From NCBI RefSeq assembly GCF_036634195.1, contig NZ_JAZIFY010000001.1, positions 4,102,501-4,166,500 of the forward strand: DNA of 64,000 nucleotides, given 5' to 3'. The number at the start of each line of letters is the position of its first letter. The first letter of the stretch is position 1. Below the pieces are notes generated by a model. The model ran no database searches, was not told where the DNA came from, and saw only the letters and a program-made list of their open reading frames with translations. This stretch comes from Streptomyces sp. P9-A4. GTDB lineage: Bacteria > Actinomycetota > Actinomycetes > Streptomycetales > Streptomycetaceae. Positions 1-64,000 of the stretch are shown here, one piece after another. The position numbers and the translations under genes were made by a program.

Positions 1-159
1 GGAGTGGGCCGGGCTCGGGGCTGGGGCGTTGTGGTGGTTGCAGACCGGCGCGTGGGTGGCGGTGTGGTGCGGCTCGATGTCGCCGATGCTGGTCGACTGG
101 ACGAGCGGGGTGACGATGCCGGTCGGGAGCGGGTTGACGGGGATGCGCGGTCGGAGCAT
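1..159 (-). CDS. Small AICE protein, C-terminus beyond the window
   Basis: An ATG at 159 follows the ribosome-binding sequence AGGGAG with a 7-nt gap and opens a frame that is still open at the window edge (53 codons seen). The product is rich in Pro, Thr and His and begins MLRPRIPVNPLPTG. I do not recognise the family. It is the most promoter-distal visible gene of the minus-strand conjugation operon, 11 nt downstream of the next small membrane protein, so it is probably co-transcribed with the transfer genes. Its function is unknown. Confidence 0.55.
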   Translation of the reverse strand, partial: MLRPRIPVNPLPTGIVTPLVQSTSIGDIEPHHTATHAPVCNHHNAPAPSPAHS

Positions 160-170
160 GGCGGTTCTCC

Positions 171-329
171 CTACTTGTTGATGGTGTGGTCGATGAGCGG
201 GGCGAGGAGGCTGTCGGCGAGGAGGTAGCCGCCGAGGAGGATCACGGCGACGAGCCACCAGGGCGGGCGGATGAGCTTGATGCCGAGGCCGCCGACGACG
301 ATCAGGGCGAGCCAGAGTGGGACGTCCAT
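171..329 (-). CDS. Small two-helix membrane protein of the transfer operon
   Basis: A 52-residue product starting MDVPLWLALIVVGG with two hydrophobic stretches (about residues 3-17 and 24-40), so it should be an integral membrane peptide. An AAGGAG sequence lies about 10 nt before the ATG. Its position just after the mobile-element transfer protein and DUF2637 gene suggests an Spd-type accessory role. In related elements such small membrane proteins help spread plasmid DNA between mycelial compartments. That role is inferred from context only. Confidence 0.6.
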   Translation of the reverse strand: MDVPLWLALIVVGGLGIKLIRPPWWLVAVILLGGYLLADSLLAPLIDHTINK

Positions 330-349
330 GACGCGGGGCTCCTTTGGGT

Positions 350-541
350 TCAGCGGGGCTTGCAGCGGTGGGTGCGGGTGGCGAGCTGGGCGGCCGAGGA
401 GCTGGAGTACTCGGCGGACCAGCCGCAGCCGTCGGACGTGCACACAGCGGCGTACTTGGTGCGGCCGTGGCGGTCGCGGTGGGTGCCGATCTGCACCGGA
501 CCGATCCGGATCACGGAGTGGAAGTGGTCGCGAGCGGCCAT
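350..541 (-). CDS. Mobile element transfer protein (short zinc-ribbon-like)
   Basis: A 63-residue protein of the short family usually annotated as mobile element transfer protein in Streptomyces AICEs. The recognisable parts are the N-terminal block FHSVIRIGPVQIGTH, two cysteines in CTSDGCGW, and a C-terminal THRC. The cysteines with C-terminal His/Cys could form a small metal site, which is inference. It lies between the DUF2637 gene (14 nt upstream) and the small membrane protein, on the same strand, consistent with one polycistronic transfer operon. Confidence 0.75.
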   Translation of the reverse strand: MAARDHFHSVIRIGPVQIGTHRDRHGRTKYAAVCTSDGCGWSAEYSSSSAAQLATRTHRCKPR

Positions 542-555
542 GAGGAGCTCTCCCT

Positions 556-1188
556 TCAGGCGAGCTGGGCGGCGATGGCATTGGCCATCAGGGGCGGGAC
601 ACCGAGGCGGGCGCGCAGGGTGTCGGCGTCGATGGGCGATCCGGTGCGGGTCCGGTGGTCGTCGGCGATCTTGCGAGCGTGGGCGACCAGGGCGGGCGGG
701 ACGGCTACCGGGGCTGGTTCCGCTGGCGCTGTTTCGGGCGTGGGCCCCGGAGTGGTGGGCGGCGGGGTGGGCTCGGGAGCGGGTTCGGGGATGGGCGTGG
801 GCTCGGCCTCCGGCTGGGCGGGGGAGTGGACGAGGAGGGTGCCGCCGAGGAACGCGAGGGCGGGCCAGCCAGCGACGAGGATGCGGAGCCAGGCGGGTAC
901 GTCGCCGAGGTCGAGGAGACCGGCGGTGGCGACATTCGCGCCCAGCGACGCGGCCAGGGCGACCGCGAACCAGGTCCAGGCCGAGTGGGCAGGCAAGCCG
1001 GCGGCCCGTGCGGTCCGCAGCCGGTGCCAGGCGGCGACGAGGAGGAGGTCAACGGAGACCGGGTAGGCCCAGGCTTTCCAGCCGGTCTGCCCGGCCGCCG
1101 CGGCCAGGTCGTGCAGGTGGGCGAAGGACAGGGCGCCGGCGATGACGGCTTGTACGAGGACTGCGTCCGGTCGGCGGGTAGGACGCAT
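556..1188 (-). CDS. DUF2637-type membrane protein (SpdB-like)
   Basis: A 210-residue product. The N-terminal 115 residues contain several hydrophobic helices typical of DUF2637 proteins of conjugative actinomycete elements. A Pro/Glu/Thr-rich linker (about 125-160) and a soluble C-terminal segment resembling a small helical DNA-binding region (KIADDHRTRTG, DTLRARLGVPP) follow. In pSAM2-like elements this slot is filled by Spd proteins that help intramycelial spread and interact with TraB. It is the gene after traB in the operon. The ATG at 1188 is the natural start because the hydrophobic domain begins right after it. Confidence 0.75.
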   Translation of the reverse strand: MRPTRRPDAVLVQAVIAGALSFAHLHDLAAAAGQTGWKAWAYPVSVDLLLVAAWHRLRTARAAGLPAHSAWTWFAVALAASLGANVATAGLLDLGDVPAWLRILVAGWPALAFLGGTLLVHSPAQPEAEPTPIPEPAPEPTPPPTTPGPTPETAPAEPAPVAVPPALVAHARKIADDHRTRTGSPIDADTLRARLGVPPLMANAIAAQLA

Positions 1189-1277
1189 CGCGGGTCCTCC
1201 TTCCGGTTTCGGGCATGGGCGGGGTAGGGACTCGGCGTGAAGCGGTCACGCCGCCGTGGAGCGAGGGGGAGCAGGGC

Positions 1278-2633
1278 TCAGGCGATTGCGGGAGCCGAGG
1301 CGGCCGAGGGCGTCGCGGCCTTGCCCAGAGGCGACAGGACGGGCCGGAAGGCGTCCAGCGCGGGGATCTCGGGCGTGCGGTGAGCGTGGGAGTTCGCGAT
1401 GTTCACGGCCCGCCGGAGCGTGAGGTGGGGCGTACGGATGCGGACCCACCCACCGGAGGAGTCGCCGACGACGGCGGTACCGGGCCGGTCGGTGCGGATC
1501 TGGACCGTGGCGAGGACGGCGTCCGGGGCGATGTCGCCGAAGGCCATGTTGGCGGAGGTCTCGTCGTTGACGCGGTGAGCGGTGCGGCCGGTGAGCTGGG
1601 CGCGGAGCATGGTGATGCCCTTACCGAGCTCGGAGCCGAAGCGCTGCCCGCAGATCTCCAGGTAGATGCCGGCGGCGCGGCCGAGCTGGGCGAGCCGGAC
1701 GAGGGCGGTGATGATCCGATCCCGCCGCTTCTCCTCGTCCTTCGTAGCGAAGAGGGCGAGTTCGGCGACCTCATCGACCAGGAGCACGATCGGCGTCGGT
1801 CGCAGGTGATCGGGCAGGTCCCAGATGTCGGCGGTGATTTCCACATCCGGCAGGTCTGCACTCAACCTCTGCTCACGTCGGATCAGTTGGTAGACCTCCT
1901 GCATGTGCTCGACGAGCACGTCGAGGAGGTCGGCGGCGGCATCGGGATCGTCGGCCAGGGCGGTGAACCGCCGTGCGAGTGGGGCGAGTTCGACGCCTTG
2001 CTTGCAGTCGATCCCGACGAGGGCGACGTCCAGCGGGGCGAGCGCGGCGACGAGGCCGCGTTGGTAGACGGACTTGCCGGACTGGGTGGCGCCGATGTTC
2101 AGAGCGTGCGGGGTCTGGCGGTAGTCGCGGTGGTACACCTCCCCGTCCTCCCGCATCGCGACCGGGACTCGCATCACCCCGCTTCGGCCGGCCGCGGGCA
2201 TCTGCACCCGCTTGAGGATGTCGTAACCGGTCATCCGCAGCTCGACCACACCCGAGCGGATCTCCCGCGCGCTGACGTTCTGCATGACGAACGAGTGCCG
2301 GAGCCGGTCCGACGCGGCGGAGAAGTCGAAGGCGTCTTGGCCGGGGCGGAGTTTCACCCGCAGGACGAGCCCGGTACGTGTCGGCCGCAGCCGCAGAATC
2401 CGGGGCGCCCGCGACTCGGGGATGGGCCGGCCGGTCATCCGGGCCAGCGCCAGGCGCCAGCGGGAGGGCGGGACGGTGAGCCCGCAGGCGTCCATGACCG
2501 AGGCGTACCGGGCGAGGATCCGTACGACGGCGAAGACGATGCCGAAGCTCATCCAGTAACAGGCCGGACGCTGCCAGCGCAGCAGCAGTGCGACTGCGGC
2601 GACCAGGGCGAGGGTGACCGATAAGGCGGTCAC
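1278..2633 (-). CDS. traB: TraB-like FtsK/SpoIIIE DNA translocase for conjugation
   Basis: A 451-residue protein with a hydrophobic N-terminus (two membrane segments within about residues 1-50) and an FtsK/SpoIIIE motor domain. Walker A is GATQSGKS and Walker B is IVLLVDEVAEL. Downstream, GQRFGSELGKGITMLRAQL matches the arginine-rich core of the family. Known relatives (TraSA of pSAM2, TraB of pSVH1) form a hexameric pore that moves double-stranded DNA between hyphae without nicking. Translation starts at GTG 2633, 4 nt after the preceding gene, so the two are coupled. It is the main evidence that the region is a conjugative element. Confidence 0.92.
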   Translation of the reverse strand: MTALSVTLALVAAVALLLRWQRPACYWMSFGIVFAVVRILARYASVMDACGLTVPPSRWRLALARMTGRPIPESRAPRILRLRPTRTGLVLRVKLRPGQDAFDFSAASDRLRHSFVMQNVSAREIRSGVVELRMTGYDILKRVQMPAAGRSGVMRVPVAMREDGEVYHRDYRQTPHALNIGATQSGKSVYQRGLVAALAPLDVALVGIDCKQGVELAPLARRFTALADDPDAAADLLDVLVEHMQEVYQLIRREQRLSADLPDVEITADIWDLPDHLRPTPIVLLVDEVAELALFATKDEEKRRDRIITALVRLAQLGRAAGIYLEICGQRFGSELGKGITMLRAQLTGRTAHRVNDETSANMAFGDIAPDAVLATVQIRTDRPGTAVVGDSSGGWVRIRTPHLTLRRAVNIANSHAHRTPEIPALDAFRPVLSPLGKAATPSAASAPAIA

Positions 2634-2637
2634 GGGG

Positions 2638-2982
2638 TCAGCCGACGTTCGCGGCGACGAGCGAGGTGACGGCGACGGCGCGGAAGCTGATGCCGTGGCG
2701 CTTCTGGCCGTTGAACTCGTTCTCCCAGGGCCGGGCGACGACGCCGGTGAGGGCGACGGGGGTGCCCATGGCCAGCTCCTCGGAGACGCCGGTGTTCGGC
2801 ACGGTCAGGTTGAGGATCTCGGCGTTGCCGTCCATGACGAACATGACGTCGACTGTCATCAGCGGGGCGCCGGTCTCGCGGTCGGTGGCGATCTCGCCGG
2901 TCTGGCGGTTCGCGACCTTCGGGGTGGGCGGCTGGGCCACCATCACGGTCGCGGCGGAGGTGTCGACGGGGATCTGACGCAC
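2638..2982 (-). CDS. SCO3933-family small regulatory protein
   Basis: A 114-residue soluble protein starting MRQIPVDTS. It carries the conserved central part of the family that precedes tra genes in many Streptomyces elements (VDVMFVMDGNAEIL, then GTPVALTGVVARPWE). The start is GTG 2982 with GAGGAG about 10 nt upstream. It is the first gene of the conjugation operon, directly downstream of two copies of the GntR operator, and is followed after 4 nt by traB. The OB-fold-like beta-rich composition suggests nucleic-acid binding, but this is inference. Confidence 0.75.
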   Translation of the reverse strand: MRQIPVDTSAATVMVAQPPTPKVANRQTGEIATDRETGAPLMTVDVMFVMDGNAEILNLTVPNTGVSEELAMGTPVALTGVVARPWENEFNGQKRHGISFRAVAVTSLVAANVG

Positions 2983-3016
2983 AATGGATCACTCCTCTAT
3001 AGAGGCTGGACTCCTT

Positions 3017-3034
3017 CACTCATGTACATGAGTG
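3017..3034. promoter_or_regulatory. Operator 1 of the GntR repressor (perfect 18-bp palindrome)
   Basis: CACTCATGTACATGAGTG is a perfect palindrome 35 nt upstream of the first tra-operon gene. Two further copies with few mismatches lie at 3053-3070 and 3920-3937. Repetition of one palindrome at the tra promoter and at the GntR/Nudix divergent promoter points to one repressor controlling conjugation, immunity and itself, as KorSA does in pSAM2. A second small palindrome, CCTCTATAGAGG, sits at 2994-3005 over the ribosome-binding region. Confidence 0.7.
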
Positions 3035-3052
3035 ACATGAAGAAGAGTGCAC

Positions 3053-3070
3053 CACTCCTGTACATGAGCC
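3053..3070. promoter_or_regulatory. Operator 2 of the GntR repressor
   Basis: CACTCCTGTACATGAGCC matches the perfect operator at 3017-3034 in 15 of 18 positions. Its centre is 36 bp away from the first, a spacing that would allow cooperative binding on one face of the helix. It lies between the end of the GntR gene and the start of the tra operon. Confidence 0.6.
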
Positions 3071-3072
3071 AA

Positions 3073-3099
3073 CCCGCTGCGGAAGGAAACCGCAGCGGG
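3073..3099 (-). terminator. Hairpin after the GntR gene
   Basis: CCCGCTGCGG and CCGCAGCGGG form 10-bp arms with a 7-nt loop, placed 21 nt after the GntR stop codon on the minus strand. There is no clear U-tract, as is common in Streptomyces. It would insulate the repressor gene from the tra operon downstream. Confidence 0.55.
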
Positions 3100-3120
3100 C
3101 TGTGGGGAGTTGATCGAGCG

Positions 3121-3912
3121 TCAGTCGGTCGCGGGGATCCGGTACTGGAAGACGAACTGGTCAGCGGCCATGAGGGTGTCGCAGACCTCCACGACCCGCC
3201 CCTTCTTCGTCACGGCATCCCGCAGCAGGTGCACCACAGGAGCCCCAGGACTCAGCGCCAGCTCCGACGCCTCAGCCTTCGCGGCCGGCCGAGCCTGGAG
3301 CGTCTCGACGAACTCGGCGAAGGTGTGGCCGTGGTCTTCGAGCCGGGCGTAGATGCCGCCGGGGCCGGGGTTCTCGGCGAACAGCTCGGGGATGTCCTTC
3401 ACGATGTCCCACGGCAGGTACGAGGAGGCGGTCTCGACGGGCGTCCCATTCCGGAAGTACAGCCGTCGCCGCGCGAGCACCTGCGTCCCGACATCGACAC
3501 CAAGCCGTTCGGCGATGTCCGCAGGTGCCTCCATGGGCCCGATGTAGAGGACGCTCACCTTGGCCGTGGCACCGGACTGCTCGGACTCGGCAAGGTAGGC
3601 CGCCTTGCCGCCACGGCGGTGCGAGGCCCGGAAACGGTCGGAGGACCGGAGCCGTACGGGAGGCCGATCTTTAACGATCGATCCCTTCCCGTGGCGAGTG
3701 TCGACGAGCCCACTGGCCCGCACTTCGACCATGGCCTTACGGATGGTCCCGCCGGCGACCCCGTATCGCTCGACGAGCTCGGACTCGCTGGGCACCATGT
3801 CGCCGGGCTTCAGTACACCGCCCCGGATCTGCTGGACGATGTCGTCCGCGATCTGCACGTACCGAGGTACGGCCTTACCGGCTCCTGCTGGAGTTCCCAC
3901 GGTCCTACCCAC
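3121..3912 (-). CDS. GntR-family repressor of transfer (KorSA-like)
   Basis: A 263-residue protein with an N-terminal winged-helix GntR domain (about residues 17-85: YVQIADDIVQQIRGG, SESELVERYGVAGGTIRKAM, GLVDTRHGKGSIV). A UTRA ligand-binding domain of the HutC type follows (about 105-258). The start is GTG 3912 with AGGAGA 3 nt before it. An operator-like palindrome (3920-3937) lies just upstream of its ribosome-binding site and two more lie in front of the tra operon, so it should repress itself, the Nudix gene and conjugation. The ligand is unknown. Confidence 0.85.
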   Translation of the reverse strand: MGRTVGTPAGAGKAVPRYVQIADDIVQQIRGGVLKPGDMVPSESELVERYGVAGGTIRKAMVEVRASGLVDTRHGKGSIVKDRPPVRLRSSDRFRASHRRGGKAAYLAESEQSGATAKVSVLYIGPMEAPADIAERLGVDVGTQVLARRRLYFRNGTPVETASSYLPWDIVKDIPELFAENPGPGGIYARLEDHGHTFAEFVETLQARPAAKAEASELALSPGAPVVHLLRDAVTKKGRVVEVCDTLMAADQFVFQYRIPATD

Positions 3913-3919
3913 TCTCCTA

Positions 3920-3937
3920 TGCTCCTGTACATGAGTA
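3920..3937. promoter_or_regulatory. Operator 3, over the divergent GntR/Nudix start
   Basis: TGCTCCTGTACATGAGTA repeats the operator motif of 3017-3034. It lies 8 nt upstream of the GntR start codon and spans the Nudix ATG at 3931. A TATGCT -10-like hexamer at 3918-3923 would place the Nudix transcription start at about 3930, making that message leaderless and putting the operator squarely on its promoter. Binding would block both genes. Confidence 0.6.
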
Positions 3938-4386
3938 ACGGGAGCGCGGGAACAAAGTCAACGCCACTCCACTCGGTGTCCGTAGCCGGAGCGGTAGTGC
4001 GCGAAGACGGCCGTCTCCTGGCGATCCGCCGAGCGGACAACGGCACTTGGGAGCTTCCGGGCGGCGTCCTCGAACTCAGCGAGGCCCCGGAGGCTGGCGT
4101 AGCCCGCGAGGTCCTGGAGGAGACAGGTATCCACGTGGACGTGGATGAGCTGACGGGCGTCTACAAGAACACGACCCGCGGCATCGTCGCCCTGGTCTTC
4201 CGCTGCAAGCCCGCCGGCGGCACCGAGCGAACCTCGGACGAGTCCACCGCGGTCGACTGGCTGACGCCGGCGGAGGTCGAGGAGCGCATGGCGGAGGTCT
4301 ACGCGATCCGCCTCCTGGACGCACTGGACGGCAACGGCCCCCACGTCCGAAGCCACGACGGCCGCCAGCTGATCACGCAGCCGTGA
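3931..4386 (+). CDS. Nudix hydrolase, Pif-like conjugal immunity candidate
   Basis: A 151-residue single-domain Nudix protein with a complete signature: G-x5-E-x7-REVLEETGI, beginning at GVLELSE. It therefore should bind a divalent metal and hydrolyse a nucleoside diphosphate linked to another moiety. In pSAM2 the Pif protein, which prevents redundant transfer into cells already carrying the element, contains a Nudix motif. The same placement beside a GntR repressor supports that role, though this is inference. The start at ATG 3931 probably needs no leader. ATG 3919, in frame, is an alternative. No Shine-Dalgarno is seen for either. Confidence 0.8.
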   Translation: MSNGSAGTKSTPLHSVSVAGAVVREDGRLLAIRRADNGTWELPGGVLELSEAPEAGVAREVLEETGIHVDVDELTGVYKNTTRGIVALVFRCKPAGGTERTSDESTAVDWLTPAEVEERMAEVYAIRLLDALDGNGPHVRSHDGRQLITQP

Positions 4387-4613
4387 CGACGCAACCGGCA
4401 GGGCGGATGCCCCGTGACGAAGCGATCCTCCTGGTCCAGCACCTGATGAACGCAGAGGCATCCGAGGATGAAGCGGACGAGATCCTGGCCAACCTCGAAC
4501 GAGGCCTGGCCTGACTGCACATCAGCGATTACATCTTCTGGGACCTGGACCCCGAGCTGACTGCCGAGAAGGCAGTAGACACGGCCCTGGCCTACAAGCC
4601 GATCGCCCTCTGA
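4383..4613 (+). pseudogene. Colicin-E9-immunity-like (e9imm) gene broken by an in-frame TGA
   Basis: GTG 4383 overlaps the Nudix stop. The first 43 codons read MTTQPAGRMPRDEAILLVQH onward, with a family-like acidic helix ending in LERGLA. A TGA stands at 4512-4514, and the same frame then continues as LHISDYIFWDLDPELTAEKA to a stop at 4611-4613. HISDYIFW corresponds to the conserved Ser-Asp-x-Ile-aromatic motif of colicin immunity proteins. The two halves add up to the 76 residues expected for the family. The stop stands where relatives tend to have Cys, so a single-base change (TGC or TGT to TGA) explains it. Translation of only the first half is possible. Confidence 0.65.
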
Positions 4614-5154
4614 GGGCAGCGCGGTAAGACTTTCTCTACTTCATCAAGGCCCGCGCACGGCGCGGGCGCGCGCCGCCTTTGCGGCGCGGCCTGCCTCCTG
4701 TCTGCGCCCCGGCTGGCCGCGCCCGGCGGCGCGCCGCGTGCATGCGGGTAAGGGCGGGACGTCACCCGCGGGCACAAGATGATGCCTCCGGCGGGGGATC
4801 GGCCGGCACCGGGATGGAGGGGGCGCCGTTCCCGGCTGCGGGCGCATGGGTGGCGAGGGTTGTGGGCTGCCATCCCGTCCACCGTCGACCCAGGCAGAGC
4901 CGAGCAGACGCGGCCCAGGGCGTCCAGGTCGTTCGTACAGTGGCGCGCTCCACCTGGACGCCCTGAACCACGCCCGCTCCACGGTGTGTGGGTCGACGGC
5001 GGACGGGATGGCAGCTGGGGACGAGGCAGTTGCGGTGAGTTCGAACGGCTGGACCAGTGCGTGGGCGAAAAAGACCGCCTGCCAGTCCTCGCGGGATGTA
5101 GCGACTAATCGACAAACGGGAATGCCCCGCCCACATTTTATCCGAGAGTGTGAG
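4614..5154. other. Gene-free gap with nested inverted repeat
   Basis: No convincing coding frame is visible here. G+C-rich hairpins occur at about 4650-4740, and a long nested inverted repeat occupies 4866-5015 (annotated separately). The gap separates the conjugation/immunity block from the restriction-like cargo, so it may be a junction or a replication/transfer site. Confidence 0.5.
4866..5015. repeat. 150-bp symmetric nested inverted repeat
   Basis: Outer arms 4866-4892 and 4989-5015 pair in 26 of 27 positions. Inner arms 4916-4929 and 4952-4965 (CAGGGCGTCCAGGT and its complement) pair perfectly. The spacers between outer and inner arms are both exactly 23 nt and partly complementary. 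The whole behaves as one long imperfect palindrome with a 22-nt centre. It could be a replication or transfer origin, a large regulatory hairpin, or a non-autonomous mobile remnant. Confidence 0.8.
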
Positions 5155-6210
5155 TCAGCTTTTCTCCCGGTATGAACTTTTACCGTTAAGGATCGCAGTG
5201 GCGATCAGCCCGAGCCCCTTGGCCATTCGTACAGGAACAGCATTCCCGATCTGCCGCTCAATTGATCCGTAATTACCGTGGAACTCGTAACCCACCGGAA
5301 AAGTCTGAAACGTAGCCGCCTCGCGAAGCGTCAACCCGCGGTTCTCGGAAGGGTGAATAAATGTTCCGCACGCAGGCGTTGTGCACCGAGTCGTCATAGT
5401 GGGAGCTGGATCATCCAACCTGACCCTGCCATACGAGGAGCTCGCGTTCCTCGAAGTCAATCGCTTATGACAGTCCAACTGATGCTCTTCTGGAAGGTCG
5501 AATCGATTGCCGCCAACTGGGATAGCGGCAATCCGCGCCTCAACGGCAATCGAACTCTTCCGATGAACATTCAAAGGATCCCCCGCGCGAGAGTAACGCG
5601 CGAGATGTGCCAGTGCCTGCCCAGCTGTCTTCGGAGATTTTCGGAAACTAGGAGGCAATAATTCGAGAAGGTTTTCGACGGGCGCAAAGGGAACATCGTC
5701 CCTGACGGCAAAACAGATGAACCGCTTTCGACGCTGGGGAACCCCGAATGCGGCCGCGTCCAGTGTGGCCGTCTTGAGCTGGTACCCAGCCCCATCAAGC
5801 ATCCGGTGCAGCTCCGGAAGGCGGCGGTCGCGAGCCAGTCCAGGGACGTTTTCGAGCAGAACAATCCTTGGCCTCATGGCCTCAACGAAGCGGTAGGTAT
5901 CCAAGACCAGGTCGTTCCGCTGCTCATCAACCAGCCCCTTGGCCAGAGACGAGAACCCCTGGCATGGTGGGCACGCCTTGAGTAGATCGAGCTCCCCTGC
6001 CGCGACGCCCGACGCCGCAAGCAGCACCCGAGGCTCCACAGTACGGATATCCTGGGCGAAGAGAGACACTTTGGGATGATTCCTGCGGTAGGTTTCGGCC
6101 GCTTCCAGGTCGTTCTCCACGGCGGCGAGCATCGCGAAGCCCGCATCCCTCAGGCCTCGCGTTGCGCCCCCCGCCCCAGCAAACAGATCCACGGCGCTGT
6201 ACGTGGGCAT
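5155..6210 (-). CDS. DNA cytosine-5 methyltransferase
   Basis: A 351-residue C5-MTase with all key motifs. Motif I is FAGAGG (10-15, AdoMet binding). Motif IV is PPCQGFSS with catalytic Cys83. Motif VI is ENV (120-122), motif VIII is QRRKR (159-163) and motif X is GNAVP (322-326). The region between VIII and IX (about 190-260) is the target-recognition part, which is short. It is divergent from a GHKL ATPase-nuclease gene with about 100 nt between the starts, and is noticeably less G+C-rich than the host genes. I infer that it protects the element's DNA while the neighbour attacks unmodified DNA. Confidence 0.9.
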   Translation of the reverse strand: MPTYSAVDLFAGAGGATRGLRDAGFAMLAAVENDLEAAETYRRNHPKVSLFAQDIRTVEPRVLLAASGVAAGELDLLKACPPCQGFSSLAKGLVDEQRNDLVLDTYRFVEAMRPRIVLLENVPGLARDRRLPELHRMLDGAGYQLKTATLDAAAFGVPQRRKRFICFAVRDDVPFAPVENLLELLPPSFRKSPKTAGQALAHLARYSRAGDPLNVHRKSSIAVEARIAAIPVGGNRFDLPEEHQLDCHKRLTSRNASSSYGRVRLDDPAPTMTTRCTTPACGTFIHPSENRGLTLREAATFQTFPVGYEFHGNYGSIERQIGNAVPVRMAKGLGLIATAILNGKSSYREKS

Positions 6211-6256
6211 GGCGCGATCTTAGTCCTTAAGGCCCGGGAGATGTCAGGGCGATCTT

Positions 6257-6283
6257 TTGACAACCCCTCAGCTGTGCTTAGCT
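6257..6283 (+). promoter_or_regulatory. Possible promoter of the GHKL ATPase gene
   Basis: A consensus TTGACA at 6257-6262 is followed at 15-16 nt spacing by TTAGCT / TAGCTG. It lies between the divergent methyltransferase and ATPase genes, about 30 nt upstream of the GTG at 6315. The -10 match is weak. Confidence 0.35.
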
Positions 6284-6314
6284 GGCCGGAACTTGACACA
6301 TCGGGGGTGGGTAA

Positions 6315-8438
6315 GTGACGAACGTAGGCCCAGAACAACCGGAGACCCAGGGGCTGTTCCCAGCACTGCCGAGGCAGACAGACGGCCGCCACGACGCTCG
6401 GGCGAAGACCACGTCCGCTAGCAGCGGCAGCACCGGACCGTACCGCATGCGGATCAGCAGGCTGACGGTCGACAAGCTCGGCATCAAGCTGTACGACCGC
6501 GTTTCGGCGGTCCTCGCAGAGATCATCGCCAACGCCTACGACGCAGATGCTACGGAAGTCAAGGTCCGCCTTCCGTTCGGCACTTGGCTCGCCGCGCAGC
6601 CCGGCAAGCCGGCAGTGGCGCAGTACGAAGTCACCGTCGAGGACAACGGCCATGGGATGACCTCTGAGGAGGTGAACACCCACTACTTGCTCGTTGGCTC
6701 CGACCGACGCGGACGGTTCGGTAAGGACACGTCTAAGGGCAAGGGCCGGCGAGTCATGGGGAGGAAGGGGATCGGGAAACTAGCTCCGTTCGGAATCTGC
6801 CGAACTGTGGAGGTGATCACCGCAGGAGGCGCACCGACCGAGCAGGGATACCGCGTTTCCCACATCAAGCTGCATCTTGATGCCATGATGTTCGACTCAG
6901 AGGATGATTACATTCCTGAGGTAGGACACCTCGACGGTACTTTTCGCGATGAGCACGGCACCAGCATCCGACTCAGCGATTTCAACCGCAAGCTGGTCCC
7001 CAAAGGGGAAGAACTGCATCGGCAACTCTGCGCCCGGTTCGGCATTAGGCGCGACGACTGGGATGTCGAGGTATTCAATACTCGCGAGAGCGACGCCCTC
7101 CCAGGTCTTAAATCAGAGTCGTTCCGTCTTGGCGAGTTGAGTATTGACCTTCAGGAGGACACAAAGGTCACCTTCGACCGAACTCCAATTGCTCCAGAAG
7201 ATTCGGATCCACTTCCGGTTTCAGGCTGGCTCGCCTTCGCAAAGGATCCATATAAAGACGAGGTGATGGCTGGTGTCCGCATCTATGCTCGCGGAAAGAT
7301 TGTCGCCACCACTCGGGACTTCGGAGCCACATCCGGCTTCACTGGTGAGTGGAGTGTCAGGTCCTACTTAACGGGTGAGATTCATGTCGAGTGGTTGGAC
7401 GAAGCCGAAGACCTAGTTCGCTCCGACCGACAAGACATCATCTGGACGTCCGACCTAGGCCAAGCCCTGCAGAGTTGGGGCTCGAAGCAGGTCAAGGATC
7501 TAGCCAAACGCGGAAGGTCCTCGGTTCAGCGGCGCACACGACAAGTCTTCGAGCAGGCTGCAGATCTCGATTCCCGACTGCAAGCAGAAGCTCCGGGTGA
7601 TCCGCAGTACCGAAATTCGGTCAAGGAGGCGTTTCGCCTGCTCGTGGCTGACAGCGACCGTGAAGCGGCGTCGGATCCGCAGCGAGTCGAACGCTACCTG
7701 GAGCTATCGAAGAACATTGCGCCGCACAAAGAACTCCTAGATACGCTGCACCAGGTATCCAAGGAGGTGGACAGCCCCCTGGATATCGTGCTGGCTCTAT
7801 TCCAGAAGGCTAGGGTTGCCGAGTTCTATGCCCTTGGCCAGGTAGCCCAAGAGCGAGTAGAAGTTGTCACCAGACTCCGTCAGCTGATTTCGGATGGTAC
7901 GACACTCGAACGCCCTCTCCAGGAACTCATCGAGAAGGCACCGTGGCTGCTGGCCCCGGAGTGGACTCCCCTGGGAATGAACGACGCACTCGACCGGGTC
8001 CGCAACAGCTTCGAGACGTGGTATTTCAAGAAGTCCAATCAACTCATCGCGACTAGCGCCATTCGCGACCCGATAAAGCGTCCAGACTTCGTCCTGCTAA
8101 ACGGGCCCCGCGGGACCATCTGGGTAGTCGAGATCAAGCGAATCGACTACTACTTGACGGACGACGAATTCACCAGGGCCGTCGACTACCTTGAGAGTTT
8201 GGAAGAGTTCCTCGACGATACTCCAGAGTTTGGGGCGTATTTCCCCATCCGAAGGCTCACTTTCATCGTCGACCACGTCGATCGACTAAGCCGGACTAAC
8301 CGTAGGCTCCTCAAGGAGAGCCTCAACGTCGAACGCCGCAGCTGGTACGACCTACTGGAGCAGACAGACCAAGCTCATCAGGACTTCCTACGTAAAGTGG
8401 ACCAGCTTCGGCGCGATCCAGGGGCACTCGACTCCTAG
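6315..8438 (+). CDS. MORC/MutL-like GHKL ATPase fused to PD-(D/E)XK nuclease
   Basis: A 707-residue protein. The N-terminal Bergerat ATP-binding fold has N-box E69-N73 (AEIIANAYDADA), G1 DNGHGM (110-115) and G2 GRKGIGKLAPFG (149-160). A long helical middle follows. The C-terminus carries a PD-(D/E)XK nuclease core with D591 (RPDF) and E606-x-K608 (VVEIK). GHKL ATPases of this kind, ancestral to eukaryotic MORC proteins, were described in bacterial restriction-modification loci by Iyer, Abhiman and Aravind (2008). Divergence from a C5-MTase supports an ATP-dependent restriction role. GTG 6315 opens the frame. The transcript should end at the hairpin at 8915-8942. Confidence 0.85.
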   Translation: MTNVGPEQPETQGLFPALPRQTDGRHDARAKTTSASSGSTGPYRMRISRLTVDKLGIKLYDRVSAVLAEIIANAYDADATEVKVRLPFGTWLAAQPGKPAVAQYEVTVEDNGHGMTSEEVNTHYLLVGSDRRGRFGKDTSKGKGRRVMGRKGIGKLAPFGICRTVEVITAGGAPTEQGYRVSHIKLHLDAMMFDSEDDYIPEVGHLDGTFRDEHGTSIRLSDFNRKLVPKGEELHRQLCARFGIRRDDWDVEVFNTRESDALPGLKSESFRLGELSIDLQEDTKVTFDRTPIAPEDSDPLPVSGWLAFAKDPYKDEVMAGVRIYARGKIVATTRDFGATSGFTGEWSVRSYLTGEIHVEWLDEAEDLVRSDRQDIIWTSDLGQALQSWGSKQVKDLAKRGRSSVQRRTRQVFEQAADLDSRLQAEAPGDPQYRNSVKEAFRLLVADSDREAASDPQRVERYLELSKNIAPHKELLDTLHQVSKEVDSPLDIVLALFQKARVAEFYALGQVAQERVEVVTRLRQLISDGTTLERPLQELIEKAPWLLAPEWTPLGMNDALDRVRNSFETWYFKKSNQLIATSAIRDPIKRPDFVLLNGPRGTIWVVEIKRIDYYLTDDEFTRAVDYLESLEEFLDDTPEFGAYFPIRRLTFIVDHVDRLSRTNRRLLKESLNVERRSWYDLLEQTDQAHQDFLRKVDQLRRDPGALDS

Positions 8439-8539
8439 CCGAGAGGCGTCCAGGCCTCTGCCCTTGCCCGACGGAGCCACCGGGCCCATGGACCACCCGT
8501 GGACACAGCTCGGTGCATACGAGCCGCTTGGCCTCATGA

Positions 8540-8854
8540 CCTGCGGGCTTATCGGGACATGAAGCCCCCTCCGGAGCCGTGTGCCTCTCTGCGCACCTGC
8601 GTGCGCCTTCCCTGTCTGTGGCGTCAGCTGGATGCTGCCAGTGTCCTCACGGGTACTCGCAGGGAGTGGAGATCTCGAAGTGTGGGGCTCCGAAGTAGAG
8701 GGGAGGCTGGTGCAGGCGGCCGGCCGACCTGGGTAGCGGCCAGTGCTGGGAGCATCAAGGAGAGTGGACTGCCCGCGCACAGACGGACCGCAAGAAGAAG
8801 GAAGCCGAAGTCAAGAAGCGGGAGCTTCGGAAGAGGAAGTGGTCGTGGTGGTGA
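8540..8854 (+). pseudogene. Possible decayed small gene
   Basis: One frame ends at TGA 8852-8854 with a convincing charged tail (QTDRKKKEAEVKKRELRKRK, then WSWW). Farther upstream it has a cysteine-rich part (GCCQCPHGYSQ). A TAG at 8696-8698 interrupts the frame, and no start with a ribosome-binding site is visible. The Cys-rich part followed by a Lys/Arg helix would fit a small nucleic-acid-binding protein. I cannot name a family. It may equally be chance coding. Confidence 0.3.
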
Positions 8855-8914
8855 CCGGCGACAGCATCCGCGGCTGACATCAACAGATGAGGACGCGGGT
8901 GATTGAAGACGGGG

Positions 8915-8942
8915 AAGCCCCGGGCGTTGGCCCGGGGCTTTT
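8915..8942 (+). terminator. Rho-independent terminator
   Basis: GCCCCGGGC and GCCCGGGGC form 9-bp arms with a 4-nt loop, followed by TTTT on the plus strand. It should end the transcript of the GHKL ATPase-nuclease gene. Confidence 0.75.
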
Positions 8943-8955
8943 GTGGAGGTGGATG

Positions 8956-9300
8956 CTATCCGAAGGCCGCCGCCGGAAGGCGGGGACCCTCGTCCTCTCC
9001 GTGAGCGGAGGGATCGGGCGTCGGCAAGCGGTGGCCGCGGCTCACTGCGACACGGAGTACGTCGTGCAACGCCCCCGCAAGGTCTGCCGCTAGGAGGCGG
9101 AGGTCGTCCGGTTCCGTCCGGGCGTCGGCGAGTACTGCTGCGGCGTGCTGCAGGAGTTCGGTGCAGGCGTCGAGTTGGGCGGCTTCGGTTCGGTCGGCCA
9201 GGCGGGATAGGGGGCCACCGTTTTCGTCGGTGCTCAGGAAGCAGGGCTTGCCGTCTGGGGTCGACCAGGGGAGGAGGCGGAGCTCGTTGTGGGACGTCAT
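8956..9300 (-). CDS. Small conserved protein following the second GntR gene
   Basis: A 114-residue, mostly helical protein with no recognised domain. Its N-terminus reads NELRLLPWSTPDGKPC. A helix-rich middle (LDACTELLQHAAAVLADART) is followed by a Pro-rich tail. Its ATG at 9300 overlaps the stop of the GntR gene in an ATGA arrangement, so it is translationally coupled to the regulator. Such short proteins are common next to GntR genes in Streptomyces mobile elements. It may modulate the regulator, which is inference. Confidence 0.6.
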   Translation of the reverse strand: MTSHNELRLLPWSTPDGKPCFLSTDENGGPLSRLADRTEAAQLDACTELLQHAAAVLADARTEPDDLRLLAADLAGALHDVLRVAVSRGHRLPTPDPSAHGEDEGPRLPAAAFG

Positions 9301-10025
9301 CCTTCCGGTCTCCTCTCTGTAGTTGTGTGGTCGGTGGTGAAGATGGCTTCGGCGCGGTCGCCGGGGAGGGCCAGGAGGGCCGCCTCGATGACGCGGCCTG
9401 TGATGTCCGTTGCCACGCGGGTAATTGCGAGAATCGCGAGGGTCGAGCTGATTCGGAGCGTCGCTGCTTCCGAAGCGGTCGGGAGGCGGACGTGGACGTT
9501 CTCCTCGACCTTGGCCAGTTGGGGGCGCGGCCCCCCTAGCAGGCTCGCCGTCTCCTGGGGCCAGGAAGGGGCGTCGGGTGCGGTGGCTGGCGCCAAGTCC
9601 CGGGGAACGTAGACGCGGGCCAGGCTGTGAGGCGACTTGCCGGCGTGGCTCACACAGAGGAACTCAGTCGCTGGGCTGCCAGACGTCACCCCCAGCAGGG
9701 CGGCCAGGTGGCCGCGGGCTCGGAGCTTCGTCGTGCGGATGCTGACGGGCAGAGGTGTCTGAGCCGGGGTGCGTCCACCGCCGACGTACGTGGTTCTACT
9801 CAGTGGCTGACGGGCGTAGTTGCTCTTGCCGTGGATCTTCTCCACGAGGCCTTCGGCCTGTAGCAGGGCGAGGGCGTTGCGGAGCGTCGGCGTGCTTACC
9901 TCGTAGTGGCAGGCGAGTTGGGCTTCCGAGGGGAGGCGTTCGCCGGGTTGGATGCGGCCGGCCGTGATCTGGGTGCGGAGGTCATCGGCGATGGCGTGTC
10001 GGCGAGAAGCCACGGTCCCGATCAC
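9297..10025 (-). CDS. GntR/UTRA transcriptional regulator
   Basis: About 242 residues. The winged-helix GntR domain is at the N-terminus (RRHAIADDLRTQITAGRI, PSEAQLACHYEVSTPTLRNA, EGLVEKIHGKSNY) and a UTRA-type effector domain follows (about 95-235, ending near TRVATDITGRVIE). The start is chosen at GTG 10025 because GGAG stands 5 nt upstream. TTG 10028 is too close to it. The gene overlaps the end of the preceding small gene by about 44 nt and is coupled by ATGA to the following one. It is the last-but-one gene of a minus-strand module whose first gene is at 11008. Confidence 0.8.
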   Translation of the reverse strand: MIGTVASRRHAIADDLRTQITAGRIQPGERLPSEAQLACHYEVSTPTLRNALALLQAEGLVEKIHGKSNYARQPLSRTTYVGGGRTPAQTPLPVSIRTTKLRARGHLAALLGVTSGSPATEFLCVSHAGKSPHSLARVYVPRDLAPATAPDAPSWPQETASLLGGPRPQLAKVEENVHVRLPTASEAATLRISSTLAILAITRVATDITGRVIEAALLALPGDRAEAIFTTDHTTTERRPEG

Positions 10026-10245
10026 CAACTCTCCGCATGCGTAGCGCGACGAGCCTGGTCCGGGTGTGCATGGTCAGCAGTTCGCCCGACTCGAAACGGA
10101 GCTGCTTCGCCCCGCCCCGGAGCTGGGAGAGGTCGATCACGCGATGCGGCAGGCCGCCGATCAGGATGACGTCGCCGATCTGGACGTTGGTCGAGGTGAT
10201 CTCGATGTTGGAAGTCACCGCGCTGCTGGGGGTGGTGATCCTCAT
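9982..10245 (-). CDS. Small hypothetical protein (beta-rich, 87 aa)
   Basis: It starts MRITTPSSAVTSNIEITSTN and contains DVILIGGLPHRVIDLSQLRG and RFESGELLTMHTRTRL, a short beta-rich layout reminiscent of small proteins found before GntR genes in actinomycete plasmids. The ATG at 10245 follows GGGGAAGG and overlaps the stop of the preceding gene (ATGA). Function unknown. It belongs to the chain of overlapping small genes 11008 to 8956. Confidence 0.6.
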   Translation of the reverse strand: MRITTPSSAVTSNIEITSTNVQIGDVILIGGLPHRVIDLSQLRGGAKQLRFESGELLTMHTRTRLVALRMRRVGDRDRGFSPTRHRR

Positions 10246-10445
10246 CGCGGTGCCTTCCCCGTCGGGGCCTTGTCGACCGACGGGTGGCAGGGGCAACTGC
10301 ATGCCTCGTAGACCACGGGCACGCCGACCGGGGCCGACGCGGGGGACGAGTGCGCGCACTCGTCGTGCGTGCCGATGCCGCACGCGCTCGATTGGTACGG
10401 GGCGGCGGCTGCGCGTGGCGCCCGGTGCTGCGGGTTAGGGCGCAT
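10242..10445 (-). CDS. Small Cys/His-rich hypothetical protein (67 aa)
   Basis: It starts MRPNPQHRAPRAAAAPYQSS and contains CGIGTHDECAH and EACSCPCHP, giving five cysteines and several histidines in a short span. This is consistent with a small zinc-binding fold, which is inference. The ATG at 10445 overlaps the stop of the preceding gene by one base (TGATG), and its own stop overlaps the next start (ATGA). Tight coupling on both sides supports real translation. Similar Cys/His-rich peptides occur in AICE cargo, but no function is known. Confidence 0.6.
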   Translation of the reverse strand: MRPNPQHRAPRAAAAPYQSSACGIGTHDECAHSSPASAPVGVPVVYEACSCPCHPSVDKAPTGKAPR

Positions 10446-10690
10446 CAGTGCGCCTCCGCGGCCATGCGCCACGTGGAAGCGGCCAGCGCCCGCCAGGACG
10501 CACGTTCCTCGGCGGTCAGTACATACGGCCGGACCAAAGCCGTCTCCTCGCCAGCGAGGACCCACTCGTGGACGCTTCGACCGCCAGGGGCGGGGGCCCG
10601 TCGCGCGAGCGTCCGGAGGTGGCAGGAGGCAGGCTTAGGGGCGTGACGCTCTCTGGTGCGCGTGATGGCGCGGCGGATACGGTTGAGCAC
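10445..10690 (-). CDS. Small basic hypothetical protein (81 aa)
   Basis: It starts MLNRIRRAITRTRERHAPKP, a strongly basic N-terminus, and ends in a Trp/Ala-rich helix (ASWRALAASTWRMAAEAH). No family is recognised beyond its habitual presence in Streptomyces element modules. It follows the 10703-11008 gene after 12 nt and overlaps the next gene by one base. The basic N-terminus could bind nucleic acid, which is inference. Confidence 0.6.
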   Translation of the reverse strand: MLNRIRRAITRTRERHAPKPASCHLRTLARRAPAPGGRSVHEWVLAGEETALVRPYVLTAEERASWRALAASTWRMAAEAH

Positions 10691-10702
10691 GCTGATCAGC
10701 TC

Positions 10703-11008
10703 CTATCGCTGATGGCCGGGTCCCCGGACATCGCCCGTCGCGGGGACCACCTTGCGTACGACGGCCCATAGGGTGCGGCCGCCGAGGCTGGTGGCGAGGA
10801 GCCCGAACCGGTCCGCCTGCGCCACCACTTCCAAGACCTCCCGCCATGTCCCGGCGGGGAGGGATGCTGGCACCTCCGCTTCGATCGACGTGTGTCGGGC
10901 GTGCTGCTCCACGCGTGCGGTGAGTCCGATGGCGGACAGCCGGGCGGCGATGGCTTCCGCGCGTACTTCTGGAGCAGGCACAGGGCAGCCTCCGTCACCG
11001 GCGATCAC
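10703..11008 (-). CDS. Small hypothetical protein, first gene of the second GntR module
   Basis: A 101-residue protein with an alternating beta/alpha pattern (AEAIAARLSAIGLTARVEQH, TWREVLEVVAQADRFGLL) and a conserved-looking GGRTLWAVVRK block, resembling short proteins common in actinomycete elements. The start is GTG 11008. A TAGCTT -10-like hexamer at 11022-11017 would begin the transcript within a couple of bases of the start codon, so the message may be leaderless. Twin operators 11020-11050 overlap that promoter. It heads the overlapping chain 11008 to 8956. Confidence 0.6.
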   Translation of the reverse strand: MIAGDGGCPVPAPEVRAEAIAARLSAIGLTARVEQHARHTSIEAEVPASLPAGTWREVLEVVAQADRFGLLATSLGGRTLWAVVRKVVPATGDVRGPGHQR

Positions 11009-11019
11009 TTTCAGTGAAG

Positions 11020-11050
11020 CTAGTTAACTAGATTAGAGCTAGTGGACTAG
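11020..11050. promoter_or_regulatory. Twin palindromic operators in a divergent leaderless promoter
   Basis: CTAGTTAACTAG (11020-11031, perfect) and CTAGTGGACTAG (11039-11050, two central mismatches) share the form CTAGTNNACTAG with centres 19 bp apart. TTAACT (11024-11029) and TAGATT (11048-11053), 18 nt apart, form a promoter that would start at the A of the GntR ATG (11060), so that message is leaderless. The operators cover its -35 and -10 and also the opposite promoter. This points to autoregulation by the adjacent GntR protein. Confidence 0.65.
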
Positions 11051-11059
11051 ATTTTCCAT

Positions 11060-11815
11060 ATGCCTGAGCAGCCGCCTTACTTGCGCATCGCCGACGAACT
11101 CCGCAGGCGGATCGCGGAGCGCGAGTGGACGCCCGGAGACCGGCTTCCTTCCCGCGCTCAGATCGGTCAGGAGTGCGGGGTCGGCGAGAACGTCGTCCGT
11201 CGCGCGCAGGAGCTTTTGATCTCCCAAGGTGTGCTGGAGGGGCGGGCCGGGTCGGGGACGTACGTGGCCGAGCCTCGGCAGCGGGTGCGGATGGTTCGGT
11301 CCGCAGCGCGCGAGCAGCCCGACGGGTCGCCGTTCCGGGCGGACATGAAGGCCCTCGGGAAGCGGAGCGGCTGGGAGAGTCGGACCGACGCCAAGGTGCC
11401 CGCGCCGGCGGAGATCGCTGCTCGGCTCGGGATCGCCGAGGGTGACCTGTGCGTCCGGACGGCCTACGAGTTCCTTGCCGACGGTCGGCCCGTGCAGCTC
11501 TCGACGAGCTGGGAGCCGTACGACCTGACAGCCGGCACCCTGATCGTGCTTCCCGAGGGTGGGCCGCACGCGGGCGCAGGGGTCGTGAATCGGATGGCTG
11601 CGATCGGTGTCACGATCAGCCATGCTGTTGAGCAGCCGGAGCCGCGGCAGGCGACTGGCGAGGAAGCGTCGCTGCTCGGGATTCAGAAGGCCGCTCTAGT
11701 TACGCACATCCGGCGGACCTACTACAGCGATCATGGTCGACCTGTGGAGACGGCGGACATCATCGTGCCCGCCGCCTTGTGCGAGATCGTCTACGAGGTT
11801 CCCATCAACCGTTGA
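11060..11815 (+). CDS. GntR/UTRA regulator, leaderless and autoregulated
   Basis: A 251-residue protein with a GntR winged helix (YLRIADELRRRIAEREW, SRAQIGQECGVGENVVRRA, QGVLEGRAGSGTYV) and a UTRA domain (about 95-245, with AYEFLADGRPVQLSTSWEP). ATG 11060 lacks a Shine-Dalgarno sequence but sits where the TAGATT promoter should initiate. It is transcribed away from the small-gene chain and shares its twin operators. The module resembles the copy or transfer control unit of a second element, suggesting the island is composite. Confidence 0.8.
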   Translation: MPEQPPYLRIADELRRRIAEREWTPGDRLPSRAQIGQECGVGENVVRRAQELLISQGVLEGRAGSGTYVAEPRQRVRMVRSAAREQPDGSPFRADMKALGKRSGWESRTDAKVPAPAEIAARLGIAEGDLCVRTAYEFLADGRPVQLSTSWEPYDLTAGTLIVLPEGGPHAGAGVVNRMAAIGVTISHAVEQPEPRQATGEEASLLGIQKAALVTHIRRTYYSDHGRPVETADIIVPAALCEIVYEVPINR

Positions 11816-11979
11816 TAGCAGAGGATCGATAACCGTTTGGCGACGCATCGCGGACGGTACGTAGTTTCCGGCAACTATGTTGGCGGATCATGCTGCTAGG
11901 CCAATGAACGATCCCGGTCGTGCCAGGCCTCGGCCTTTTGTGACCAACCGTCCAAACTTGGCTCGCCGGTTTCCCCGCT

Positions 11980-12300
11980 CTAGCGCGTCTCGCTGCTTTC
12001 CAAGATCCTAATCGCCCCCTCCTTTGAAACGAAACTCAAGGACTCCTCCTCCTCCTCGTTCAGGAGGGTGACATCAAGCTGTAGCTTGAGGACATTCCAA
12101 GCCTCGCGACAGGCGTCCGCGCGAAACTTTCGAGCCATCTCCTCGTTGCCTGGCTTGTAGACGAGGATTAGATCAATATCGGAGCCGGTTCGAGGGCCGC
12201 TACGTGAGGATCCGAAGAGGGATAGGCTCCAAGGGATCCCTAGGTGATCATTTTTCGCGATCTGACGGAGCAATGTAATCAAGGAATTCATCTCCGTCAT
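11980..12300 (-). CDS. Minimal nucleotidyltransferase (MNT/pol-beta fold)
   Basis: A 106-residue protein of the minimal nucleotidyltransferase type. GSSRSG at about 30-35 is followed by the metal-binding pair in GSDIDLILV (Asp41, Asp43). It contains little more than the catalytic core. It is the last gene of a three-gene minus-strand operon and overlaps the preceding gene by 53 nt, a sign of co-evolved coupling. ATG 12291 is an alternative start. The genes are visibly more A/T-rich than the host. Such minimal NTases act in HEPN/MNT toxin-antitoxin pairs or in defence operons. No HEPN partner is recognised here, so the role is open. Confidence 0.75.
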   Translation of the reverse strand: MTEMNSLITLLRQIAKNDHLGIPWSLSLFGSSRSGPRTGSDIDLILVYKPGNEEMARKFRADACREAWNVLKLQLDVTLLNEEEEESLSFVSKEGAIRILESSETR

Positions 12301-12640
12301 AATTCAACGCCCCCATCCACTCGTGGAACCTGAAAAGCCCAATGCCGACTGACTTTGCATACTCCTTGGCTTGCTTCGTGTAGCTGTTCCATGAGCTCAC
12401 GGTCAGGATGCATGTAATCGAAGGGTTTTCGTCGGCAATTTCTTGAACGTCTGCCAAGCCGACCGTGTACACGTTGGTAACGTGTAGCGTCACCGTTGAC
12501 TTACCAGTGCGGGAGATCTCGTAGACCTGCGGAGTTACTTCCCTGTATTCATGGACAGCGCTGTGTCGGTGCAGGGCCTTCCTGACGGCCTCGATAGACT
12601 CGGGGCGGGGGGTTTTCGCGTAGTAGCCGCCTTCCGGCAT
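12248..12640 (-). CDS. Small unknown protein of the HNH/NTase cassette (nuclease-like fold?)
   Basis: A 130-residue protein that I cannot assign. It has a beta-alpha layout (STVTLHVTNVYTVGLADVQE, ITCILTVSSWNSYTKQAKEY, then VGIGLFRFHEWMGALN) resembling the core of restriction-endonuclease-like or Rossmann-like small domains. A PD-(D/E)XK motif is not clear. The ATG at 12640 follows GAAGGAG 6 nt upstream, located right after the HNH gene stop. It sits between an HNH nuclease and an NTase, probably as the middle component of one complex, which is inference from gene order. Confidence 0.65.
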   Translation of the reverse strand: MPEGGYYAKTPRPESIEAVRKALHRHSAVHEYREVTPQVYEISRTGKSTVTLHVTNVYTVGLADVQEIADENPSITCILTVSSWNSYTKQAKEYAKSVGIGLFRFHEWMGALNYDGDEFLDYIAPSDREK

Positions 12641-12653
12641 GGCGAGCTCCTTC

Positions 12654-13364
12654 TTAGTTGAGAATCCTGTTTATTTCATCCGGGAAGCGGGGCACCGAGG
12701 ACGAAGTGGCCCCAAATACATGTTTCCTCTCAAACTCGTCAACGTGAATTCGGAGCATCTCCAATGTGGTCAACTCGGTCGAATGTAGGAGATGCGTGTT
12801 GGAGTCTAGAATCCTTAGGATCATTCGATTGTTTGGGATGATCACGTCGTGCACTCGTGCCCACCAAATTTCAACAGCGTCCGAAAAAGGGTCCCATGAA
12901 GATTCTGACTGAGGGCCGAATGCGTTGAACGTGGCCCGATTTGAGCGAAGAAGTGGCTCAAGTGCGGACCGCGCTTCCGCGCGATCCCTGAATGAGTGCG
13001 CTCCGAACGCGCTAGAGATGCGGGCTTCGTGTGAACTTTTCCAGCTTTGGAGCAATTCTACGGGGTACGTCGATTCCTGCGAGTCGATGGTCTTGTGGCA
13101 GATCAAGCAGAGTAGTATCAAATTCTTTTCGAGCGCTAGCGTGCTAGGCTCAATGTCGGGATTGGCCCGAGGGCCTTTGGGGGATGCTGCAATTATGTGA
13201 GCCAACTCGCCAACGTTAACGCGGGCGCCGTTCGCGGCCCTGACGAGGACTGGATTCAAGCAGTCCGGATTTTGGCAACGTCCCGCCGAATCTGCGTATA
13301 GATTGCGTATTTCATTGGCCCCAATTGCCCTTGCTGCGTTCTTGCATCGCCTCATTTGGTCCAC
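12654..13364 (-). CDS. HNH endonuclease with helical C-terminal domain
   Basis: 236 residues. The N-terminal half is an HNH nuclease: Cys30/Cys35 (CQNPDC), the catalytic region ELAHIIAASPKGPRANP (His56), Asn81 in EKNLILLCLICHKTID, and Cys86/Cys89/His90. The C-terminal half (about 130-236) is an all-helical domain (EIWWARVHDVIIPNNRMILR, LRIHVDEFERKH) of a kind I associate with defence effectors but cannot name. It is the first gene of the cassette. GTG 13364 or, in ATGA overlap with an upstream frame, ATG 13355 is the start. The A/T-rich composition suggests recent transfer. Confidence 0.8.
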   Translation of the reverse strand: MDQMRRCKNAARAIGANEIRNLYADSAGRCQNPDCLNPVLVRAANGARVNVGELAHIIAASPKGPRANPDIEPSTLALEKNLILLCLICHKTIDSQESTYPVELLQSWKSSHEARISSAFGAHSFRDRAEARSALEPLLRSNRATFNAFGPQSESSWDPFSDAVEIWWARVHDVIIPNNRMILRILDSNTHLLHSTELTTLEMLRIHVDEFERKHVFGATSSSVPRFPDEINRILN

Positions 13365-13852
13365 TCGATTTTTGTTGTCTGGTTGATGGTTTTTAGGGGC
13401 CTTGGGCGTGCTGAATATTCTTCTTGCATTCTCAGGACCTCGGCCCCGGATAGCTTAGCTCTCTCGTTCCGGCTGGCTGCGAGAACGTGGAAACTCAAGT
13501 TTCGGCGAGCATGAACATCTGGCACGTCTACGTCGCAGCTGTGCGCGACTGCCGCTGTCAGGGTCCTTTCGGCCGTGGGGGAGCCTGGCCGTCGGTTGGG
13601 ACCGAGCTTGTACCTGGCCCCCTGGGCAGAAGCAGGGATACAGCCGCAGTCAAGAGCTGCTGGACCGTCCGGAAGTCGACCGCGCGCAGTCGGACTTGGT
13701 TCGGGGGCAGAGGCGCGAGGGTGGGGGATCCGGGTCCGTGCCACATCCGTGCCAGATCGGGTGGGGACTCTCGGGGAACGAGGGGCGTTGGCGGGGTCCT
13801 TGCCCGCGAGTGGCGCCGTAAGCTGGTGCGCAGGTTGGCCCCGTCGTAGGCC
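13365..13852. other. Gap before the attachment site
   Basis: No secure gene. A minus-strand frame ending at 13352 overlaps the alternative HNH start in an ATGA arrangement and has a plausible charged tail (ARPRPLKTINQTTKIEWTK). Upstream of about 13500 its composition looks non-coding. Base composition changes from A/T-rich to G+C-rich near 13560, which may be the old edge of the cassette. Confidence 0.4.
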
Positions 13853-13901
13853 TCCCGCTCTTGTAAAGCGGGGGTCGTCGGTTCGAACCCGACAGGGGGC
13901 T
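13853..13901 (+). other. Attachment site: 3' fragment of tRNA-Thr(UGU)
   Basis: The fragment contains a full anticodon arm (CCGCT/AGCGG stem at 13855-13859 and 13867-13871, loop CTTGTAA, anticodon TGT at 13862-13864). A full T arm follows (GTCGG, TTCGAAC, CCGAC at 13877-13893), then the acceptor 3' strand AGGGGGC with discriminator T. The expected 5' acceptor strand GCCCCCT and a D arm are absent upstream. It is therefore the duplicated 3' end left by site-specific integration, not a working tRNA. Confidence 0.8.
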
Positions 13902-13910
13902 CAACGCAAA

Positions 13911-13950
13911 GGGCCGGCGCAGGGGCATGATTCCCCGGCGCCGGCCCTTT
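13911..13950 (+). terminator. Terminator of the original tRNA-Thr gene
   Basis: GGGCCGGCGC (13911-13920) pairs with GCGCCGGCCC (13938-13947) and is followed by TTT. It stands 10 nt after the tRNA fragment, as expected for the host tRNA terminator. This identifies the right side as chromosome. Confidence 0.7.
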
Positions 13951-14169
13951 CGCATGATCACGGCCGTGCCGCCTACGTGCCAGATGGCCCTGGTACACGT
14001 CATCGTCGGAGTCCGTCTTCGTGTCGAAGGTGATGCGCACTTCGAAATCCTGTGGGAGGGCTCGTGCAACCTTTTGCGGCGTCACGGGGTCGAACGGGTG
14101 CATGGGAAGCGGGTCGGTGCTTCCGTCAGCACCAAGTGCCTCCGCATCCGGGGGGCCGAGGAGGATTTC

Positions 14170-15501
14170 GTGGCACGTATGCGTACGGCAGTGGTGGCGG
14201 CGGCGTTGGTCGCCGCGCTGGCGCCGGTGACGCTCGGGGGGTCGGCGGCCTTCGCCGCGCCCGCGACGCCGGCCGCCGTCACGACGGCGGCGGAGGTCGG
14301 GACGGTCGTCCAGGACGGCGGTCCGCTGGCCGTTCCGGCGGGCGAGGAAGGGCCGGTGACGCTGCGGTTCACGGCCACGCTGCCGGCGGGCGTCAAGGGG
14401 CCGGTGACCGCCTCCTTCGAACTGGACACCTGGCTGACCGAGGGCGAGGCGGGCAGTTCGCCGGTGAGCCAGGATGTGATCCGCTCCGTGTGCGCGGTCA
14501 ACGGCGTCTCGTACGGGGAGTGTGCGTGGCACATGCCCTACTTCCCGCCCGTCCTGAATGATCCGCCCACCCGGCCCTCCCTCGACCTTCCCGCGGTGCC
14601 GGCCGCCGAGACCCTCACCTATACCGTCACCCTGGACGCCGACCGGACCGCGACCGTCCTGGGCCACCCGGACGCCCTGGTCGAGCTGAAGGACAGCACG
14701 GGCGCGACCGTGGCCCGGGGCAGGCTCGGCCTCGACTTCGTCGCCGGGACGCCCTCCGCGGCGCGGCGCGGCGCCGTCCACGCGCGGGACAAGGACGGTG
14801 TGCTGTGGCGGTACGAGGCCACGGGCGACGTCACCCGGCCGTTCGCGACGCGCAAGCGGGTCGGCGGCGGCTGGAACGCCTACACCGCCGTCGTCCCGAT
14901 CACGACCGCCACGGCGGACGGCCGGGGCGACCTCGTCGCCCGCGACAAGGCGGGTGTCCTCTGGTACCACCAGGGCACCGGCAAGCCCTCCGCGCCCTTC
15001 GCCCCGCGCCAGCGGGTCGGCGGCGGCTGGAACGCCTACACGGCCCTCGTCGGCGTCGGTGACGGCGGTCTGGTCGCCCGGGACAGGGCCGGCGTGCTGT
15101 GGCGCTACGAGAGGAAGTACAACGTTCCGTACGGACCGCGGCAGCGGGTGGGCAGCGGCTGGAACACGTACACCGCCCTGACCATGTCAGGCGCCTACGA
15201 CGGGGCTCTGGGGCGCGACAAGGACGGCGTGCTGTGGAAGTACGACCGCGTGGGCCCCGTTCCCTATCCGCCCTTCAAGCAGCGCCAGCGGGTCGGCGGC
15301 GGCTGGAACGCGTACACGGCGATCGCGGGCACCGCCGAACTCGGACGTGACGAGTACCCCGACCTCGTCGCACGGGACGGCGCCGGCAAGCTCTGGCTCT
15401 ACCAGGGCGCGCGCAAGTCCGTGCCCGGGTACACCCTCGTCCCCGGCTCCACCCGCTCCCTCGTCGGCGGCGGCTGGAACGCCTACGACCTGATCTTCTG
15501 A
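14170..15501 (+). CDS. Secreted repeat protein (tachylectin/VCBS-like)
   Basis: A 443-residue product with a signal peptide (RMRTAVVAAALVAALAPVTL, cleavage near AFA-AP). A beta-rich domain of about 170 residues follows, then five repeats carrying the signature RVGGGWNAYTA or variants, each preceded by DKDGVLWRYE-like text. Such repeats form beta-propeller domains in secreted Streptomyces proteins and usually bind carbohydrate or mediate surface contact. GTG 14170 is preferred after GAGGAGGA. ATG 14179 is an alternative with longer spacing. It is the first chromosomal gene right of the attachment site. Confidence 0.85.
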   Translation: MARMRTAVVAAALVAALAPVTLGGSAAFAAPATPAAVTTAAEVGTVVQDGGPLAVPAGEEGPVTLRFTATLPAGVKGPVTASFELDTWLTEGEAGSSPVSQDVIRSVCAVNGVSYGECAWHMPYFPPVLNDPPTRPSLDLPAVPAAETLTYTVTLDADRTATVLGHPDALVELKDSTGATVARGRLGLDFVAGTPSAARRGAVHARDKDGVLWRYEATGDVTRPFATRKRVGGGWNAYTAVVPITTATADGRGDLVARDKAGVLWYHQGTGKPSAPFAPRQRVGGGWNAYTALVGVGDGGLVARDRAGVLWRYERKYNVPYGPRQRVGSGWNTYTALTMSGAYDGALGRDKDGVLWKYDRVGPVPYPPFKQRQRVGGGWNAYTAIAGTAELGRDEYPDLVARDGAGKLWLYQGARKSVPGYTLVPGSTRSLVGGGWNAYDLIF

Positions 15502-15553
15502 GCCCCCGCTCCCTCCGACCGTTCCAGGAAGAGCAGCGCGGCACCTGCCTGAG

Positions 15554-16906
15554 TCAGGCGGCGGTCTTCTCCTGGGCGGGCTCCCGGACCGGCCATCGCT
15601 GGTGAAGGGCGTCGATGTGGAAGTCGTGGCGATGGCCGCGACCTCCGACACCGGCCAGATGCGGGTGATCCGGCGCCAGTTCCGGGTGTACGTGCTCCAG
15701 CTCGGCCGGGTCCTGCCGCGGCCACAGGCGTACGGCGGTCACGGCGGCGGCGAGAGCGAGCGCGGTCAGCACGGCAGCCGAGACGGTGAGCCCGACCTGC
15801 GAGGCGAGCCAGCCCGCGAGCGGGTAGGTGACGAGCCAGCAGGCATGGGTGAGGGAGAACTGGGCGGCGAAGGCCGCCGGAAGATCCGGTGCGGCGGCCG
15901 AGCGGCGCAACAGCCGCCCGCCGGGGGTGAGGATCGCCGAGGTCGCCGCCCCGATCACCAGCCATGCGGCCAGCAGCGCCGGCCAGGACAGCTCGCCCGC
16001 GCCGAGCCCTGCCGCAAGAAGGCCGAGCGTGGCGGTCATGACGAAGGCGGCGGGCAGCATCATGGTCCGGTCGCCGAGGCGCCCGACGGCCCGGGGCAGC
16101 AGGAGTGCGACGACCATGGAGCCGGCGCCGTAGGCGGCGAGGGCGAGGGAGACGTCGCCGCCCGAGCGGCCGAGGGTGTCCCGGACCAGGACGACCGTGT
16201 TGACCAGGACCATGGCACCGACGGCGGCGGCCACGAGGTCGAGGGCGAGAAGGGCGCGGAGCCGGGGCGTGGCCAGGAAGAGCCGGGTTCCGAAGGCGGC
16301 CTTGGCGTACACGCCTCCCGTGCGCTCGACAGGCTGCGGCTTCGGCAGCAGGACGGAGACGACCAGGGAGCCGGAGGCGACGAAGCCGACGGCGGTGCCG
16401 CTGAAGAGCCAGTTGTACGAGATGAGGGAGAGCAGCGCGGCAGCGAGCGCGGGGCTGAACAGGCTCTCCAGGTCGTAGGCGAGGCGGGAGAGCGACAGCG
16501 CGCGGGTGTACTCGTCCTCGTCGGGCAGGACCTCGGGGATGGTCGCCTGGAAGGTGGGCGTGAAGACTGCGGACGCGGCCTGGAGAAGGAAGATCAGGAC
16601 GTAGACCTGCCACACCTGCGTGACGAACGGCAGCGCGAGCGCGACGCCCGCCCGGGTGAGGTCCATGGTGACGAGCAGCGCCCGCCGGGGTATTCGGTCG
16701 GCGAACCCGCTGATCAGCGGGGCTATCGCGACGTACGCGACCATCTTGATGGCCAGCGCCGTGCCGAGGACGGCGGAAGCCTTCCCGCCGGCGATGTCGT
16801 ACGCGAGCAGGCTCAGTGCCACGGTCGCCAGGCCGGTGCCGACGAGGGCGACGGCCTGCGCGGTGAAGAGGTGCCGGTACGTACGGTTACGCAGCACGGA
16901 CAGCAT
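15554..16906 (-). CDS. MFS transporter
   Basis: A 450-residue major facilitator protein with about 12 hydrophobic helices, the loop motif GFADRIPRRALL between helices 2 and 3, and a His-rich soluble C-terminus (HVHPELAPDHPHLAGVGGRG). The start is ATG 16906, where the first helix begins (MLSVLRNRTYRHLFTAQAVA). It lies 101 nt downstream of an ArsR regulator on the same strand, so the pair is probably a metal- or drug-efflux unit. The His-rich tail would suit metal transport. The substrate is inferred, not shown. Confidence 0.85.
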   Translation of the reverse strand: MLSVLRNRTYRHLFTAQAVALVGTGLATVALSLLAYDIAGGKASAVLGTALAIKMVAYVAIAPLISGFADRIPRRALLVTMDLTRAGVALALPFVTQVWQVYVLIFLLQAASAVFTPTFQATIPEVLPDEDEYTRALSLSRLAYDLESLFSPALAAALLSLISYNWLFSGTAVGFVASGSLVVSVLLPKPQPVERTGGVYAKAAFGTRLFLATPRLRALLALDLVAAAVGAMVLVNTVVLVRDTLGRSGGDVSLALAAYGAGSMVVALLLPRAVGRLGDRTMMLPAAFVMTATLGLLAAGLGAGELSWPALLAAWLVIGAATSAILTPGGRLLRRSAAAPDLPAAFAAQFSLTHACWLVTYPLAGWLASQVGLTVSAAVLTALALAAAVTAVRLWPRQDPAELEHVHPELAPDHPHLAGVGGRGHRHDFHIDALHQRWPVREPAQEKTAA

Positions 16907-16960
16907 GAGGCACGCCCTTGGTCGGCTACAGGGGGTGTTTCCACGGTAGCCGAAGCGTGC

Positions 16961-16976
16961 ATAGTTGCGCACCTAT
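16961..16976. promoter_or_regulatory. Possible ArsR operator before the MFS gene
   Basis: ATAGTTGCGCACCTAT is an imperfect A/T-edged dyad in the 101-nt gap between the ArsR stop and the MFS start. ArsR-family sites often are such dyads. Support is only positional. Confidence 0.35.
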
Positions 16977-17007
16977 TGGTTTTTGAGGTCTGTCCGACCG
17001 GCCTGAT

Positions 17008-17367
17008 TCAGTCGTGCCAGGGCTCACCGCTCACCTGATGGTCGGCGTGACTCATCGCCTCGACGACCAGGCGCTTCAGGTGCCCGTCCGGCAGCGAGTA
17101 GACGACCCGCCGCCCTTCCTTGCGCGTCTCGACGAGCCCCCCGAGCCGGAGCTTGGCCAGATGCTGGCTGACCGCGGGCCGGGCGGCGCCGACCGCCTCG
17201 GCGAGGGCGCTCACGTCCGACTCCTCGCGCGCAAGCAGCCACACCAGGTGCAGCCGCGTGGCATCGGCGAGCAGAGCGAAGACGCCCGCCGCCAACACCA
17301 GCTCGCGAGGGCCGGGAGTGCGCTGATGCGTACCGGTCGCAGCTGAGGGTGTGTCGCGTGAGGGCAT
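17008..17367 (-). CDS. ArsR-family winged-helix regulator
   Basis: A 119-residue ArsR/SmtB-type repressor with helices FALLADATRLHLVWLLAREE and ALAEAVGAARPAVSQHLAKL, and wing LVETRKEGRRVVYSLPDGHL. A His-containing C-terminal helix (MSHADHQVSGEPWHD) could supply metal ligands. The start at ATG 17367 lies only 13 nt from the divergent gene at 17381 and lacks a Shine-Dalgarno, so it may be leaderless. It is transcribed toward the MFS gene, its likely target. Confidence 0.85.
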   Translation of the reverse strand: MPSRDTPSAATGTHQRTPGPRELVLAAGVFALLADATRLHLVWLLAREESDVSALAEAVGAARPAVSQHLAKLRLGGLVETRKEGRRVVYSLPDGHLKRLVVEAMSHADHQVSGEPWHD

Positions 17368-17380
17368 GAGGAAAGGGTAG

Positions 17381-17647
17381 GTGCACCCCCATGCGTCGCG
17401 TCTCGCCTTCGCCGCCGCGATCGCGCTGATCGTCGTCACCCTGGCCGCCTTCTGGGCGTGGAGGTGGTGGGAGGGCGAGCGGGAGGGCGAGTTCAAGGCC
17501 GATCCGCAGTTCTGCGAGCTCGTCACCCCCGAGACGATCCACCGGCTCGTGCCCGAGGCCTACGCCCGCAGCGACGACGACCGGGCGGCCGTCCGCGCCG
17601 GAGCCGTCGACGCCGCCCGCGAGGCTGCCGCCCTCCTCAAGCCCTGA
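17381..17647 (+). CDS. Small single-pass membrane protein
   Basis: 88 residues. One membrane segment (FAAAIALIVVTLAAFWAWRW) is followed by a soluble part with ADPQFCELVTPETIHRLVPE. The start GTG 17381 follows AGGAAAGGG. It is divergent from arsR with 13 nt between the starts, so both promoters must overlap. The family is not recognised. Possibly it is a small anchored partner of the transporter system. Confidence 0.6.
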   Translation: MHPHASRLAFAAAIALIVVTLAAFWAWRWWEGEREGEFKADPQFCELVTPETIHRLVPEAYARSDDDRAAVRAGAVDAAREAAALLKP

Positions 17648-17972
17648 CCACCCGAACCCTCAGGCGTGTTCACCGATCCCGCCGGCACTCTCCGGGGGGT
17701 CAGGGACGGTCGGCCGGGGCCCGAGGCGGTAGAGGGGGGTGGGGTCCGAGCTGGCCCCGAAGCGTGGAAGCTCGGGGGACCCCTGCCTTGCCACCCCCCT
17801 TGGCCGCCGTGTTCCCTTTGTGGCGCCGCCCGGACCGCGTTCTCCGGTGGCGCTGGGCCGATCGTGAGGACGAACCGCTGGAGCGCTGTCCCTTTCCCGA
17901 TCTGGTCCGCTGACATCGGCGCCGGTGGATGACAGCGTTCGTACCCGGCTCCCCGCAGCGTCTGTTTCGGTT
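17648..17972. other. Intergenic gap with one hairpin
   Basis: No gene is supported between the small membrane protein and the convergent minus-strand gene. A double-arm inverted repeat lies at 17733-17800 and may end transcription from both sides. The remainder shows nothing I recognise. Confidence 0.5.
17733..17800. repeat. Intergenic inverted repeat
   Basis: AGGGGGGTGG (17733-17742) pairs with CCACCCCCCT (17791-17800). Inside, GGGTCCGAGCT faces AGCTCGGGGGACCC imperfectly. It is probably a bidirectional terminator between convergent genes. Confidence 0.5.
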
Positions 17973-18362
17973 CTACCGGGAGGTGGGGGCGACCACGATC
18001 TGGTCCGCGTCCTCGTAGATGATCCTGCCCGGGTTCGGGGACTCCACGCGGTGGCATGCGATGCCGTGGGCCGCCAGCAGGGTCAGGTAGCCGTTCACCC
18101 GGGTGATCAGGTGGTGGGCCGTCGGTTTGAACCAGGCCACCGCGCCCGGGTTCACCTCCGGGGCGTAGATCCGCGGGTCCACGTCCGTCGGGTTCGTGTA
18201 GTGGGTGTCGTACCAGTCGTTGTTCGTTCTCCAGAAGCGGTACTCCGCCTCCGACAGCCTTCCCTGGCGGGCCAGTTCGTTGGCGAGGACGAAGACGCCC
18301 GGGAAGTGGCCCCGTGGGTGCCTCACCGTTCCCTGGAACCGGACGTACGGCGCTTGGTCCAT
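17973..18362 (-). CDS. Conserved hypothetical protein (129 aa)
   Basis: It starts MDQAPYVRFQGTVRHPRGHF and continues with a conserved-looking acidic/aromatic block (SEAEYRFWRTNNDWYDTHYT) and a C-terminal IIYEDADQIVVAP. The composition is that of a small soluble alpha/beta protein. It is typical of Streptomyces genomes, but I know no function. It is divergent from the nuclease-TerD fusion 123 nt away. Confidence 0.7.
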   Translation of the reverse strand: MDQAPYVRFQGTVRHPRGHFPGVFVLANELARQGRLSEAEYRFWRTNNDWYDTHYTNPTDVDPRIYAPEVNPGAVAWFKPTAHHLITRVNGYLTLLAAHGIACHRVESPNPGRIIYEDADQIVVAPTSR

Positions 18363-18485
18363 GGCTGTCTCCTCCACCCCGCCGACAGTACGCCCCACCG
18401 GCGGACAACACGCCTTCCGTCCGCGAGACTTGTCCGTCACGGGGGCGTGTGTGTGGTCGGGGTGTCGTCGGGAGGGGTGGGGCGG

Positions 18486-20642
18486 ATGAGTCGGCGGGCC
18501 GGTGGGCTGCTCGGGGTGTGGGCCGAGCAGCAGCGGGTGGCGCAGCGGCAGCGGGAGGGGCAGCACCAGGCGGTGCTGCGGCAGCAGCGCGACGCCGAGC
18601 GGGTGCAACGCGCGTACGCGCGCGACGTGGCCCGCATGCAACGGGAGCAGCGGGCCGCCTACCGGCAGCAGCGCGACGCCGACGCCCTGCGCCGCACCCG
18701 AGAACTGGAACAGCGCGTCGCCCTCCTCGAAGGGCTGCTGGCCGCCGGCTGCCGCGCCCCCGCCTTCTCCGTGGAGTCCCTGCGGCGTGGCGAGGACATC
18801 GCCCCCTTCACCCCCGGCCCCCTCGGCGAACCCGTCCCCATGCCCGACCAGCGGCACTACCGGCCCCAGAACTCCTGGACCCCCTCCGGGCGCGCCCAGG
18901 CCGAACAGGACGCGCGGGCCCGCTTCGAGCGGGACTGGTACGCCGCCCAGGCCGCCGAGGCCCGCCGCGTCGAGCAACTCGCCGCGTACCGACGGCAGTA
19001 CGACACCTGGGCCGCCGAGCGCCTCACCGAGATACGGACCCACAACACCGGCCTCACCGGCACCGTCGCCGCCCTCGGCGACGGCGACGCCGAGACCGTC
19101 GTCGAGTTCTTCTCCGCCGTCCTCTTCGCCTCCACCGCCTGGCCCGAGGGCTTCCCCCGCGAGGTCTCCGCCGCCTACGACCGCCGCGCCCGCGGGCTCG
19201 TACTCGACTGGGACCTCCCCGGCCACGAGGTCGTACCCGAGGCAAAGGGCGTGAAGTACCTGCCCAGTACCGACCAGGAGAAGGAAGTCCCCCGGCCCGC
19301 CACCCAGCGCCGCGCCCTCTACCGCGACGTCCTCGCCCAGAGCGTCCTCCTCGCCGTACGGGAACTCTTCGCCGCCGACCGGTTCGGCACCCTGGAGACC
19401 GTCACCCTCAACGGCCACATCGGCGGGGTCGACCCCGCCACCGGGCTCGCCGGACGCGTCTGCGTCGCCTCCGTCGTCGTCGAGCGGCCCGCCTTCGACC
19501 GGCTCAACCTCGAACTCGTCGCCGCCGTCGACTGCCTCACCGGCGCCCTCACCGGCCGCCTCTCCGCCAAGCCCGACGAACGCGTCTCCGTGGCCCCCTT
19601 CCGCACCCCCGACCAGGTGGGCTCCGACGTCGTCGTCCAGGGCGACGGGGAAGAGCCCGACCTGCTCGCCATGGACCCCATCGCCTTCGAAGGGCTCGTC
19701 GCCGAACTGTTCCGCGCCCGCGGACTCCAGGCCGTCACCACCCGCCGGTCCAACGACGGCGGCGTCGACGTCGAGGCCCTCGACCCCGATCCCATCAGCG
19801 GCGGGTCCATCGTCGTCCAGGTCAAGCGGTACCGGAACACCGTGCCCCCGGCCGCCGTACGCGACCTCTTCGGCACCGTCCAGGGCGCCGGTGCCAACAA
19901 GGGCGTCCTCGTCACCACCTCCAAGTTCGGGCCCGGCTCGTACACCTTCGCCAACGGCAAGCCCCTCACCCTGATATCCGGGACCGAACTCGTCGAACTG
20001 CTCCATCAGCACGGGCTCCGGGGGCGGTTGGGGTCGGGGGGCCCTGCGGTCGCCCCCGCCTCCGCCCCCGCCGCCGTATCCGTCCCCTCGTCCTCCGGTC
20101 CCACCGCCGTCTTTGCCTCCCCGTCCGCTCCCTTCGAGGCCGACTCCGACTTCAACCTGCTCGGCATGGTCTGGTCCGGATCCACCGCCCTCGACGTCTG
20201 CGCCCTCGTCTGCGCCGGCAACCGCGTCCTCGGCGACGAGTGGTTCGTCTTCTTCAACAACCCCTCCACGCCTGATGGTTCGGTCGCCGCCGTGACCGCC
20301 CCGCCCGGCGACCGGGCCGCCCTACGGGTCGGCTTCGACCGGCTTCCGGCACGCGCCGACCGTCTCGTCCTCGTCGCCGCCGTCGACCCCGAGGTGAACC
20401 CCGAGGTGAACCCCGAGGCCGATCTCGGGGAGTTCACCGATGCGGGCATCCGGCTGCGCGACGACTCCGGCGTCGAACTCGACCGGCTCGTCGTCTCGGA
20501 CGGCCGCCCCGGCGAGACGGCGCTCGTCCTGGGGTCCTTCCGGCGGCGCGCCGGGGGCGACTGGGACTTCGTCCTCGGCGGGAAGGGGTACGGGGGCGGT
20601 CTTGAGGAGCTGGTGGGGGACTTCGGTATCGAGGTGGAGTGA
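18486..20642 (+). CDS. Coiled-coil / Mrr-type nuclease / TerD fusion protein
   Basis: 718 residues. An N-terminal Gln/Arg-rich coiled coil (about 1-85) and a middle domain (about 150-380) come first. An Mrr_cat restriction-endonuclease domain follows (about 390-505) with FEGLVAELFRARGL, GGVDVEA and VVQVKRY, the D...QxK catalytic arrangement of Mrr enzymes. After a Pro/Ser linker there is a C-terminal TerD domain (about 555-718: FNLLGMVWSGSTALDVCALV, EWFVFFNNP, GYGGGLEEL). TerD/nuclease fusions were noted by Anantharaman, Iyer and Aravind in their 2012 survey of Ter systems. ATG 18486 follows GGGAGGGG. It likely couples calcium/stress sensing to DNA cleavage. Confidence 0.85.
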   Translation: MSRRAGGLLGVWAEQQRVAQRQREGQHQAVLRQQRDAERVQRAYARDVARMQREQRAAYRQQRDADALRRTRELEQRVALLEGLLAAGCRAPAFSVESLRRGEDIAPFTPGPLGEPVPMPDQRHYRPQNSWTPSGRAQAEQDARARFERDWYAAQAAEARRVEQLAAYRRQYDTWAAERLTEIRTHNTGLTGTVAALGDGDAETVVEFFSAVLFASTAWPEGFPREVSAAYDRRARGLVLDWDLPGHEVVPEAKGVKYLPSTDQEKEVPRPATQRRALYRDVLAQSVLLAVRELFAADRFGTLETVTLNGHIGGVDPATGLAGRVCVASVVVERPAFDRLNLELVAAVDCLTGALTGRLSAKPDERVSVAPFRTPDQVGSDVVVQGDGEEPDLLAMDPIAFEGLVAELFRARGLQAVTTRRSNDGGVDVEALDPDPISGGSIVVQVKRYRNTVPPAAVRDLFGTVQGAGANKGVLVTTSKFGPGSYTFANGKPLTLISGTELVELLHQHGLRGRLGSGGPAVAPASAPAAVSVPSSSGPTAVFASPSAPFEADSDFNLLGMVWSGSTALDVCALVCAGNRVLGDEWFVFFNNPSTPDGSVAAVTAPPGDRAALRVGFDRLPARADRLVLVAAVDPEVNPEVNPEADLGEFTDAGIRLRDDSGVELDRLVVSDGRPGETALVLGSFRRRAGGDWDFVLGGKGYGGGLEELVGDFGIEVE

Positions 20643-20698
20643 CGCGGCGGTCACTGGGGGGTGGGTGACCGCCGGCCGACGGGTGGTGGGGTGGGGGA

Positions 20699-20751
20699 CC
20701 GGCCACTCACCCGCCACCGGACGGTGGGTGCGGTGGCCGGTGAGTGGCCGG
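20699..20751. terminator. Bidirectional terminator hairpin
   Basis: CCGGCCACTCACC (20699-20711) and GGTGAGTGGCCGG (20739-20751) pair perfectly between the convergent nuclease-TerD and oxidoreductase genes. Additional CCACCG/CGGTGG pairing lies inside. Confidence 0.6.
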
Positions 20752-20839
20752 GCGGTCGGCCGATCGGTGGTGCGTGGCGGTGGGCCGCCCCCGGTGACCG
20801 GTGGTGGCGGTGGCCGCCCCCGGTGACCGGCCGGATTCC

Positions 20840-22228
20840 TCAGCGGCCGCTCAGGCGGTTCGCCACCACCGCCACCCGGTCCGTCTGCGCCGTGTGGCCC
20901 GTCGCCTCCCGGCGGTCCGCGCCCCGGAACGCCGCGTACATCGTCTGCACTCCCAGCCAGCGCAGCGGCTCCGGCTCCCACTTGCGGACCTTGTGGTTCA
21001 CCCACGGGAGCGCCGTCAGGTCCGTGGGGCCCGACTGGCCCGAGTCCTGCTGGATGAGGTCGCGCAGGGTGCGGGCCGCGAGGTTCGCGGTGGCGACGCC
21101 CGAGCCGACGTAGCCGCCGGCCCAGCCCAGGCCGGTCGAGCGGTCCAGGGTGACCGTGGCGCACCAGTCGCGCGGGACGCCGAGGACACCGGACCAGGCG
21201 TGGTCCACCCGTACCCCCGCCAGCTGCGGGAAGAAGCGCACCAGGATCTCGCGCAGGGCCTCGATGGTCTGCGGCTGGGTGCGGCCGTCGTTGTCGGTCT
21301 TCGAGCCGAAGCGGTACGGGACGCCCCGGCCGCCGAGCGCGATGCGGCCGTCGGCGGTGCGCTGGGCGTACATATAGGCGTGCGCCATGTCGCCGAGGGC
21401 CTCGCGGCCGTCCCAGCCGATCGACGCCCACTGCTCGTCGCTCAGCGGCTCGGTCGCGATCATCGAGGAGTTCATGGGGAGCCAGGTGCGGCGCTGGCCC
21501 GCGAGGGAGGCGGTGAAGCCCTCGGTGCAGCGGAGCACGTAGGGGGCACGGACCGTCCCGTACGGGGTGAGCGCGTGCTTCGGCCTGATCTCGGTGACCG
21601 GGGTCGACTCATGGATGGTGACGCCGAGCGCCTCGACCGCGTCCGCGAGCCCCTGGACCAGCTTCACCGGGTGCAGGCGCGCCCCGTGCGGGCTCCAGGA
21701 GGAGCCGACGGCGCCGGCGACGCGGATGCGTTCGGCGGTCTCGCGGGCCCCGTACAGCTCCCGGTCCGTCTCGCCGAAGTCGACCTCGGCGGCGTGGAAC
21801 GCCTTGAGGCGGGCGAGCTGGGAGGGGGAGAGGGCGACTTCGAGGACGCCGCCCCGGTGGAGGTCGGCGTCGATCTTCTCCTGCTCGCACACGTCGACGA
21901 CCTCGGTGACCGTGGCGTTCATCGCGTGCTGGAGGCGGACGGCGGCCTCGTGGCCGTGGAGCTTCGCGTAGCGGTCGCGCCCGGCGATGCCGTTGTAGAG
22001 CCACCCGCCGTTGCGGCCGGAGGCCCCGTACCCGCAGAACTTCGCCTCCAGGACGGTGATGTTCAGGAAGGGCACGGCCTTCTTGAGGTAGTAGGCGGTC
22101 CACAGACCTGTGTAGCCGCCGCCGACGACGCAGACGTCGGCGGTGATGTCCCCGGGGAGCGGTTCGCGGGGCGCGGGGGCGCCCTCCTGCGCGTACCAGA
22201 ACGAAATGCCGCCGTTGACCGTACTCAT
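20840..22228 (-). CDS. FAD-dependent amine oxidoreductase (PuuB-like)
   Basis: A 462-residue DAO-family flavoenzyme. The FAD-binding GxGxxG region is DVCVVGGGYTGLWTAYYLKK and is followed by GYGASGRNGGWL. C-terminal GWAGGYVGSGVATANLAART closes the FAD site. The layout matches gamma-glutamylputrescine oxidase-type enzymes that deaminate polyamine derivatives. The divergent kinase and an SSAT-like acetyltransferase nearby are compatible with amine metabolism. Substrate specificity is inferred. Confidence 0.8.
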   Translation of the reverse strand: MSTVNGGISFWYAQEGAPAPREPLPGDITADVCVVGGGYTGLWTAYYLKKAVPFLNITVLEAKFCGYGASGRNGGWLYNGIAGRDRYAKLHGHEAAVRLQHAMNATVTEVVDVCEQEKIDADLHRGGVLEVALSPSQLARLKAFHAAEVDFGETDRELYGARETAERIRVAGAVGSSWSPHGARLHPVKLVQGLADAVEALGVTIHESTPVTEIRPKHALTPYGTVRAPYVLRCTEGFTASLAGQRRTWLPMNSSMIATEPLSDEQWASIGWDGREALGDMAHAYMYAQRTADGRIALGGRGVPYRFGSKTDNDGRTQPQTIEALREILVRFFPQLAGVRVDHAWSGVLGVPRDWCATVTLDRSTGLGWAGGYVGSGVATANLAARTLRDLIQQDSGQSGPTDLTALPWVNHKVRKWEPEPLRWLGVQTMYAAFRGADRREATGHTAQTDRVAVVANRLSGR

Positions 22229-22303
22229 GTGTATCCCTCTTCCGGGTTCGTGGGCCGGACGTTACCCGGGGCCTCGCGGCACAGCACCCCCTAGGGTCAT
22301 GGC

Positions 22304-23197
22304 GTGATCCACGTACCCGAGGGACTGGCCCGGTCGCAGGCGAAGTGCAACGGGGAGGCCGGGCGGGCCTTCGTCGCCGGGCTGCCCGCGCTGGCCGAGG
22401 ACTTCCTCGGCCGGTGGGGGCTGCGCCTCACCGGCCCCTCGATGCACGGGGTGGCCTCCCTGGTCCTGCCCGTCGAACGGGCCTCCGACGGCGCGCCCGC
22501 CGCGCTGAAGATGCAGATCCTCGACGACGAGACCGAGGGCGAACCGGCCGGCCTCCTCGCCTGGGCCGGGAACGGATCCGTACGCCTCCTCGACCACGAC
22601 CCCGCCACCGGCACGATGCTCCTCGAACGGCTCGACGAGGCCCGGCCGCTGACCTCCCTCACCGATACCCGCGAGGCGCTCGCCGTCGTCGCCGGGCTGC
22701 TCGCACGGCTCTCGGCGGTCCCCGCACCCGCCGGGCTGCGCGGCCTCGGCGACATCACCGCCGCGATGCTCGACGCGGTGCCGGGCGCGGCGGAACGCCT
22801 CGGCGCCGCCGACGCGGCCGTCCTGCGGGACTGCGCGGCGGCCGTACGGGAGGTCGCGGGCGAACCCGGGGACCGGCTGCTCCACTGGGACCTGCACCTG
22901 GGGAACGTGCTCGCGGCGCAGCGGGAACCGTGGCTCGCGATCGACCCCAAGCCCCTCGCCGGCGACCCCGGCTTCGAGCTGCTGCCGGCGCTGATGGACC
23001 GGTTCGACCCGGACCCGGCCGAGGTGCTGTGGCGCTTCGACCTCCTCGCCGAGGTCGTCGGGGACCGGAGGCGCGCGGTGGCGTGGACGCTGGGGCGGGT
23101 GCTGCAGAACGGGCTCTGGGACGTGGAGGACGGGGAGCCCGCGCTCGCCCCCGAACAGGTCGCCGTCGCGCGGATCCTGCTGGCCGGAAGGGCCTGA
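22304..23197 (+). CDS. APH(6)/hydroxyurea-type phosphotransferase
   Basis: A 297-residue kinase of the aminoglycoside/hydroxyurea resistance family. The catalytic loop is LLHWDLHLGNVLA and the metal-binding part is LAIDPKPLAGDPGFELLP. The N-terminus holds VLPVERASDGAPAALKMQIL. The start is GTG 22304. Relatives phosphorylate streptomycin or hydroxyurea, but most such chromosomal copies have unknown substrates. It is divergent from the oxidoreductase and 19 nt upstream of the GNAT gene, so the three plus-strand genes 22304-24042 may form an operon. Confidence 0.8.
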   Translation: MIHVPEGLARSQAKCNGEAGRAFVAGLPALAEDFLGRWGLRLTGPSMHGVASLVLPVERASDGAPAALKMQILDDETEGEPAGLLAWAGNGSVRLLDHDPATGTMLLERLDEARPLTSLTDTREALAVVAGLLARLSAVPAPAGLRGLGDITAAMLDAVPGAAERLGAADAAVLRDCAAAVREVAGEPGDRLLHWDLHLGNVLAAQREPWLAIDPKPLAGDPGFELLPALMDRFDPDPAEVLWRFDLLAEVVGDRRRAVAWTLGRVLQNGLWDVEDGEPALAPEQVAVARILLAGRA

Positions 23198-23216
23198 CCC
23201 GGGGCACTCTTGGGCC

Positions 23217-23696
23217 ATGATCCGTACAGCCGTCGCTTCCGACGTTCCCGTCATCCACTCCCTGATCCGTGACCTCGCGGAGTACGAGAAGGCCCTCGAC
23301 GAGGTCCGCGCCACCCCCGAGCAGCTCCACGAGGCCCTGTTCGGCGACCGTCCGGCCGCCTACGCGCACATCGCCGAGACCGAGGACGGCGAACCGGTCG
23401 GCTTCGCGCTCTGGTTCCTCAACTTCTCCACCTGGCGCGGCGTCCACGGCATCTACCTGGAGGACCTGTACGTCCGTCCGGAGGCGCGCGGCGGCGGCCA
23501 CGGCAAGGCACTGCTCACCGAACTGGCCCGGATCTGCGTGGAGCGCGGCTACGAGCGCCTGGAGTGGTCCGTACTGAACTGGAACAAGCCCTCGATCGAC
23601 TTCTACGAGTCCCTCGGCGCGCGCCCGCAGGACGAGTGGACGGTCTACCGCCTGACCGACGGGGCCCTGGCGGAGCTCGGTGCGCGCGGGGTGTAG
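23217..23696 (+). CDS. SSAT-like diamine N-acetyltransferase (GNAT)
   Basis: A 159-residue GNAT protein with the block order of spermidine/spermine N1-acetyltransferases: DLAEYEKAL, IYLEDLYVRPEARGGGHGKA (acetyl-CoA P-loop) and WSVLNWNKPSIDFYESLGA. It would transfer acetyl groups from acetyl-CoA to a small amine. It is next to an amine oxidoreductase region, which fits polyamine turnover. ATG 23217 is clear. Confidence 0.85.
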   Translation: MIRTAVASDVPVIHSLIRDLAEYEKALDEVRATPEQLHEALFGDRPAAYAHIAETEDGEPVGFALWFLNFSTWRGVHGIYLEDLYVRPEARGGGHGKALLTELARICVERGYERLEWSVLNWNKPSIDFYESLGARPQDEWTVYRLTDGALAELGARGV

Positions 23697-23706
23697 GAAA
23701 GGGGGT

Positions 23707-24042
23707 ATGGACAAGGACATCGAGCAGCGCTTCCAGCGGATCACGGCCTTCATCGAGGCGCGGCTGACCCCGCTCTTCGACCCCGCGAACGGCAGCGACC
23801 ACGGTTTCGGGATGGACGACACCTCCCGCGCCCTGCGCGCCACGCGCTACACCGTGCAGGCCGCGTCCGCCGTCAACGGGCTCGTGGAGAAGCGGGAGTC
23901 GGCGCCGGAGCTGCGCCAGGTCGTGGACCAGGCGCTGGAGCACAACTGGGACGTGCTGCGCTCCGTCGCGCGGATGTGGGAGGACCACCCCGACTTCCTG
24001 AAGGAGTACAAGGCGCACTCCTGGGACGTGATCGGGGTCTGA
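23707..24042 (+). CDS. Conserved hypothetical protein (111 aa)
   Basis: It starts MDKDIEQRFQRITAFIEARL, an all-helical acidic protein with repeated short motifs near the end (LEHNWDVLRSVARMWEDHPD). It lies 10 nt after the acetyltransferase gene, with GAAAGGGGG preceding the ATG. This resembles small DUF proteins widespread in Streptomyces. No function is known. Confidence 0.7.
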   Translation: MDKDIEQRFQRITAFIEARLTPLFDPANGSDHGFGMDDTSRALRATRYTVQAASAVNGLVEKRESAPELRQVVDQALEHNWDVLRSVARMWEDHPDFLKEYKAHSWDVIGV

Positions 24043-24052
24043 GGACCGGACC

Positions 24053-24092
24053 CTGAGGACCCTGAGGACCCTGAGGGCCCTCAGGACCCTCA
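24053..24092. terminator. Repeat-rich terminator between convergent genes
   Basis: Tandem ACCCTGAGG units run into a palindromic GAGGGCCCTC centre, giving arms CTGAGGACCCTGAGG and CCTCAGGACCCTCAG that fold into one hairpin. It separates the plus-strand 23707 gene from the minus-strand oxidoreductase. Confidence 0.6.
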
Positions 24093-24125
24093 GGGCACTC
24101 AGGGATTCCGGCTCAGGGATCACGC

Positions 24126-25124
24126 TCAGGGGATCAGTACCACCTTGCCCGTCGTGCCCCTGGTCTCCAGGGCGCGGTGGGCGTCCGCCGCCTCCGCCAG
24201 GGGGAAGCGGTGGACCGCCGGGCGGAGGGTGCCCTCGGTCGCCGCTTCGAGGGCGGCGAGTTCGAGGACTCGGACGTCGCCGCCCGCCTTCTGGATCATG
24301 ACGGGTCCGAGGACGGACTCCGACGTGATGCCCCGCGCGGCCAGCTCCTCCGGGGTGAACGTGAGCGGCTCCCCGTCGTGGAGCCCGGTGCTCGACCAGC
24401 CGAAGACGAGGTGCTGCCCGCCCTTGCCGAGGAGGTCCACGGCGGCCCGCCCGGTGTCGCCGCCGACCGAGTCGAAGACAACGGTCGCGGTGCGCCCGCC
24501 CAGGTACGCGCGGACCTTCTCCGGCCAGTCGGGCCGCTTGTAGTCGACGGCCAGGTTGGCGCCGTTCGCCTCGACGAGGGCGACCTTCGCGGGGCCGCCG
24601 GCGAGACCGACGACGGTGGCGCCGGCGTTCTTCGCGTACTGGACGAGCAGGGTGCCGATGCCGCCGGCGGCGGCGGGGACGATCGCCACCGAGTCCGGTC
24701 CGAGCGCCGTGAACCGCAGGATGCCCAGGGTGGTGCGGCCGGTGCCGATCATGGCGACGGCCTCCGCCTCGCCGAGGTGCTCGGGCAGGGCGTGCAGGCG
24801 GGCGGCGTCGGTGACGGCGAGTTCGGCGTAGCCGCCCGGGTTCATGCCGAGGTGGGCGACGACCCGCCTGCCGAGCCAGGCCGGGTCGGTGCCCTCGCCG
24901 AGCGCGTCGACGGTGCCGGCGACCTCGCGGCCGGGCACGGTGGGGAGTTCGGCGGGCGCCGGGTAGGGGCCCGTCATGCCCTCCCGCAGCGCGGTGTCCA
25001 GGAGGTGCACGCCGGCCGCCGCGACCCGGACGCGGACCTGGCCGGGGCCCGGGACGGGGTCGGGGGCCTCCTCGTACGTGAGGTTGTCGGCGGGGCCGAA
25101 GGCGTGGAGCCGGATGGCGCGCAT
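24126..25124 (-). CDS. SoxR-regulated NADPH:quinone oxidoreductase (MDR family)
   Basis: A 332-residue zinc-free quinone oxidoreductase of the medium-chain family. The N-terminal GroES-like part is PVPGPGQVRVRVAAAGVHLL and the Rossmann motif is VPAAAGGIGTLLVQYAKNAG. Quinone reductases of this kind reduce redox-cycling compounds. The upstream SoxR box and 19-bp-spaced promoter (25231-25261) match the known S. coelicolor SoxR regulon, which includes the homologous gene SCO4266. The leader is about 100 nt. ATG 25124 is the natural start. Confidence 0.88.
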   Translation of the reverse strand: MRAIRLHAFGPADNLTYEEAPDPVPGPGQVRVRVAAAGVHLLDTALREGMTGPYPAPAELPTVPGREVAGTVDALGEGTDPAWLGRRVVAHLGMNPGGYAELAVTDAARLHALPEHLGEAEAVAMIGTGRTTLGILRFTALGPDSVAIVPAAAGGIGTLLVQYAKNAGATVVGLAGGPAKVALVEANGANLAVDYKRPDWPEKVRAYLGGRTATVVFDSVGGDTGRAAVDLLGKGGQHLVFGWSSTGLHDGEPLTFTPEELAARGITSESVLGPVMIQKAGGDVRVLELAALEAATEGTLRPAVHRFPLAEAADAHRALETRGTTGKVVLIP

Positions 25125-25230
25125 GGTGTTCCCCGTTCGTCGGTCGAGGCGGTGTCGCGGTGTCGCGGTGCGCCTGCGGGCCGCACTCGCGTCTCGCGTA
25201 TCGCGCCCGCGTCGTGCGTCCACGAGGAAC

Positions 25231-25261
25231 ACCCTCCGACCTCAAGCGCGCTTGAGGTCAA
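25231..25261 (-). promoter_or_regulatory. SoxR box within a MerR-type promoter
   Basis: CCTCAAGCGCGCTTGAGG at 25240-25257 is a perfect SoxR-box palindrome. On the minus strand it lies between -35 TTGACC (25261-25256) and -10 GAGGGT (25236-25231), spaced exactly 19 bp, the over-long spacing that MerR-family activators correct by twisting DNA. Unusually, the box overlaps the last codons and stop of the next gene. Confidence 0.85.
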
Positions 25262-26405
25262 GGCGTTCCGTGCGCAGCGCCAGCGACACCGCCTCCACCG
25301 CGCTCGTGAACGACACCTCCGACAGCACGCCCGGCGCCGCCACCTGGTCGCCCACCAGGTACACGCCGTCGCCCCGGTCGACGGCCGGCCGGTCGCGCCA
25401 GGTCGTGCCGGGGCGGTCCACCGCTCCCGTACGCCCCCGGGACACCGCCTCCCGCCGCCACACCGTCCGCTCCCGCCAGCCGGGGAAACCGAGGTCGAGC
25501 AGCCGTTCCGCGTGCGCGACGCCGTCCGCCTTCGTCGCGCCGGGGGCGATCGGCAGCTGCGCCTGGACCAGCTGCTGCCCGGCCGGGGCGAGCGACGGGT
25601 CCTGGGCCGTGAACCGCTCGATCCAGCCGGGCGCGTCCAGGTCGGAGATCGCGAACGGGTCCCCCTTCCGGGTGCGCAGCGCCAGGTCGAACAGGACCGT
25701 ACGGCCGCTCTCCCAGGTCAGCGTCGGGTCGCCGAGGAGGCGGGCGGCGGCCGGCAGGGAGGTCGCGACGATCACCGGGCCCTCGCCCGACGGGACGCGG
25801 CCGACGCGCGAGGAGGTCTCGATCCGCACGCCCGTCTCCCAGGCGCGGGCGGCCATCCGCTCGATCAGCCGGCCCCAGCCGCCGCGCACGTACCGCGCCT
25901 CCGGCGGCAGGGCGGCGGCCCGGTGGAGGCGTTCCTGCACGAAGCGGGCGGAGAGCGTGCCGGGGGCGTGGTGGAAGAGCGCGACCGCCGCGTAGGCGGC
26001 GGCCTCGCGCGCGGTCCGCTCGCCCGCGAGCCGGGTGGCCCAGGTGAGGAAGTCGAGGTCGGCGGGGGCCCGTTCGGCGGTACGGAGCGACTGGCGCAGC
26101 AGTCCGGGCGGCGGGGTGCGGCGCAGGGCGCCCGCCCGGTGGAAGCGGAGCCGGAGGGCGTCGGCGGCCGGCAGCGGGGCGAGCGGGCCGAGCAGGCCGC
26201 GCTGCCGGAGCCAGGTCCAGTGGGGGCCGCCGCGGTAGAGGGCGTGCGGGCCCTCGTTGGTGGCGTACGGGCCCTCGGCGGTACGGGCCCGGCCGCCGAG
26301 GGTGTCGTGCGCCTCGTGCACGGTCACTTTGAGTCCGGCCTCGGCGGCGGTGATCGCCGCGGTGAGTCCGGCGAAGCCGCCGCCGATGATCGTGAGCTTC
26401 CGCAT
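25242..26405 (-). CDS. Phytoene-dehydrogenase-like FAD oxidoreductase
   Basis: A 387-residue flavoprotein with N-terminal MRKLTIIGGGFAGLTAAITA, a dinucleotide motif HEAHDTLGGRART, and C-terminal GDGVYLVGDQVAAPGVLSEV for the FAD site, typical of the carotenoid desaturase/protoporphyrinogen oxidase superfamily. No carotenoid genes are near, so the substrate is unknown. Its 3' end overlaps the SoxR box of the following gene. It is divergent from a pentapeptide-repeat gene. Confidence 0.75.
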   Translation of the reverse strand: MRKLTIIGGGFAGLTAAITAAEAGLKVTVHEAHDTLGGRARTAEGPYATNEGPHALYRGGPHWTWLRQRGLLGPLAPLPAADALRLRFHRAGALRRTPPPGLLRQSLRTAERAPADLDFLTWATRLAGERTAREAAAYAAVALFHHAPGTLSARFVQERLHRAAALPPEARYVRGGWGRLIERMAARAWETGVRIETSSRVGRVPSGEGPVIVATSLPAAARLLGDPTLTWESGRTVLFDLALRTRKGDPFAISDLDAPGWIERFTAQDPSLAPAGQQLVQAQLPIAPGATKADGVAHAERLLDLGFPGWRERTVWRREAVSRGRTGAVDRPGTTWRDRPAVDRGDGVYLVGDQVAAPGVLSEVSFTSAVEAVSLALRTERLDLKRA

Positions 26406-26517
26406 GTCCGTCTCCCTCGTGGTGACCGGTTTTGTGCTGTCCCGTACACGTGACGGGGAGCGGGGGTGCGTTCGTGACATCGGGGGCGTTGTCAGTGGCG
26501 TACCTCACCATGGGGGC

Positions 26518-27192
26518 ATGGCGACGAATCGGAAGAAGAAGGCGGCCGTGGCGGGGGCGCGGCGGCCTGAGGTGCGACTGCCTCCCCTGGAGGCGTACGA
26601 GGGCGGGATCGAGGCGGACGGGGACTACGACGGTCTCGAACTGACCGGGCTCGACCTGGCGGGGCAGTCGGGGGCGGGCGCGCGGTTCCTGGACTGCGCG
26701 CTGCGCGACTGCGGGCTCGACGAGGCGCGGCTGACGGGCGCGCGGTTCCTCGACTCGGTGCTCACGGGGGTACGGGGGGTGGGCACGGTCCTGGCCGGGG
26801 CGCAGCTGCGGGACGTGGAGCTCGTGGAGGCACGGCTCGGCGGGGCGCAGCTGCACGGGGCGGTGCTGGAGAGAGTCGTGGTGCGGGGCGGGAAGATCGA
26901 CTACCTGAACCTGCGGGCGGCGAAGCTCAAGGACGTCGTCTTCGAGGGGTGTGTGCTGAGCGAGCCCGACTTCGGGGGCGCGGTGCTCGAACGGGTGGAG
27001 TTCGTGGACTGCGTGCTCACCGGGGCGGACTTCAGCGGGGCCCGGCTGAAGGACGTGGACCTGCGGGGCGTCCAGCGGCTGGAGATCGCGCGGGGGCTGG
27101 ACTCGCTGTCCGGGGCCGTGATCTCGACGGCCCAGCTGCTCGACCTGGCGCCGGTGCTCGCGGCGCAGCTGGGGGTGCGGGTGGAGGAGTAG
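26518..27192 (+). CDS. Pentapeptide-repeat protein
   Basis: 224 residues. After a basic N-terminus (TNRKKKAAVAGARRPEV), the body is a run of A(D/N)LXX-type pentapeptides (LTGLDLAGQS, GAQLRDVELVEARLGG, FSGARLKDVDLRG), which form a right-handed quadrilateral beta-helix. Relatives such as Qnr and MfpA mimic DNA and protect gyrase, but many others have unknown targets. It is 113 nt from the divergent flavoprotein gene. Confidence 0.85.
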   Translation: MATNRKKKAAVAGARRPEVRLPPLEAYEGGIEADGDYDGLELTGLDLAGQSGAGARFLDCALRDCGLDEARLTGARFLDSVLTGVRGVGTVLAGAQLRDVELVEARLGGAQLHGAVLERVVVRGGKIDYLNLRAAKLKDVVFEGCVLSEPDFGGAVLERVEFVDCVLTGADFSGARLKDVDLRGVQRLEIARGLDSLSGAVISTAQLLDLAPVLAAQLGVRVEE

Positions 27193-27211
27193 GGGGCCGA
27201 CCGCGTGGGCG

Positions 27212-27712
27212 CTACGGCAGACGGGGGAAGCGGGCCTGGAGGGACCAGATCGCCGGGTTGTCGGCGAGGCCCTCGTGCATGTCCGTGAGGTCGGCGATCA
27301 GGTCGTGCAGGAAGTCGCGGGACTCGCGGCGCAGCAGCTTGTGGTTGAAGGTGACCGGCGGCTCGTCGCCCGGCATCCAGTCGGCCTCGACGTCCACCCA
27401 GCCGAAGCGGCGCTCGAAGAGCATGCGGTCACTGGACTCGGTGAAGTCCAGCTCCGCGTACTGCGGCTGGGAGGCGCGGTTGCCGCGCGGGTCCTGGTCG
27501 AGCTGCTCGACGATGTCGCACAGCGCCCACGCGAAGTCGAGCACCGGCACCCATCCCCAGGCTGTGGACACCTCGCGGTCCGTCTTGGTGTCGGCCAGAT
27601 ACACGTCCCCGCAGAACAGGTCGTGGCGCAGCGCGTGGACGTCCGCGTGGCGGTAGTCGGTCTGCGGCGGGTCGGGGAAGCGACGCGAGAGGGAGTAGCC
27701 GATGTCGAGCAC
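27212..27712 (-). CDS. Conserved hypothetical protein downstream of the LuxR-type regulator
   Basis: A 166-residue acidic soluble protein, with AWGWVPVLDFAWALCDIVEQ and RRFGWVDVEADWMPGDEPPV, of a kind common in Streptomyces. No domain is recognised. GTG 27712 is 13 nt after the response-regulator stop, so it is probably the third gene of the kinase-regulator operon. Confidence 0.65.
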   Translation of the reverse strand: MLDIGYSLSRRFPDPPQTDYRHADVHALRHDLFCGDVYLADTKTDREVSTAWGWVPVLDFAWALCDIVEQLDQDPRGNRASQPQYAELDFTESSDRMLFERRFGWVDVEADWMPGDEPPVTFNHKLLRRESRDFLHDLIADLTDMHEGLADNPAIWSLQARFPRLP

Positions 27713-27725
27713 GTCACCGATGGTG

Positions 27726-28484
27726 TCACGGCGCGAGGCCCGCCTCGTACGCGAGGATCACCAGCTGCACCCGGTCGCGGGCGTCCAGCTTGGCGAAGAG
27801 GCGCGCCACGTGCGCCTTGGCGGTGGCCGAGCTGATGTGGAGCCGTTCCGCGATCTCCCCGTTGGACAGGCCCCGGCCGACCAGGGCGAGCACCTCGCGC
27901 TCCCGCGCGGTGACCCCGGCGAGGGCGCGCGCCGGGGGAGGCGCGGGGACGCCGGGCTCCGGGCGGGCCGCGAACTCCTCGATCAGCCGGCGGGTGACGC
28001 CCGGCGCGATTAGGGCGTCCCCCGCGGCGACCACCCGGATCGCCGCGAGGATGTCGTCCAGGGCCATGTCCTTGACCAGGAAGCCGCTCGCTCCGGAGCG
28101 CAGCGCGCCGTAGACGTACGCGTCGTCGTCGAAGGTGGTGAGGACGAGGACGCGGGGTGCGCCGGGGCCGGCCGTGACGATCCTGGTGGCCTCGATGCCG
28201 TCCATGCCGGGCATCCGGACGTCCATCACCACCACGTCGGGCCGCAGGTCGCGGGCGCTCCGGACCGCCTCGTCGCCCGTGCCCGCCTCGCCGACCACCG
28301 CCAGGTCGGGGCTGTCGGCCATGAGGACGCGGAGGCCGGCCCGTACGAGGGGCTGGTCGTCGACGAGCAGGACCCGGATGGGGGCGGGGCCGGGGGCTTG
28401 GCCGGGGGCGGGGCTCGGGACCTGGGTGGGGTCGCTCATGGGGCTGGACGCCGAAGAGGCCGTGCCATCCGGGTGCGGGCTCAC
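27726..28484 (-). CDS. LuxR/NarL-type response regulator
   Basis: A receiver domain (IRVLLVDDQPLVRAGL, phosphoacceptor Asp in VVVMDVRMPG, FLVKD lysine) precedes a LuxR helix-turn-helix (LTAREREVLALVGRGLSNGE region read as VTAREREVLALVGRGL). The start GTG 28484 overlaps the kinase stop (GTGA). ATG 28439 gives a protein 15 residues shorter but lacks a ribosome-binding site. The partner is the kinase at 28481-29671. The divergent ABC exporter 29804-31572 is a likely target. Confidence 0.85.
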   Translation of the reverse strand: MSPHPDGTASSASSPMSDPTQVPSPAPGQAPGPAPIRVLLVDDQPLVRAGLRVLMADSPDLAVVGEAGTGDEAVRSARDLRPDVVVMDVRMPGMDGIEATRIVTAGPGAPRVLVLTTFDDDAYVYGALRSGASGFLVKDMALDDILAAIRVVAAGDALIAPGVTRRLIEEFAARPEPGVPAPPPARALAGVTAREREVLALVGRGLSNGEIAERLHISSATAKAHVARLFAKLDARDRVQLVILAYEAGLAP

Positions 28485-29671
28485 GACGGGCGGGTTCCTT
28501 CCGGGTGGGTGGTGGGCAGGGGCAGCAGCGCGGTGACGTGGAAGCCGCCGCCGGGGCGCGGCCCGGCGGAGAAGCGGCCGCCGAGGAGCGCGGCCCGCTC
28601 CCGCATGCCGACGATGCCGTACCCGCCCCCGGCGAGGGAGCCCGCCGGCTTCGCCGGGCCGTCGTCCGCGATCTCGACGACCAGGCTGTCCTCGCCGCGC
28701 TCCACGGTCACCCGGCAGGTGGGCGTGGCCGCGTGGCGTACGACGTTCGTCAGCGACTCCTGCACGATCCGGTACGCCGCCAGGTCGACCTCCGGCGGCA
28801 GCGGCCGGCCGGGGTCCCCGAGGTGCCGCACCTCGACCCGAACGCCCGCGTCCGCCGTCGACGCGGTGAGCCGCTCCAGGTCCGCGAGGCCCGGCGCGGG
28901 GTCGCGCGGCGGCGGCGCGTGCCCGTCGGCCTCCCGCGCGGTGGCCCGCAGCGCGCCCAGGGTGCGGCGCAGACCGGCGAGGGTCTCGCGGCTGGTGGTC
29001 TCGATGGTGGCGAGTGCGTTGCGGGCCTCGGCCGGCTGGGTCTCGATGACCCGGCGGCCGACGCCCGCCTGGATGGCGATGACGCCGATGCTGTGCGCGA
29101 CCACGTCGTGCAGTTCGCGGGCGATGCGCAGCCGTTCGGCGGCGACGGCCTCGGCGGCCGTCGCCGCCCGCAGCTCCGCCGCGTGGCCGCGCCGGTCCCG
29201 TACCGAACGGCCGAGGAGCCCGGCGGTCAGCAGGGCGAGCGCGAGGGCCGCCACGGTGCTGACGAAGACGTCCTGCCCGGAGGTGGTGTAGGTCGCGGCG
29301 GCCACCTGCACGGCGAGCGCTCCGAGGGCGGCGGGCAGCAGCACCCGGAGCGGACGCCGGGCGGCGAGCAACCCGACGACGGCGTCGGCGGCGAGCACCG
29401 GCAGGTACAGGAGCGCGGCGTCCGGCCGGCTGGTCGCCGCCGCGAACAGCCCGGCGAGCAGCAGCCCGAGCGCGGCGAGCGGGTTGCGGCGCGCCAGCGG
29501 CAGCGTCAGCCCCACGGCGACGGCGGCGAGGAAGAGCCGGAGTCCGGTGGAGCGGTACGGCCCCGCGCGCAGGGCGGAGAGCAGGGCGAAGGGGTGGGCG
29601 ACGGCCGCGCACCAGGCGAGGACCGCCGCCACCCGCCCGCCGGAAGGGAGGGAGGTCGGAGTGGCGGGCAT
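28481..29671 (-). CDS. HisKA_3-type sensor histidine kinase
   Basis: A 396-residue membrane kinase. About five or six hydrophobic helices in the first 150 residues precede the dimerisation/phosphoacceptor helix LRIARELHDVVAHSIGVIAI (His) and the HATPase block (RIVQESLTNVVRHA, GGGYGIVGMRERAALLGGRF). The signal is unknown. It lies 132 nt from the divergent ABC transporter genes, an arrangement seen for antibiotic- or envelope-stress sensing units (BceRS- or DesK-like logic). This is inference. Confidence 0.88.
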   Translation of the reverse strand: MPATPTSLPSGGRVAAVLAWCAAVAHPFALLSALRAGPYRSTGLRLFLAAVAVGLTLPLARRNPLAALGLLLAGLFAAATSRPDAALLYLPVLAADAVVGLLAARRPLRVLLPAALGALAVQVAAATYTTSGQDVFVSTVAALALALLTAGLLGRSVRDRRGHAAELRAATAAEAVAAERLRIARELHDVVAHSIGVIAIQAGVGRRVIETQPAEARNALATIETTSRETLAGLRRTLGALRATAREADGHAPPPRDPAPGLADLERLTASTADAGVRVEVRHLGDPGRPLPPEVDLAAYRIVQESLTNVVRHAATPTCRVTVERGEDSLVVEIADDGPAKPAGSLAGGGYGIVGMRERAALLGGRFSAGPRPGGGFHVTALLPLPTTHPEGTRPS

Positions 29672-29803
29672 GGCCCGATCGTAGGCACCGGCCCCTCGCC
29701 GGGACATCGGCCCACGGGCGTACGCCCCCGGGCCACCCCCTCGCACCGCTTGTGCCCGGCGGGCCGATGCGTCGGAGGGCGCCGTGCCGGGAGCGTGGGC
29801 CGC

Positions 29804-30769
29804 ATGATCGAAGTACACGAACTCACCAAGCGGTACGGCCGTCCGGGCCGGGGCCGGCTCGCCGTCGACCGGCTCGGCTTCGGCGTGAAGGCCGGGCGGG
29901 TGACCGGGTTCCTCGGGCCCAACGGGGCCGGGAAGTCGACGACCCTGCGGCTGATCCTGGGGCTGAACGAGCCGACGTCCGGAACCGCCACCGTCGGTGG
30001 GCGGCGGTTCCGGGACCTGCCGCGCGGGCTGCGGCACGTCGGGGCGCTGCTCGACGCGCACGACGTGCACGGCGGCCGGACCGCCGAGGCCCAGCTCGCC
30101 GCGCTCGCCCGCGGCAACGGCATCCCGCGCCGCCGGGTCGGCGAGGTCCTCGACGAGGTCGGGCTCGCCGAGGCGGGCCGGCGGCGGATCGGCGGCTACT
30201 CGCTCGGCATGCGGCAGCGGCTCGGGATCGCCGCCGCGCTGCTCGGCGACCCGCCCGTGCTGCTCTTCGACGAACCGGTCAACGGCCTGGACCCGGAGGG
30301 GGTGCTGTGGGCGCGCGGACTGTTCCGGCGGCTCGCCGCCGAGGGCCGCACGGTGTTCGTGTCCAGCCATCTGATGGGCGAGATGGAGCACACCGCCGAC
30401 GACCTCGTCGTCATCGGCCGCGGGCGGCTCGTCGCGGCGGAGAGCGTCGCCGACTTCGCGGCGCGCGGGACCCGGAGGAGCGTGACGGTACGGACGGCCG
30501 ACCCGGCCGGCGCGCCGGCCCTGGCCGCCGCCCTGAGGGCCGAGGGGGCAGCCGTGCACACGGAGACCGTACGCACGGAGACGGTACGAGCGGAGGCCGT
30601 ACGCACCGAGACCGCCGGGGCCGTACTCGTCGTGACCGGGGCGGACGCCGCCCGGATCGGCGTCCTCGCCTTCCGCCACGGCGTCCCGCTCGCCGAACTG
30701 ACCCCGAACGCCTCCTCCCTCGAAGAGGCGTTCATGGAACTCACCGCCGACACCGTGGAGTACCGCTGA
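29804..30769 (+). CDS. ABC transporter ATP-binding protein
   Basis: A 321-residue ATPase with Walker A GPNGAGKS, signature YSLGMRQRLGIA, Walker B VLLFDEPVNGLDP and H-loop FVSSHLMGEM. A C-terminal extension with short Thr/Glu/Val/Arg repeats (ETVRTETVRAEAVRTET) is unusual and may reflect slippage in a repeat tract. It is followed by its permease in ATGA overlap, giving a two-gene exporter typical of multidrug or lantibiotic self-protection systems. Confidence 0.88.
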   Translation: MIEVHELTKRYGRPGRGRLAVDRLGFGVKAGRVTGFLGPNGAGKSTTLRLILGLNEPTSGTATVGGRRFRDLPRGLRHVGALLDAHDVHGGRTAEAQLAALARGNGIPRRRVGEVLDEVGLAEAGRRRIGGYSLGMRQRLGIAAALLGDPPVLLFDEPVNGLDPEGVLWARGLFRRLAAEGRTVFVSSHLMGEMEHTADDLVVIGRGRLVAAESVADFAARGTRRSVTVRTADPAGAPALAAALRAEGAAVHTETVRTETVRAEAVRTETAGAVLVVTGADAARIGVLAFRHGVPLAELTPNASSLEEAFMELTADTVEYR

Positions 30770-31572
30770 TGGACGCCCGTTTCCGTGACCTCCTCGCCGC
30801 CGAGTGGATGAAGCTGTGGTCGCTGCGCTCCACCCCCTGGGCCTTCGTCGTCGGCGCGGTCGCCGCCCTCGGCGTCAACCTCAACGCGACCCTCGCCGAC
30901 CACCGCAACTACCCGAACTACGCGGACGGCATCAAGGAACTCTTCGTGCCGATCTGGGCCATGCGCGACGCGTTCACGCTCGGCGGGGCCATGGTGTTCA
31001 CGCTCGCGACCGGCTCCATCGGCGCGCTGATGATCGTCGGCGAGTACGGCACGGGCCAGATTCGTACGACCTTCGCGGCCGTCCCGGCCCGCCGGGCGGT
31101 CGTCGCGGCGAAGACGCTCGTCCTCGCCGCCGTGATGACGGCGTACGGGACGCTGGTCGCCGGGGTCTCGTTCGCGGCCACGCAGGCCGTGCTCGACGAC
31201 CGGGGCGTGGGCATGGCGATCGGCGACGAGGGTGTGCTGCGGGCCGTCGCCGGGTCCGCGCTGCTCGCGCCGGTGTGCGCGCTCGCCGGCTTCGGCCTCG
31301 GAGCGCTCCTCCGGCACACGGCGACGACGATGGTCACCCTGACCGGCGTACTCCTCCTGCTGCCGGCGCTGATGGACGACCGCAACCGCTGGGGCGCGAT
31401 CTTCCTCCACGCCCTGCCGCAGGGGGCGTGGAAGCGGCTCACGCAGGTGGGGGAGTCGCCGGTTCCGGTGGACTTCCCGTGGACGGCGGGCGGGGCGTGG
31501 ACGGTGTACGCGGTGTGGGCGCTGGGCGCGGCGGCGGTGGCGTTCGTGGCGGTGGGGCGCAGGGACGTGTGA
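30769..31572 (+). CDS. ABC transporter permease (ABC-2 type)
   Basis: A 267-residue membrane protein with about six hydrophobic helices (for example FVVGAVAALGVNLNATL, VVAAKTLVLAAVMTAYGTLV, TMVTLTGVLLLLPALM). The ATG at 30769 overlaps the stop of the ATPase gene. It is the membrane partner of the exporter and is divergent from the two-component system at 27726-29671. Confidence 0.85.
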   Translation: MDARFRDLLAAEWMKLWSLRSTPWAFVVGAVAALGVNLNATLADHRNYPNYADGIKELFVPIWAMRDAFTLGGAMVFTLATGSIGALMIVGEYGTGQIRTTFAAVPARRAVVAAKTLVLAAVMTAYGTLVAGVSFAATQAVLDDRGVGMAIGDEGVLRAVAGSALLAPVCALAGFGLGALLRHTATTMVTLTGVLLLLPALMDDRNRWGAIFLHALPQGAWKRLTQVGESPVPVDFPWTAGGAWTVYAVWALGAAAVAFVAVGRRDV

Positions 31573-31669
31573 GCGCGTACGCCCCCGAGCCGCCCGGCCT
31601 CACGCCGCCCCCGAGCCGCCCGGCCGCACGCCGCCCCCGGCCCCGGCTTCGCCCCGGCCTCCGCTCCCC

Positions 31670-32893
31670 TCACCGCCGCCCGTGGACCGCTCGGGCCACC
31701 CTCGGGCCCAGCCAGCGCTTCAGACGGCGGAGGGACTCCAGCTGCCCGGCGGCCCGGTCGATCCGGTAGTACAGCTGCGGCGGGATGTGGGGGAGCAGCG
31801 GCGAGTGGCGCTGGCCCAGGAGCGCGAACATCTGCGCCGGTTCCAGGCGCATGTAGCGCGGCAGGTTCTCGTACCACTGGGCGCTGTACCGGGCCGCGCT
31901 CTGCGCGGAGACGAGCTCGGCGCGGCGCCGCTTCCCGTACGTGGTGAGGGCGGCGTCGAGGTCCCGGTGGCCGTCGCCGTTCCCGAGGCCGCGCAGGGCG
32001 TCCGCGAGGGCGAGCGCGTCCTCCAGGGCCAGGGTGGTGCCCGCGCCGATCGAGTAGTGGGTGGTGTGGGCGGCGTCGCCGAGGAGGACGAGGTTGCCGC
32101 GGTGCCAGACCCGGTTGGTGAGGGTGCGGAAGGTGAGCCACTGGGCGGGCTCGTCGGCCCGGCCCCGGCCGATCAGCTCGTGCCCGTCGAGCAGGTCGTG
32201 GAACAGCTTCTCCAGGAGGCGCAGGCTGTCCGCCTCGCCGAGCGTGTCGAGCCCGAGGCCGGTCCACGTCTCCGGGGAGCACTCGACGACACAGGTGGAG
32301 CGCTCGCCGCTGAACCCGTAGGCGTAGCACCAGATCCAGCCGCGCTCGGTCTCCTTGAAGGCGAAGCTGAACGAGTCGAAGACCTTGGTGGTGCCGAGCC
32401 AGACGTACGGGTTGCGGCCGCTCGCGACCTCGCCGCCGAAGTGGCCGGCGTGCGCCTCGCGGAGGACGCTGTTGACGCCGTCGGCGGCGACCACCAGGTC
32501 CGCGTCGGCCAGTTCGGGCGCGTCCGGGCCGGTGACCTCGTGCTCGAACCGGACCCGTACGCCGAGCTGCTCCGCCCGCTCGGCGAGGAGCGCGAGCATC
32601 CGCCGGCGCCCGATGCCGAAGCCCGCGTCGCCGCGGTGCGCGGTCCGCTCGTCGCGGACGATCGCGACGCCGTCGGTCCAGGTCACGGACGCCTCGGCGA
32701 CGGCGGCGGCGGACTCGGGGTCGCCGTCGCGCAGCTTGTCGAGGAGCCCGGCCCAGTACGTGACGCCCCAGCCGTACGTGGAACCCTCGGGGTTCCGTTC
32801 GTACACGCCGATCTCATGGGCGGGGTCCTGCCGCTTCAGGAGGATCGAGAGGTAGAGGCCGGCGGGGCCGCCGCCGACGATCGCGAACTTCAC
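31670..32893 (-). CDS. FAD-dependent aromatic monooxygenase
   Basis: A 407-residue class A flavin hydroxylase. The N-terminus is KFAIVGGGPAGLYLSILLKR, followed by RNPEGSTYGWGVTYW (a block typical of salicylyl-CoA 5-hydroxylase-like enzymes), the DG motif ADLVVAADGVNS, and the GD motif LVLLGDAAHTTHYSIGAGTT. It hydroxylates an aromatic or CoA-bound aromatic acid using NAD(P)H and O2, the substrate being inferred. The start is GTG 32893. Confidence 0.82.
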   Translation of the reverse strand: MKFAIVGGGPAGLYLSILLKRQDPAHEIGVYERNPEGSTYGWGVTYWAGLLDKLRDGDPESAAAVAEASVTWTDGVAIVRDERTAHRGDAGFGIGRRRMLALLAERAEQLGVRVRFEHEVTGPDAPELADADLVVAADGVNSVLREAHAGHFGGEVASGRNPYVWLGTTKVFDSFSFAFKETERGWIWCYAYGFSGERSTCVVECSPETWTGLGLDTLGEADSLRLLEKLFHDLLDGHELIGRGRADEPAQWLTFRTLTNRVWHRGNLVLLGDAAHTTHYSIGAGTTLALEDALALADALRGLGNGDGHRDLDAALTTYGKRRRAELVSAQSAARYSAQWYENLPRYMRLEPAQMFALLGQRHSPLLPHIPPQLYYRIDRAAGQLESLRRLKRWLGPRVARAVHGRR

Positions 32894-33037
32894 GTGCGCT
32901 CCCACTGAGACATGACACCGTGCGGTCGGATGGCAACGCAGAGTAGCAGCGGTGGGGGCGTTCACAGCGGCGGAGCGCGGGCGGACGGAGCGCGGGTCCC
33001 GCCGTACGTCCCGGGCGCGGGCCACGGCACCCGGCGC

Positions 33038-33086
33038 CGTACGGCCCCGCCCCTACGGGACCGCCCGTACGGCCCCGCCCCTACGG
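33038..33086. repeat. 21-bp direct repeat downstream of senR
   Basis: CGTACGGCCCCGCCCCTACG (plus one further G) occurs at 33038-33058 and again at 33066-33086, 28 bp apart, just after the senR stop. Short CTACGGC units continue to 33108. It is probably slippage-derived or a weak terminator. Confidence 0.6.
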
Positions 33087-33102
33087 CCCCGGCGCCCCGC
33101 GC

Positions 33103-33723
33103 CTACGGCAGCAGCCGCCGTTCCTTCGCCACCGCCACCGCGCCCGCGCGCGTGTCGACGCCGAGCTTGGCGTAGATCCGGCCCAGATGGGTCTTCACCG
33201 TCGCCTCGCTGATGAACAGCGCCCGCGCGATCTCCCGGTTGCCCAGGCCCCGGCCCAGCTGCCCCAGGATGTCCCGCTCCCGGTCGGTCAGGCTCGGGCC
33301 CGCCGCGCCCCGCATCCGGTCCATCACCCGGCTGGCGACCGGCGGGGAGAGGGCGGTGCGGCCCTGCGCGGCCGAATGGATGGCGGCGAACAGCTCCTCG
33401 GGCCGCTCCGCCTTCAGTAGATAGCCGGTGGCGCCCGCCTCGATCGCCCGCGTGATGTCCGCGTCCGTGTCGTACGTGGTGAGGACGAGGACGTGCACGC
33501 CCGTCGGCGCGATCCGCCGCGTCGCCTCCACACCGTCGATGCCCGCGCCGAGCTGGAGGTCCATCAGGACGACGTCCGGCTTCAGCTTCGCCGCCATGGC
33601 GACGGCCTCCTCGCCGCTGCCGGCCTCGCCGACCACCTCGATGTCGGGGGTGCTGCCGAGCAGGGCCAGCAGACCGGCGCGGACGACGGCATGGTCGTCG
33701 CAGAGGAGGATCCGTACGGACAT
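33103..33723 (-). CDS. senR: SenR-like response regulator
   Basis: A 206-residue NarL/LuxR response regulator. The receiver is SVRILLCDDHAVVRAGLLAL with phosphoacceptor Asp in VVLMDLQLG, and the C-terminal HTH is LTDRERDILGQLGRGLGNRE. ATG 33723 overlaps the kinase stop. Together with the kinase and the divergent HbpS-like gene it matches the HbpS-SenS-SenR redox/heme-sensing system of Streptomyces reticuli, in which SenR controls its own operon and hbpS. The assignment rests on gene order and family. Confidence 0.82.
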   Translation of the reverse strand: MSVRILLCDDHAVVRAGLLALLGSTPDIEVVGEAGSGEEAVAMAAKLKPDVVLMDLQLGAGIDGVEATRRIAPTGVHVLVLTTYDTDADITRAIEAGATGYLLKAERPEELFAAIHSAAQGRTALSPPVASRVMDRMRGAAGPSLTDRERDILGQLGRGLGNREIARALFISEATVKTHLGRIYAKLGVDTRAGAVAVAKERRLLP

Positions 33724-34898
33724 CAGGACTCCAGGGAGAGCGGGATCGCGGCCGAGAGCACCGTGCCCTCGCCCGGGGTGGACTCGACTGTCAGGGTGCC
33801 GCCCAGCTGCCGCGCCCGCACGCGCATCGCGGGAAGTCCGTGGCCCCGTACCCCGCCCGGTTTCTCCACCGGGTCGAAGCCCCGTCCGTCGTCGGCGATG
33901 TCCAGGACGACCTGGTCGTCGAGGTAGGTGAGGGTGAGGGCGGCGGATTCGGCGCCGGCGTGCTCGCGGATGTTGGCGAGGGCGCCCTGCGCGATCCGCA
34001 GCAGCGCCGACTGCACCCGCTCGGGCAGCGGTACGGCCGTCCCGTCGACCCGGAAGGCCGCCGACTCGCGGCCGGCCAGACCGCGCAGCGCCTCTTCGAG
34101 ACCGCCGCCCTCGGCGAGGTCGGCGGGCGCCAGGTCGTGCACGAAGCGGCGCGCCTCGGCCAGGTTGCGTTCGGCGATGGACTCGGCGGTACGGACATGG
34201 CGGCGCGCGGTCGACGGGTCGCTGTCCCAGGTGCGGTCGGCCGCCTGGAGCAGCATCTGCTGGCTCGACAGGCCCTGCGCCAGGCTGTCGTGGATCTCCA
34301 TCGACAGCCGCTGCCGCTCCGCGAGCGTGCCCTCGCGGCGCTCGATCGCGGCCAGTTCGCGCCGGGTGCGGATCAGGTCGTCGATGAGGGCCCGCTGCCG
34401 GGCCGCCTGCCGGTCGGAGTACACGAACACCCCGGTGGCGAGGGCGGCGACGGCCGGCGGGGCGACGATCAGGTTCGGGTCCCAGCCGCCGTGCGCCAGC
34501 TGCACCTGCGCGAACACCACGAACGCGGTGAGCAGCGTGACCAGGCCGAGCGCCGCGCGCGCCGGGAGCGTGCGCAGGCCCGTGTAGAAGAGCGGCACCG
34601 CGCACCAGGCGAAGCTGGGCGCGAGGACGACGAGGACGATCCACACGGCGACGACCGTGCCCAGCCACGCGATCCGGCGGGTCCCGGCGCGGGTCCCGAC
34701 GACGGGACCGAGCAGATACAGGGAGGCGAGGGCGCCGGAGAGGGCGATGATCCAGGGGCTGCGCTCCTCCCAGGGGTGGCGCAGCAGGAACCGGGCGAGG
34801 GAGGCGCCGAGGAGGAGGAAGAAGGCGATGTGCATGACCCGCGCCAGCCAGCGGGCGTCGGGGTCCTGCTCGGTCCCGGTCGGCCGTGTCACGTTCAA
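33723..34898 (-). CDS. senS: SenS-like sensor histidine kinase
   Basis: A 391-residue kinase with about five membrane helices (residues 20-150), phosphoacceptor helix RQRLSMEIHDSLAQGLSSQQ and ATPase motifs IADDGRGFDP and GHGLPAMRVRARQLGG. The start appears to be TTG 34898, because AAGGAGG lies 8 nt upstream. GTG 34892 would be too far from it. SenS in S. reticuli senses redox stress through extracellular HbpS oligomers. The HbpS-like gene is divergent here, supporting the same role. Confidence 0.82.
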   Translation of the reverse strand: MNVTRPTGTEQDPDARWLARVMHIAFFLLLGASLARFLLRHPWEERSPWIIALSGALASLYLLGPVVGTRAGTRRIAWLGTVVAVWIVLVVLAPSFAWCAVPLFYTGLRTLPARAALGLVTLLTAFVVFAQVQLAHGGWDPNLIVAPPAVAALATGVFVYSDRQAARQRALIDDLIRTRRELAAIERREGTLAERQRLSMEIHDSLAQGLSSQQMLLQAADRTWDSDPSTARRHVRTAESIAERNLAEARRFVHDLAPADLAEGGGLEEALRGLAGRESAAFRVDGTAVPLPERVQSALLRIAQGALANIREHAGAESAALTLTYLDDQVVLDIADDGRGFDPVEKPGGVRGHGLPAMRVRARQLGGTLTVESTPGEGTVLSAAIPLSLES

Positions 34899-35003
34899 GC
34901 CGCCCGCCTCCTTGCCTTCTTGCCTGTCTGGCCGGTCCGACCCGTCTGGCCTGTCTGACCTGGGGATATCAGTCCATCCTGGCCCGGAGGGACCACGAGG
35001 GCA

Positions 35004-35019
35004 TCAGCCGATCGGCTGA
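35004..35019. promoter_or_regulatory. Palindrome between senS and hbpS (SenR site candidate)
   Basis: TCAGCCGATCGGCTGA is a perfect 16-bp palindrome in the 277-nt divergent intergenic region. Nearby repeats of GCCTGTCTGGCC / GGCCTGTCTGACC occur at about 34922-34962. A LuxR-type regulator would bind such a dyad. Binding is not shown here. Confidence 0.5.
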
Positions 35020-35175
35020 CCCGGCCGTCCTCCGGTGTGCGTGAGGAGGGCAGCCGGACCGTGGACCGGGCGGCCCCGGTTCCGGCCACAGGATTGGTTG
35101 CAGAGCGAGGGAGCAGCACGAAGCCCCGCCACTCGGCAGACCTCCTCACCGCATCCCACCCTCACGGAGTTCCTC

Positions 35176-35715
35176 ATGAAGAAGATCCTCTTCGGTGCCA
35201 CCGCCGCCGCCGTCATCGCCGCCGGTACCTTCGGCGCGGTCTCCGCGAACGCCTCCGCCCCGGCCGCCGCCCCCGCCGCCGCGATCACCGCCGACGCCGG
35301 CAACGCCGACCTGCGGCAGTCGACGCACCTGACGATCGAGGCCGCGACGAAGGCCGCGCAGGCCACGCTGGACGCCGCCGAGAAGGAGAACCAGCGCGTC
35401 TCCGTCGCCGTCGTCGACCGCAACGGCAACACCGTCGTCACCCTCCGCGGCGACGGCGCCGGCCCGCAGTCCTACGAGTCGGCCGTGAAGAAGGCCTACA
35501 CCGCCGTCTCCTGGAACGCCCCGACCTCCGAACTCGCCAAGCGCCTCACCAACGCCCCCACCCTCAAGGACATCCCCGGCACCCTCTTCCTCGCCGGCGG
35601 CGCCCCGGTCACCGCCAAGGGCGCGCCCATCGCGGGCATCGGTGTCGCGGGCGCCCCCTCCGGCGACCTCGACGAGAAGTTCGCCCAGGCCGGCGCCGCC
35701 TCGCTCGGCAAGTAG
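35176..35715 (+). CDS. hbpS: Secreted heme-degrading/sensing HbpS-like protein
   Basis: A 179-residue GlcG/HbpS-family protein with signal peptide MKKILFGATAAAVIAAGTFG and cleavage near NASA-PA. The family core follows (THLTIEAATKAAQATLDAAE, VSVAVVDRNGNTVVTLRGDG, PIAGIGVAGAPSGDLDEKFA). HbpS of S. reticuli binds heme and iron outside the cell and modulates SenS. ATG 35176 is preceded by GGAG. A strong terminator follows at 35751-35792. Confidence 0.88.
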   Translation: MKKILFGATAAAVIAAGTFGAVSANASAPAAAPAAAITADAGNADLRQSTHLTIEAATKAAQATLDAAEKENQRVSVAVVDRNGNTVVTLRGDGAGPQSYESAVKKAYTAVSWNAPTSELAKRLTNAPTLKDIPGTLFLAGGAPVTAKGAPIAGIGVAGAPSGDLDEKFAQAGAASLGK

Positions 35716-35750
35716 CCGCCAGGGCCGACCCGTCGGCAGCCCCCACAGCT

Positions 35751-35792
35751 GGTGATGGCGCCCGGATCCCCCGCCGGGCGCCATCACCTTTT
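35751..35792 (+). terminator. Rho-independent terminator of hbpS
   Basis: GGTGATGGCGCCCGG and CCGGGCGCCATCACC form perfect 15-bp arms with an 8-nt loop and are followed by TTTT. Confidence 0.9.
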
Positions 35793-35820
35793 CCGTATCC
35801 ATCCTGCTTAGGATCGATAC

Positions 35821-37233
35821 GTGACCCAGCGCCCCCGCACCGGAACAGCCGCGGGCGGCCTCGCCGCCGCCCTCACCGCCCTCGCGCTGCTCGCGGGCGG
35901 CTGCAGTGGTTCCACCGGGGGTGTCAGGGGTACGCCCGGCTCGGCCGGGGTGCGCGACCCGTACTTCCCGAAGCTCGGGAACGGCGGCTACGACGTCGGG
36001 CACTACGCCCTGGACCTCGCGTACGACCCCGGGACCGGGCGGCTCACCGGCACCGCCGAGATCACCGCCCGCGCCACCCAGGACCTCAGCGCCTTCAACC
36101 TCGACCTGGCGGGCCTCACCGTCGACGGGGCGACCGTCGACGGCGCGCCCGCGGCGGCCAACCGGGCGGGGAACGAGCTGACGCTCAGACCGCACGAGGA
36201 GATCCCGGAGGGCGCGGAGTTCCGGACGGTCGTCACGTACGCGGGGGTGCCCGAGCGGGTCACGGACGCGGACGGCTCCGAGGAGGGCTGGCTGCGGACG
36301 GCCGACGGGGCGGTCGCGGTCGGCGAGCCGACCGGCTCCATGACCTGGTTCCCGGGCAACCACCACCCCTCCGACAAGGCCGCGTACGACATCACCCTGA
36401 CCGTCCCGGCCGGTCTCGAAGCCCTCTCGAACGGGGTCAGGACGGCCCGCCGGACGGATCCGGACGGCCGCGTCACCACGGTGTGGCACGAGCCGGAGCC
36501 GATGGCGAGCTATCTGGCGACGGTCGCGATCGGCCGGTACGAGACGAAGGCGGCGAGCACCCCGGACCCGGCGGTGCCGGTCCTGACCGCCGCCGAGCGG
36601 TCGGTCGCCGCGCGGAGTGCGGCGCTACGGGACGAGGTCCCGCAGATCATCGGCCGGCAGGTACGGCGCTTCGGCCCGTACCCCTTCTCGGCCGCCGGGG
36701 CGACGGTCACCGCCGACGGCACCCTCGACTACGCCCTGGAGACCCAGACGCGGCCCGTCTTCCCCGCCGCCTCCTTCGACCGGACGACGCTCGTCCACGA
36801 ACTGGCCCACCAGTGGTTCGGGAACTCGGTGACGCCCGCGACCTGGCGGGACCTCTGGCTGAACGAGGGCTTCGCGACGTACGCCGAGTGGCTGTACACG
36901 GAGGAGTACGAACACGTCCCCGCGCGGACGCACTTCGAGCGGGCGTTCGCGCAGGAGGCCAACTGGGCCTTTCCGCCGGCCGCACCGCCCTCCGCCGAGA
37001 ACCTCTTCGACCCGCCGGTCTACCAGCGGGGTGCGATGGTCCTGTACAAGCTGCGCGAGACGGTCGGGGACGCGACCTTCGACGAGATCCTGCGAGGCTG
37101 GCCGGCGAAGTACCGCCACGCCAACGCCACCACGGCCGACTTCACCGCCTACGCGCAATCCGTGGCGGGCCGGAACCTCGACTCCCTGTGGGACGTGTGG
37201 CTGTACGGCGACGAACGGCCGGCGACGCCCTAG
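35821..37233 (+). CDS. Secreted M1-family metallopeptidase lipoprotein
   Basis: A 470-residue aminopeptidase-N-like enzyme. Lipoprotein signal LALLAGGCSG (lipobox LAGGC) is followed by an M1 N-terminal beta domain and the catalytic zinc motif HELAHQWFGN with the distal Glu in NEGFATYAEW. The GxMEN-type exopeptidase motif is not clear (LDYALETQTRP is present instead), as in many short bacterial M1 proteins. It probably trims peptides at the outer face of the membrane. The start is GTG 35821. Confidence 0.88.
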   Translation: MTQRPRTGTAAGGLAAALTALALLAGGCSGSTGGVRGTPGSAGVRDPYFPKLGNGGYDVGHYALDLAYDPGTGRLTGTAEITARATQDLSAFNLDLAGLTVDGATVDGAPAAANRAGNELTLRPHEEIPEGAEFRTVVTYAGVPERVTDADGSEEGWLRTADGAVAVGEPTGSMTWFPGNHHPSDKAAYDITLTVPAGLEALSNGVRTARRTDPDGRVTTVWHEPEPMASYLATVAIGRYETKAASTPDPAVPVLTAAERSVAARSAALRDEVPQIIGRQVRRFGPYPFSAAGATVTADGTLDYALETQTRPVFPAASFDRTTLVHELAHQWFGNSVTPATWRDLWLNEGFATYAEWLYTEEYEHVPARTHFERAFAQEANWAFPPAAPPSAENLFDPPVYQRGAMVLYKLRETVGDATFDEILRGWPAKYRHANATTADFTAYAQSVAGRNLDSLWDVWLYGDERPATP

Positions 37234-37246
37234 CCACCGTGTCCGG

Positions 37247-37942
37247 TCACGCGTCGGGGTTCTTCCCCGCCGCGACCTTGAGGACGCGGTCGACCATCCT
37301 CTTCGCGATGGGCTGCATGTCCCCGGTGCCCTTCAGGTCCGTCCCCCACAGGGTGATGACCACCGTTCCGGCCCGCAGAACGGCATTGGCGCTGTACTCG
37401 TCCTCGGCGAGCTTCTCCGAGAAGGCGTCCGTGTCCTCCGCGCCCGTCGTGATCTTCAGAGGCCGGGCGTCCTTGGCGTCCTTGCGTTCGGTGGCCGAGA
37501 GGGCCTTGGCGGTGACGGCCGCGTTCTCGGCGGAGTCGAACGAGTAGACGTTGACGAACATGGTCTGCCCGTCGACGTCCGCCTTGAACTGCTCCAGCGT
37601 CTGGTTCTCCAGCACCCTGAGCGCCATCGCCGTCAGCCCCGCGCATCCCGTCCCCGCGTCGGCTCCGCAGCGCTCCACGGCCTCCGCGCCCTCCTTGGCC
37701 GCCTCGGGACTGCGACCGCCCCACGCCTCGGGGATCCCGGCGTTACCGGAGAGGACGGTCTGCAGCTGGGTCCCGGTCAGCACGGCCGGGGCCGTGTCCT
37801 CGTGTCCTTCGAGCGAGTCGCCGTTCTGCCGCCCGCCGTTCACCGGGTCGGGGCCGGCCGTGTCCCCGCCGCCACCCCCGCACGCGGTCAGCGCGGCCAC
37901 GAGAGCCGCCGACATGGCCATCACACGTACCGTTGCGCGCAC
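37247..37942 (-). CDS. Lipoprotein of unknown function
   Basis: A 231-residue secreted lipoprotein. The signal is RATVRVMAMSAALVAALTAC with lipid-attached Cys followed by a Gly tract. The mature part contains TALSATERKDAKDARPLKI-like charged segments (read as AKALSATERKDAKDARPLKI) and a C-terminal IAKRMVDRVLKVAAGKNP. No domain is recognised. GTG 37942 is chosen for GGGGG 5 nt upstream and because it starts the signal peptide. Convergent with the peptidase. Confidence 0.75.
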   Translation of the reverse strand: MRATVRVMAMSAALVAALTACGGGGGDTAGPDPVNGGRQNGDSLEGHEDTAPAVLTGTQLQTVLSGNAGIPEAWGGRSPEAAKEGAEAVERCGADAGTGCAGLTAMALRVLENQTLEQFKADVDGQTMFVNVYSFDSAENAAVTAKALSATERKDAKDARPLKITTGAEDTDAFSEKLAEDEYSANAVLRAGTVVITLWGTDLKGTGDMQPIAKRMVDRVLKVAAGKNPDA

Positions 37943-38039
37943 TGCAACCCCCGTACATCGCTGATTACTTGACTCCCAGTCAAGCGCAGGGCGATGCCCG
38001 GCCGCCACCAAGAAGGCGACGCGAGAGGCGGGCTGCCCT

Positions 38040-38570
38040 CTACTCCTCCGTGAGGCCCTTGCGCATGACCAGGCACGGGCGGCCGTGCGCCCGGTCCCGG
38101 CGGCGGGCGATCTCCTCGTAACCGAGGGAGGTCCAGAAGGCCAGTGCCTTCGGGCTGTTCTCCAGGACGGCGAGCCGCAGGCCGGTGCGGCCGGCGGCGC
38201 GGAAGCGGTCCTCGACGTACGCGGCGAGCCGGCGTCCGTGGCCCGCGCGCCGGACGTCCCCGTGGACCAGGAGGAGTCCGAGCCACGGATCGGGATCGTC
38301 CGGGTCGGGGTGGTGGGCGAGGGTCACGGCGACCGCCACGAGCCGGCCCTCCGAGCGGGCGAGGAGGACCTCGGAGCCGGGCTGGGCCAGTTCGTCGGCG
38401 AGGGAGGCCGCGATCTGCTCCGGCCGGACGTCGGACGGATCCGGGAAGTCTCCGCTGAGCTGGTGGAACTCCTCGTTGGAGGCGTACAGCGCGGTGAGTT
38501 CGGTGAGCAGCGGGCCGGGGAGGGCCGCACCGTCCTCCAGGGCCTTGGGCGCGAGGGCTTCGACGATCAC
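38040..38570 (-). CDS. GNAT-family N-acetyltransferase
   Basis: A 176-residue GNAT protein with acetyl-CoA loop VHGDVRRAGHGRRLAAYVED and the final beta strand region LAVLENSPKALAFWTSLGYE. The N-terminal half is variable (LTELTALYASNEEFHQLSGD), so the acceptor is unknown. The start is GTG 38570. It stands downstream of the terD terminator. Confidence 0.82.
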   Translation of the reverse strand: MIVEALAPKALEDGAALPGPLLTELTALYASNEEFHQLSGDFPDPSDVRPEQIAASLADELAQPGSEVLLARSEGRLVAVAVTLAHHPDPDDPDPWLGLLLVHGDVRRAGHGRRLAAYVEDRFRAAGRTGLRLAVLENSPKALAFWTSLGYEEIARRRDRAHGRPCLVMRKGLTEE

Positions 38571-38583
38571 GTGCCAAAGGGTA

Positions 38584-38613
38584 GAGCCCCGGCCGGGGAT
38601 CCGGCCGGGGCTC
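38584..38613 (-). terminator. Terminator downstream of terD
   Basis: GAGCCCCGGCCGG and CCGGCCGGGGCTC pair with a 4-nt loop, 20 nt after the terD stop on the minus strand, and separate it from the GNAT gene. Confidence 0.7.
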
Positions 38614-38634
38614 AGGGGTGCCGCGGGGCGTCGG

Positions 38635-39210
38635 TCAGAGGTTGACGCCGAAGTCGCGGGCGATGCCCTCGAGACCCGAGGCGTAGCCCTGGCCGACCGC
38701 GCGGAACTTCCACTCGGCGCCGTTGCGGTACAGCTCGCCGAAGACCATGGCGGTCTCGACGGCGGCGTCCTCGGAGAGGTCGTAGCGCGCGAGCTCGGCG
38801 CCGCCGGCCTGGTTGACGATGCGGATGTACGCGTTGCGCACCTGGCCGAAGTTCTGCGAGCGGTTCACCGCGTCGTAGATGGAGACCGGGAAGACGATCT
38901 TGTCGACGGTCGGCGGGAGGGCCGCGAGGTTGACGTTGATCTGCTCGTCGTCGCCGCCGCCCTCGCCGGTGCGGTTGTCACCGGTGTGGACGATGGTCTG
39001 GTCCGGCGTCGACTTGTTGTTGAAGAAGACGAAGTGCGCGTCGGACGCGACCTTGCCCGCGGCGTCCACACCGATGGCGGAGGCGTCGAGGTCGAAGTCC
39101 GTGCCGGTGGTCGTACGGACGTCCCAGCCGAGGCCCACGGTGACGGCGGCGAGGCCCGGGGCCTCCTTGGTCAGAGAGACGTTGCCGCCCTTGGACAGGC
39201 TCACAGCCAT
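38635..39210 (-). CDS. terD: TerD-family tellurium/stress protein
   Basis: A 191-residue stand-alone TerD. It begins [20 protein letters not shown] with calcium-site acidic loops [12 protein letters not shown], then [27 protein letters not shown] and [17 protein letters not shown]. TerD proteins bind Ca2+ and act in a membrane-associated stress complex; in Streptomyces they affect differentiation. The nuclease fusion at 18486-20642 carries a second TerD domain, so two Ter-type proteins lie within 20 kb. Confidence 0.92.
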
Positions 39211-39333
39211 GGAAAGTCCCTTTCATCGTGATGTCTTGCCTGGAGGAACGCGCGTGTGCCTCCAGCGGTTCCCGGAAGCTTCCGTGCGAAAACAGGATGA
39301 CTCCGATGGCTCTGTACGGGGAACATGGAAGGC

Positions 39334-39762
39334 ATGTCCGGTCCGTATCCCATTCGCGGCTCCGTCTCGCTCCCCGAGGCCGAGCTCCAGTGGCGTTTCT
39401 CGCGTTCCTCGGGTCCCGGCGGACAGCATGTGAACACCAGCGACTCGCAGGTCGAGCTGCGCTTCGACCTCGCCGCCACGGAATCGCTGCCCGAGGTGTG
39501 GAAGGCCCGCGCGCTGGAGCGCCTGGCGTCCCGCCTGGTCAACGGCGTCGTGACGGTCCGGTCCTCGGAGCACCGCTCCCAGTGGCGCAACCGCGAGACG
39601 GCGGCCGTCCGCCTCGCCGCACTGCTGGCCGAGGCGACGGCCCCGCCCCCGAAACCCCGCAGACCGACGAAGATCCCCCGGGGCATCAACGAACGCCGCC
39701 TGCGGGAGAAGAAACAGCGCTCGGAGACGAAGAAGACCCGTCAGTCGCGCGACTGGGGCTGA
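39334..39762 (+). CDS. arfB: ArfB-like peptidyl-tRNA hydrolase (ribosome rescue)
   Basis: A 142-residue class I release-factor-like protein lacking codon-recognition domains. The catalytic motif is SSGPGGQHVN and a basic C-terminal tail (REKKQRSETKKTRQSRDWG) should occupy the mRNA channel of stalled ribosomes. It hydrolyses peptidyl-tRNA on non-stop complexes. Start ATG 39334 is chosen; ATG 39325 adds three residues. It is divergent from terD with 123 nt between. Confidence 0.9.
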   Translation: MSGPYPIRGSVSLPEAELQWRFSRSSGPGGQHVNTSDSQVELRFDLAATESLPEVWKARALERLASRLVNGVVTVRSSEHRSQWRNRETAAVRLAALLAEATAPPPKPRRPTKIPRGINERRLREKKQRSETKKTRQSRDWG

Positions 39763-39804
39763 TCCCGGCGGGTCCTGGCCGGCCGGGGCCGTGACCCCGC
39801 GGCC

Positions 39805-40365
39805 TCAGGACAGGTGCCGGTACTTCCCCTGGTAGTACATGAGCGGGCCGCCCCCCGAGTGCGGGTCGACGGTCAGGACCCGGCCCACCACCAGCGTGTG
39901 GTCGCCCGCCACGACCCTGCTCTCCGTGCGGCACTCCAGGACCGCGAGCGCGCCGTCCATCAGCGGGGCGCCGCTCTCCTCGCCCCGGGTGTACGGCAGG
40001 TCCGCGAACAGCAGCCGGTCGCTCACGCGGTTCTTCATCGCGAAGCGGCCGGCGACGTGCCGCTGGTTCTCGCCGAGCATCGACACCGCCCATACGGGCA
40101 CCTCGGCGAGCAGGTCGTCCATGCGGGAGCCGTTGCGGAGGCTGACCAGGACCAGCGGCGGGTCGAGGGAGACCGACATGAAGGCGGTCGCCGTCATGCC
40201 GACGTCCTCGCCACGCGGGCCGTCGTCGGGGTCGTGCGCGGTCACCAGGACCACGCCCGCCGCGAGGCGGGACATCGCCGCCCGGAAGTCGTCGTTGCTC
40301 ACCCCCTCAGCATGGGGGATGGCCAGATCGGACACGGGGGGAGTGGCGGGAGTCTTCTGGAGCAC
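39805..40365 (-). CDS. Flavin reductase domain protein
   Basis: A 186-residue FMN-binding flavin reductase: FRAAMSRLAAGVVLVTAHDP at the N-terminus, the core TATAFMSVSLDPPLVLVSLR, and HTLVVGRVLTVDPHSGGGPL near the end. Such enzymes supply reduced flavin to two-component monooxygenases. No dedicated oxygenase is adjacent. The start is GTG 40365; an internal GTG at the start of the domain is possible. Confidence 0.85.
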   Translation of the reverse strand: MLQKTPATPPVSDLAIPHAEGVSNDDFRAAMSRLAAGVVLVTAHDPDDGPRGEDVGMTATAFMSVSLDPPLVLVSLRNGSRMDDLLAEVPVWAVSMLGENQRHVAGRFAMKNRVSDRLLFADLPYTRGEESGAPLMDGALAVLECRTESRVVAGDHTLVVGRVLTVDPHSGGGPLMYYQGKYRHLS

Positions 40366-40533
40366 ATCCGCACGCTAGTCCGGGTCCTCCGGTGCCCGCA
40401 TCGGGCTCGGGGACCAGTCCGGGACCCCCGCCGGACCTAGGTCTCCGTCGTGCAGGGCCGGTGTTCCCGCGTCGGGCCGGTGGCCCCGGCACCCAAGGGC
40501 CGACCGGGTTGTAGGCGACCCGCCCATGACCTG

Positions 40534-40551
40534 CTGTGACTTGAGTCACAG
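40534..40551. promoter_or_regulatory. BldD-box-like dyad upstream of cdgB
   Basis: CTGTGACTTGAGTCACAG contains arms CTGTGAC and GTCACAG, close to the GTGAC/GTCAC half-sites of BldD boxes. A TAGTAT -10-like hexamer follows at 40556-40561, so the dyad would overlap the -35. cdgB is an established direct target of BldD in S. coelicolor, which supports the reading. The half-site spacing should be compared with the published matrix. Confidence 0.5.
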
Positions 40552-40610
40552 AGGCTAGTATTTGCTGACCCTGTGTACCGGGTGTGCAGCTCGCTGTGAT
40601 TCAGTGGCGA

Positions 40611-40641
40611 TGACAGTGCACGGTAAGTCGTGACTGTGCAC
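40611..40641. repeat. Direct repeat TGACWGTGCAC upstream of cdgB
   Basis: TGACAGTGCAC (40611-40621) and TGACTGTGCAC (40631-40641) are 20 bp apart, two helical turns, in the cdgB leader. Possibly a second regulator site. Confidence 0.5.
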
Positions 40642-40696
40642 CACGAAGCCGATGAGAACCCTGGAGTTGCTGTCGAGGTCTCGGGGAGAGCGAGCG

Positions 40697-42547
40697 ATGG
40701 AGACCGAGTCGGAGCCGTACGTCCGTCTCTCGACCCTGCGGCAGCTGCATCAGGTCGTGGCGGACCTCAACACCGCGCGCAGCCTGGCCGACACCCTGCA
40801 GACCGTCGCCGACGGTGTGGTCGTCGGTCTCAACTACGAGCTGTGCTGCGTCAACCTCGTACGCCCCGACGGTGACCTCGTCGTCGCCGCCTTCGCCGGA
40901 AGCACCGCCGCCGAGGCGCTGATCACCGGCCGGGTCGGCTCCCGCGCCTCCTGGGAGCGGCGCCTCTCCATGGCGGACTCCTGGGGCGACCTGCGGTTCA
41001 TCCCGCACACCGAGGGCTGGGTGCTCATGGAGGACGACGTCCCCCAGTGGCACACCGACGGCCCCGCCCCCCGCTTCGAGGACGAGTGGCACCCCCACGA
41101 CCGCCTCTACGCCCCCATGTACGCCTCCGGCTCCGGCCGCGAACTCCTCGGCGTCATATCCGTCGACCGCCCGCGCAACGGCCGGCACCCCGGCCCCTGG
41201 GGCCAGGAGGCGCTCCAGATGTACGCCTCCCAGTCGGCCATCGCCATCAGCAACGCCCGCCTCCGCTCCAACATGCAGCGCGCCCTCGTCCGGCTGGAGC
41301 GCGAGCAGCAGGCCCTCCGCGCCAGCGAGGAGTCCTTCCGGCAGGCCTTCGAGTACGCCCCCTCCGGCATGGCCATCGCCGAGATGGGCGGCGACCAGCA
41401 CGGCCGTCTCCTCCGTACCAACGACGCCCTGTGCCGGCTCCTCGGCCGGCCCGCCTCCGTCATGCGGCGCTACTCCTTCGCCGACCTCGTCCACCCCGAG
41501 GACATAGGGACACTGCTGCGGACCTCCGCCGAGGGCGGCCGGGCCGAGCTGCGGCTCGGGCGGCGTGACGGCACGTACGTGTGGGTGTCCCTCCGTAACT
41601 CCGTCGTCGCCGACACCGCCGACGGCCCCCGTTTCCTCCTCACCCACGTCGAGGACATCGAGGAGCGCAAGCGGCACGAGCTCCAGCTCGCCCATCGCGC
41701 CTCGCACGACGCCCTGACCGGCCTCCCCAACAGCGCCGAGCTGCGGTCCCGGCTCTCCGCCCGCCTCTGCGAGCGCCCGACGGCGCCCGGCCCCGCCGTC
41801 GAGGTCGCGTACGGCGGGTACGAGACGCCGGGGTACGACTCCCAGCGCGACGGCGGGTACGAGACGGCGGGGTACGGCACCGAGGGGTACGACTCCCAGC
41901 GCGACGGCGGATACGACACCGGAACCGGCCCCGGCACCGGGCACGACGGCGGCTACGACCCCGCGTACGACTCCGGCGACTCCGGCCGCCCCGGCCACGA
42001 CCCCGCTCCCACCGCTCCCTCCGGCTACGGCGGCTCCCCGTACGAGCACGCCCACGAGCACGGCTTCGGTTTCGAGCCGGCCGGCGTCGGCCCGTACGAC
42101 CACCACGTCCACACCGTCGCGCCCACGGACGGCGACGTCGACGACGGCACCAAGGGGCTCGCCGTCCTCTTCTGCGACCTCGACGGCTTCAAGTCGATCA
42201 ACGACCGCTTCGGGCACCACACCGGCGACGCCGTCCTCATCGAGGTGGCCCGCCGGCTCACCACCGGCGTCCGCGACGGGGACACCGTCGCCCGGCTCGG
42301 TGGTGACGAGTTCGTCGTCCTCGCCGACGGCCTCGGCGCGGCCGACGCCGCTGACCTGGCCGTACGCCTCCGCAACGCGATCATTCCGCCCATCCGGGTG
42401 GACGGGCGGGCCGTTCGGGTGGGGGCGAGCTTCGGCATCGGATGGGCCGAATGCGGGATGACGGTGGAGGAGGTCCTGAACTCCGCCGACCAACGGATGT
42501 ACGTGGAGAAGCGCTCCCGTGCCAAGGTCCACCGCCGCGCCGGCTGA
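40697..42547 (+). CDS. cdgB: CdgB: GAF-PAS-GGDEF diguanylate cyclase
   Basis: 616 residues. GAF (about 20-190), PAS/PAC (about 207-325) and GGDEF follow in order. The GGDEF domain starts at SHDALTGLPNS (336-346), is interrupted by a Gly/Tyr/Asp-rich low-complexity insert (about 361-486), and resumes at LAVLFCDLDGF. The active site is GGDEF (535-539), with an inhibitory I-site RDGD (526-529) five residues before it. CdgB makes c-di-GMP, which arms BldD and delays sporulation. ATG 40697 follows GGGGAGAG. A BldD-like dyad lies upstream, suggesting a feedback loop. Confidence 0.92.
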   Translation: METESEPYVRLSTLRQLHQVVADLNTARSLADTLQTVADGVVVGLNYELCCVNLVRPDGDLVVAAFAGSTAAEALITGRVGSRASWERRLSMADSWGDLRFIPHTEGWVLMEDDVPQWHTDGPAPRFEDEWHPHDRLYAPMYASGSGRELLGVISVDRPRNGRHPGPWGQEALQMYASQSAIAISNARLRSNMQRALVRLEREQQALRASEESFRQAFEYAPSGMAIAEMGGDQHGRLLRTNDALCRLLGRPASVMRRYSFADLVHPEDIGTLLRTSAEGGRAELRLGRRDGTYVWVSLRNSVVADTADGPRFLLTHVEDIEERKRHELQLAHRASHDALTGLPNSAELRSRLSARLCERPTAPGPAVEVAYGGYETPGYDSQRDGGYETAGYGTEGYDSQRDGGYDTGTGPGTGHDGGYDPAYDSGDSGRPGHDPAPTAPSGYGGSPYEHAHEHGFGFEPAGVGPYDHHVHTVAPTDGDVDDGTKGLAVLFCDLDGFKSINDRFGHHTGDAVLIEVARRLTTGVRDGDTVARLGGDEFVVLADGLGAADAADLAVRLRNAIIPPIRVDGRAVRVGASFGIGWAECGMTVEEVLNSADQRMYVEKRSRAKVHRRAG

Positions 42548-42642
42548 GGCGCCGGACACGCCCGGGCCCGCTTCGGCGGCTGCTCCGTTCGGGGTAGGCT
42601 CGGCCGGTCGGCGACGGCTGGCGAGCATGGAGAGGAACCCGG

Positions 42643-43608
42643 ATGGCTGCCGGTAACGACGGCGCGAACACGCCCGAGAACGACGACCCGTTCGGCTACC
42701 TGTACGAGGACGGTCAGGCGGCGGGCGCCCAGCCCCCGCAGGGCGGTGGCTACGGCTACCCCGGCCCCGCGCAGGCGCAGCCAGGCGTCCCCCGCACCTC
42801 GTACAACCAGGTCAGGACGGTCGGCGAGCGCCAGTACGGGCAGCCGCCGCAGGGTCAGCAGCCCTACGTGCCGCCGCAGCAGCAGGCCCCCTACGGGCAG
42901 CCGCAGGCGCAGTACGCCGCCCCCGAGACGTACGGCGGCCAGCCGCCCCGCCAGGCCCCGCAGCAGCAGCACCACGGCGGCTCCGGCCGCGGCCCGAACA
43001 CCAAGGGTCTGCTGATCGGCGCGGTCGCGGTCGTCGCGGTCGTCGTGATCGCCATCACCGCCGCTGTGATCAACAACTCTGGCGGCGACAACAAGGACAA
43101 GCAGGCCGGCGGCGGCACCGCCCCCACCGCGCCCACGACGGTCTCGGAGAAGCCGAGCGACGAGCCGAGCCCCGACAAGACGCCGGTGGAGCTGCCGAAG
43201 CAGGAGGCGGCCACCCTGAAGCTGGGCGGTTCCGCGAGCCTCGCCAAGGACGTCCCGGGCGCCGAGGGTGCGGACGGCACGTACGTCGGCGGCTTCAACC
43301 AGGTCGGTTCCTCGGTGACGTGGAAGGCGAACATGCCGGTGGACGGCAAGTACCGCCTCACCGTGCGCTACACGATTCCCGCGGTCGACGCCTTCGCCAC
43401 CCTGACGGTCAACGGGAAGCCGAACTCGCAGCCGATCGGACTGAAGAACTTCATCAAGTCCTCGGACCCGAACCTGGAGAAGAACTGGCAGACCACCTGG
43501 GCGCCGGTCGACCTCAAGAAGGGCGAGAACGAGATCAAGATCTCGTGCGAGACGGGCAACCAGTGCAACGTGCTGCTCGACTGGCTGGAAGTCGTCCAGG
43601 CCCCGTAG
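42643..43608 (+). CDS. Membrane-anchored protein with C-terminal carbohydrate-binding-like domain
   Basis: 321 residues. A long Pro/Gln/Gly/Tyr-rich cytoplasmic N-terminus (1-120), one membrane helix (GLLIGAVAVVAVVVIAITAA), a Thr/Pro-rich spacer, and an extracellular domain (about 195-321) ending NQCNVLLDWLEVVQAP follow in order. The last has the layout of CBM6/CBM35 modules that bind polysaccharide. It is a conserved neighbour of cdgB. A cell-wall-sensing or structural role is inferred. Confidence 0.8.
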   Translation: MAAGNDGANTPENDDPFGYLYEDGQAAGAQPPQGGGYGYPGPAQAQPGVPRTSYNQVRTVGERQYGQPPQGQQPYVPPQQQAPYGQPQAQYAAPETYGGQPPRQAPQQQHHGGSGRGPNTKGLLIGAVAVVAVVVIAITAAVINNSGGDNKDKQAGGGTAPTAPTTVSEKPSDEPSPDKTPVELPKQEAATLKLGGSASLAKDVPGAEGADGTYVGGFNQVGSSVTWKANMPVDGKYRLTVRYTIPAVDAFATLTVNGKPNSQPIGLKNFIKSSDPNLEKNWQTTWAPVDLKKGENEIKISCETGNQCNVLLDWLEVVQAP

Positions 43609-43630
43609 GGCAGACCCCGTAGGGCCGGTT

Positions 43631-43652
43631 CCGTGGGGCTGATACCCCACGG
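43631..43652. terminator. Bidirectional terminator
   Basis: CCGTGGGG and CCCCACGG pair with loop CTGATA between the convergent membrane-protein and sugar-kinase genes. Confidence 0.65.
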
Positions 43653-43674
43653 CGCGGTCGCTACGGTCCGGTCG

Positions 43675-44601
43675 CTACACCCGCGCCGACTCCTCGGTCA
43701 CCTTCACCCGGGGCAGCAGTTCCTCGTACGCCGCGCGGTCGAACTCCCCGGCCACCGGGGAGAGCACCGTCGCCGCCGAGAGGGCGACCGCCCGGGTCAG
43801 CCGTTCGGGCCAGGGGGCGTCGTCGGCCAGGCCCGAGAGCAGGCCCGCTACCGCCGAGTCGCCCGCGCCCGTCGGGTTGCCCTTCACCGCCGCCGGCGGG
43901 GCCGCGCGCCACAGGCCCTCCGGGGTGGCGGCGAGCAGGCCTTCGGGGCCGAGCGAGGAGACGACCGTGCGCGCGCCCCGGCCCCGTGCCTCGCGCGTCG
44001 CGCGCAGCGGATCGCGGGAGCCGGTGAGCTGGGCGAGTTCCTCGGCGTTCGGCTTGACCAGGTCCGGGCGGGCGGCGATGCCCCGCCGCAGCGGCTCGCC
44101 GCTGGTGTCCAGGAGGACGGGGACACCGGCCGTCCTGGAGAGCCGGACGAGTTCCGCGTACGCCCCCACGTGGATGCCCGGCGGGAGGCTGCCGCAGAGC
44201 GCGACCGCCGAGGCACCGTCGAGGAGTTCCGTGAAGCGGTCGCGGAAGGCGGTCCACTCGGCGGCCGAGACGGTCGGTCCGGGTTCGTTGAGCTGGGTGG
44301 TGTCGCCGGTCGTCGCGTCGACGATCGCGACGGTACGGCGGGTGGGGCCCGCGGTGTCGACGAGTTCGTCACGGACGGGCGTCGCGGCGAGTTGTTCGCG
44401 CAGGACGGCGCCGGTGGCGCCGCCCGCGAAACCGGTGGCGACCGTCTCGTGGCCGAGGGCCGCGAGGACCCGGGCGACGTTGAGGCCCTTGCCGCCGGGG
44501 CGTTCGATGACCTGGGTGACGCGGTGGGAGGCGTGCGGGGTGAGGGCGGGGACCCGGTAGGTCAGGTCCAGCGCCGTGTTGAGGGTGACCGTGAGGATCA
44601 A
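43675..44601 (-). CDS. PfkB-family sugar kinase (1-phosphofructokinase/tagatose-6-P kinase type)
   Basis: A 308-residue PfkB kinase. Substrate motif GGKGLNVARVLAALG and the ATP/catalytic motif GNPTGAGDSAVAGLL are both intact. The N-terminus ILTVTLNTALDLTYRV is typical of the FruK/LacC subgroup that phosphorylates hexose phosphates. The start is TTG 44601 with GGAGGGTGG upstream. It follows the nagK-nagA operon on the same strand but beyond a strong terminator, so it is a separate unit probably serving amino-sugar or hexose breakdown. Confidence 0.85.
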   Translation of the reverse strand: MILTVTLNTALDLTYRVPALTPHASHRVTQVIERPGGKGLNVARVLAALGHETVATGFAGGATGAVLREQLAATPVRDELVDTAGPTRRTVAIVDATTGDTTQLNEPGPTVSAAEWTAFRDRFTELLDGASAVALCGSLPPGIHVGAYAELVRLSRTAGVPVLLDTSGEPLRRGIAARPDLVKPNAEELAQLTGSRDPLRATREARGRGARTVVSSLGPEGLLAATPEGLWRAAPPAAVKGNPTGAGDSAVAGLLSGLADDAPWPERLTRAVALSAATVLSPVAGEFDRAAYEELLPRVKVTEESARV

Positions 44602-44675
44602 GACCTGTCCACCCTCCGTACTCCGTGTGAAGTCCTGCGGAACGTCCGCTCCGACGGGCACCGATCATGCCAAAC

Positions 44676-44711
44676 GAAAAGCGGTTGGCCCAGACCCCCG
44701 GGCCAACCGCT
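44676..44711 (-). terminator. Terminator of the nagK-nagA operon
   Basis: AGCGGTTGGCCC and GGGCCAACCGCT form 12-bp arms with an 8-nt loop. On the minus strand the stem is followed by TTTT. It lies 19 nt after the nagA stop. Confidence 0.85.
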
Positions 44712-44729
44712 CTCCTGAGTGACACCTGA

Positions 44730-45884
44730 TCAGACGGCTGTGCCCGCCGTCGGGTCGACGATCCACTCGCCCTTGCGCATGACGCCCTTGATGTCGAACG
44801 CGGCGTCGAGGACCACGATGTCGGCGTCCTTGCCGGGCTCCAGGGAGCCGACGCGGTCGTACACGCCGAGCAGCCGGGCCGGGTTGGCGGAGATGGCCTG
44901 GACGACCGCTTCGACGGGGAGGCCGTCGATCGTCGCGGCGCGCTTGAACGCGCGGTCCAGGGTGAGGGTGGACCCGGCGATGGAGCCGCCCTCGACGAGG
45001 CGGGCCACGCTGTCCTTCACCTCGACCTCCAGCGGGCCGAGCATGTAGCGGCCGTCGCCGAAGCCCGCCGCGTCCATCGCGTCGGTGATGAAGGCGACCC
45101 GCCCGGGACCCGCGTGGTGGAAGGCGAGCTCCAGGGCGGCGGGGTGCAGATGGGTGCCGTCGTTGATGAGCTCGACGGTGATCCGCTCGTCCTCCAGGAG
45201 GGCGGCGATCGGGCCGGGGGCGCGGTGGCCGAGCGCGGGCATCGCGTTGTAGAGGTGGGTGGCGACGGTGGCGCCCGCGTCGATGGCCTCGACGGTCTGC
45301 TCGTACGAGGCGTCGGTGTGGCCGATGGCGGCGATCACGCCGTGCTCGGCGAGCAGCCGTACGGAGTCGATGCCGCCGGGCAGCTCGGTGGCGAGGGTGA
45401 CCATCTTGGCCTGGCCGCGGGCCGCGTCGATCAGCTTGCGGACATCGGCCGGGTCGGGGTCGCGCAGCAGCGTCTCGTCGTGGGCGCCCTTGCGGCAGGG
45501 GGAGATGAACGGGCCCTCGAAGTGCAGGCCGGCCAGGTCGCCCTGCTCGGCGAGCTCGGAGAGCAGCCCGGCCCGCCGGGTGAGGAAGTCCATCTCGCCG
45601 GTGACGAAGGAGGCGACGACGGTGGTGGTGCCGTGCAGCCGGTGGGTGTGGACGCCCTTGAGGACGTCGTCGACGGTGCCGGAGGTGAAGGACGCGCCGC
45701 CGCCGCCGTGGTTGTGCATGTCGACGAAGCCGGGGACGAGCCAGTGGCCGGTCAGGTCGAGGGCGGGGGTGGCCTCGGGGGCCGCGCCCGCGATGCGGTC
45801 GCCGTCGACGATCACGCGTCCGTTCTCGACGATCCCGGTGGGCAGCACGACGTGTGCGCCGGCGAGAACCTTGTGATCGGCCAT
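44730..45884 (-). CDS. nagA: N-acetylglucosamine-6-phosphate deacetylase
   Basis: A 384-residue amidohydrolase with the beta-barrel metal motif FVDMHNHGGGG, HFEGPFISP, AIGHTDASYE, HLYNAMPAL and ITDAMDAAG (catalytic Asp). It converts GlcNAc-6-P to GlcN-6-P and acetate. The ATG at 45884 overlaps the nagK stop (ATGA). The pair equals SCO4284-SCO4285 of S. coelicolor. GlcN-6-P and GlcNAc-6-P are the effectors that release DasR, so this operon links chitin/GlcNAc use to development and antibiotic control. Confidence 0.93.
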   Translation of the reverse strand: MADHKVLAGAHVVLPTGIVENGRVIVDGDRIAGAAPEATPALDLTGHWLVPGFVDMHNHGGGGASFTSGTVDDVLKGVHTHRLHGTTTVVASFVTGEMDFLTRRAGLLSELAEQGDLAGLHFEGPFISPCRKGAHDETLLRDPDPADVRKLIDAARGQAKMVTLATELPGGIDSVRLLAEHGVIAAIGHTDASYEQTVEAIDAGATVATHLYNAMPALGHRAPGPIAALLEDERITVELINDGTHLHPAALELAFHHAGPGRVAFITDAMDAAGFGDGRYMLGPLEVEVKDSVARLVEGGSIAGSTLTLDRAFKRAATIDGLPVEAVVQAISANPARLLGVYDRVGSLEPGKDADIVVLDAAFDIKGVMRKGEWIVDPTAGTAV

Positions 45885-46834
45885 CAGGCGGAAACCTCCG
45901 AGTCGGTGGGGCGCTGTTCGGCGAGCAGGTCCCAGGCGAGGAGGCCCGCGCCCAGGCATCCGGCGGTGTCCCCGAGGGCCGCCGGGACGATGGCGGGCAG
46001 CTTCTGGAACGTGACTCGCTCCTCCACCGCGGCCCGAAGTGGTGTGAACAACGTTTCCCCGGCCTCGGCGAGTCCGCCACCGATGATGAGCGTGCGGGGG
46101 TCCAGCAGGGTGAGCGCCGTGACCAGGCCGTCGGCGAGGGCGTCGACGGCGTCCTGCCACACCCGTACGGCCGTGGGGTCGCCGGATTCGACGGCCTTCG
46201 CGCAGTCGGCGGCGTCGGCCTCGGGGTCGCCGCTGGCCCCGGCCCAGGCCTGGGAGACGGCGGAGGCGGAGGCGTACCGCTCCAGGCAGCCGCGCTGGCC
46301 GCAGCCGCACTCCGTACCGCCGGGGCGGACGACGATGTGGCCGATCTCGCCGGCGTAGCCGTGGGCGCCGGCCTCGATGCGGTCGCCGATGCCGATGGCG
46401 CCGGCGATGCCGGTGCCGAGGGGGACGAAGAGGAAGCGGTCCGCGCCGTTGCCCGCGCCGATACGGCCTTCGGCGAGGCCGCCGGTGCGCACGTCGTGGC
46501 CGAGGGCGACGGGGATGCCGCCGAGCCGGCGGCTGAGGAGTTCGCGCATGGGAACGTCGCGCCAGCCGAGGTTGGCGGCGTAGACGGCGATGCCGTTCTC
46601 CGCGTCGACGATTCCGGGGACGGCGACTCCGGCGGCCGCGGCGGGCTCTCCGTACCGCTCGGCGCCGAGGCTTCCGAGTTCCTCGGCGAAGCCGAGGATG
46701 GTCTCCACGACGGCCTCGGGCCCGCGGTCGCGCCCGGTGGCGCGGCGGGCCTCGTGGAGCAGCGTGCCGTCCGCCCCGACAAGGGCGGCCTTCATACCGG
46801 TGCCGCCCACATCCAGGGCGATGACGTGTCTCAC
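45884..46834 (-). CDS. nagK: N-acetylglucosamine kinase (ROK family)
   Basis: A 316-residue ROK kinase: ATP site ALDVGGTGMKAAL, catalytic region LGHDVRTGGLAEGRIG, zinc motif CGCGQRGCLERY with the preceding HIVVRPGG, and adenosine site LIIGGGLAEAGETL. The start is GTG 46834 without a good Shine-Dalgarno. A dre-like DasR site (46863-46878) lies 29 nt upstream. It phosphorylates GlcNAc that enters without PTS or is released from wall turnover, feeding nagA. No HTH domain is present, so it is the enzyme and not a ROK repressor. Confidence 0.9.
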   Translation of the reverse strand: MRHVIALDVGGTGMKAALVGADGTLLHEARRATGRDRGPEAVVETILGFAEELGSLGAERYGEPAAAAGVAVPGIVDAENGIAVYAANLGWRDVPMRELLSRRLGGIPVALGHDVRTGGLAEGRIGAGNGADRFLFVPLGTGIAGAIGIGDRIEAGAHGYAGEIGHIVVRPGGTECGCGQRGCLERYASASAVSQAWAGASGDPEADAADCAKAVESGDPTAVRVWQDAVDALADGLVTALTLLDPRTLIIGGGLAEAGETLFTPLRAAVEERVTFQKLPAIVPAALGDTAGCLGAGLLAWDLLAEQRPTDSEVSA

Positions 46835-46862
46835 GAGGGACAGTTTGGCGCGGGAGGACCCA

Positions 46863-46878
46863 AAAGGTCTAGTCCACT
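46863..46878. promoter_or_regulatory. dre-like DasR site upstream of nagK
   Basis: AAAGGTCTAGTCCACT, read on the minus strand as AGTGGACTAGACCTTT, matches the dre consensus AGTGGTCTAGACCACT in 13 of 16 positions. It is placed just upstream of the nagK start, as for the known DasR-controlled nagKA operon. Confidence 0.7.
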
Positions 46879-46960
46879 GCTGAGGATTGTTGCGTACGGA
46901 TACAAATTCGGGACCAGCCATGGGCCCATCGTCCCCTTGGCGTTGCGGAAGTGATACCCC

Positions 46961-46976
46961 AGTGGTGTAGACCTCA
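46961..46976. promoter_or_regulatory. dre-like DasR site upstream of the sugar-binding lipoprotein
   Basis: AGTGGTGTAGACCTCA matches the dre consensus in 13 of 16 positions. It is about 80 nt upstream of the lipoprotein start and 98 nt from the nagK-side site, so one regulator may control both divergent units. Confidence 0.65.
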
Positions 46977-47057
46977 TACCCGCCGCCGGGAGAGACTTAC
47001 GGCCCTGCGCAGAGCAAACGTGCGGCTCGATGCAGCTCAACGACGAGCAAAAGGTGG

Positions 47058-48338
47058 ATGAAAAGCGTGCAGCGGCGACGATTCCTTGGACTGACCGCGG
47101 CCGCCGCCGCCCTCGGGCTGACCGCCACGGTCGCCGGCTGCGGCTCCCTCGGCGGCGACGCCGGCGACGTGACCCTGAGACTGGTCGCCGCCGACTACGA
47201 CCTCACGGGCGGCGACACCACCAAGAAGTACTGGACCGACCTCGTCGCCGCCTTCGAGGCGAAGCACCCGGGCGTCAAGGTCGAGGTGCAGATCGAGTCC
47301 TGGGACGACGTCGACCGCAAGGTCGCCGAGATGGTCAAGGCCGACAAGGCCCCCGACATCGCGCAGATCGGCGCCTACGCCGACTACGCCGCCGCCGGCG
47401 AGCTCTACGCCGCCGACGAACTCCTGTCCATCCCCGTCCAGGCCAACTTCCTCGCCCCGCTCGTCTCCGCCGGCGAGCACAAGCGCACCCAGTACGGCCT
47501 GCCGTTCGTCGCCTCCACCCGGCCGCTCTTCTACAACCAGGCCCTCTTCGACGACGCCGGGGTCGAGGCCCCCACCAGCTGGGACGAGCTGGCCGCCGCG
47601 GCCGGGAAGCTGAAGGACAACGGCGTCCGCACCCCCTTCGCGCTGCCGCTCGGCCCGGAGGAGGCCCAGGCCGAGGCCCTCATGTGGATGCTCAGCGCCG
47701 GTGGCGGCTGGACCGACGGCACCGACCACTACACGGTCGACTCCGACGCGAACGTCCGCACCTTCGAGTGGCTCAAGAAGAACCTCGTCGGCAAGGGCCT
47801 CACCGGCCCCGTCGCCCCCGGCAAGCTCAACCGCAAGGCCGCGTTCGCCGCCTTCGCGAACGGCGAGGTCGGCATGCTCAACGGCCACCCCTCGCTCCTG
47901 AAGGAAGCCGCCAAGAAGGGCGTCAAGGTCGGACAGGTCCCGCTGCCCGGCGCCGACGGCCCGGCGAAGGCCGCGATGGGCGTCGCCGACTGGATCATGG
48001 GCTTCAAGCAGAACGGTCACCGCAAGGAGATCGGCGACTTCCTCAACTTCGTCTTCAGCGACGAGAACGTCCTCAAGTTCGCCGGCGACAACGACCTCCT
48101 GCCGGTCACCGTCAGCGCCTCCGCCCGCATGGAGACCGAGCCCGAGCACGCCAACCTGCGCGTCTTCCTCAAGACGCTCCCGGACAGCCAGCTCCCGCCG
48201 GTCGGCAAGACCTCCTGGGCGAAGGTCAGCGAGAACGTGAAGCAGAACATCGGCAAGGCGGTCACCCCGGCGGGGCGTCCGGCGGACGTGCTCGGGGCGA
48301 TAGGCAAGGTGGCCACGGCGGCTGAGGCGGCGGAGTGA
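47058..48338 (+). CDS. Sugar-binding lipoprotein of an ABC importer (orphan)
   Basis: A 426-residue extracellular solute-binding protein of family 1. The signal is VQRRRFLGLTAAAAALGLTA with a twin-arginine-like RRRFLG and a lipobox ending in AGC. Core motifs are VEVQIESWDDVDRKVAEMVK, YGLPFVASTRPLFYN and AAFAAFANGEVGMLNGHPS. No permease or ATPase genes lie nearby, so it probably docks on a permease elsewhere with the shared MsiK ATPase. The dre-like site upstream suggests an amino-sugar ligand. Confidence 0.88.
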   Translation: MKSVQRRRFLGLTAAAAALGLTATVAGCGSLGGDAGDVTLRLVAADYDLTGGDTTKKYWTDLVAAFEAKHPGVKVEVQIESWDDVDRKVAEMVKADKAPDIAQIGAYADYAAAGELYAADELLSIPVQANFLAPLVSAGEHKRTQYGLPFVASTRPLFYNQALFDDAGVEAPTSWDELAAAAGKLKDNGVRTPFALPLGPEEAQAEALMWMLSAGGGWTDGTDHYTVDSDANVRTFEWLKKNLVGKGLTGPVAPGKLNRKAAFAAFANGEVGMLNGHPSLLKEAAKKGVKVGQVPLPGADGPAKAAMGVADWIMGFKQNGHRKEIGDFLNFVFSDENVLKFAGDNDLLPVTVSASARMETEPEHANLRVFLKTLPDSQLPPVGKTSWAKVSENVKQNIGKAVTPAGRPADVLGAIGKVATAAEAAE

Positions 48339-48495
48339 GCCGGGTGACCGGCAGCACGGCGGAGGCGGAGTGACCTGGCCGGCGACCGGCGGCGGTCGGC
48401 GTCACGGCGGTGGCCGGCGTCACGGCGCCGGCCGGGAGCGCGGAGTGCGCCGGGTGGGGACGGCGGCCGGGACCGCCGGGTAATAAGTTGGTCGT

Positions 48496-48756
48496 ATGAG
48501 CGAGGAACAGGGCGTGGCGGGCGACGACGAGGGCGGGCTCGGTGAGCGCGAGCAGGCCCTGCTCGCCGTCGAACGCCGCTCCTGGCCCGGCCCCGGCGCC
48601 AAGGAACGAGCGGTCCGCGAGCGCCTCGGCCTCTCCCCGACCCGCTACTACCAGCTCCTCAACGCCCTCCTCGACGACCCGCGCGCCCTCGCCCACGACC
48701 CGGTGACCGTCAACCGGCTCCGCCGCGTCCGCGCCGAGCGCCAGCGGCGCCGCTGA
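48496..48756 (+). CDS. DUF3263 protein
   Basis: An 86-residue DUF3263 protein with the family core LLAVERRSWPGPGAKERAVR and LGLSPTRYYQLLNALLDDPR, which looks like a small helix-turn-helix. It is a constant neighbour of the trehalose phosphatase gene in Streptomyces and is 32 nt before it. Function unknown. DNA binding is inferred from the fold. Confidence 0.85.
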   Translation: MSEEQGVAGDDEGGLGEREQALLAVERRSWPGPGAKERAVRERLGLSPTRYYQLLNALLDDPRALAHDPVTVNRLRRVRAERQRRR

Positions 48757-48788
48757 CGCGGAGCCCCTCCGTCGGTAGGGTCGGGAAC

Positions 48789-49631
48789 ATGGTCAGCAGC
48801 CTCCCGCACCCGGCCACACCCGCCGGCCGCGACGGTCTGGCCGCGCTCCTCGCGCGGCCGTCGAAGGCCGTCGTCGCCCTCGACTTCGACGGCACCCTCG
48901 CCGAGATCGTCCCCGACCCCGAGCAGGCCCGCGCCCACCCCGGCGCCGTCCCCGCGCTGGCCGCCCTCGCCCCCGAGGTCGCCTCGGTCGCCGTCGTCAC
49001 CGGCCGCCCCGCCGGGGTCGCCGTCCGCTACGGCGGCTTCGCCGGCGTCCCCGGCCTTGAGCACCTGGTGGTCCTCGGCCACTACGGCGCCGAACGCTGG
49101 GACGCCGTCTCCGGCACCGTCAGGGCCGCCGCCCCGCACCCCGGCGTCGCCTCCGTCCGCGCCGAACTCCCCGGCTTCCTGGACCGGGCGGGCGCCTGGC
49201 CGGGCGTCTGGATCGAGGAGAAGGGCCGCGCGGTCGCCGTCCACACCCGCCGCGCCCAGGACCCGGAGGGCGCCTTCGAGGCGCTCAAGGGCCCGCTGGG
49301 CGACCTGGCCGTCGCCCACGGTCTGGTCCTGGAACCGGGCCGCATGGTCCTGGAGCTGCGGCCGCCGGGCATGGACAAGGGCGTGGCGCTCGCGAAGTAC
49401 GTACGGGAGGTGGGCGCCGGGTCCGTGCTCTACGCGGGCGACGACCTGGGCGACCTGCCGGCCTTCGCCACCGTGGAGAAACTCCGCTCCGACGGCACCC
49501 CGGGCCTGCTGGTGTGCAGCGGCTCCGGGGAGGTCCCGGAACTGACCGACCGCGCGGACCTGGCGGTGCCGGGCCCGGCGGGGGTGGTGGAGTTCCTGAC
49601 GGAACTGGCGAGGGCGGTACGGGAGGCCTGA
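48789..49631 (+). CDS. otsB: Trehalose-6-phosphate phosphatase
   Basis: A 280-residue HAD phosphatase. Motif I is VVALDFDGTLAEIVPDP (nucleophile Asp), motif II is VVTGRPAG, and the C-terminal motif is VLYAGDDLGDLPAF. GMDKGVALAK is the family lysine region. It removes phosphate from trehalose-6-P made by OtsA. The partner gene otsA (58842-60281) normally lies close by in Streptomyces, but here about 9 kb of foreign-looking DNA separates them. Confidence 0.9.
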   Translation: MVSSLPHPATPAGRDGLAALLARPSKAVVALDFDGTLAEIVPDPEQARAHPGAVPALAALAPEVASVAVVTGRPAGVAVRYGGFAGVPGLEHLVVLGHYGAERWDAVSGTVRAAAPHPGVASVRAELPGFLDRAGAWPGVWIEEKGRAVAVHTRRAQDPEGAFEALKGPLGDLAVAHGLVLEPGRMVLELRPPGMDKGVALAKYVREVGAGSVLYAGDDLGDLPAFATVEKLRSDGTPGLLVCSGSGEVPELTDRADLAVPGPAGVVEFLTELARAVREA

Positions 49632-49678
49632 GGCCCCGCCGTACCGCCCTCGACCGCTTTCCTTGTGGACCCGTGGAC

Positions 49679-49795
49679 CCGTACGGCCCCCGCGTGGAGT
49701 ACTCCCTGACGAAGGGCGGCATCCGCCTGAACGACGCCCTCGAACCCCTGGCGGCGTGGGGGAGGGAACGGCGGAAAGAGCGACCGGTCACCTGA
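49679..49795 (+). pseudogene. Remnant of an HxlR-family regulator
   Basis: The frame reads PYGPRVEYSLTKGGIRLNDA followed by LEPLAAWGRERR and a stop. It matches the conserved end of HxlR winged-helix regulators (RVEYSLT...G..L...L..W). Everything upstream (wing, recognition helix, start) is missing, since otsB ends only 48 nt before. It is a truncated gene end, probably left at the edge of the insertion that separates otsB from otsA. Confidence 0.7.
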
Positions 49796-50225
49796 GCCCC
49801 GGCGGAGGGCGTTCGTGGCCTCGGCCCACGAACGCCCGCCCAAGCGGCGGGAAAGCCGGACGGTCGTCCGCCACGTGTGCACGGTGCGCACCCACCGAGC
49901 CTGGCCACGCCTCCCTTTGACGTCACGGTCTCGGCTCACGGCGGCCGGCGGGTGCCCGGGGCGAGGGTGGGGCACCCCCGAGGAACGGAGCGCAGCGAGT
50001 ACCGCAGGGGATCCCGTACGGCGGGTGCGCTTACCTACTTAAGACGGAGCGGTCCTCACGAGCCGCTGAGCTGCACGTTTAAGTGAAAGGTCACCCAGAG
50101 CTGGGTGTGATTACCCAGAATTGAATGAGATCGGATAGAGTCCATCCAGTTCTGGATGGAACTCGTCAGGGATGCATGAACTGATGCATCCCTACCCGTC
50201 GTCTATTCACCTGTGGGGGTAATCT
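49796..50225. other. Regulatory gap with three palindromes
   Basis: No gene is supported. A/T content rises after about 50080, where three palindromes (annotated at 50092-50193) precede the RepL-like gene. The left part (49796-50080) is G+C-rich and shows no recognisable feature. Confidence 0.5.
50092..50193. promoter_or_regulatory. Three palindromes upstream of the RepL-like gene
   Basis: CACCCAGAGCTGGGTG (50092-50107), TCCATCCAGTTCTGGATGGA (50141-50160) and AGGGATGCAT/ATGCATCCCT (50168-50193, 6-nt loop) follow one another within 102 bp. The first two share the CCCAG/CTGGG or CCAG/CTGG core, and a further ACCCAG occurs at 50113-50118. They probably act as operator or iteron-like sites for the adjacent winged-helix protein. 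The third could also attenuate transcription. Confidence 0.6.
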
Positions 50226-50732
50226 ATGCGTGCAGGCCGGAAGGTGACCCGGATCGAGACCGTGAATCGGTCGACGGGCGAGGTGAACGACCTCACCGTC
50301 CATTCGTCCGTCTCGGTCGCAGCCGGTCTCTGGTTCAGAGGAGGAGGTTTCACCACGATGGGATACGCGGCACACCTGGCACTCGCCGATGCCGACCTCA
50401 GCGCGGCGTCCTTCAGGCTGTTCCACAAGATGTGCGCCATCCAGAACCGCAAGGACCACGGCCTGGTCATCGTCGAGAGCCAGACCAAGTTCGCCGAGCT
50501 GGTCGGAATGTCCCAGTCCTCGGTGTCTCGCGCTCTCCGGCAGCTCGCCGACCACGGATTCATCTACGCCGACGGCCGGAACTGGCGTCTGCGTGCCGAC
50601 TTCGTGTTCAACGGCAACGGCGCCGCCCAGGGGCAGGCCATCCAGAACATCCCCGCCGGCGCCCCTGACCCGTACACCGGGAAGGGCGCCGAGCTGACCG
50701 TCATCGACGGCGGCAACGACAGCGACGCGTGA
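50226..50732 (+). CDS. RepL-like winged-helix protein (plasmid-type)
   Basis: 168 residues. The C-terminal two thirds fold as a winged helix: SAASFRLFHKMCAIQN, TKFAELVGMSQSSVSRALRQ (recognition helix), LADHGFIYADGRNWRLRADF, then VFNGNGAAQ in the place of the RepL-type YxxNP end. RepL-like proteins serve plasmid replication or its control. ATG 50226 follows GGGGG. A second in-frame ATG at 50358 with GAGGAGG before it would give a shorter form lacking the first 44 residues. Its palindromes and position suggest a mobile-DNA origin for this block. Confidence 0.7.
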   Translation: MRAGRKVTRIETVNRSTGEVNDLTVHSSVSVAAGLWFRGGGFTTMGYAAHLALADADLSAASFRLFHKMCAIQNRKDHGLVIVESQTKFAELVGMSQSSVSRALRQLADHGFIYADGRNWRLRADFVFNGNGAAQGQAIQNIPAGAPDPYTGKGAELTVIDGGNDSDA

Positions 50733-50808
50733 GCGACGGAGGAATGGGGAGACGGTCGGCTCGTGCCGATCGCTGTGTATCCCCGGGCTCAAGGGCCGCT
50801 GGACCTTT

Positions 50809-51987
50809 TCAGGAGCGCACGAGAGCCCTTCGCAGCGCTTCGGTCAGTGCAGCCGCACGTACATCGTCGGCCCCGCTCATGATGTTGTTCATCGCGTACC
50901 CGAAGGCGACGCCGTGCCGCGGGTCGGCGAAGGAGAGTGAGCCGCCGCGGCCGGTGTGACCGAAGGCGTTCGGGCCGGTCATCAAGTTGCCTTCGGCGGG
51001 GAGCATGTAGCCGCTGCTGAATCGGCTTGGGAACACCAGCACCTGGTCCTTGCCACTGGCCTGCTCTTCGGTCGCTGAAGCCAGGGTCTCCGGGGCGAGC
51101 AGGCGCACGCCGTCGACCTCGCCGATCAGCGCGGCGTACATCCGGGCCAAGGCCCGTGCGGTGCCGATGCCGTTGGAGGACGGGAGTTCTGCGGCCTGCA
51201 CCTCGGGGGAGTCGAAGTCGATCGCGGCCGGGTCGGTGACAGCAAACGCCCGGTTGCTGAAGGAATTCGGGTCGCGCCAGGCGGCGACCTGTTCGCGAAG
51301 TTCCTCGGGAACCAATTCGGCGGCCACGGTGGTGAGGTCGACGGCCGGGCGCTGGTACGCCATGCGGCTGACTCGGTTGCGTTCGCCTGCCGGCAGGCCG
51401 ATGAAGAAGTCCAGCCCGAGCGGGCCCGCGATCTCGTCGGCGAAGAAGCGGCCCGGCGAGCGGCCGGAGACTCGGCGGATCACCTCGCCGACCAGCCAGC
51501 CCCAGGTCCGTCCGTGGTACCCGTGTGCGGTGCCTGGAGTCCACAGGGGGCGCTGGGCCGCCAACGCTGCGGCCATGGGATCCCAGGCCAGCGCCTCGGC
51601 CAGCGGCAGCGGTTCGTCCAGGGCGACGAGACCGGCCTGGTGGGACAGCAACCAGCGCACGGGGATGTCCGCCTTGCCGTTCGCCGCGAACTCCGGCCAG
51701 TACTTCGCCACCGGAGCGTCGAGGTCCAACATGCCGCGCTCGGCCAGCATGTGCGCCGCGGTCGCGGTGGCTCCTTTGGTCGCTGAGTACACCAGTTGCA
51801 GGGTGTCCCGCGTCCAAGGACGGCCGGTGTCAACGTCGGCGACGCCACCCCACAGATCCACCACCGGCCGGCCGTGCCAGTAGACGCACACGGCCGCGCC
51901 GATGTCCCCGTGCTGGGTGAAGTTCGCAACGAACGCCTCGCGGACCGGTTCGAACCCGGGCGCCACCTCACCGTTGATCGTCGTCAT
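50809..51987 (-). CDS. Serine hydrolase of the beta-lactamase/EstB family
   Basis: A 392-residue class C beta-lactamase-like protein with SxxK motif SATK (YSATKGATATAAH), a Tyr motif GYHGRTWGWLVGEV, and the family end FGHTGRGGSLSFADPRHGVA (HTG box). No signal peptide is seen, so it is cytoplasmic and more likely an esterase or acyl/peptide hydrolase than a periplasmic resistance enzyme. ATG 51987 is preferred (AGGA 8 nt upstream) over ATG 51996. It is the last gene of the minus-strand cluster starting at 56571 and could trim or activate the product. Confidence 0.85.
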   Translation of the reverse strand: MTTINGEVAPGFEPVREAFVANFTQHGDIGAAVCVYWHGRPVVDLWGGVADVDTGRPWTRDTLQLVYSATKGATATAAHMLAERGMLDLDAPVAKYWPEFAANGKADIPVRWLLSHQAGLVALDEPLPLAEALAWDPMAAALAAQRPLWTPGTAHGYHGRTWGWLVGEVIRRVSGRSPGRFFADEIAGPLGLDFFIGLPAGERNRVSRMAYQRPAVDLTTVAAELVPEELREQVAAWRDPNSFSNRAFAVTDPAAIDFDSPEVQAAELPSSNGIGTARALARMYAALIGEVDGVRLLAPETLASATEEQASGKDQVLVFPSRFSSGYMLPAEGNLMTGPNAFGHTGRGGSLSFADPRHGVAFGYAMNNIMSGADDVRAAALTEALRRALVRS

Positions 51988-52041
51988 ACCGTTCATCCTG
52001 GCAGCCGCGCTGCCGCAGCTGACAGGAGAAGTGGCCTCTGC

Positions 52042-52611
52042 TCAGAGGCAGTCGGCAGAGACGCGTACGACGAGGGTGACGCGTTCGCCCCTCGTGATCG
52101 GCCGTACGCCGTGGATGTGGTCGCGGGTGGCCGGGAAGGCGACCAGGGTGCCACAGGGCGGCTTGATCTCCTGGGCGGGGTTCTCGAAGAACAGCTTGCC
52201 GCCGCCGTAGGAGTCAGGGGTGTTGAGCGAGACCACGAGGGTGAGGTCGCCGCCGACGACGGGCTGTCCGTTGGTCCGGGCCCGCTCGCGCTCGATGTCG
52301 GTGACCTCGTCGTGGTGGGCGACGAAGCCAACGCCGGGGCCGTAGCGGTAGACGACCGCCGGCTGGGTGGGTATCCGTTGCGGGGCGATCTCGAAGTGGC
52401 CACGCAAGTGGGCGGCGCAGTGCGAGATGACCGCCTCCTCCAGGTGCGTCGGGACCTCGACGTACTCGCTCTTGCGCAGCGATTCGTCGATGACGCCCTG
52501 GTAGGTACGCGGGCGGGCGGTCTGGTTCTTCACGTGGTCCATCAGCGCTCCGCAGAGGCTGAGGGGGATGGCGCTCTCTACGACGAGCGGTAAGCGGCTC
52601 TTCCAGGTCAT
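52042..52611 (-). CDS. 2-oxoglutarate/Fe(II)-dependent oxygenase
   Basis: A 189-residue prolyl-4-hydroxylase-type oxygenase. Fe ligands are H99-x-D101 (GFVAHHDEVTD) and H167 (DHIHGVRP), with Arg177 (RGERVTLVV) for 2-oxoglutarate. It would hydroxylate a peptide, an amino acid or another small substrate. ATG 52611 overlaps the stop of the CysRS-like gene (ATGA), so the two are translated together. This is strong evidence that it tailors the product of that pathway. Confidence 0.88.
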   Translation of the reverse strand: MTWKSRLPLVVESAIPLSLCGALMDHVKNQTARPRTYQGVIDESLRKSEYVEVPTHLEEAVISHCAAHLRGHFEIAPQRIPTQPAVVYRYGPGVGFVAHHDEVTDIERERARTNGQPVVGGDLTLVVSLNTPDSYGGGKLFFENPAQEIKPPCGTLVAFPATRDHIHGVRPITRGERVTLVVRVSADCL

Positions 52612-53984
52612 GAAGTGGTCTCCTTCCACCAACGGGTGCCTTCGGGCGAGTCCTCAAGGACGACGCCCTGCTGGGTGAGCTGGTCGCGGATCGCGTCGGC
52701 CTCGGCGAACTTCTTCGCCGCGCGGAGCCGGTCGCGTTCCTTCACGAGTTCGTCGACGGCGGCGTCGCTTTGGGCGGCGCCGGGGATGTCGAAGGTTCCG
52801 AAGAGGTTGTTCACGTCCTCGATCAGCCGCAGGGCGGCCGGCCCGGCCGGTTCCTCCATGCGGTTCTGCTCGCGGATGTACTGGAACAGGACGGCGAGGG
52901 CACCTGGGGTGTCGAAGTCGTCGTCCAGGCGCTCGCGCATCTCCTTCCAGGCGTCCGTCGCGCGTGCGGCGTTCGCCGGGCTGTCTGCGTGCGCGGGGTC
53001 GATGGTCCGGGCGAAGTTCTCGATCCGGCGGCGTGCCCCTCGGGCCTGCTCCAGCGTGGAGTCGCTCAGCTCCATGGAGGAGCGGTAGTGCTGGGAGAGG
53101 AAGGCGTGCCGCAGGGTCCGGAAGTCCGTCCGGGTGAGGGCGTCGCGGATGGTGAGGAAGTTGCCGGTGCTCTTCGACATCTTCTCGCCGTCGACCCGCA
53201 GGAGACCGGTGTGCATCCAGTAGCGGGCCAGAGGCTCGATGCCGGAGGCGGCTTCCATCTGGGCGACCTCGGCCTCGTGGTGCGGGAAAATGAGGTCGAC
53301 GGCGCCGCCGTGCAGGTCGTAGGAGGGCCCGAAGAAGGTCTCCGTGATCGCGGTGTCCTCGATGTGCCAGCCCGGACGGCCCGGTCCCAGGTCGGTCTCC
53401 CAGAACGGCTCGCCGTCCTTGCGGCCCTTCCACAGCGCGAAGTCGCCCGGGTTGTGCTTCTTCGAGTTGTCGTCGATCCGCGACACCGAGTCCTCGGGGC
53501 GCAGGTCGGTGCGACCGGAGAGCTTGCCGTACGCGGGGAACGAGGCCAGGTCGAAGTACCAGCCGTCGTCGAGCTGGTAGGCGTGGCCCCGCTCGATGAG
53601 TCGCTTGATCTGGTCCACGATCGCGTCGATGTGGTCGTGGGCCCGCGCGTGGACGTCGACGCGGGTGTTCCCCAGTGCGGCCATGTCCTCCAGGTACTGC
53701 TTCTCGAAGAGCGCCGCGATCTCCTCCGGCGGGACGCCCTCCTCCGCTGACCGCCGGATGATCTTGTCATCGACGTCGGTGATGTTCTGGAGGTACGTGA
53801 CCCTGTACCCGCTCACTTCCAGGTACCGGGCGATGAAGTCGAACTGCGTGTACGTCTTCGCGTGCCCGACGTGGCTGGGGCCGTACACGGTGGGTCCGCA
53901 CACGAACATCCGCACCTCGGCCTCCCGCTCGGGGCGGAACTCCTCGGTCTGGCTGGTCAGCGTGTTGTGGACCTTGATCGACAT
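52608..53984 (-). CDS. Cysteinyl-tRNA synthetase paralogue with altered zinc ligand
   Basis: 458 residues, full CysRS architecture. Cys29 (FVCGPTVYG), HIGH box HVGH (38-41) and KMSKS (268-272), with a C-terminal helical anticodon-binding region including DDDFDTPGAL. In the zinc site His235/236 and Glu239 are kept, but the position of E. coli Cys209 is Asp210 (WHIEDTA where WHIECSA is usual). ATG 53984 follows AGGAGG; ATG 53987 is too close. Being in a biosynthetic-looking operon, it is either an amino-acid ligase (as MshC is for mycothiol), a tRNA-charging enzyme for the pathway, or a resistant copy of the housekeeping enzyme. Confidence 0.85.
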   Translation of the reverse strand: MSIKVHNTLTSQTEEFRPEREAEVRMFVCGPTVYGPSHVGHAKTYTQFDFIARYLEVSGYRVTYLQNITDVDDKIIRRSAEEGVPPEEIAALFEKQYLEDMAALGNTRVDVHARAHDHIDAIVDQIKRLIERGHAYQLDDGWYFDLASFPAYGKLSGRTDLRPEDSVSRIDDNSKKHNPGDFALWKGRKDGEPFWETDLGPGRPGWHIEDTAITETFFGPSYDLHGGAVDLIFPHHEAEVAQMEAASGIEPLARYWMHTGLLRVDGEKMSKSTGNFLTIRDALTRTDFRTLRHAFLSQHYRSSMELSDSTLEQARGARRRIENFARTIDPAHADSPANAARATDAWKEMRERLDDDFDTPGALAVLFQYIREQNRMEEPAGPAALRLIEDVNNLFGTFDIPGAAQSDAAVDELVKERDRLRAAKKFAEADAIRDQLTQQGVVLEDSPEGTRWWKETTS

Positions 53985-54038
53985 CATGCCTCCTGTGTAA
54001 GCGGATCACGCAGCGTACTGACGCCCGGACATAAGCGT

Positions 54039-54968
54039 CTAACTGGAACCGCCGCGCTCGCCGAAGGGAACGAATCGCGCCGCCGGCTGATCGGCGAAGA
54101 CCGACGCCTCTCCTCCGAGGAGGTGGTGGTTGGCCCGCTGGTACGCCTTCCGCACGGCCTCGATCGCCCCGGGGCTGAGGTCCATCCCGACCGCGCGGCA
54201 GAACTCGCTCAGGGCCTCGCACCGCCGCTCAAGGTCAACCATCGACAGCGGGTCGCACTGCTGGGCCTCGATCAGCAGGTTCTCCTGCTCACCGCTGATC
54301 AGGCCGAGTGCACTGAGGGAGTACAGCTTCCACTTCATGTTCGGCAGCAGCTGGCCCGAGCGGGCGTACATCCAGTCCACGACCTCGTCCAGCGCCCCGG
54401 AGAGGACGAAGTGGCCCGTGGGCACTCCGACCCGCCGTGCCATCCGCAGCGGGATCTCGCGCACGTCCCAGGTGAGCCGGTTGTGCAGCCGGTAGGTCTC
54501 GCCCTCCAGCAGCTGAAGCTGCTCCCGCGACTTGTGAGAGATCAGGGCCCCGAAGACTTCCTCGCGGTCGAACAGCGGCTCGCCCTTGTTCCCGTAGGCG
54601 TCGCACTTGTCGCTGTTCCACGCCGTGCGCGGGTCGGCCTCGTACTGGAAGAGGAGCTGGTGGACGTTGACCTCCATGCGCCCCCAGGAGACCGGCAGGT
54701 GGAAGCTGAACTCCGGGATCCAGGCGGGGAGACGGTCGCGGACCAGGGCGTACGTGTCCGCCGGCCGCGACCTCCACTCGTCCTCCGTGATCGGGACGTC
54801 GAGGACGACGGCCAGGTCGAAGTCGGAGTCGGTGCTGAACCGCGTGACGTTGCGGGGCGCGACCGCCGAGGAGGACAGGACGTAGAGCGCCTGGACCTCG
54901 GGCATCGTCTTGAGCGTGTCGAGCAGACCTCCGGCAGCGGCGCGGGCCTGCATTCTCAGGTTTTCCAC
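54039..54968 (-). CDS. Nucleotidyltransferase-fold protein (309 aa)
   Basis: The N-terminal nucleotidyltransferase fold has SSSAVAPRN in place of the canonical GSxxxG, then SDFDLAVVLD with the metal-binding Asp pair (Asp49, Asp51) and a later acidic strand (MEVNVHQLLFQYE). A helical C-terminal domain of about 150 residues follows. It should adenylylate or otherwise nucleotidylate a small molecule or protein. GTG 54968 follows AAGGAG. It lies 13 nt downstream of the ATP-grasp gene within the operon. Confidence 0.78.
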   Translation of the reverse strand: MENLRMQARAAAGGLLDTLKTMPEVQALYVLSSSAVAPRNVTRFSTDSDFDLAVVLDVPITEDEWRSRPADTYALVRDRLPAWIPEFSFHLPVSWGRMEVNVHQLLFQYEADPRTAWNSDKCDAYGNKGEPLFDREEVFGALISHKSREQLQLLEGETYRLHNRLTWDVREIPLRMARRVGVPTGHFVLSGALDEVVDWMYARSGQLLPNMKWKLYSLSALGLISGEQENLLIEAQQCDPLSMVDLERRCEALSEFCRAVGMDLSPGAIEAVRKAYQRANHHLLGGEASVFADQPAARFVPFGERGGSS

Positions 54969-54981
54969 GGGAACTCCTTGG

Positions 54982-56103
54982 TCAGATGATCGGGCGATCC
55001 ATCACGGAGCGGAGCGCGGGAACGAGCTCCAGCGCGACGCCGCCGTGGGTGCGCTGGATATGTGCGAGGGAGGGGCTGCTGTTGCCCTCGATGACCGCAG
55101 GTCCGCCGGGTGTCAGTGCGATGTCCCAGCCGATGAAGGGCACCTGCGGGAACAGGCGCGCACAGCGCTCGGCCAGCTCTCGGACCTCCGTCATGCGGGA
55201 GATACGGTGGTCGGCGAACGGAACCGAACTGACCCCGTGGCGGGTGTGGGCGTTCAGGTATCGGTCGTAGCCGTGGCGGTCGAGTCGCCCGTCGGGGTGG
55301 ACTCGGATCTGCATGCCGCCGGCGGCCGAGTTGTCCGTGGTGCTCTCGGTGCCGCCGAGTTTCAGCATCACGTAAAGGACTTCGGCGGCGCCTTCACGCA
55401 GCAGGGTGATCACGCGGAACGTGTTGAGGGCGTATGGGTTCAGCACGTCCAAGTCGGGATGCTGCGGCACGTGCTGCTCCACCAGCCACGTGCCCCACCG
55501 CTGCGCGTAGGCCGGCAGGTCGAAGGCGTCCTCACCGGGCCGCACGATCACGACGCCGGACCCACCACTGGAGTAGCGGGAGGGCTTGACCACCACGCGG
55601 CCGAGTCCGGACGCGTGGTCGAGGACATCCGCCAGCGGCACCACATCACCAGCGGACGTCGCACCCGTGCGGCGGTCACCGCTCGCGATGAGCGCGGGCT
55701 GCGGGATGTCGGCGGACGCGAGGATCCTCTTGCAGGACGTCTTGTCGTCCAGGTCGATCGCGTCCCGGTTCACGCGGGGAAGGAGCCGGTGGAACAGGGC
55801 GCTCTCCGGCAGGTACGAGCAGGCCCGCTCGGACGACACCTCGCGCCGGTATCCGCCGTAGCGGAAGTAGTGGAACGGCAGGCAGCGCCACCGCGTGGTG
55901 ACCTTCACCAAGTCCCCGGCGATGCGGGCCAGGCTCTTCCTGTCCTTGTCGCGCAGCATCGCCGGCAGGTGCTCGCTCCGCAGTTGCCGCACCTGGTAGG
56001 GGAGAAACCGCGCGCCGGACACGCGGGGAAGGACCTGGGTGCGGAACCACTCCTCGGTCACGGCCTGGCGGTGGTTGAAGCCGCGGTTCGCGGTACGTCT
56101 CAT
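54982..56103 (-). CDS. ATP-grasp ligase (sugar-transfer-associated type)
   Basis: A 373-residue ATP-grasp protein. A family-specific N-terminus (YQVRQLRSEHLPAMLRDKDR) precedes the ATP-grasp core with VVVKPSRYSSGGSGVVIVRP (nucleotide-binding lysine and glycine loop), WLVEQHVPQHP, and the metal-binding end FIGWDIALTPGGPAVIEGNS. It would activate a carboxylate as acyl-phosphate and join it to an amine or other nucleophile. It is the first enzyme gene of the cluster, 17 nt after a 29-residue membrane peptide gene. Confidence 0.88.
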   Translation of the reverse strand: MRRTANRGFNHRQAVTEEWFRTQVLPRVSGARFLPYQVRQLRSEHLPAMLRDKDRKSLARIAGDLVKVTTRWRCLPFHYFRYGGYRREVSSERACSYLPESALFHRLLPRVNRDAIDLDDKTSCKRILASADIPQPALIASGDRRTGATSAGDVVPLADVLDHASGLGRVVVKPSRYSSGGSGVVIVRPGEDAFDLPAYAQRWGTWLVEQHVPQHPDLDVLNPYALNTFRVITLLREGAAEVLYVMLKLGGTESTTDNSAAGGMQIRVHPDGRLDRHGYDRYLNAHTRHGVSSVPFADHRISRMTEVRELAERCARLFPQVPFIGWDIALTPGGPAVIEGNSSPSLAHIQRTHGGVALELVPALRSVMDRPII

Positions 56104-56120
56104 GGTGCTCCTCCCGTTTC

Positions 56121-56210
56121 TCAGTGGTCCGGGGTTCCGGCGAAGGCCAACGTGACGACGAGCGCACTCACGACGATCACGTAGGCCACGACAGCGAGGC
56201 GCTGCCTCAT
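56121..56210 (-). CDS. 29-residue single-helix membrane peptide
   Basis: MRQRLAVVAYVIVVSALVVT followed by LAFAGTPDH: a basic start, one hydrophobic helix, and a short polar tail. Its ATG at 56210 overlaps the stop of the upstream small gene (ATGA) and its stop is 17 nt before the ATP-grasp gene, so translation is very plausible despite its size. It could be a membrane anchor, a small regulatory peptide or a translational coupler. It has no match I can name. Confidence 0.6.
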   Translation of the reverse strand: MRQRLAVVAYVIVVSALVVTLAFAGTPDH

Positions 56211-56410
56211 CGGGCGGGCCCGATGTTGTCGGCGGCGGTGGACCAGGCGATGCCGTTCGCGGGCTGGATGTAGGCGATGCGGATGAGCCGGCCGCCGTGC
56301 CTCTCGTGGACGACTTCGGTCAGCTCACCTTCACCGCGGCTCGCGATGTCGCGGACCAGGCGGTGAAGGAGGGGGTGGTCCTCCCGGCCTTCGGCGTCGA
56401 CCGGATTCAC
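56207..56410 (-). CDS. Small conserved protein of the cluster leader (67 aa)
   Basis: It starts at GTG 56410 with GAGGAG 8 nt upstream: VNPVDAEGREDHPLLHRLVR, then GELTEVVHERHGGRLIRIAY and IQPANGIAWSTAADN. Its start overlaps the stop of the previous small gene and its stop overlaps the next start. Short proteins of this style frequently sit opposite XRE-TPR regulators in Streptomyces. They may be partners of that regulator, which is inference. Confidence 0.65.
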   Translation of the reverse strand: MNPVDAEGREDHPLLHRLVRDIASRGEGELTEVVHERHGGRLIRIAYIQPANGIAWSTAADNIGPAR

Positions 56411-56571
56411 CGCTCGGACTCCTCGCGATCGCTCGCTCCGCGCCGGAGGAATCTCTCCCACCCGGCTCCGGCGCGGGCTCGGAGGGCCGGACTCGGACCG
56501 GTCGGCGGCTCGGGAACCGTGTGCTGTCGTCCGCTGTCGCCGGGCGTACGGACGGGCAGAGGCTGGCTCAT
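56407..56571 (-). CDS. Small Pro/Arg-rich protein, first gene of the cluster (54 aa)
   Basis: ATG 56571 follows GAGGAG 6-7 nt upstream and opens MSQPLPVRTPGDSGRQHTVP, followed by a basic tail (FLRRGASDREESER). The stop overlaps the GTG of the next gene (GTGA). It is the promoter-proximal gene of the operon 56571-50809. Composition is disordered. No family is recognised. Confidence 0.5.
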   Translation of the reverse strand: MSQPLPVRTPGDSGRQHTVPEPPTGPSPALRARAGAGWERFLRRGASDREESER

Positions 56572-56744
56572 CACGATCTCCTCGGGGGTGGTGCAGCCCG
56601 TCACCCGCGTGTGGGACGTCGATGACGGGCTGCTGTCCTGGGAGCCGTCCGGAGCGGGGCGGGGGAGCCGGATACCCGGGTGCTCAGCTCCGAACGGCGT
56701 GAGGCCCAGTGAACGGCCGTGGGCCACGGGCTCGGAACGTTTCC

Positions 56745-56773
56745 AGGCGGTTCCTCCAGCGAGAGAAACCGCC
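56745..56773. promoter_or_regulatory. Inverted repeat between the cluster operon and its regulator
   Basis: AGGCGGTT (56745-56752) faces AACCGCC (56767-56773), flanked by two GTTTCC copies (56739-56744 and 56774-56779). It lies 57 nt upstream of the divergent regulator start and is a candidate site for that regulator. Nothing else is seen in this 258-nt gap apart from a TAGCCT -10-like hexamer near 56797. Confidence 0.4.
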
Positions 56774-56829
56774 GTTTCCCGCACGCATGGGGAGTAGCCT
56801 CCCGACTACCGACCTGAGGGGAGGGTGGG

Positions 56830-58167
56830 ATGTCTGACCTGATGGCGCTGCACCCGCTGACCTACGTGCGAGAAGGCAAGGGCTGGGGCAAGGCGGAGTT
56901 AGCCCGGCGCATGCGTGAACGCGGGGCCGAGCTGGGCGTACCGCTGGCCACCAACCGGACGACGGTCTGGAAGTGGGAGCAGGAGCAGGCGCCTGACGCG
57001 GACGCGCAACGGGTGCTCGCCGACCTGCTGGGAGTCCCCGAGGACCACATGCGCTCGGTGCCCTGGCCCCGATGGTTGCCGGCGTGGGAGTCGACGGCCC
57101 TGGCGGCCCCGTGGACTCCGGCCGGCACCGTGAAGGTATTCGCTGATCTGGTCAGGAGTGGCCACATGGATCGTCGGGGATTCCTGTCCATCACCGGCGT
57201 CGCGCTGACGGGAGTCGCCGCCAACTGGGCAGCCGCACCAGAGGCGTTCGCCTCGGCAATCGACGGCGACCGCGTCACTGACGCGATGGTGACCACCATC
57301 GAAGCGCGCGTGGAGACCCTCCGCACGCTCGACGACCAGATGGGCGGCGCGCGCCTCCTGGACCAGGCCACCAGCGACCTCGCACTGATCACCAGCCTCC
57401 TCGACCACGGGCGCTACTCCGACGCCGTCGAACACCGCCTGTACGCCACGGCCGCCCGCGTGTCCTACCTCGCCGGCTGGATGGCCTACGACAAGGGCCT
57501 CCGCTCCCTCGGCCAGCGCTACTACGTCGGCGCCCTCCGCAGCGCCCACAGCGCGAAGGACGACGGCTTCGGCGCCTTCATCCTGGCCGAGATGGGCGTC
57601 CACATCTCCGATTCCGGTGACACGGCCGCACGCGTGAAGTTGATCGACACCGCCATCGGCAACGCCCCGTCGGCCCTCCCGCCTGCGGCGACCTCGTATC
57701 TCTTCCTCCACCAGGCCGAAGCCCTCTCCCGAGACACCCAGCACGAGGCGGCCGGCAAGTCCCTCGACCGGGCCTACGACCTGTGGGGCACGCACGGTGA
57801 AGGCGACCGTCCCGACTGGCTCGGCTGGTACGGCGAGGCCCAGCTCAAGTCCACAGAGGGCAAGATCATGCTGCGCTCTGGCTTCCCCGAGCGAGCAACC
57901 AGGGCCCTCGCGGTAGCCGTCGAGCAGGCGGTCCCCCGGGACCGAGCTGTACGCTCCGGCCGCCTCGCCACGGCACGGCTGGCCGCTCGGGACCTTGATG
58001 GCGCTTTGGACGCCGCCAACGCCGGTCTGGAGCTATTGGAGAACCGTGTGCAGTCCGACCGGGCACACGTTCGTCTGGCCAAGTTCAACCGCTGCCTTGA
58101 ACCGCATGCCGCAGTGTCGGCCGTGCGGAATTTTCGCGAACGGCTCAGGGCTCTCCCCGCTGGCTGA
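56830..58167 (+). CDS. XRE-type regulator with TPR-like helical repeats
   Basis: 445 residues. An N-terminal HTH (YVREGKGWGKAELARRMRER, TNRTTVWKWEQEQAPDADAQ) is followed by a linker containing MDRRGFLSITGVALTGVAAN, a Tat-like hydrophobic patch often seen in these regulators. A long TPR-like helical region follows (about 150-430: YLAGWMAYDKGLRSLGQRYY, YLFLHQAEALSRDTQHEAAG). Such proteins sense peptides or partners through the TPR part. It is divergent from the biosynthetic operon and is its most likely regulator. ATG 56830 follows GGGGAGGGTGGG. Confidence 0.8.
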   Translation: MSDLMALHPLTYVREGKGWGKAELARRMRERGAELGVPLATNRTTVWKWEQEQAPDADAQRVLADLLGVPEDHMRSVPWPRWLPAWESTALAAPWTPAGTVKVFADLVRSGHMDRRGFLSITGVALTGVAANWAAAPEAFASAIDGDRVTDAMVTTIEARVETLRTLDDQMGGARLLDQATSDLALITSLLDHGRYSDAVEHRLYATAARVSYLAGWMAYDKGLRSLGQRYYVGALRSAHSAKDDGFGAFILAEMGVHISDSGDTAARVKLIDTAIGNAPSALPPAATSYLFLHQAEALSRDTQHEAAGKSLDRAYDLWGTHGEGDRPDWLGWYGEAQLKSTEGKIMLRSGFPERATRALAVAVEQAVPRDRAVRSGRLATARLAARDLDGALDAANAGLELLENRVQSDRAHVRLAKFNRCLEPHAAVSAVRNFRERLRALPAG

Positions 58168-58256
58168 CACTGGGCTGCCCGGATGGGGCGGGAAGAGCCC
58201 ACTGGGCCCTGATAGACCCGCGCCTACACCCCCGTCCTCGTGATCGGAGACCGGCA

Positions 58257-58838
58257 GTGACCACTGACCCCATTCTGTGGATCAAGGACGACACCTGCGG
58301 CCTCGGCCCCTTCCGGCCCGACCTCGTCGAGACCTATTGGCGGTGGGAACAGGATCCGGCCCTCCTCGTGGGTTACGGACGCCAGAGCCCCGAGTCCCTG
58401 GAGGCTCGTACCGAGGGCATGGCCCACCAACTCCGTGGCGAGAAAATCCGCTTCACCGTCTACGACGTCAGCGGCGCCGAGCCCGTCCCCGTCGGGGTCG
58501 CGACGCTCCTGCCGGACCATCAGGTGCGGACCGCCGAGTACGTCGTGATGCTCGCCCCGGAGGCTCGTGGGCGTGGTCTCGGGAGCGCGGCCACCCGTCT
58601 CGTCCTCGACTACGCGTTCCACGTCGTCAACGTGCGCATGGTCTGGCTGAAGGTGCTTGCGCCCAACGTGGGTGGCGTCAAGGCGTACGAGAAAGCCGGG
58701 TTCCGAAAGGCCGGATCGGTGCGTGAAGCGGGTTACTGGCTCGGCGAGGTGTGCGACGAGCTGATCATGGACAGCCTCGCCCGCGACTTCGGCGGTCCGT
58801 CCGCCGTGCGTGCCCTGGTCGCCCCGGAACGGGAGTAG
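58257..58838 (+). CDS. GNAT-family N-acetyltransferase
   Basis: A 193-residue RimJ/RimL-like GNAT. The acetyl-CoA loop is LAPEARGRGLGSAATRLVLD and the C-terminal part is LKVLAPNVGGVKAYEKAGFR. The N-terminus includes YWRWEQDPALLVGYGRQSPE, typical of the subgroup acting on aminoacyl or antibiotic amines. It closes the inserted block between the regulator and otsA. It may modify the cluster product or give self-resistance, which is inference. The start is GTG 58257. Confidence 0.82.
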   Translation: MTTDPILWIKDDTCGLGPFRPDLVETYWRWEQDPALLVGYGRQSPESLEARTEGMAHQLRGEKIRFTVYDVSGAEPVPVGVATLLPDHQVRTAEYVVMLAPEARGRGLGSAATRLVLDYAFHVVNVRMVWLKVLAPNVGGVKAYEKAGFRKAGSVREAGYWLGEVCDELIMDSLARDFGGPSAVRALVAPERE

Positions 58839-58841
58839 CGC

Positions 58842-60281
58842 TCACCCCTCCCGCAACGCCTCCAGCTGGGCCAGGAACCAGCGCTGTGGGGGCAGGGCCG
58901 TTGCTGCTGCCGCCAGGCGTTTCGTGCGGTCTGTGCGTTCCGTGGGGGGCATCGACAGGGCCTTGTGGAGGGCTTCGGCTGTTTCCGTCACGTCGAAGGG
59001 GTTCACCGTGAGGGCGTCGTCCTTCAGTTCCTCGTGGGCGCCCGCGCCCGTGGAGAGGACCAGGGCGCAGCCGGACTCCGAGACCACCGGAATTTCCTTC
59101 GCCACCAGGTTCATGCCGTCGCGGACCGGGTTCACCAGGGCCACGTCCGCGAGGCGGTACGCCGCCAGGGAGCGGGGGAAGTCGTCCTTGACCGAGACCA
59201 GGACCGGCTGCCAGGTCGTCGTGCCGAACTCCGCGTTGATCTCGTCCGCCAGCTCCCTCACCGCCTCCGTGTAGGCGCGGTACGACTCCAGGTCCTGGCG
59301 GGAGGGGTAGGCCGAGGCCAGGTGGACGACCCGGTCATGCCATTCGGGATGGACGGTGAGGAGTTCGCGGTAGGCGTGCAGGCCTCGCAGGATGTTCTTC
59401 GAGAGTTCCGTGCGGTCGACTCGGACGATGGTCTTCCGGTCGCCGGTCTCCGCACGGAGGCGGGCCAGTTTCTCGTCCACCTCCGGGCGGTGCGCGAGCG
59501 CCCGCAGCTCCTCGCCGTCGACGCCGAGCGGGTACGCCCGCACCCGGGTGTGCCGCTTCGGGCCGCCCCGCCGCCGGTGCTCCACGCCGTGCCAGGGGTC
59601 ATCGCTCCGCCGGACGCCCCGCGCCGTCCCGTCCGCGCCGTCGACGGACGCGCAGTCGATGAAGGACGACGCCCATCCCCAGGTGTGGAAGCCCAGCTCG
59701 TCCGCGCCGAGCATCCCCCACAGCAGCTCCTCACGCACGTCCTGCGGCAGCATCCGCAGGTACTCCGGGGACGCCCACGGCGTGTGCGTGAAATGGGAGA
59801 TCCGCAGGTCCGGGCGGAGGGCGCGGAGCTGCCCCGGGACCAGCGCCAGGTGGTAGTCCTGCACCAGGACCGCCGCGCCCTCGTCCGCCTCCGCCGCCAG
59901 CGCCTCCGCGAAGGCGCGGTTGTAGTCCCGGTAGGACTCCCAGCGGCGCCGGAACTCCGCGTCGAAGACCGGCTCGCGCGGGATGTCGTACAGATGGTGG
60001 TGGAGGAACCACAGCACCGAGTTCGCGATGCCGTTGTACGCGTCCGCGTACACCTCCGGGTCGATGTCCAGCATCCGTACGCCCGGCTCCCCGGCCCCCC
60101 GCCGGACGGCCTCCCGGTCGCCCTCGCCGAGCGCCGCGCACACCCACAGGCTGTCCTGGGACGACACGGCGCTCAGGCCGGAGACCAGGCCGCCGCCGCC
60201 CCTGCGGGCGTCGAGCGAGCCGCCGTCGCCGAGGGCGTACGAGACGGGGCCCCGGTTGGATGCCACGAGCACAGAAGCCAT
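58842..60281 (-). CDS. otsA: Trehalose-6-phosphate synthase
   Basis: A 479-residue GT20 enzyme. The N-terminal loop is ASNRGPVSYALGDGGSLDAR with GGGGLVSGL (glucose-6-P site), then VQDYHLALVPGQLR, FTHTPWASPEYLRML, DRTELSKNILRGLHAY and the nucleotide-sugar end NPVRDGMNLVAKEIP. It makes trehalose-6-P from a nucleotide-glucose donor and glucose-6-P. It faces otsB across the inserted block. An 8-bp-arm inverted repeat lies upstream (60298-60331). Confidence 0.93.
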   Translation of the reverse strand: MASVLVASNRGPVSYALGDGGSLDARRGGGGLVSGLSAVSSQDSLWVCAALGEGDREAVRRGAGEPGVRMLDIDPEVYADAYNGIANSVLWFLHHHLYDIPREPVFDAEFRRRWESYRDYNRAFAEALAAEADEGAAVLVQDYHLALVPGQLRALRPDLRISHFTHTPWASPEYLRMLPQDVREELLWGMLGADELGFHTWGWASSFIDCASVDGADGTARGVRRSDDPWHGVEHRRRGGPKRHTRVRAYPLGVDGEELRALAHRPEVDEKLARLRAETGDRKTIVRVDRTELSKNILRGLHAYRELLTVHPEWHDRVVHLASAYPSRQDLESYRAYTEAVRELADEINAEFGTTTWQPVLVSVKDDFPRSLAAYRLADVALVNPVRDGMNLVAKEIPVVSESGCALVLSTGAGAHEELKDDALTVNPFDVTETAEALHKALSMPPTERTDRTKRLAAAATALPPQRWFLAQLEALREG

Positions 60282-60297
60282 GGGGCGAACCTAGCCC

Positions 60298-60331
60298 GTC
60301 TCGTAAACGCTCAAACGTACGTATACGAGAC
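60298..60331. promoter_or_regulatory. Inverted repeat upstream of otsA
   Basis: GTCTCGTA (60298-60305) pairs with TACGAGAC (60324-60331). The centre is A/T-rich and holds a TACGTA-like core. It lies 17 nt upstream of the otsA start, so it could be an operator or an end-of-transcript hairpin of the upstream surface-protein gene. Confidence 0.4.
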
Positions 60332-60363
60332 TGGCTGATCCGGCCACCCAGCGTGGTCGTGCG

Positions 60364-62187
60364 TCAGTCGCGTCGGCCTCGCATCGCCGCTCTCGCCACC
60401 ACGCCCGTCGCCGCCAGCGCCAGGCCCAGTGCGCCGAGCAGCCACAGTCGCTCGCCGTTGCCGCCCGTCTCGGCCATCAGGCCACTGCGGTTTCCGTGCG
60501 GGCCGGGGGCCGGGGGAGCGGGGGAGGACGGCTCGTCGGTCACCGGCGGCTTGGGGTCGTCGGTCGGGGTCGGGGTGGGGTCGGGGGCCGTCGGGGTCGG
60601 GGTCGGGTCCACCGGGGTGGGCGTCGGGGTGGGTGTCGGGGGCGGCGTCGGGGTCGGCTTCGGCCTGTCGATCTCCGGGGCCACCGCGCACGACGGGTCC
60701 TCGCTGCCTTCGCCGCAGTTCGAGCGGGGTGTCTCGACCACCACGCTGTTGCGGAGCTTCCCGTCCCCGGCCGGCGGGTTCTTGATCTTCACCGAGTAGG
60801 TGACGGTCGCCGTCTTCCCGGCCGGGATGGTCCCGGTGTACGAGATCCTCGGCTTCCTGTACGTCGCCGCGCCCGGGCCCGTCGTCCGTACGTCCCCGTT
60901 GTAGTCGGCGTCGTCGAGGTTCCCGGTGAGGTCGTCGCCGAACGTGGCGTTCGGGTAGTCGAGCGGGCTGATGTTCTTCGCGGTGATCGTGTACGTGAGC
61001 GTGTCGCCCGGCTTCACCGTGCGCGGGCTCGCCGTCCTGGTGATCTCCAGGTCGGGGACCGGTACGGAGAGGGCGAGACCGGACGGCACATAGGTGTCGC
61101 CGCTGGTGGAGAAGGTCAGACCGGCCGAGGTCGCGCCCGGCGGGACCGCGCCGGCCGGGACGTCGAAAACCTTGGTGTCGATGCTCAGGTTGTTGGTCGT
61201 CCTGGGGTCGACGGCGCCGTCGTCCTCGCTGACGAAGAAGTTGTTGGTGTTGCCCGTGCGGGCCTCGGTGACGTTCTTGCCGTCGACGAGGAACGTGTCG
61301 CCGGGGGTGTTCCAGTCGCCCTCGTACGCCGTCACGCTCGCCCGTACCGTGCCGGGGCCCCGGCGGAAGCCGTCCACGGTGATCGTGGTCGCGGGGGAGG
61401 CCGGGCGCTGGAGGACGTGGCCGCCGTACACGTGGACCATCCGGCGCTCGGGCGCCTTGACCGGGTCCGGGCCGGGGAACCTGTGGACCACCGTCAGGGA
61501 CCAGCCCGCCACGCAGCCCTTGCCGTTGGGCGCCCAGACGTTCCCGACCGCGATCCGCGCGTCCGTCCCCGAGACGCCCGCGAAGGCGGCGGTCACGTCC
61601 GACTCGCCTGTGTAGTAGTGCGGCCCGTCGGTGTCCTCCGGGTCCGCGACCATGCTGTCGATCGAGACCGGGACCGCCGGACCCGAACCGACCCTGATCA
61701 CCGGGGCGGTCGTCGTCGGGTCGCCGGGGGAGCGTCCGACGTCCGCGCCGGAGATGTCGCAACGCTTCAGCCGGGCACCGCTCGGACCCTTGTACGTGCC
61801 GTCGTTGCCGCCCCAGAAGAGCCGGGCGTACGCCACCTCGGCGCCCGCCGGGATCTGGACATGGCCGGTGCTGGAGCCGTATCCGCCCCCGGTTCCCGCC
61901 GTGTCGACCCGCTCCATCACGAAGGTGTTGTTGTTGTCCGGGCCCTGGCCGCCCGCCGCCGTCGCGCAGCGCGCCGCCATGTCCGCGGGGGCGGCCGGAC
62001 AGCCCATGACCGTGTTGCCGAGCGTCGCGAAGTCGCCGTACAGCGACGCGTCGTACCGCTTGCCGAAGGGCTCGACCACGTCCGCGGCGGCCGGTCCCGC
62101 CGCCGTGAACGCGAGCGAGCCCGCCGCCAGTCCGATCAGTCCGGCCGCCGCGAGCACCCTGCCCGAGTGATGTTGTCTGAAGCGCAT
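60364..62187 (-). CDS. Large secreted surface protein with DUF11 domain and sortase-type tail
   Basis: 607 residues. The signal peptide is RVLAAAGLIGLAAGSLAFTA, followed by a large beta-rich ectodomain (about 40-400), a DUF11 repeat (VPDLEITRTASPRTVKPGDT with TYTITAKNISP), and a Pro/Thr-rich wall-spanning stretch (about 510-570). The tail is MAETG, a hydrophobic helix (LWLLGALGLALAATGVVARA) and the basic end RGRRD. This is the layout of proteins anchored by class E sortases, whose motif is LAxTG; here Met replaces Leu. A cell-wall-anchored role is likely; the ligand is unknown. Confidence 0.82.
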   Translation of the reverse strand: MRFRQHHSGRVLAAAGLIGLAAGSLAFTAAGPAAADVVEPFGKRYDASLYGDFATLGNTVMGCPAAPADMAARCATAAGGQGPDNNNTFVMERVDTAGTGGGYGSSTGHVQIPAGAEVAYARLFWGGNDGTYKGPSGARLKRCDISGADVGRSPGDPTTTAPVIRVGSGPAVPVSIDSMVADPEDTDGPHYYTGESDVTAAFAGVSGTDARIAVGNVWAPNGKGCVAGWSLTVVHRFPGPDPVKAPERRMVHVYGGHVLQRPASPATTITVDGFRRGPGTVRASVTAYEGDWNTPGDTFLVDGKNVTEARTGNTNNFFVSEDDGAVDPRTTNNLSIDTKVFDVPAGAVPPGATSAGLTFSTSGDTYVPSGLALSVPVPDLEITRTASPRTVKPGDTLTYTITAKNISPLDYPNATFGDDLTGNLDDADYNGDVRTTGPGAATYRKPRISYTGTIPAGKTATVTYSVKIKNPPAGDGKLRNSVVVETPRSNCGEGSEDPSCAVAPEIDRPKPTPTPPPTPTPTPTPVDPTPTPTAPDPTPTPTDDPKPPVTDEPSSPAPPAPGPHGNRSGLMAETGGNGERLWLLGALGLALAATGVVARAAMRGRRD

Positions 62188-62225
62188 AAAAGGGCAATGT
62201 ATGCAAAACGGATCATAGTGGGGCG

Positions 62226-63167
62226 TTACGCCACGCGACGGTGCGCGTACTCCGCGATTTCGGCCATCGGCGGCCGCTCCTCCGTGTCCACCGCGTACGT
62301 CCGCGGCTCGAAGCCCTTCTCGCCCCGCTCGAACTGGGTCAGCCGCGGCCGCACCAGATGACCCCGCGAGAGCCGCAGCTGCGCCGTCCGGTAGATCGCC
62401 GCCGCCATCCGGCCCAGCGCCTGCCCGTCCTGGTGCCGGTGCCTGCGCACCCCCACGTCCACCTGGGCGAGCGCGTCCAGACCCGCCGTGTGCAGGGCGT
62501 CCACGAGCAGCGCCAGCTCCACTCCGTAACCGACCGGGAACGGCAGCCGTTCGAGCAACGAGCGGCGCGCCGCGTACTCGCCGCCCAGCGGCTGTACGAA
62601 ACCGGCCAGCTGCGGCCAGTGGAGGTTCAGCAGCGGGCGCGCCACCAGCTCCGTCACCCGGCCACCCTGGCCTGGGGCGTCACCCAGGGGACGGTCGTAC
62701 ATCGCCTTCACGAAGTCCACCTCCGGGTCCGTGAGCAGCGGGCCCACGATCCCCGTCACGAAGTCCGCGGAGAAGTCCCGCAGATCCGCGTCCACGAAGC
62801 AGACGACATCCCCGCTCGTCACCATCAGTGACCGCCACAGGACCTCGCCCTTGCCCGGCACCGCCGGTATCCGGGGGAGGATCGCGTCCCGCGCCACCAC
62901 CCGCGCGCCGGCCGCCGCCGCGACCTCCGCCGTCCGGTCCGTGGAACCCGAGTCGATCACCACCAGCTCGTCGACCAGCGGCACGGCCTCCGTCATCAGC
63001 TCGCGGCGGATCACGGCGACGATCTCGCCGACCGTCGCCTCCTCGTTCAGCGCGGGCAGGACGACGCTGACCCTCGTGTTCCGCTTGGCCGCGAGGATTC
63101 GCTCCAGCGGCCGGTCCGCCACGGACCAGGACCGCCGGTCCAGCCAGCGCTCCACCTCTTCCAGCAC
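62226..63167 (-). CDS. gpgS: Glucosyl-3-phosphoglycerate synthase-like glycosyltransferase
   Basis: A 313-residue GT-A glycosyltransferase. The nucleotide-sugar site is VSVVLPALNEEATVGEIVAV, the metal DxD-type motif is VVCFVDADLRDFSADF, and the acceptor part is GFVQPLGGEYAARRSLLERL. The arrangement matches GpgS, which adds glucose from a nucleotide donor to 3-phosphoglycerate, the first step to glucosylglycerate and methylglucose polysaccharides. It lies near otsA, another compatible-solute gene. The start GTG 63167 follows GGAG. Confidence 0.85.
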   Translation of the reverse strand: MLEEVERWLDRRSWSVADRPLERILAAKRNTRVSVVLPALNEEATVGEIVAVIRRELMTEAVPLVDELVVIDSGSTDRTAEVAAAAGARVVARDAILPRIPAVPGKGEVLWRSLMVTSGDVVCFVDADLRDFSADFVTGIVGPLLTDPEVDFVKAMYDRPLGDAPGQGGRVTELVARPLLNLHWPQLAGFVQPLGGEYAARRSLLERLPFPVGYGVELALLVDALHTAGLDALAQVDVGVRRHRHQDGQALGRMAAAIYRTAQLRLSRGHLVRPRLTQFERGEKGFEPRTYAVDTEERPPMAEIAEYAHRRVA

Positions 63168-63311
63168 GTGATCTCCATCTCGCGGTTCGGACGGCCGGTC
63201 CGGGCGTCCGGGCCTTCGGTTACAGTCTTGAACAACGCGGATCCCCGATGCACGTCGGGGTGCCGACCGCGTCGGAGCGCAGGAACGAAGTCCATCGCGC
63301 TTCACAATCGA
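63168..63311. promoter_or_regulatory. Divergent promoter region of gpgS and thrC
   Basis: A 144-nt stretch without a gene. It contains a hairpin CCCCGATGCACGTCGGGG at 63244-63261 and must hold the start sites for gpgS and for the riboswitch-controlled thrC message. No clean -10/-35 pair is seen. Confidence 0.45.
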
Positions 63312-63460
63312 ATACCGCTCATCCAGAGGGGCAGAGGGAAACGGCCCGTTGAAGCCCCGGCAACCCTCCAGTCGGTTCGTCTCGTCCTCCAGCGAGGTCC
63401 CCGGCTAGGGAAGGTGCCAAATCCGTCTCATGGCGAAAAATTCGTCATGGGAAAGATGAG
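63312..63460 (+). ncRNA. SAM-I (S-box) riboswitch upstream of thrC
   Basis: The conserved S-box core is present in order: TCATCCAGAGGGGCAGAGGG (63319-63338), ACGGCCC, TTGAAGCCCCGGCAACC (63349-63365), and GGTGCCAAATCC (63413-63424) after a variable P4-type hairpin. CTCATC at 63319-63324 can pair with GATGAG at 63455-63460, just before the thrC ribosome-binding region, which suggests control of translation initiation. S-adenosylmethionine is the expected ligand. Confidence 0.85.
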
Positions 63461-63479
63461 GAGAAAGGGCCTCGCCTCC

Positions 63480-64000
63480 ATGGCTGTTCAGACTGTCACC
63501 CCCGCCACTTCGGTCGACCTCGGTCCCGCGTCCGGGCTTTCCTGCCGTGAATGCGGTGAAGTGTTCGCACTCGGCCCGATTTTCGCCTGCGAGCTGTGTT
63601 TCGGACCGCTCGAAGTCGCGTACGACCTCCCCCTCGGTGACCCCGAGGCGCTGCGCAAGCAGATCGAGGCCGGCCCCGCCAACATCTGGCGCTACGCCCC
63701 CCTGCTGCCCGTCCCCGCCGACGTCGCCGACAAGCCCAACCTGAACCCGGGCTGGACCAAGCTCGTCCAGGCCGACAACCTCGCCCGCGAGATCGGCGTC
63801 GCCCCCGGCAAGCTGTTCGTCAAGGACGACTCCGGCAACCCGACCCACTCCTTCAAGGACCGGGTCGTCGCCCAGGCCATCGAGGCCGCCCGCGCCTTCG
63901 GCTTCACCACCCTCTCCTGCTCCTCCACCGGCAACCTGGCCGGCGCCGTCGGCGCCGCCGCCGCCCGCGCCGGTTTCCGCTCCTGCGTGTTCATCCCGCA
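63480..64000 (+). CDS. thrC: Threonine synthase, 3' part beyond the window
   Basis: 174 codons are visible. An N-terminal zinc-ribbon-like block (LSCRECGEVFALGP, CELCFGPLEVAYDL) and the PLP-binding lysine region DDSGNPTHSFKDRVVAQAIE identify a PLP-dependent threonine synthase, which converts homoserine phosphate to threonine. ATG 63480 is chosen with GGAGAAAGGG upstream. In-frame ATG 63456 or 63447 could also be used. A SAM-I riboswitch precedes it, tying threonine synthesis to methionine status at the homoserine-phosphate branch. Confidence 0.92.
   Translation, partial: MAVQTVTPATSVDLGPASGLSCRECGEVFALGPIFACELCFGPLEVAYDLPLGDPEALRKQIEAGPANIWRYAPLLPVPADVADKPNLNPGWTKLVQADNLAREIGVAPGKLFVKDDSGNPTHSFKDRVVAQAIEAARAFGFTTLSCSSTGNLAGAVGAAAARAGFRSCVFIP

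Follow-up and report, generated by a model that had tools for sequence, protein, structure and literature searches.

The locus described here raises the question of what might be made by an operon that brings together an ATP-grasp C-N ligase, a nucleotidyltransferase-fold protein (NTase), a paralogue of cysteinyl-tRNA synthetase (CysRS) and a 2OG/Fe(II) oxygenase. It lies in a stretch of 64,000 nucleotides (the window) from Streptomyces sp. P9-A4, whose genome measures 7.5 Mb. On the minus strand, running from 56571 down to 50809, eight consecutive open reading frames (ORFs) are spaced at intergenic distances of -4, -4, 17, 13, 51, -25 and 45 nt (Table 1). An earlier note on this DNA had described just such a set, eight genes in one direction beside a divergent regulator, and had read it as a biosynthetic cluster lacking any NRPS, PKS or RiPP maturase. 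The eight genes are found where the note placed them, at distances of no more than 51 nt, and the regulator is present on the opposite strand and belongs to the NsdA family. Four of the enzyme assignments, those of the ATP-grasp ligase, the CysRS paralogue, the 2OG oxygenase and the serine hydrolase, are matched by Pfam and NCBIfam models. Neither library has a match for the NTase at E 0.1, and this protein was assigned from a motif and from a fold match of modest strength. Run over ten regional proteins, the same two libraries gave no domain of an NRPS, a PKS or a RiPP maturase above cut-off (for the hydrolase, among the best 25 of 42 NCBIfam rows).

Table 1. Features of the locus, with positions in the window and the family match or observation that bears on each
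Feature	Positions	Strand	Match or remark
Small ORF 1, 54 codons	56407..56571	-	4-nt overlap with next ORF; not strictly conserved
Small ORF 2, 67 codons	56207..56410	-	Not strictly conserved
Small ORF 3, 29-residue predicted membrane peptide	56121..56210	-	Recurs in several relatives
ATP-grasp C-N ligase, core	54982..56103	-	PF14397, 124 bits
Nucleotidyltransferase-fold protein (NTase), core	54039..54968	-	Motif and modest fold match
CysRS paralogue (CysRS-D), core	52608..53987	-	TIGR00435, 441 bits
2OG/Fe(II) oxygenase, PKHD-like, core	52042..52632	-	PF13640, 43 bits
Serine hydrolase, beta-lactamase/esterase fold, accessory	50809..51996	-	PF00144, 242 bits
NsdA-family TPR-like regulator, divergent	56830..58167	+	NF053720, 337 bits (cut-off 75)
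Transferred cassette, extent	50822..58162		blastn homology limits against 6/6 close relatives

The extent of the unit can be read from its closest relatives. With 47-63 kb of the window as blastn query and six close loci as subjects (L014-L018 and L020), the matches start at 50,822-50,837 and stop at 58,158-58,162 in all six, and the rest of the query has no further match to these loci at E 1e-10. The extent given in the earlier note, 50809 to 56571, is right for the genes and should grow to about 58,162 so as to include the regulator. A GNAT gene at 58257-58838 and a winged-helix gene at 50226-50732 lie beyond the homology boundaries and are ruled out as parts of the set. Because the ends of homology are sharp and the flanks of the six relatives are unlike those of the window, the gene set is a horizontally transferred cassette. 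Its insertion point in the window is between otsB and otsA, genes that are spaced by ∼470 bp in the relative G006 and separated by ∼3.2 kb of other DNA in the relative G004. Individual copies have been altered further: L015 has an insertion ahead of the hydrolase gene, and L017 has a small insertion at the same place and has lost some DNA upstream of the ATP-grasp gene. The G+C content of the cassette is 68.9%, compared with 73.5% for 15-50 kb of the window, which is a weak sign of transfer because the DNA just downstream has only 71.0%. Plasmid spread found no trace in 72,556 plasmid records, where the NTase had no match at E 1e-5; among phage records, 20 are matched by the CysRS paralogue, every one at less than 60% identity. 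The cassette has no identified transporter or resistance gene, which counts against a biosynthetic role.

A lack of co-occurrence elsewhere had been named beforehand as the outcome that would speak against a cluster. The four core genes occur together, in the order ATP-grasp, NTase, CysRS-like, 2OG oxygenase, at all 18 distinct loci, which come from 17 genomes and include the window. A search with the NTase was positive in 8 of 295 genomes at the genus level, and the NTase profile in 4 of 394 genomes at the family level (the window's genome included) and in 1 of 396 at the phylum level, the window's own; in the two other genera, the positives were 1 of 35 and 2 of 70 genomes. The NTase search of genome_contigs returned seven loci, all from Streptomyces, two of them repeating genomes of the genus search. 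Searched with the CysRS paralogue at E 1e-130, 392 genomes of the genus contained ten places in nine genomes, all core loci and one of them (in G1033) new; at E 1e-100 the paralogue matched 86 of 296 genomes of the phylum, its own included, with a best identity outside its own genome of 49%. The core is confined to Streptomycetaceae among the loci found, and rare in that family.

Divergence within this group is considerable. In the five deepest relatives (L026, L031, L032, L033 and L075), identity to the window is 42-54% for the ATP-grasp ligase, 48-58% for the NTase, 64-69% for the CysRS-like protein and 52-60% for the 2OG oxygenase. The dN/dS values of the four core genes (0.10-0.59 against L018, L021 and L026) are those of genes under purifying selection, and the hydrolase and regulator give 0.11-0.18 (against L014 and L018). 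A single locus of the 18, L019, is a decayed copy, with a broken NTase and a 2OG match of merely 56 residues, which indicates that the cassette can be lost; its source genome, G209, has a second, intact copy of another type (L024).

CysRS selects cysteine without editing, by means of a zinc ion that grips the thiol; the zinc ligands that hold the substrate in this way are Cys28, Cys209, His234 and Glu238. On model score alone the cassette paralogue is an ordinary CysRS, the window copy reaching 441.3 bits and those of L031 and L026 438 and 439 bits (three copies scored, TIGR00435 cut-off 340). It is like the E. coli enzyme (1li5) in family, length, the HVGH and KMSKS motifs, the anticodon contacts and three of the zinc ligands, Cys28, His234 and Glu238, but has Asp211 at the position of Cys209, a change that the earlier note did not mention. 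The aspartate is present in 18 of 18 cassette copies (17 of 17 in a 49-sequence set, plus L075), whereas cysteine occupies this position in all 30 other CysRSs, namely the 29 best phylum matches to the query, which are not a random sample, and the housekeeping enzyme of the same genome (L012, 461 bits), to which the cassette copy is additional. Cysteine is also found there in two of two MshC-type proteins, L013, which is the MshC of the window's own genome, and the MshC-like protein of L033. The other three ligands are retained in 17 rows, the open stretch of L019 not reaching Cys28, and HVGH and KMSKS in 17 of 17 cassette rows. Further changes lie near the pocket: of 20 columns that are fixed in the clade and unlike the residue of at least 85% of the 30 other CysRSs, ten fall within residues 200-253, the stretch with three of the four zinc-ligand positions. 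The cassette copies form a monophyletic group (100/100) whose stem is long, at 1.3 changes per site; the sister group is unsure because long branches meet.

The part of the protein that would read a tRNA has been kept as well. The window copy has a CysS_C (anticodon) domain at 28.3 bits (cut-off 23), and equivalents of R427, F/W432, D436 and D451, the anticodon contacts of CysRS, stand as R, F, D and D in all 17 rows of the cassette copies and were also recognised by eye in L075. Identity to the window in four deep members (L026, L031, L033 and L075) is 48-50% in the anticodon domain and 71-74% in the catalytic part, so that the constraint on the former is modest. Loss of the thiolate ligand makes cysteine an improbable substrate, and a changed zinc ligand in a protein that keeps HIGH, KMSKS and the anticodon contacts suggests that the paralogue probably activates something other than cysteine. 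Because aspartate is also able to coordinate zinc, some use of cysteine remains conceivable, if unlikely. The retained anticodon residues would fit the charging of a tRNA as well as a stand-alone ligase.

The remaining core proteins have conserved residues of likely catalytic function. The likely catalytic ATP/Mg residues of the ATP-grasp ligase are invariant, and the protein resembles ATPgrasp_ST (PF14397) and the RimK, ArgX, LysX and Ddl ligases in family match, likely catalytic residues and fold, which is nearest the amino-acid C-N ligases; by sequence, no solved structure is significantly similar to it (best E 0.12). In the 2OG oxygenase, H106, D108, H174 and R184 are invariant across eight rows, giving the HxD...H triad and the 2OG-binding arginine. 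Its nearest solved structure is the PKHD-type hydroxylase PiuC (E 2.7e-6), with which these residues align, but the match is short (89 residues) and the scores against four PRK05467-type NCBIfam models (28-43 bits) are all under the cut-offs of 143-399. For the NTase, S33/S34, D49, D51 and E99 are invariant across 11 rows. A low-confidence model (pLDDT 68.5) predicts an N-terminal nucleotidyltransferase fold followed by a helical C-terminal part, an arrangement that may be shared with its nearest folds, LinB and ANT-type enzymes. The predicted fold resembles that of MNT antitoxins too. A TGA flagged as a possible selenocysteine codon in the NTase of five relatives (L021-L025) is an ordinary stop just beyond the frame: 301 residues are translated without a stop, and the four terminal residues are identical.

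Around this core the cassette varies. The serine hydrolase is accessory: it is found at seven loci, the window and the six relatives closest to it, and the other 11 loci have no tblastn match. A helix-turn-helix or NsdA-type regulator adjoins the core at 16 of the 18 loci, being of the NsdA type at eight (the window, L014-L018, L020 and L075, where it is again divergent from the core, at 62% identity) and another helix-turn-helix gene at L021-L025, L026, L031 and L032 (the assignment at L022-L025 being drawn from their resemblance to L021). In L033 an incomplete NsdA-like frame scores below cut-off (55 bits), and at L019 no regulator gene was found beside the core. Enzymes are exchanged too: a HAD hydrolase is common to L021-L025, as is an ORF of 189 residues that is split in two in L025, L026 has an additional TauD-type oxygenase (PF02668, 63 bits), and L033 has a second ATP-grasp gene between the ATP-grasp and NTase genes. 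Relatives that carry extra ligases or an extra oxygenase give the impression of variations around one basic plan. Genes of the relatives were called by a home-made scan of G+C by codon position that missed at least two, the TauD gene of L026 and the second ATP-grasp gene of L033, and accessory genes in relatives may therefore be undercounted.

The three small ORFs at the head of the operon are less constant. For ORF 1, dN is below dS in four of five pairs and above it in one; for ORF 2 it is below in all four pairs computed, and for ORF 3 in six of six, weakly. A scan of 13 loci found an ORF 3-like peptide 17 nt ahead of the ATP-grasp gene in L014, L018 and L021-L024, and none in L017, L025, L026, L032, L033 and L075; L031 has a different hydrophobic ORF at this position. 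L017 has ORF 3 by a separate reading, so the scan can miss it. No sign of ORFs 1 and 2 appeared in the deeper relatives that were inspected, and in L017 a deletion joins ORF 1 to the end of ORF 2, which is absent there as such.

How these observations are to be read depends above all on what CysRS-D does. One possibility, tentative and rather doubtful, is that it charges tRNA-Cys with a residue other than cysteine for use in a tRNA-dependent step, the anticodon domain being kept for this purpose. The invariant anticodon contacts favour such charging, the more so as the two MshC-type rows are without the domain. Against it, neither Pfam nor NCBIfam recognises an aminoacyl-tRNA-using transferase in the core, and a dedicated tRNA partner was looked for and rejected: there are no tRNA genes in the window, and the seven found in the 17 related loci do not include tRNA-Cys. 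Charging of this kind is a sub-case of the biosynthetic reading preferred below, and the probabilities of the two overlap. MshC (TIGR03447), a CysRS-derived ligase that forms an amide through an aminoacyl-adenylate, is the model for the stand-alone use of a CysRS paralogue, and a mycothiol-like pathway with CysRS-D as the MshC equivalent might be imagined; L033 indeed has an extra CysRS-family protein nearest MshC (375 bits, cut-off 485) with a canonical zinc site, in a genome where a search with it found four CysRS-family places, including itself and the Asp-type copy. This is improbable, since the window copy, at 282 bits, falls short of the MshC cut-off (485.1 bits) and is the reverse of MshC: L013 (628 bits, cut-off 485) and the L033 protein keep both cysteine ligands and have no anticodon domain, whereas the window copy keeps the domain and is without the second cysteine. 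Nor are thiol-pathway partners seen in the operon. Antibiotic producers are known to carry resistant second copies of synthetases, and CysRS-D could in principle protect its host from an inhibitor of CysRS that the cassette itself produces, but a copy stripped of the thiol ligand is expected to be a poor CysRS, and its gene is deeply diverged and lies mid-operon between pathway genes, which leaves self-resistance a slightly slimmer prospect still.

Equally slim is the chance that the cassette is an island of anti-phage defence, or of a toxin-antitoxin-like kind, and not biosynthetic at all. Its mobility and sporadic occurrence, and the MNT-like fold of the NTase, would suit such an island, but the content is that of a ligase and an oxygenase, the regulator is of the NsdA type, and PADLOC, which covers known systems, returned for eight proteins only two generic 2OG matches labelled CRISPR-associated (a strong one at E 3.6e-13) and a borderline match of the regulator. 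Least probable is a cluster of RiPP type, with a small ORF as the peptide on which the 2OG oxygenase and the ATP-grasp ligase would act. Three small ORFs do head the operon, and the oxygenase has a faint match to the model of the peptide oxygenase YhhC (13.5 bits, cut-off 150); however, ORFs 1 and 2 are broken in L017 and not seen in deeper relatives, ORF 3 is a membrane peptide present in part of the loci, and a CysRS relative would have no clear place in such a scheme.

The explanation to be preferred, with a reasonable though far from complete degree of confidence, is that the genes form a mobile biosynthetic cassette for a small amino-acid-derived compound. The collinear core at every locus, its likely catalytic residues, purifying selection, a regulator at nearly every copy (16 of 18) and the swapping of enzymes bear out the earlier idea of a biosynthetic cassette built around ligases; the hydrolase, which that idea had included, is present but falls outside the core. 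In the pathway that we infer, CysRS-D would adenylate a small non-cysteine amino acid suiting a Cys/Asp/His/Glu site, with serine, 2,3-diaminopropionate or a related unit as candidates, and would hand the activated unit on, whether to an amine in the manner of MshC or to tRNA-Cys. The ATP-grasp ligase would make a second amide bond via an acyl phosphate, the 2OG oxygenase would hydroxylate or desaturate a unit, and the NTase would add a nucleotide, as part of the product or for self-protection. The regulator would govern the set, to which the hydrolase and small ORFs would be accessory. At its simplest, the route would have CysRS-D and the ATP-grasp ligase each forming an amide or an ester, with a single oxidation and a single nucleotidyl transfer besides.

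A class I synthetase relative has been recruited to small-molecule biosynthesis before, in the hydrazine synthetases with a MetRS-like domain; the cassette differs from these in having another synthetase, no cupin domain and other partners. To our knowledge, there is no characterised cluster of this content. It is conceivable, but for the present unlikely, that a CysRS has switched its amino acid through the Cys-to-Asp change while still reading tRNA-Cys, and feeds a mischarged or activated unit into a mobile pathway. If that were true, the cassette would be the founder of a group of synthetase-plus-ATP-grasp natural products outside NRPS, PKS and RiPP. A clade in which one zinc ligand is fixed as aspartate offers a natural test of changing synthetase specificity, and the cassette would provide a genome-mining handle for a class of compounds that cluster finders keyed to NRPS, PKS and RiPP might miss.

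The gap between otsB and otsA, which in the window is the site of the cassette, is occupied in the relative G004 by ∼3.2 kb of other ORFs and is almost empty in the relative G006. Because its content differs in this way, the gap may be an insertion hot spot. In three relatives, two close to the window cassette (L014 and L016) and L025, a tRNA-Arg (CCT) gene lies shortly behind the cassette, and the deep member L075 has tRNA-Ser and tRNA-Arg (ACG) at the corresponding place; these tRNA genes are a possible integration site. One genome, G209, holds two cassette copies, a decayed one of the window type (L019) and an intact one of a second type (L024).

The cassette of the deep member L033 combines the Asp-type enzyme with an MshC-like ligase of the CysRS family that has canonical zinc ligands and is without the anticodon domain; the same genome has two more CysRS-family places outside the cassette. 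Elsewhere, the window carries a SAM riboswitch and a stretch of lowered G+C (57.6–67.9% in 2-kb steps), in which a simple gene scan finds few strong genes and which is possibly another island.

Positions of the features discussed
Feature	Locus	Position	Strand	Score
otsB-otsA gap	L086 (G004)	8989-12214		
otsB-otsA gap	L087 (G006)	12967-13438		
tRNA-Arg (CCT)	L014	14529-14601		
tRNA-Arg (CCT)	L016	14585-14660		
tRNA-Arg (CCT)	L025	12571-12644		
MshC-like ligase	L033	1889-3067		
SAM riboswitch	window	63316-63462	+	76 bits
Lowered G+C	window	4001-14000
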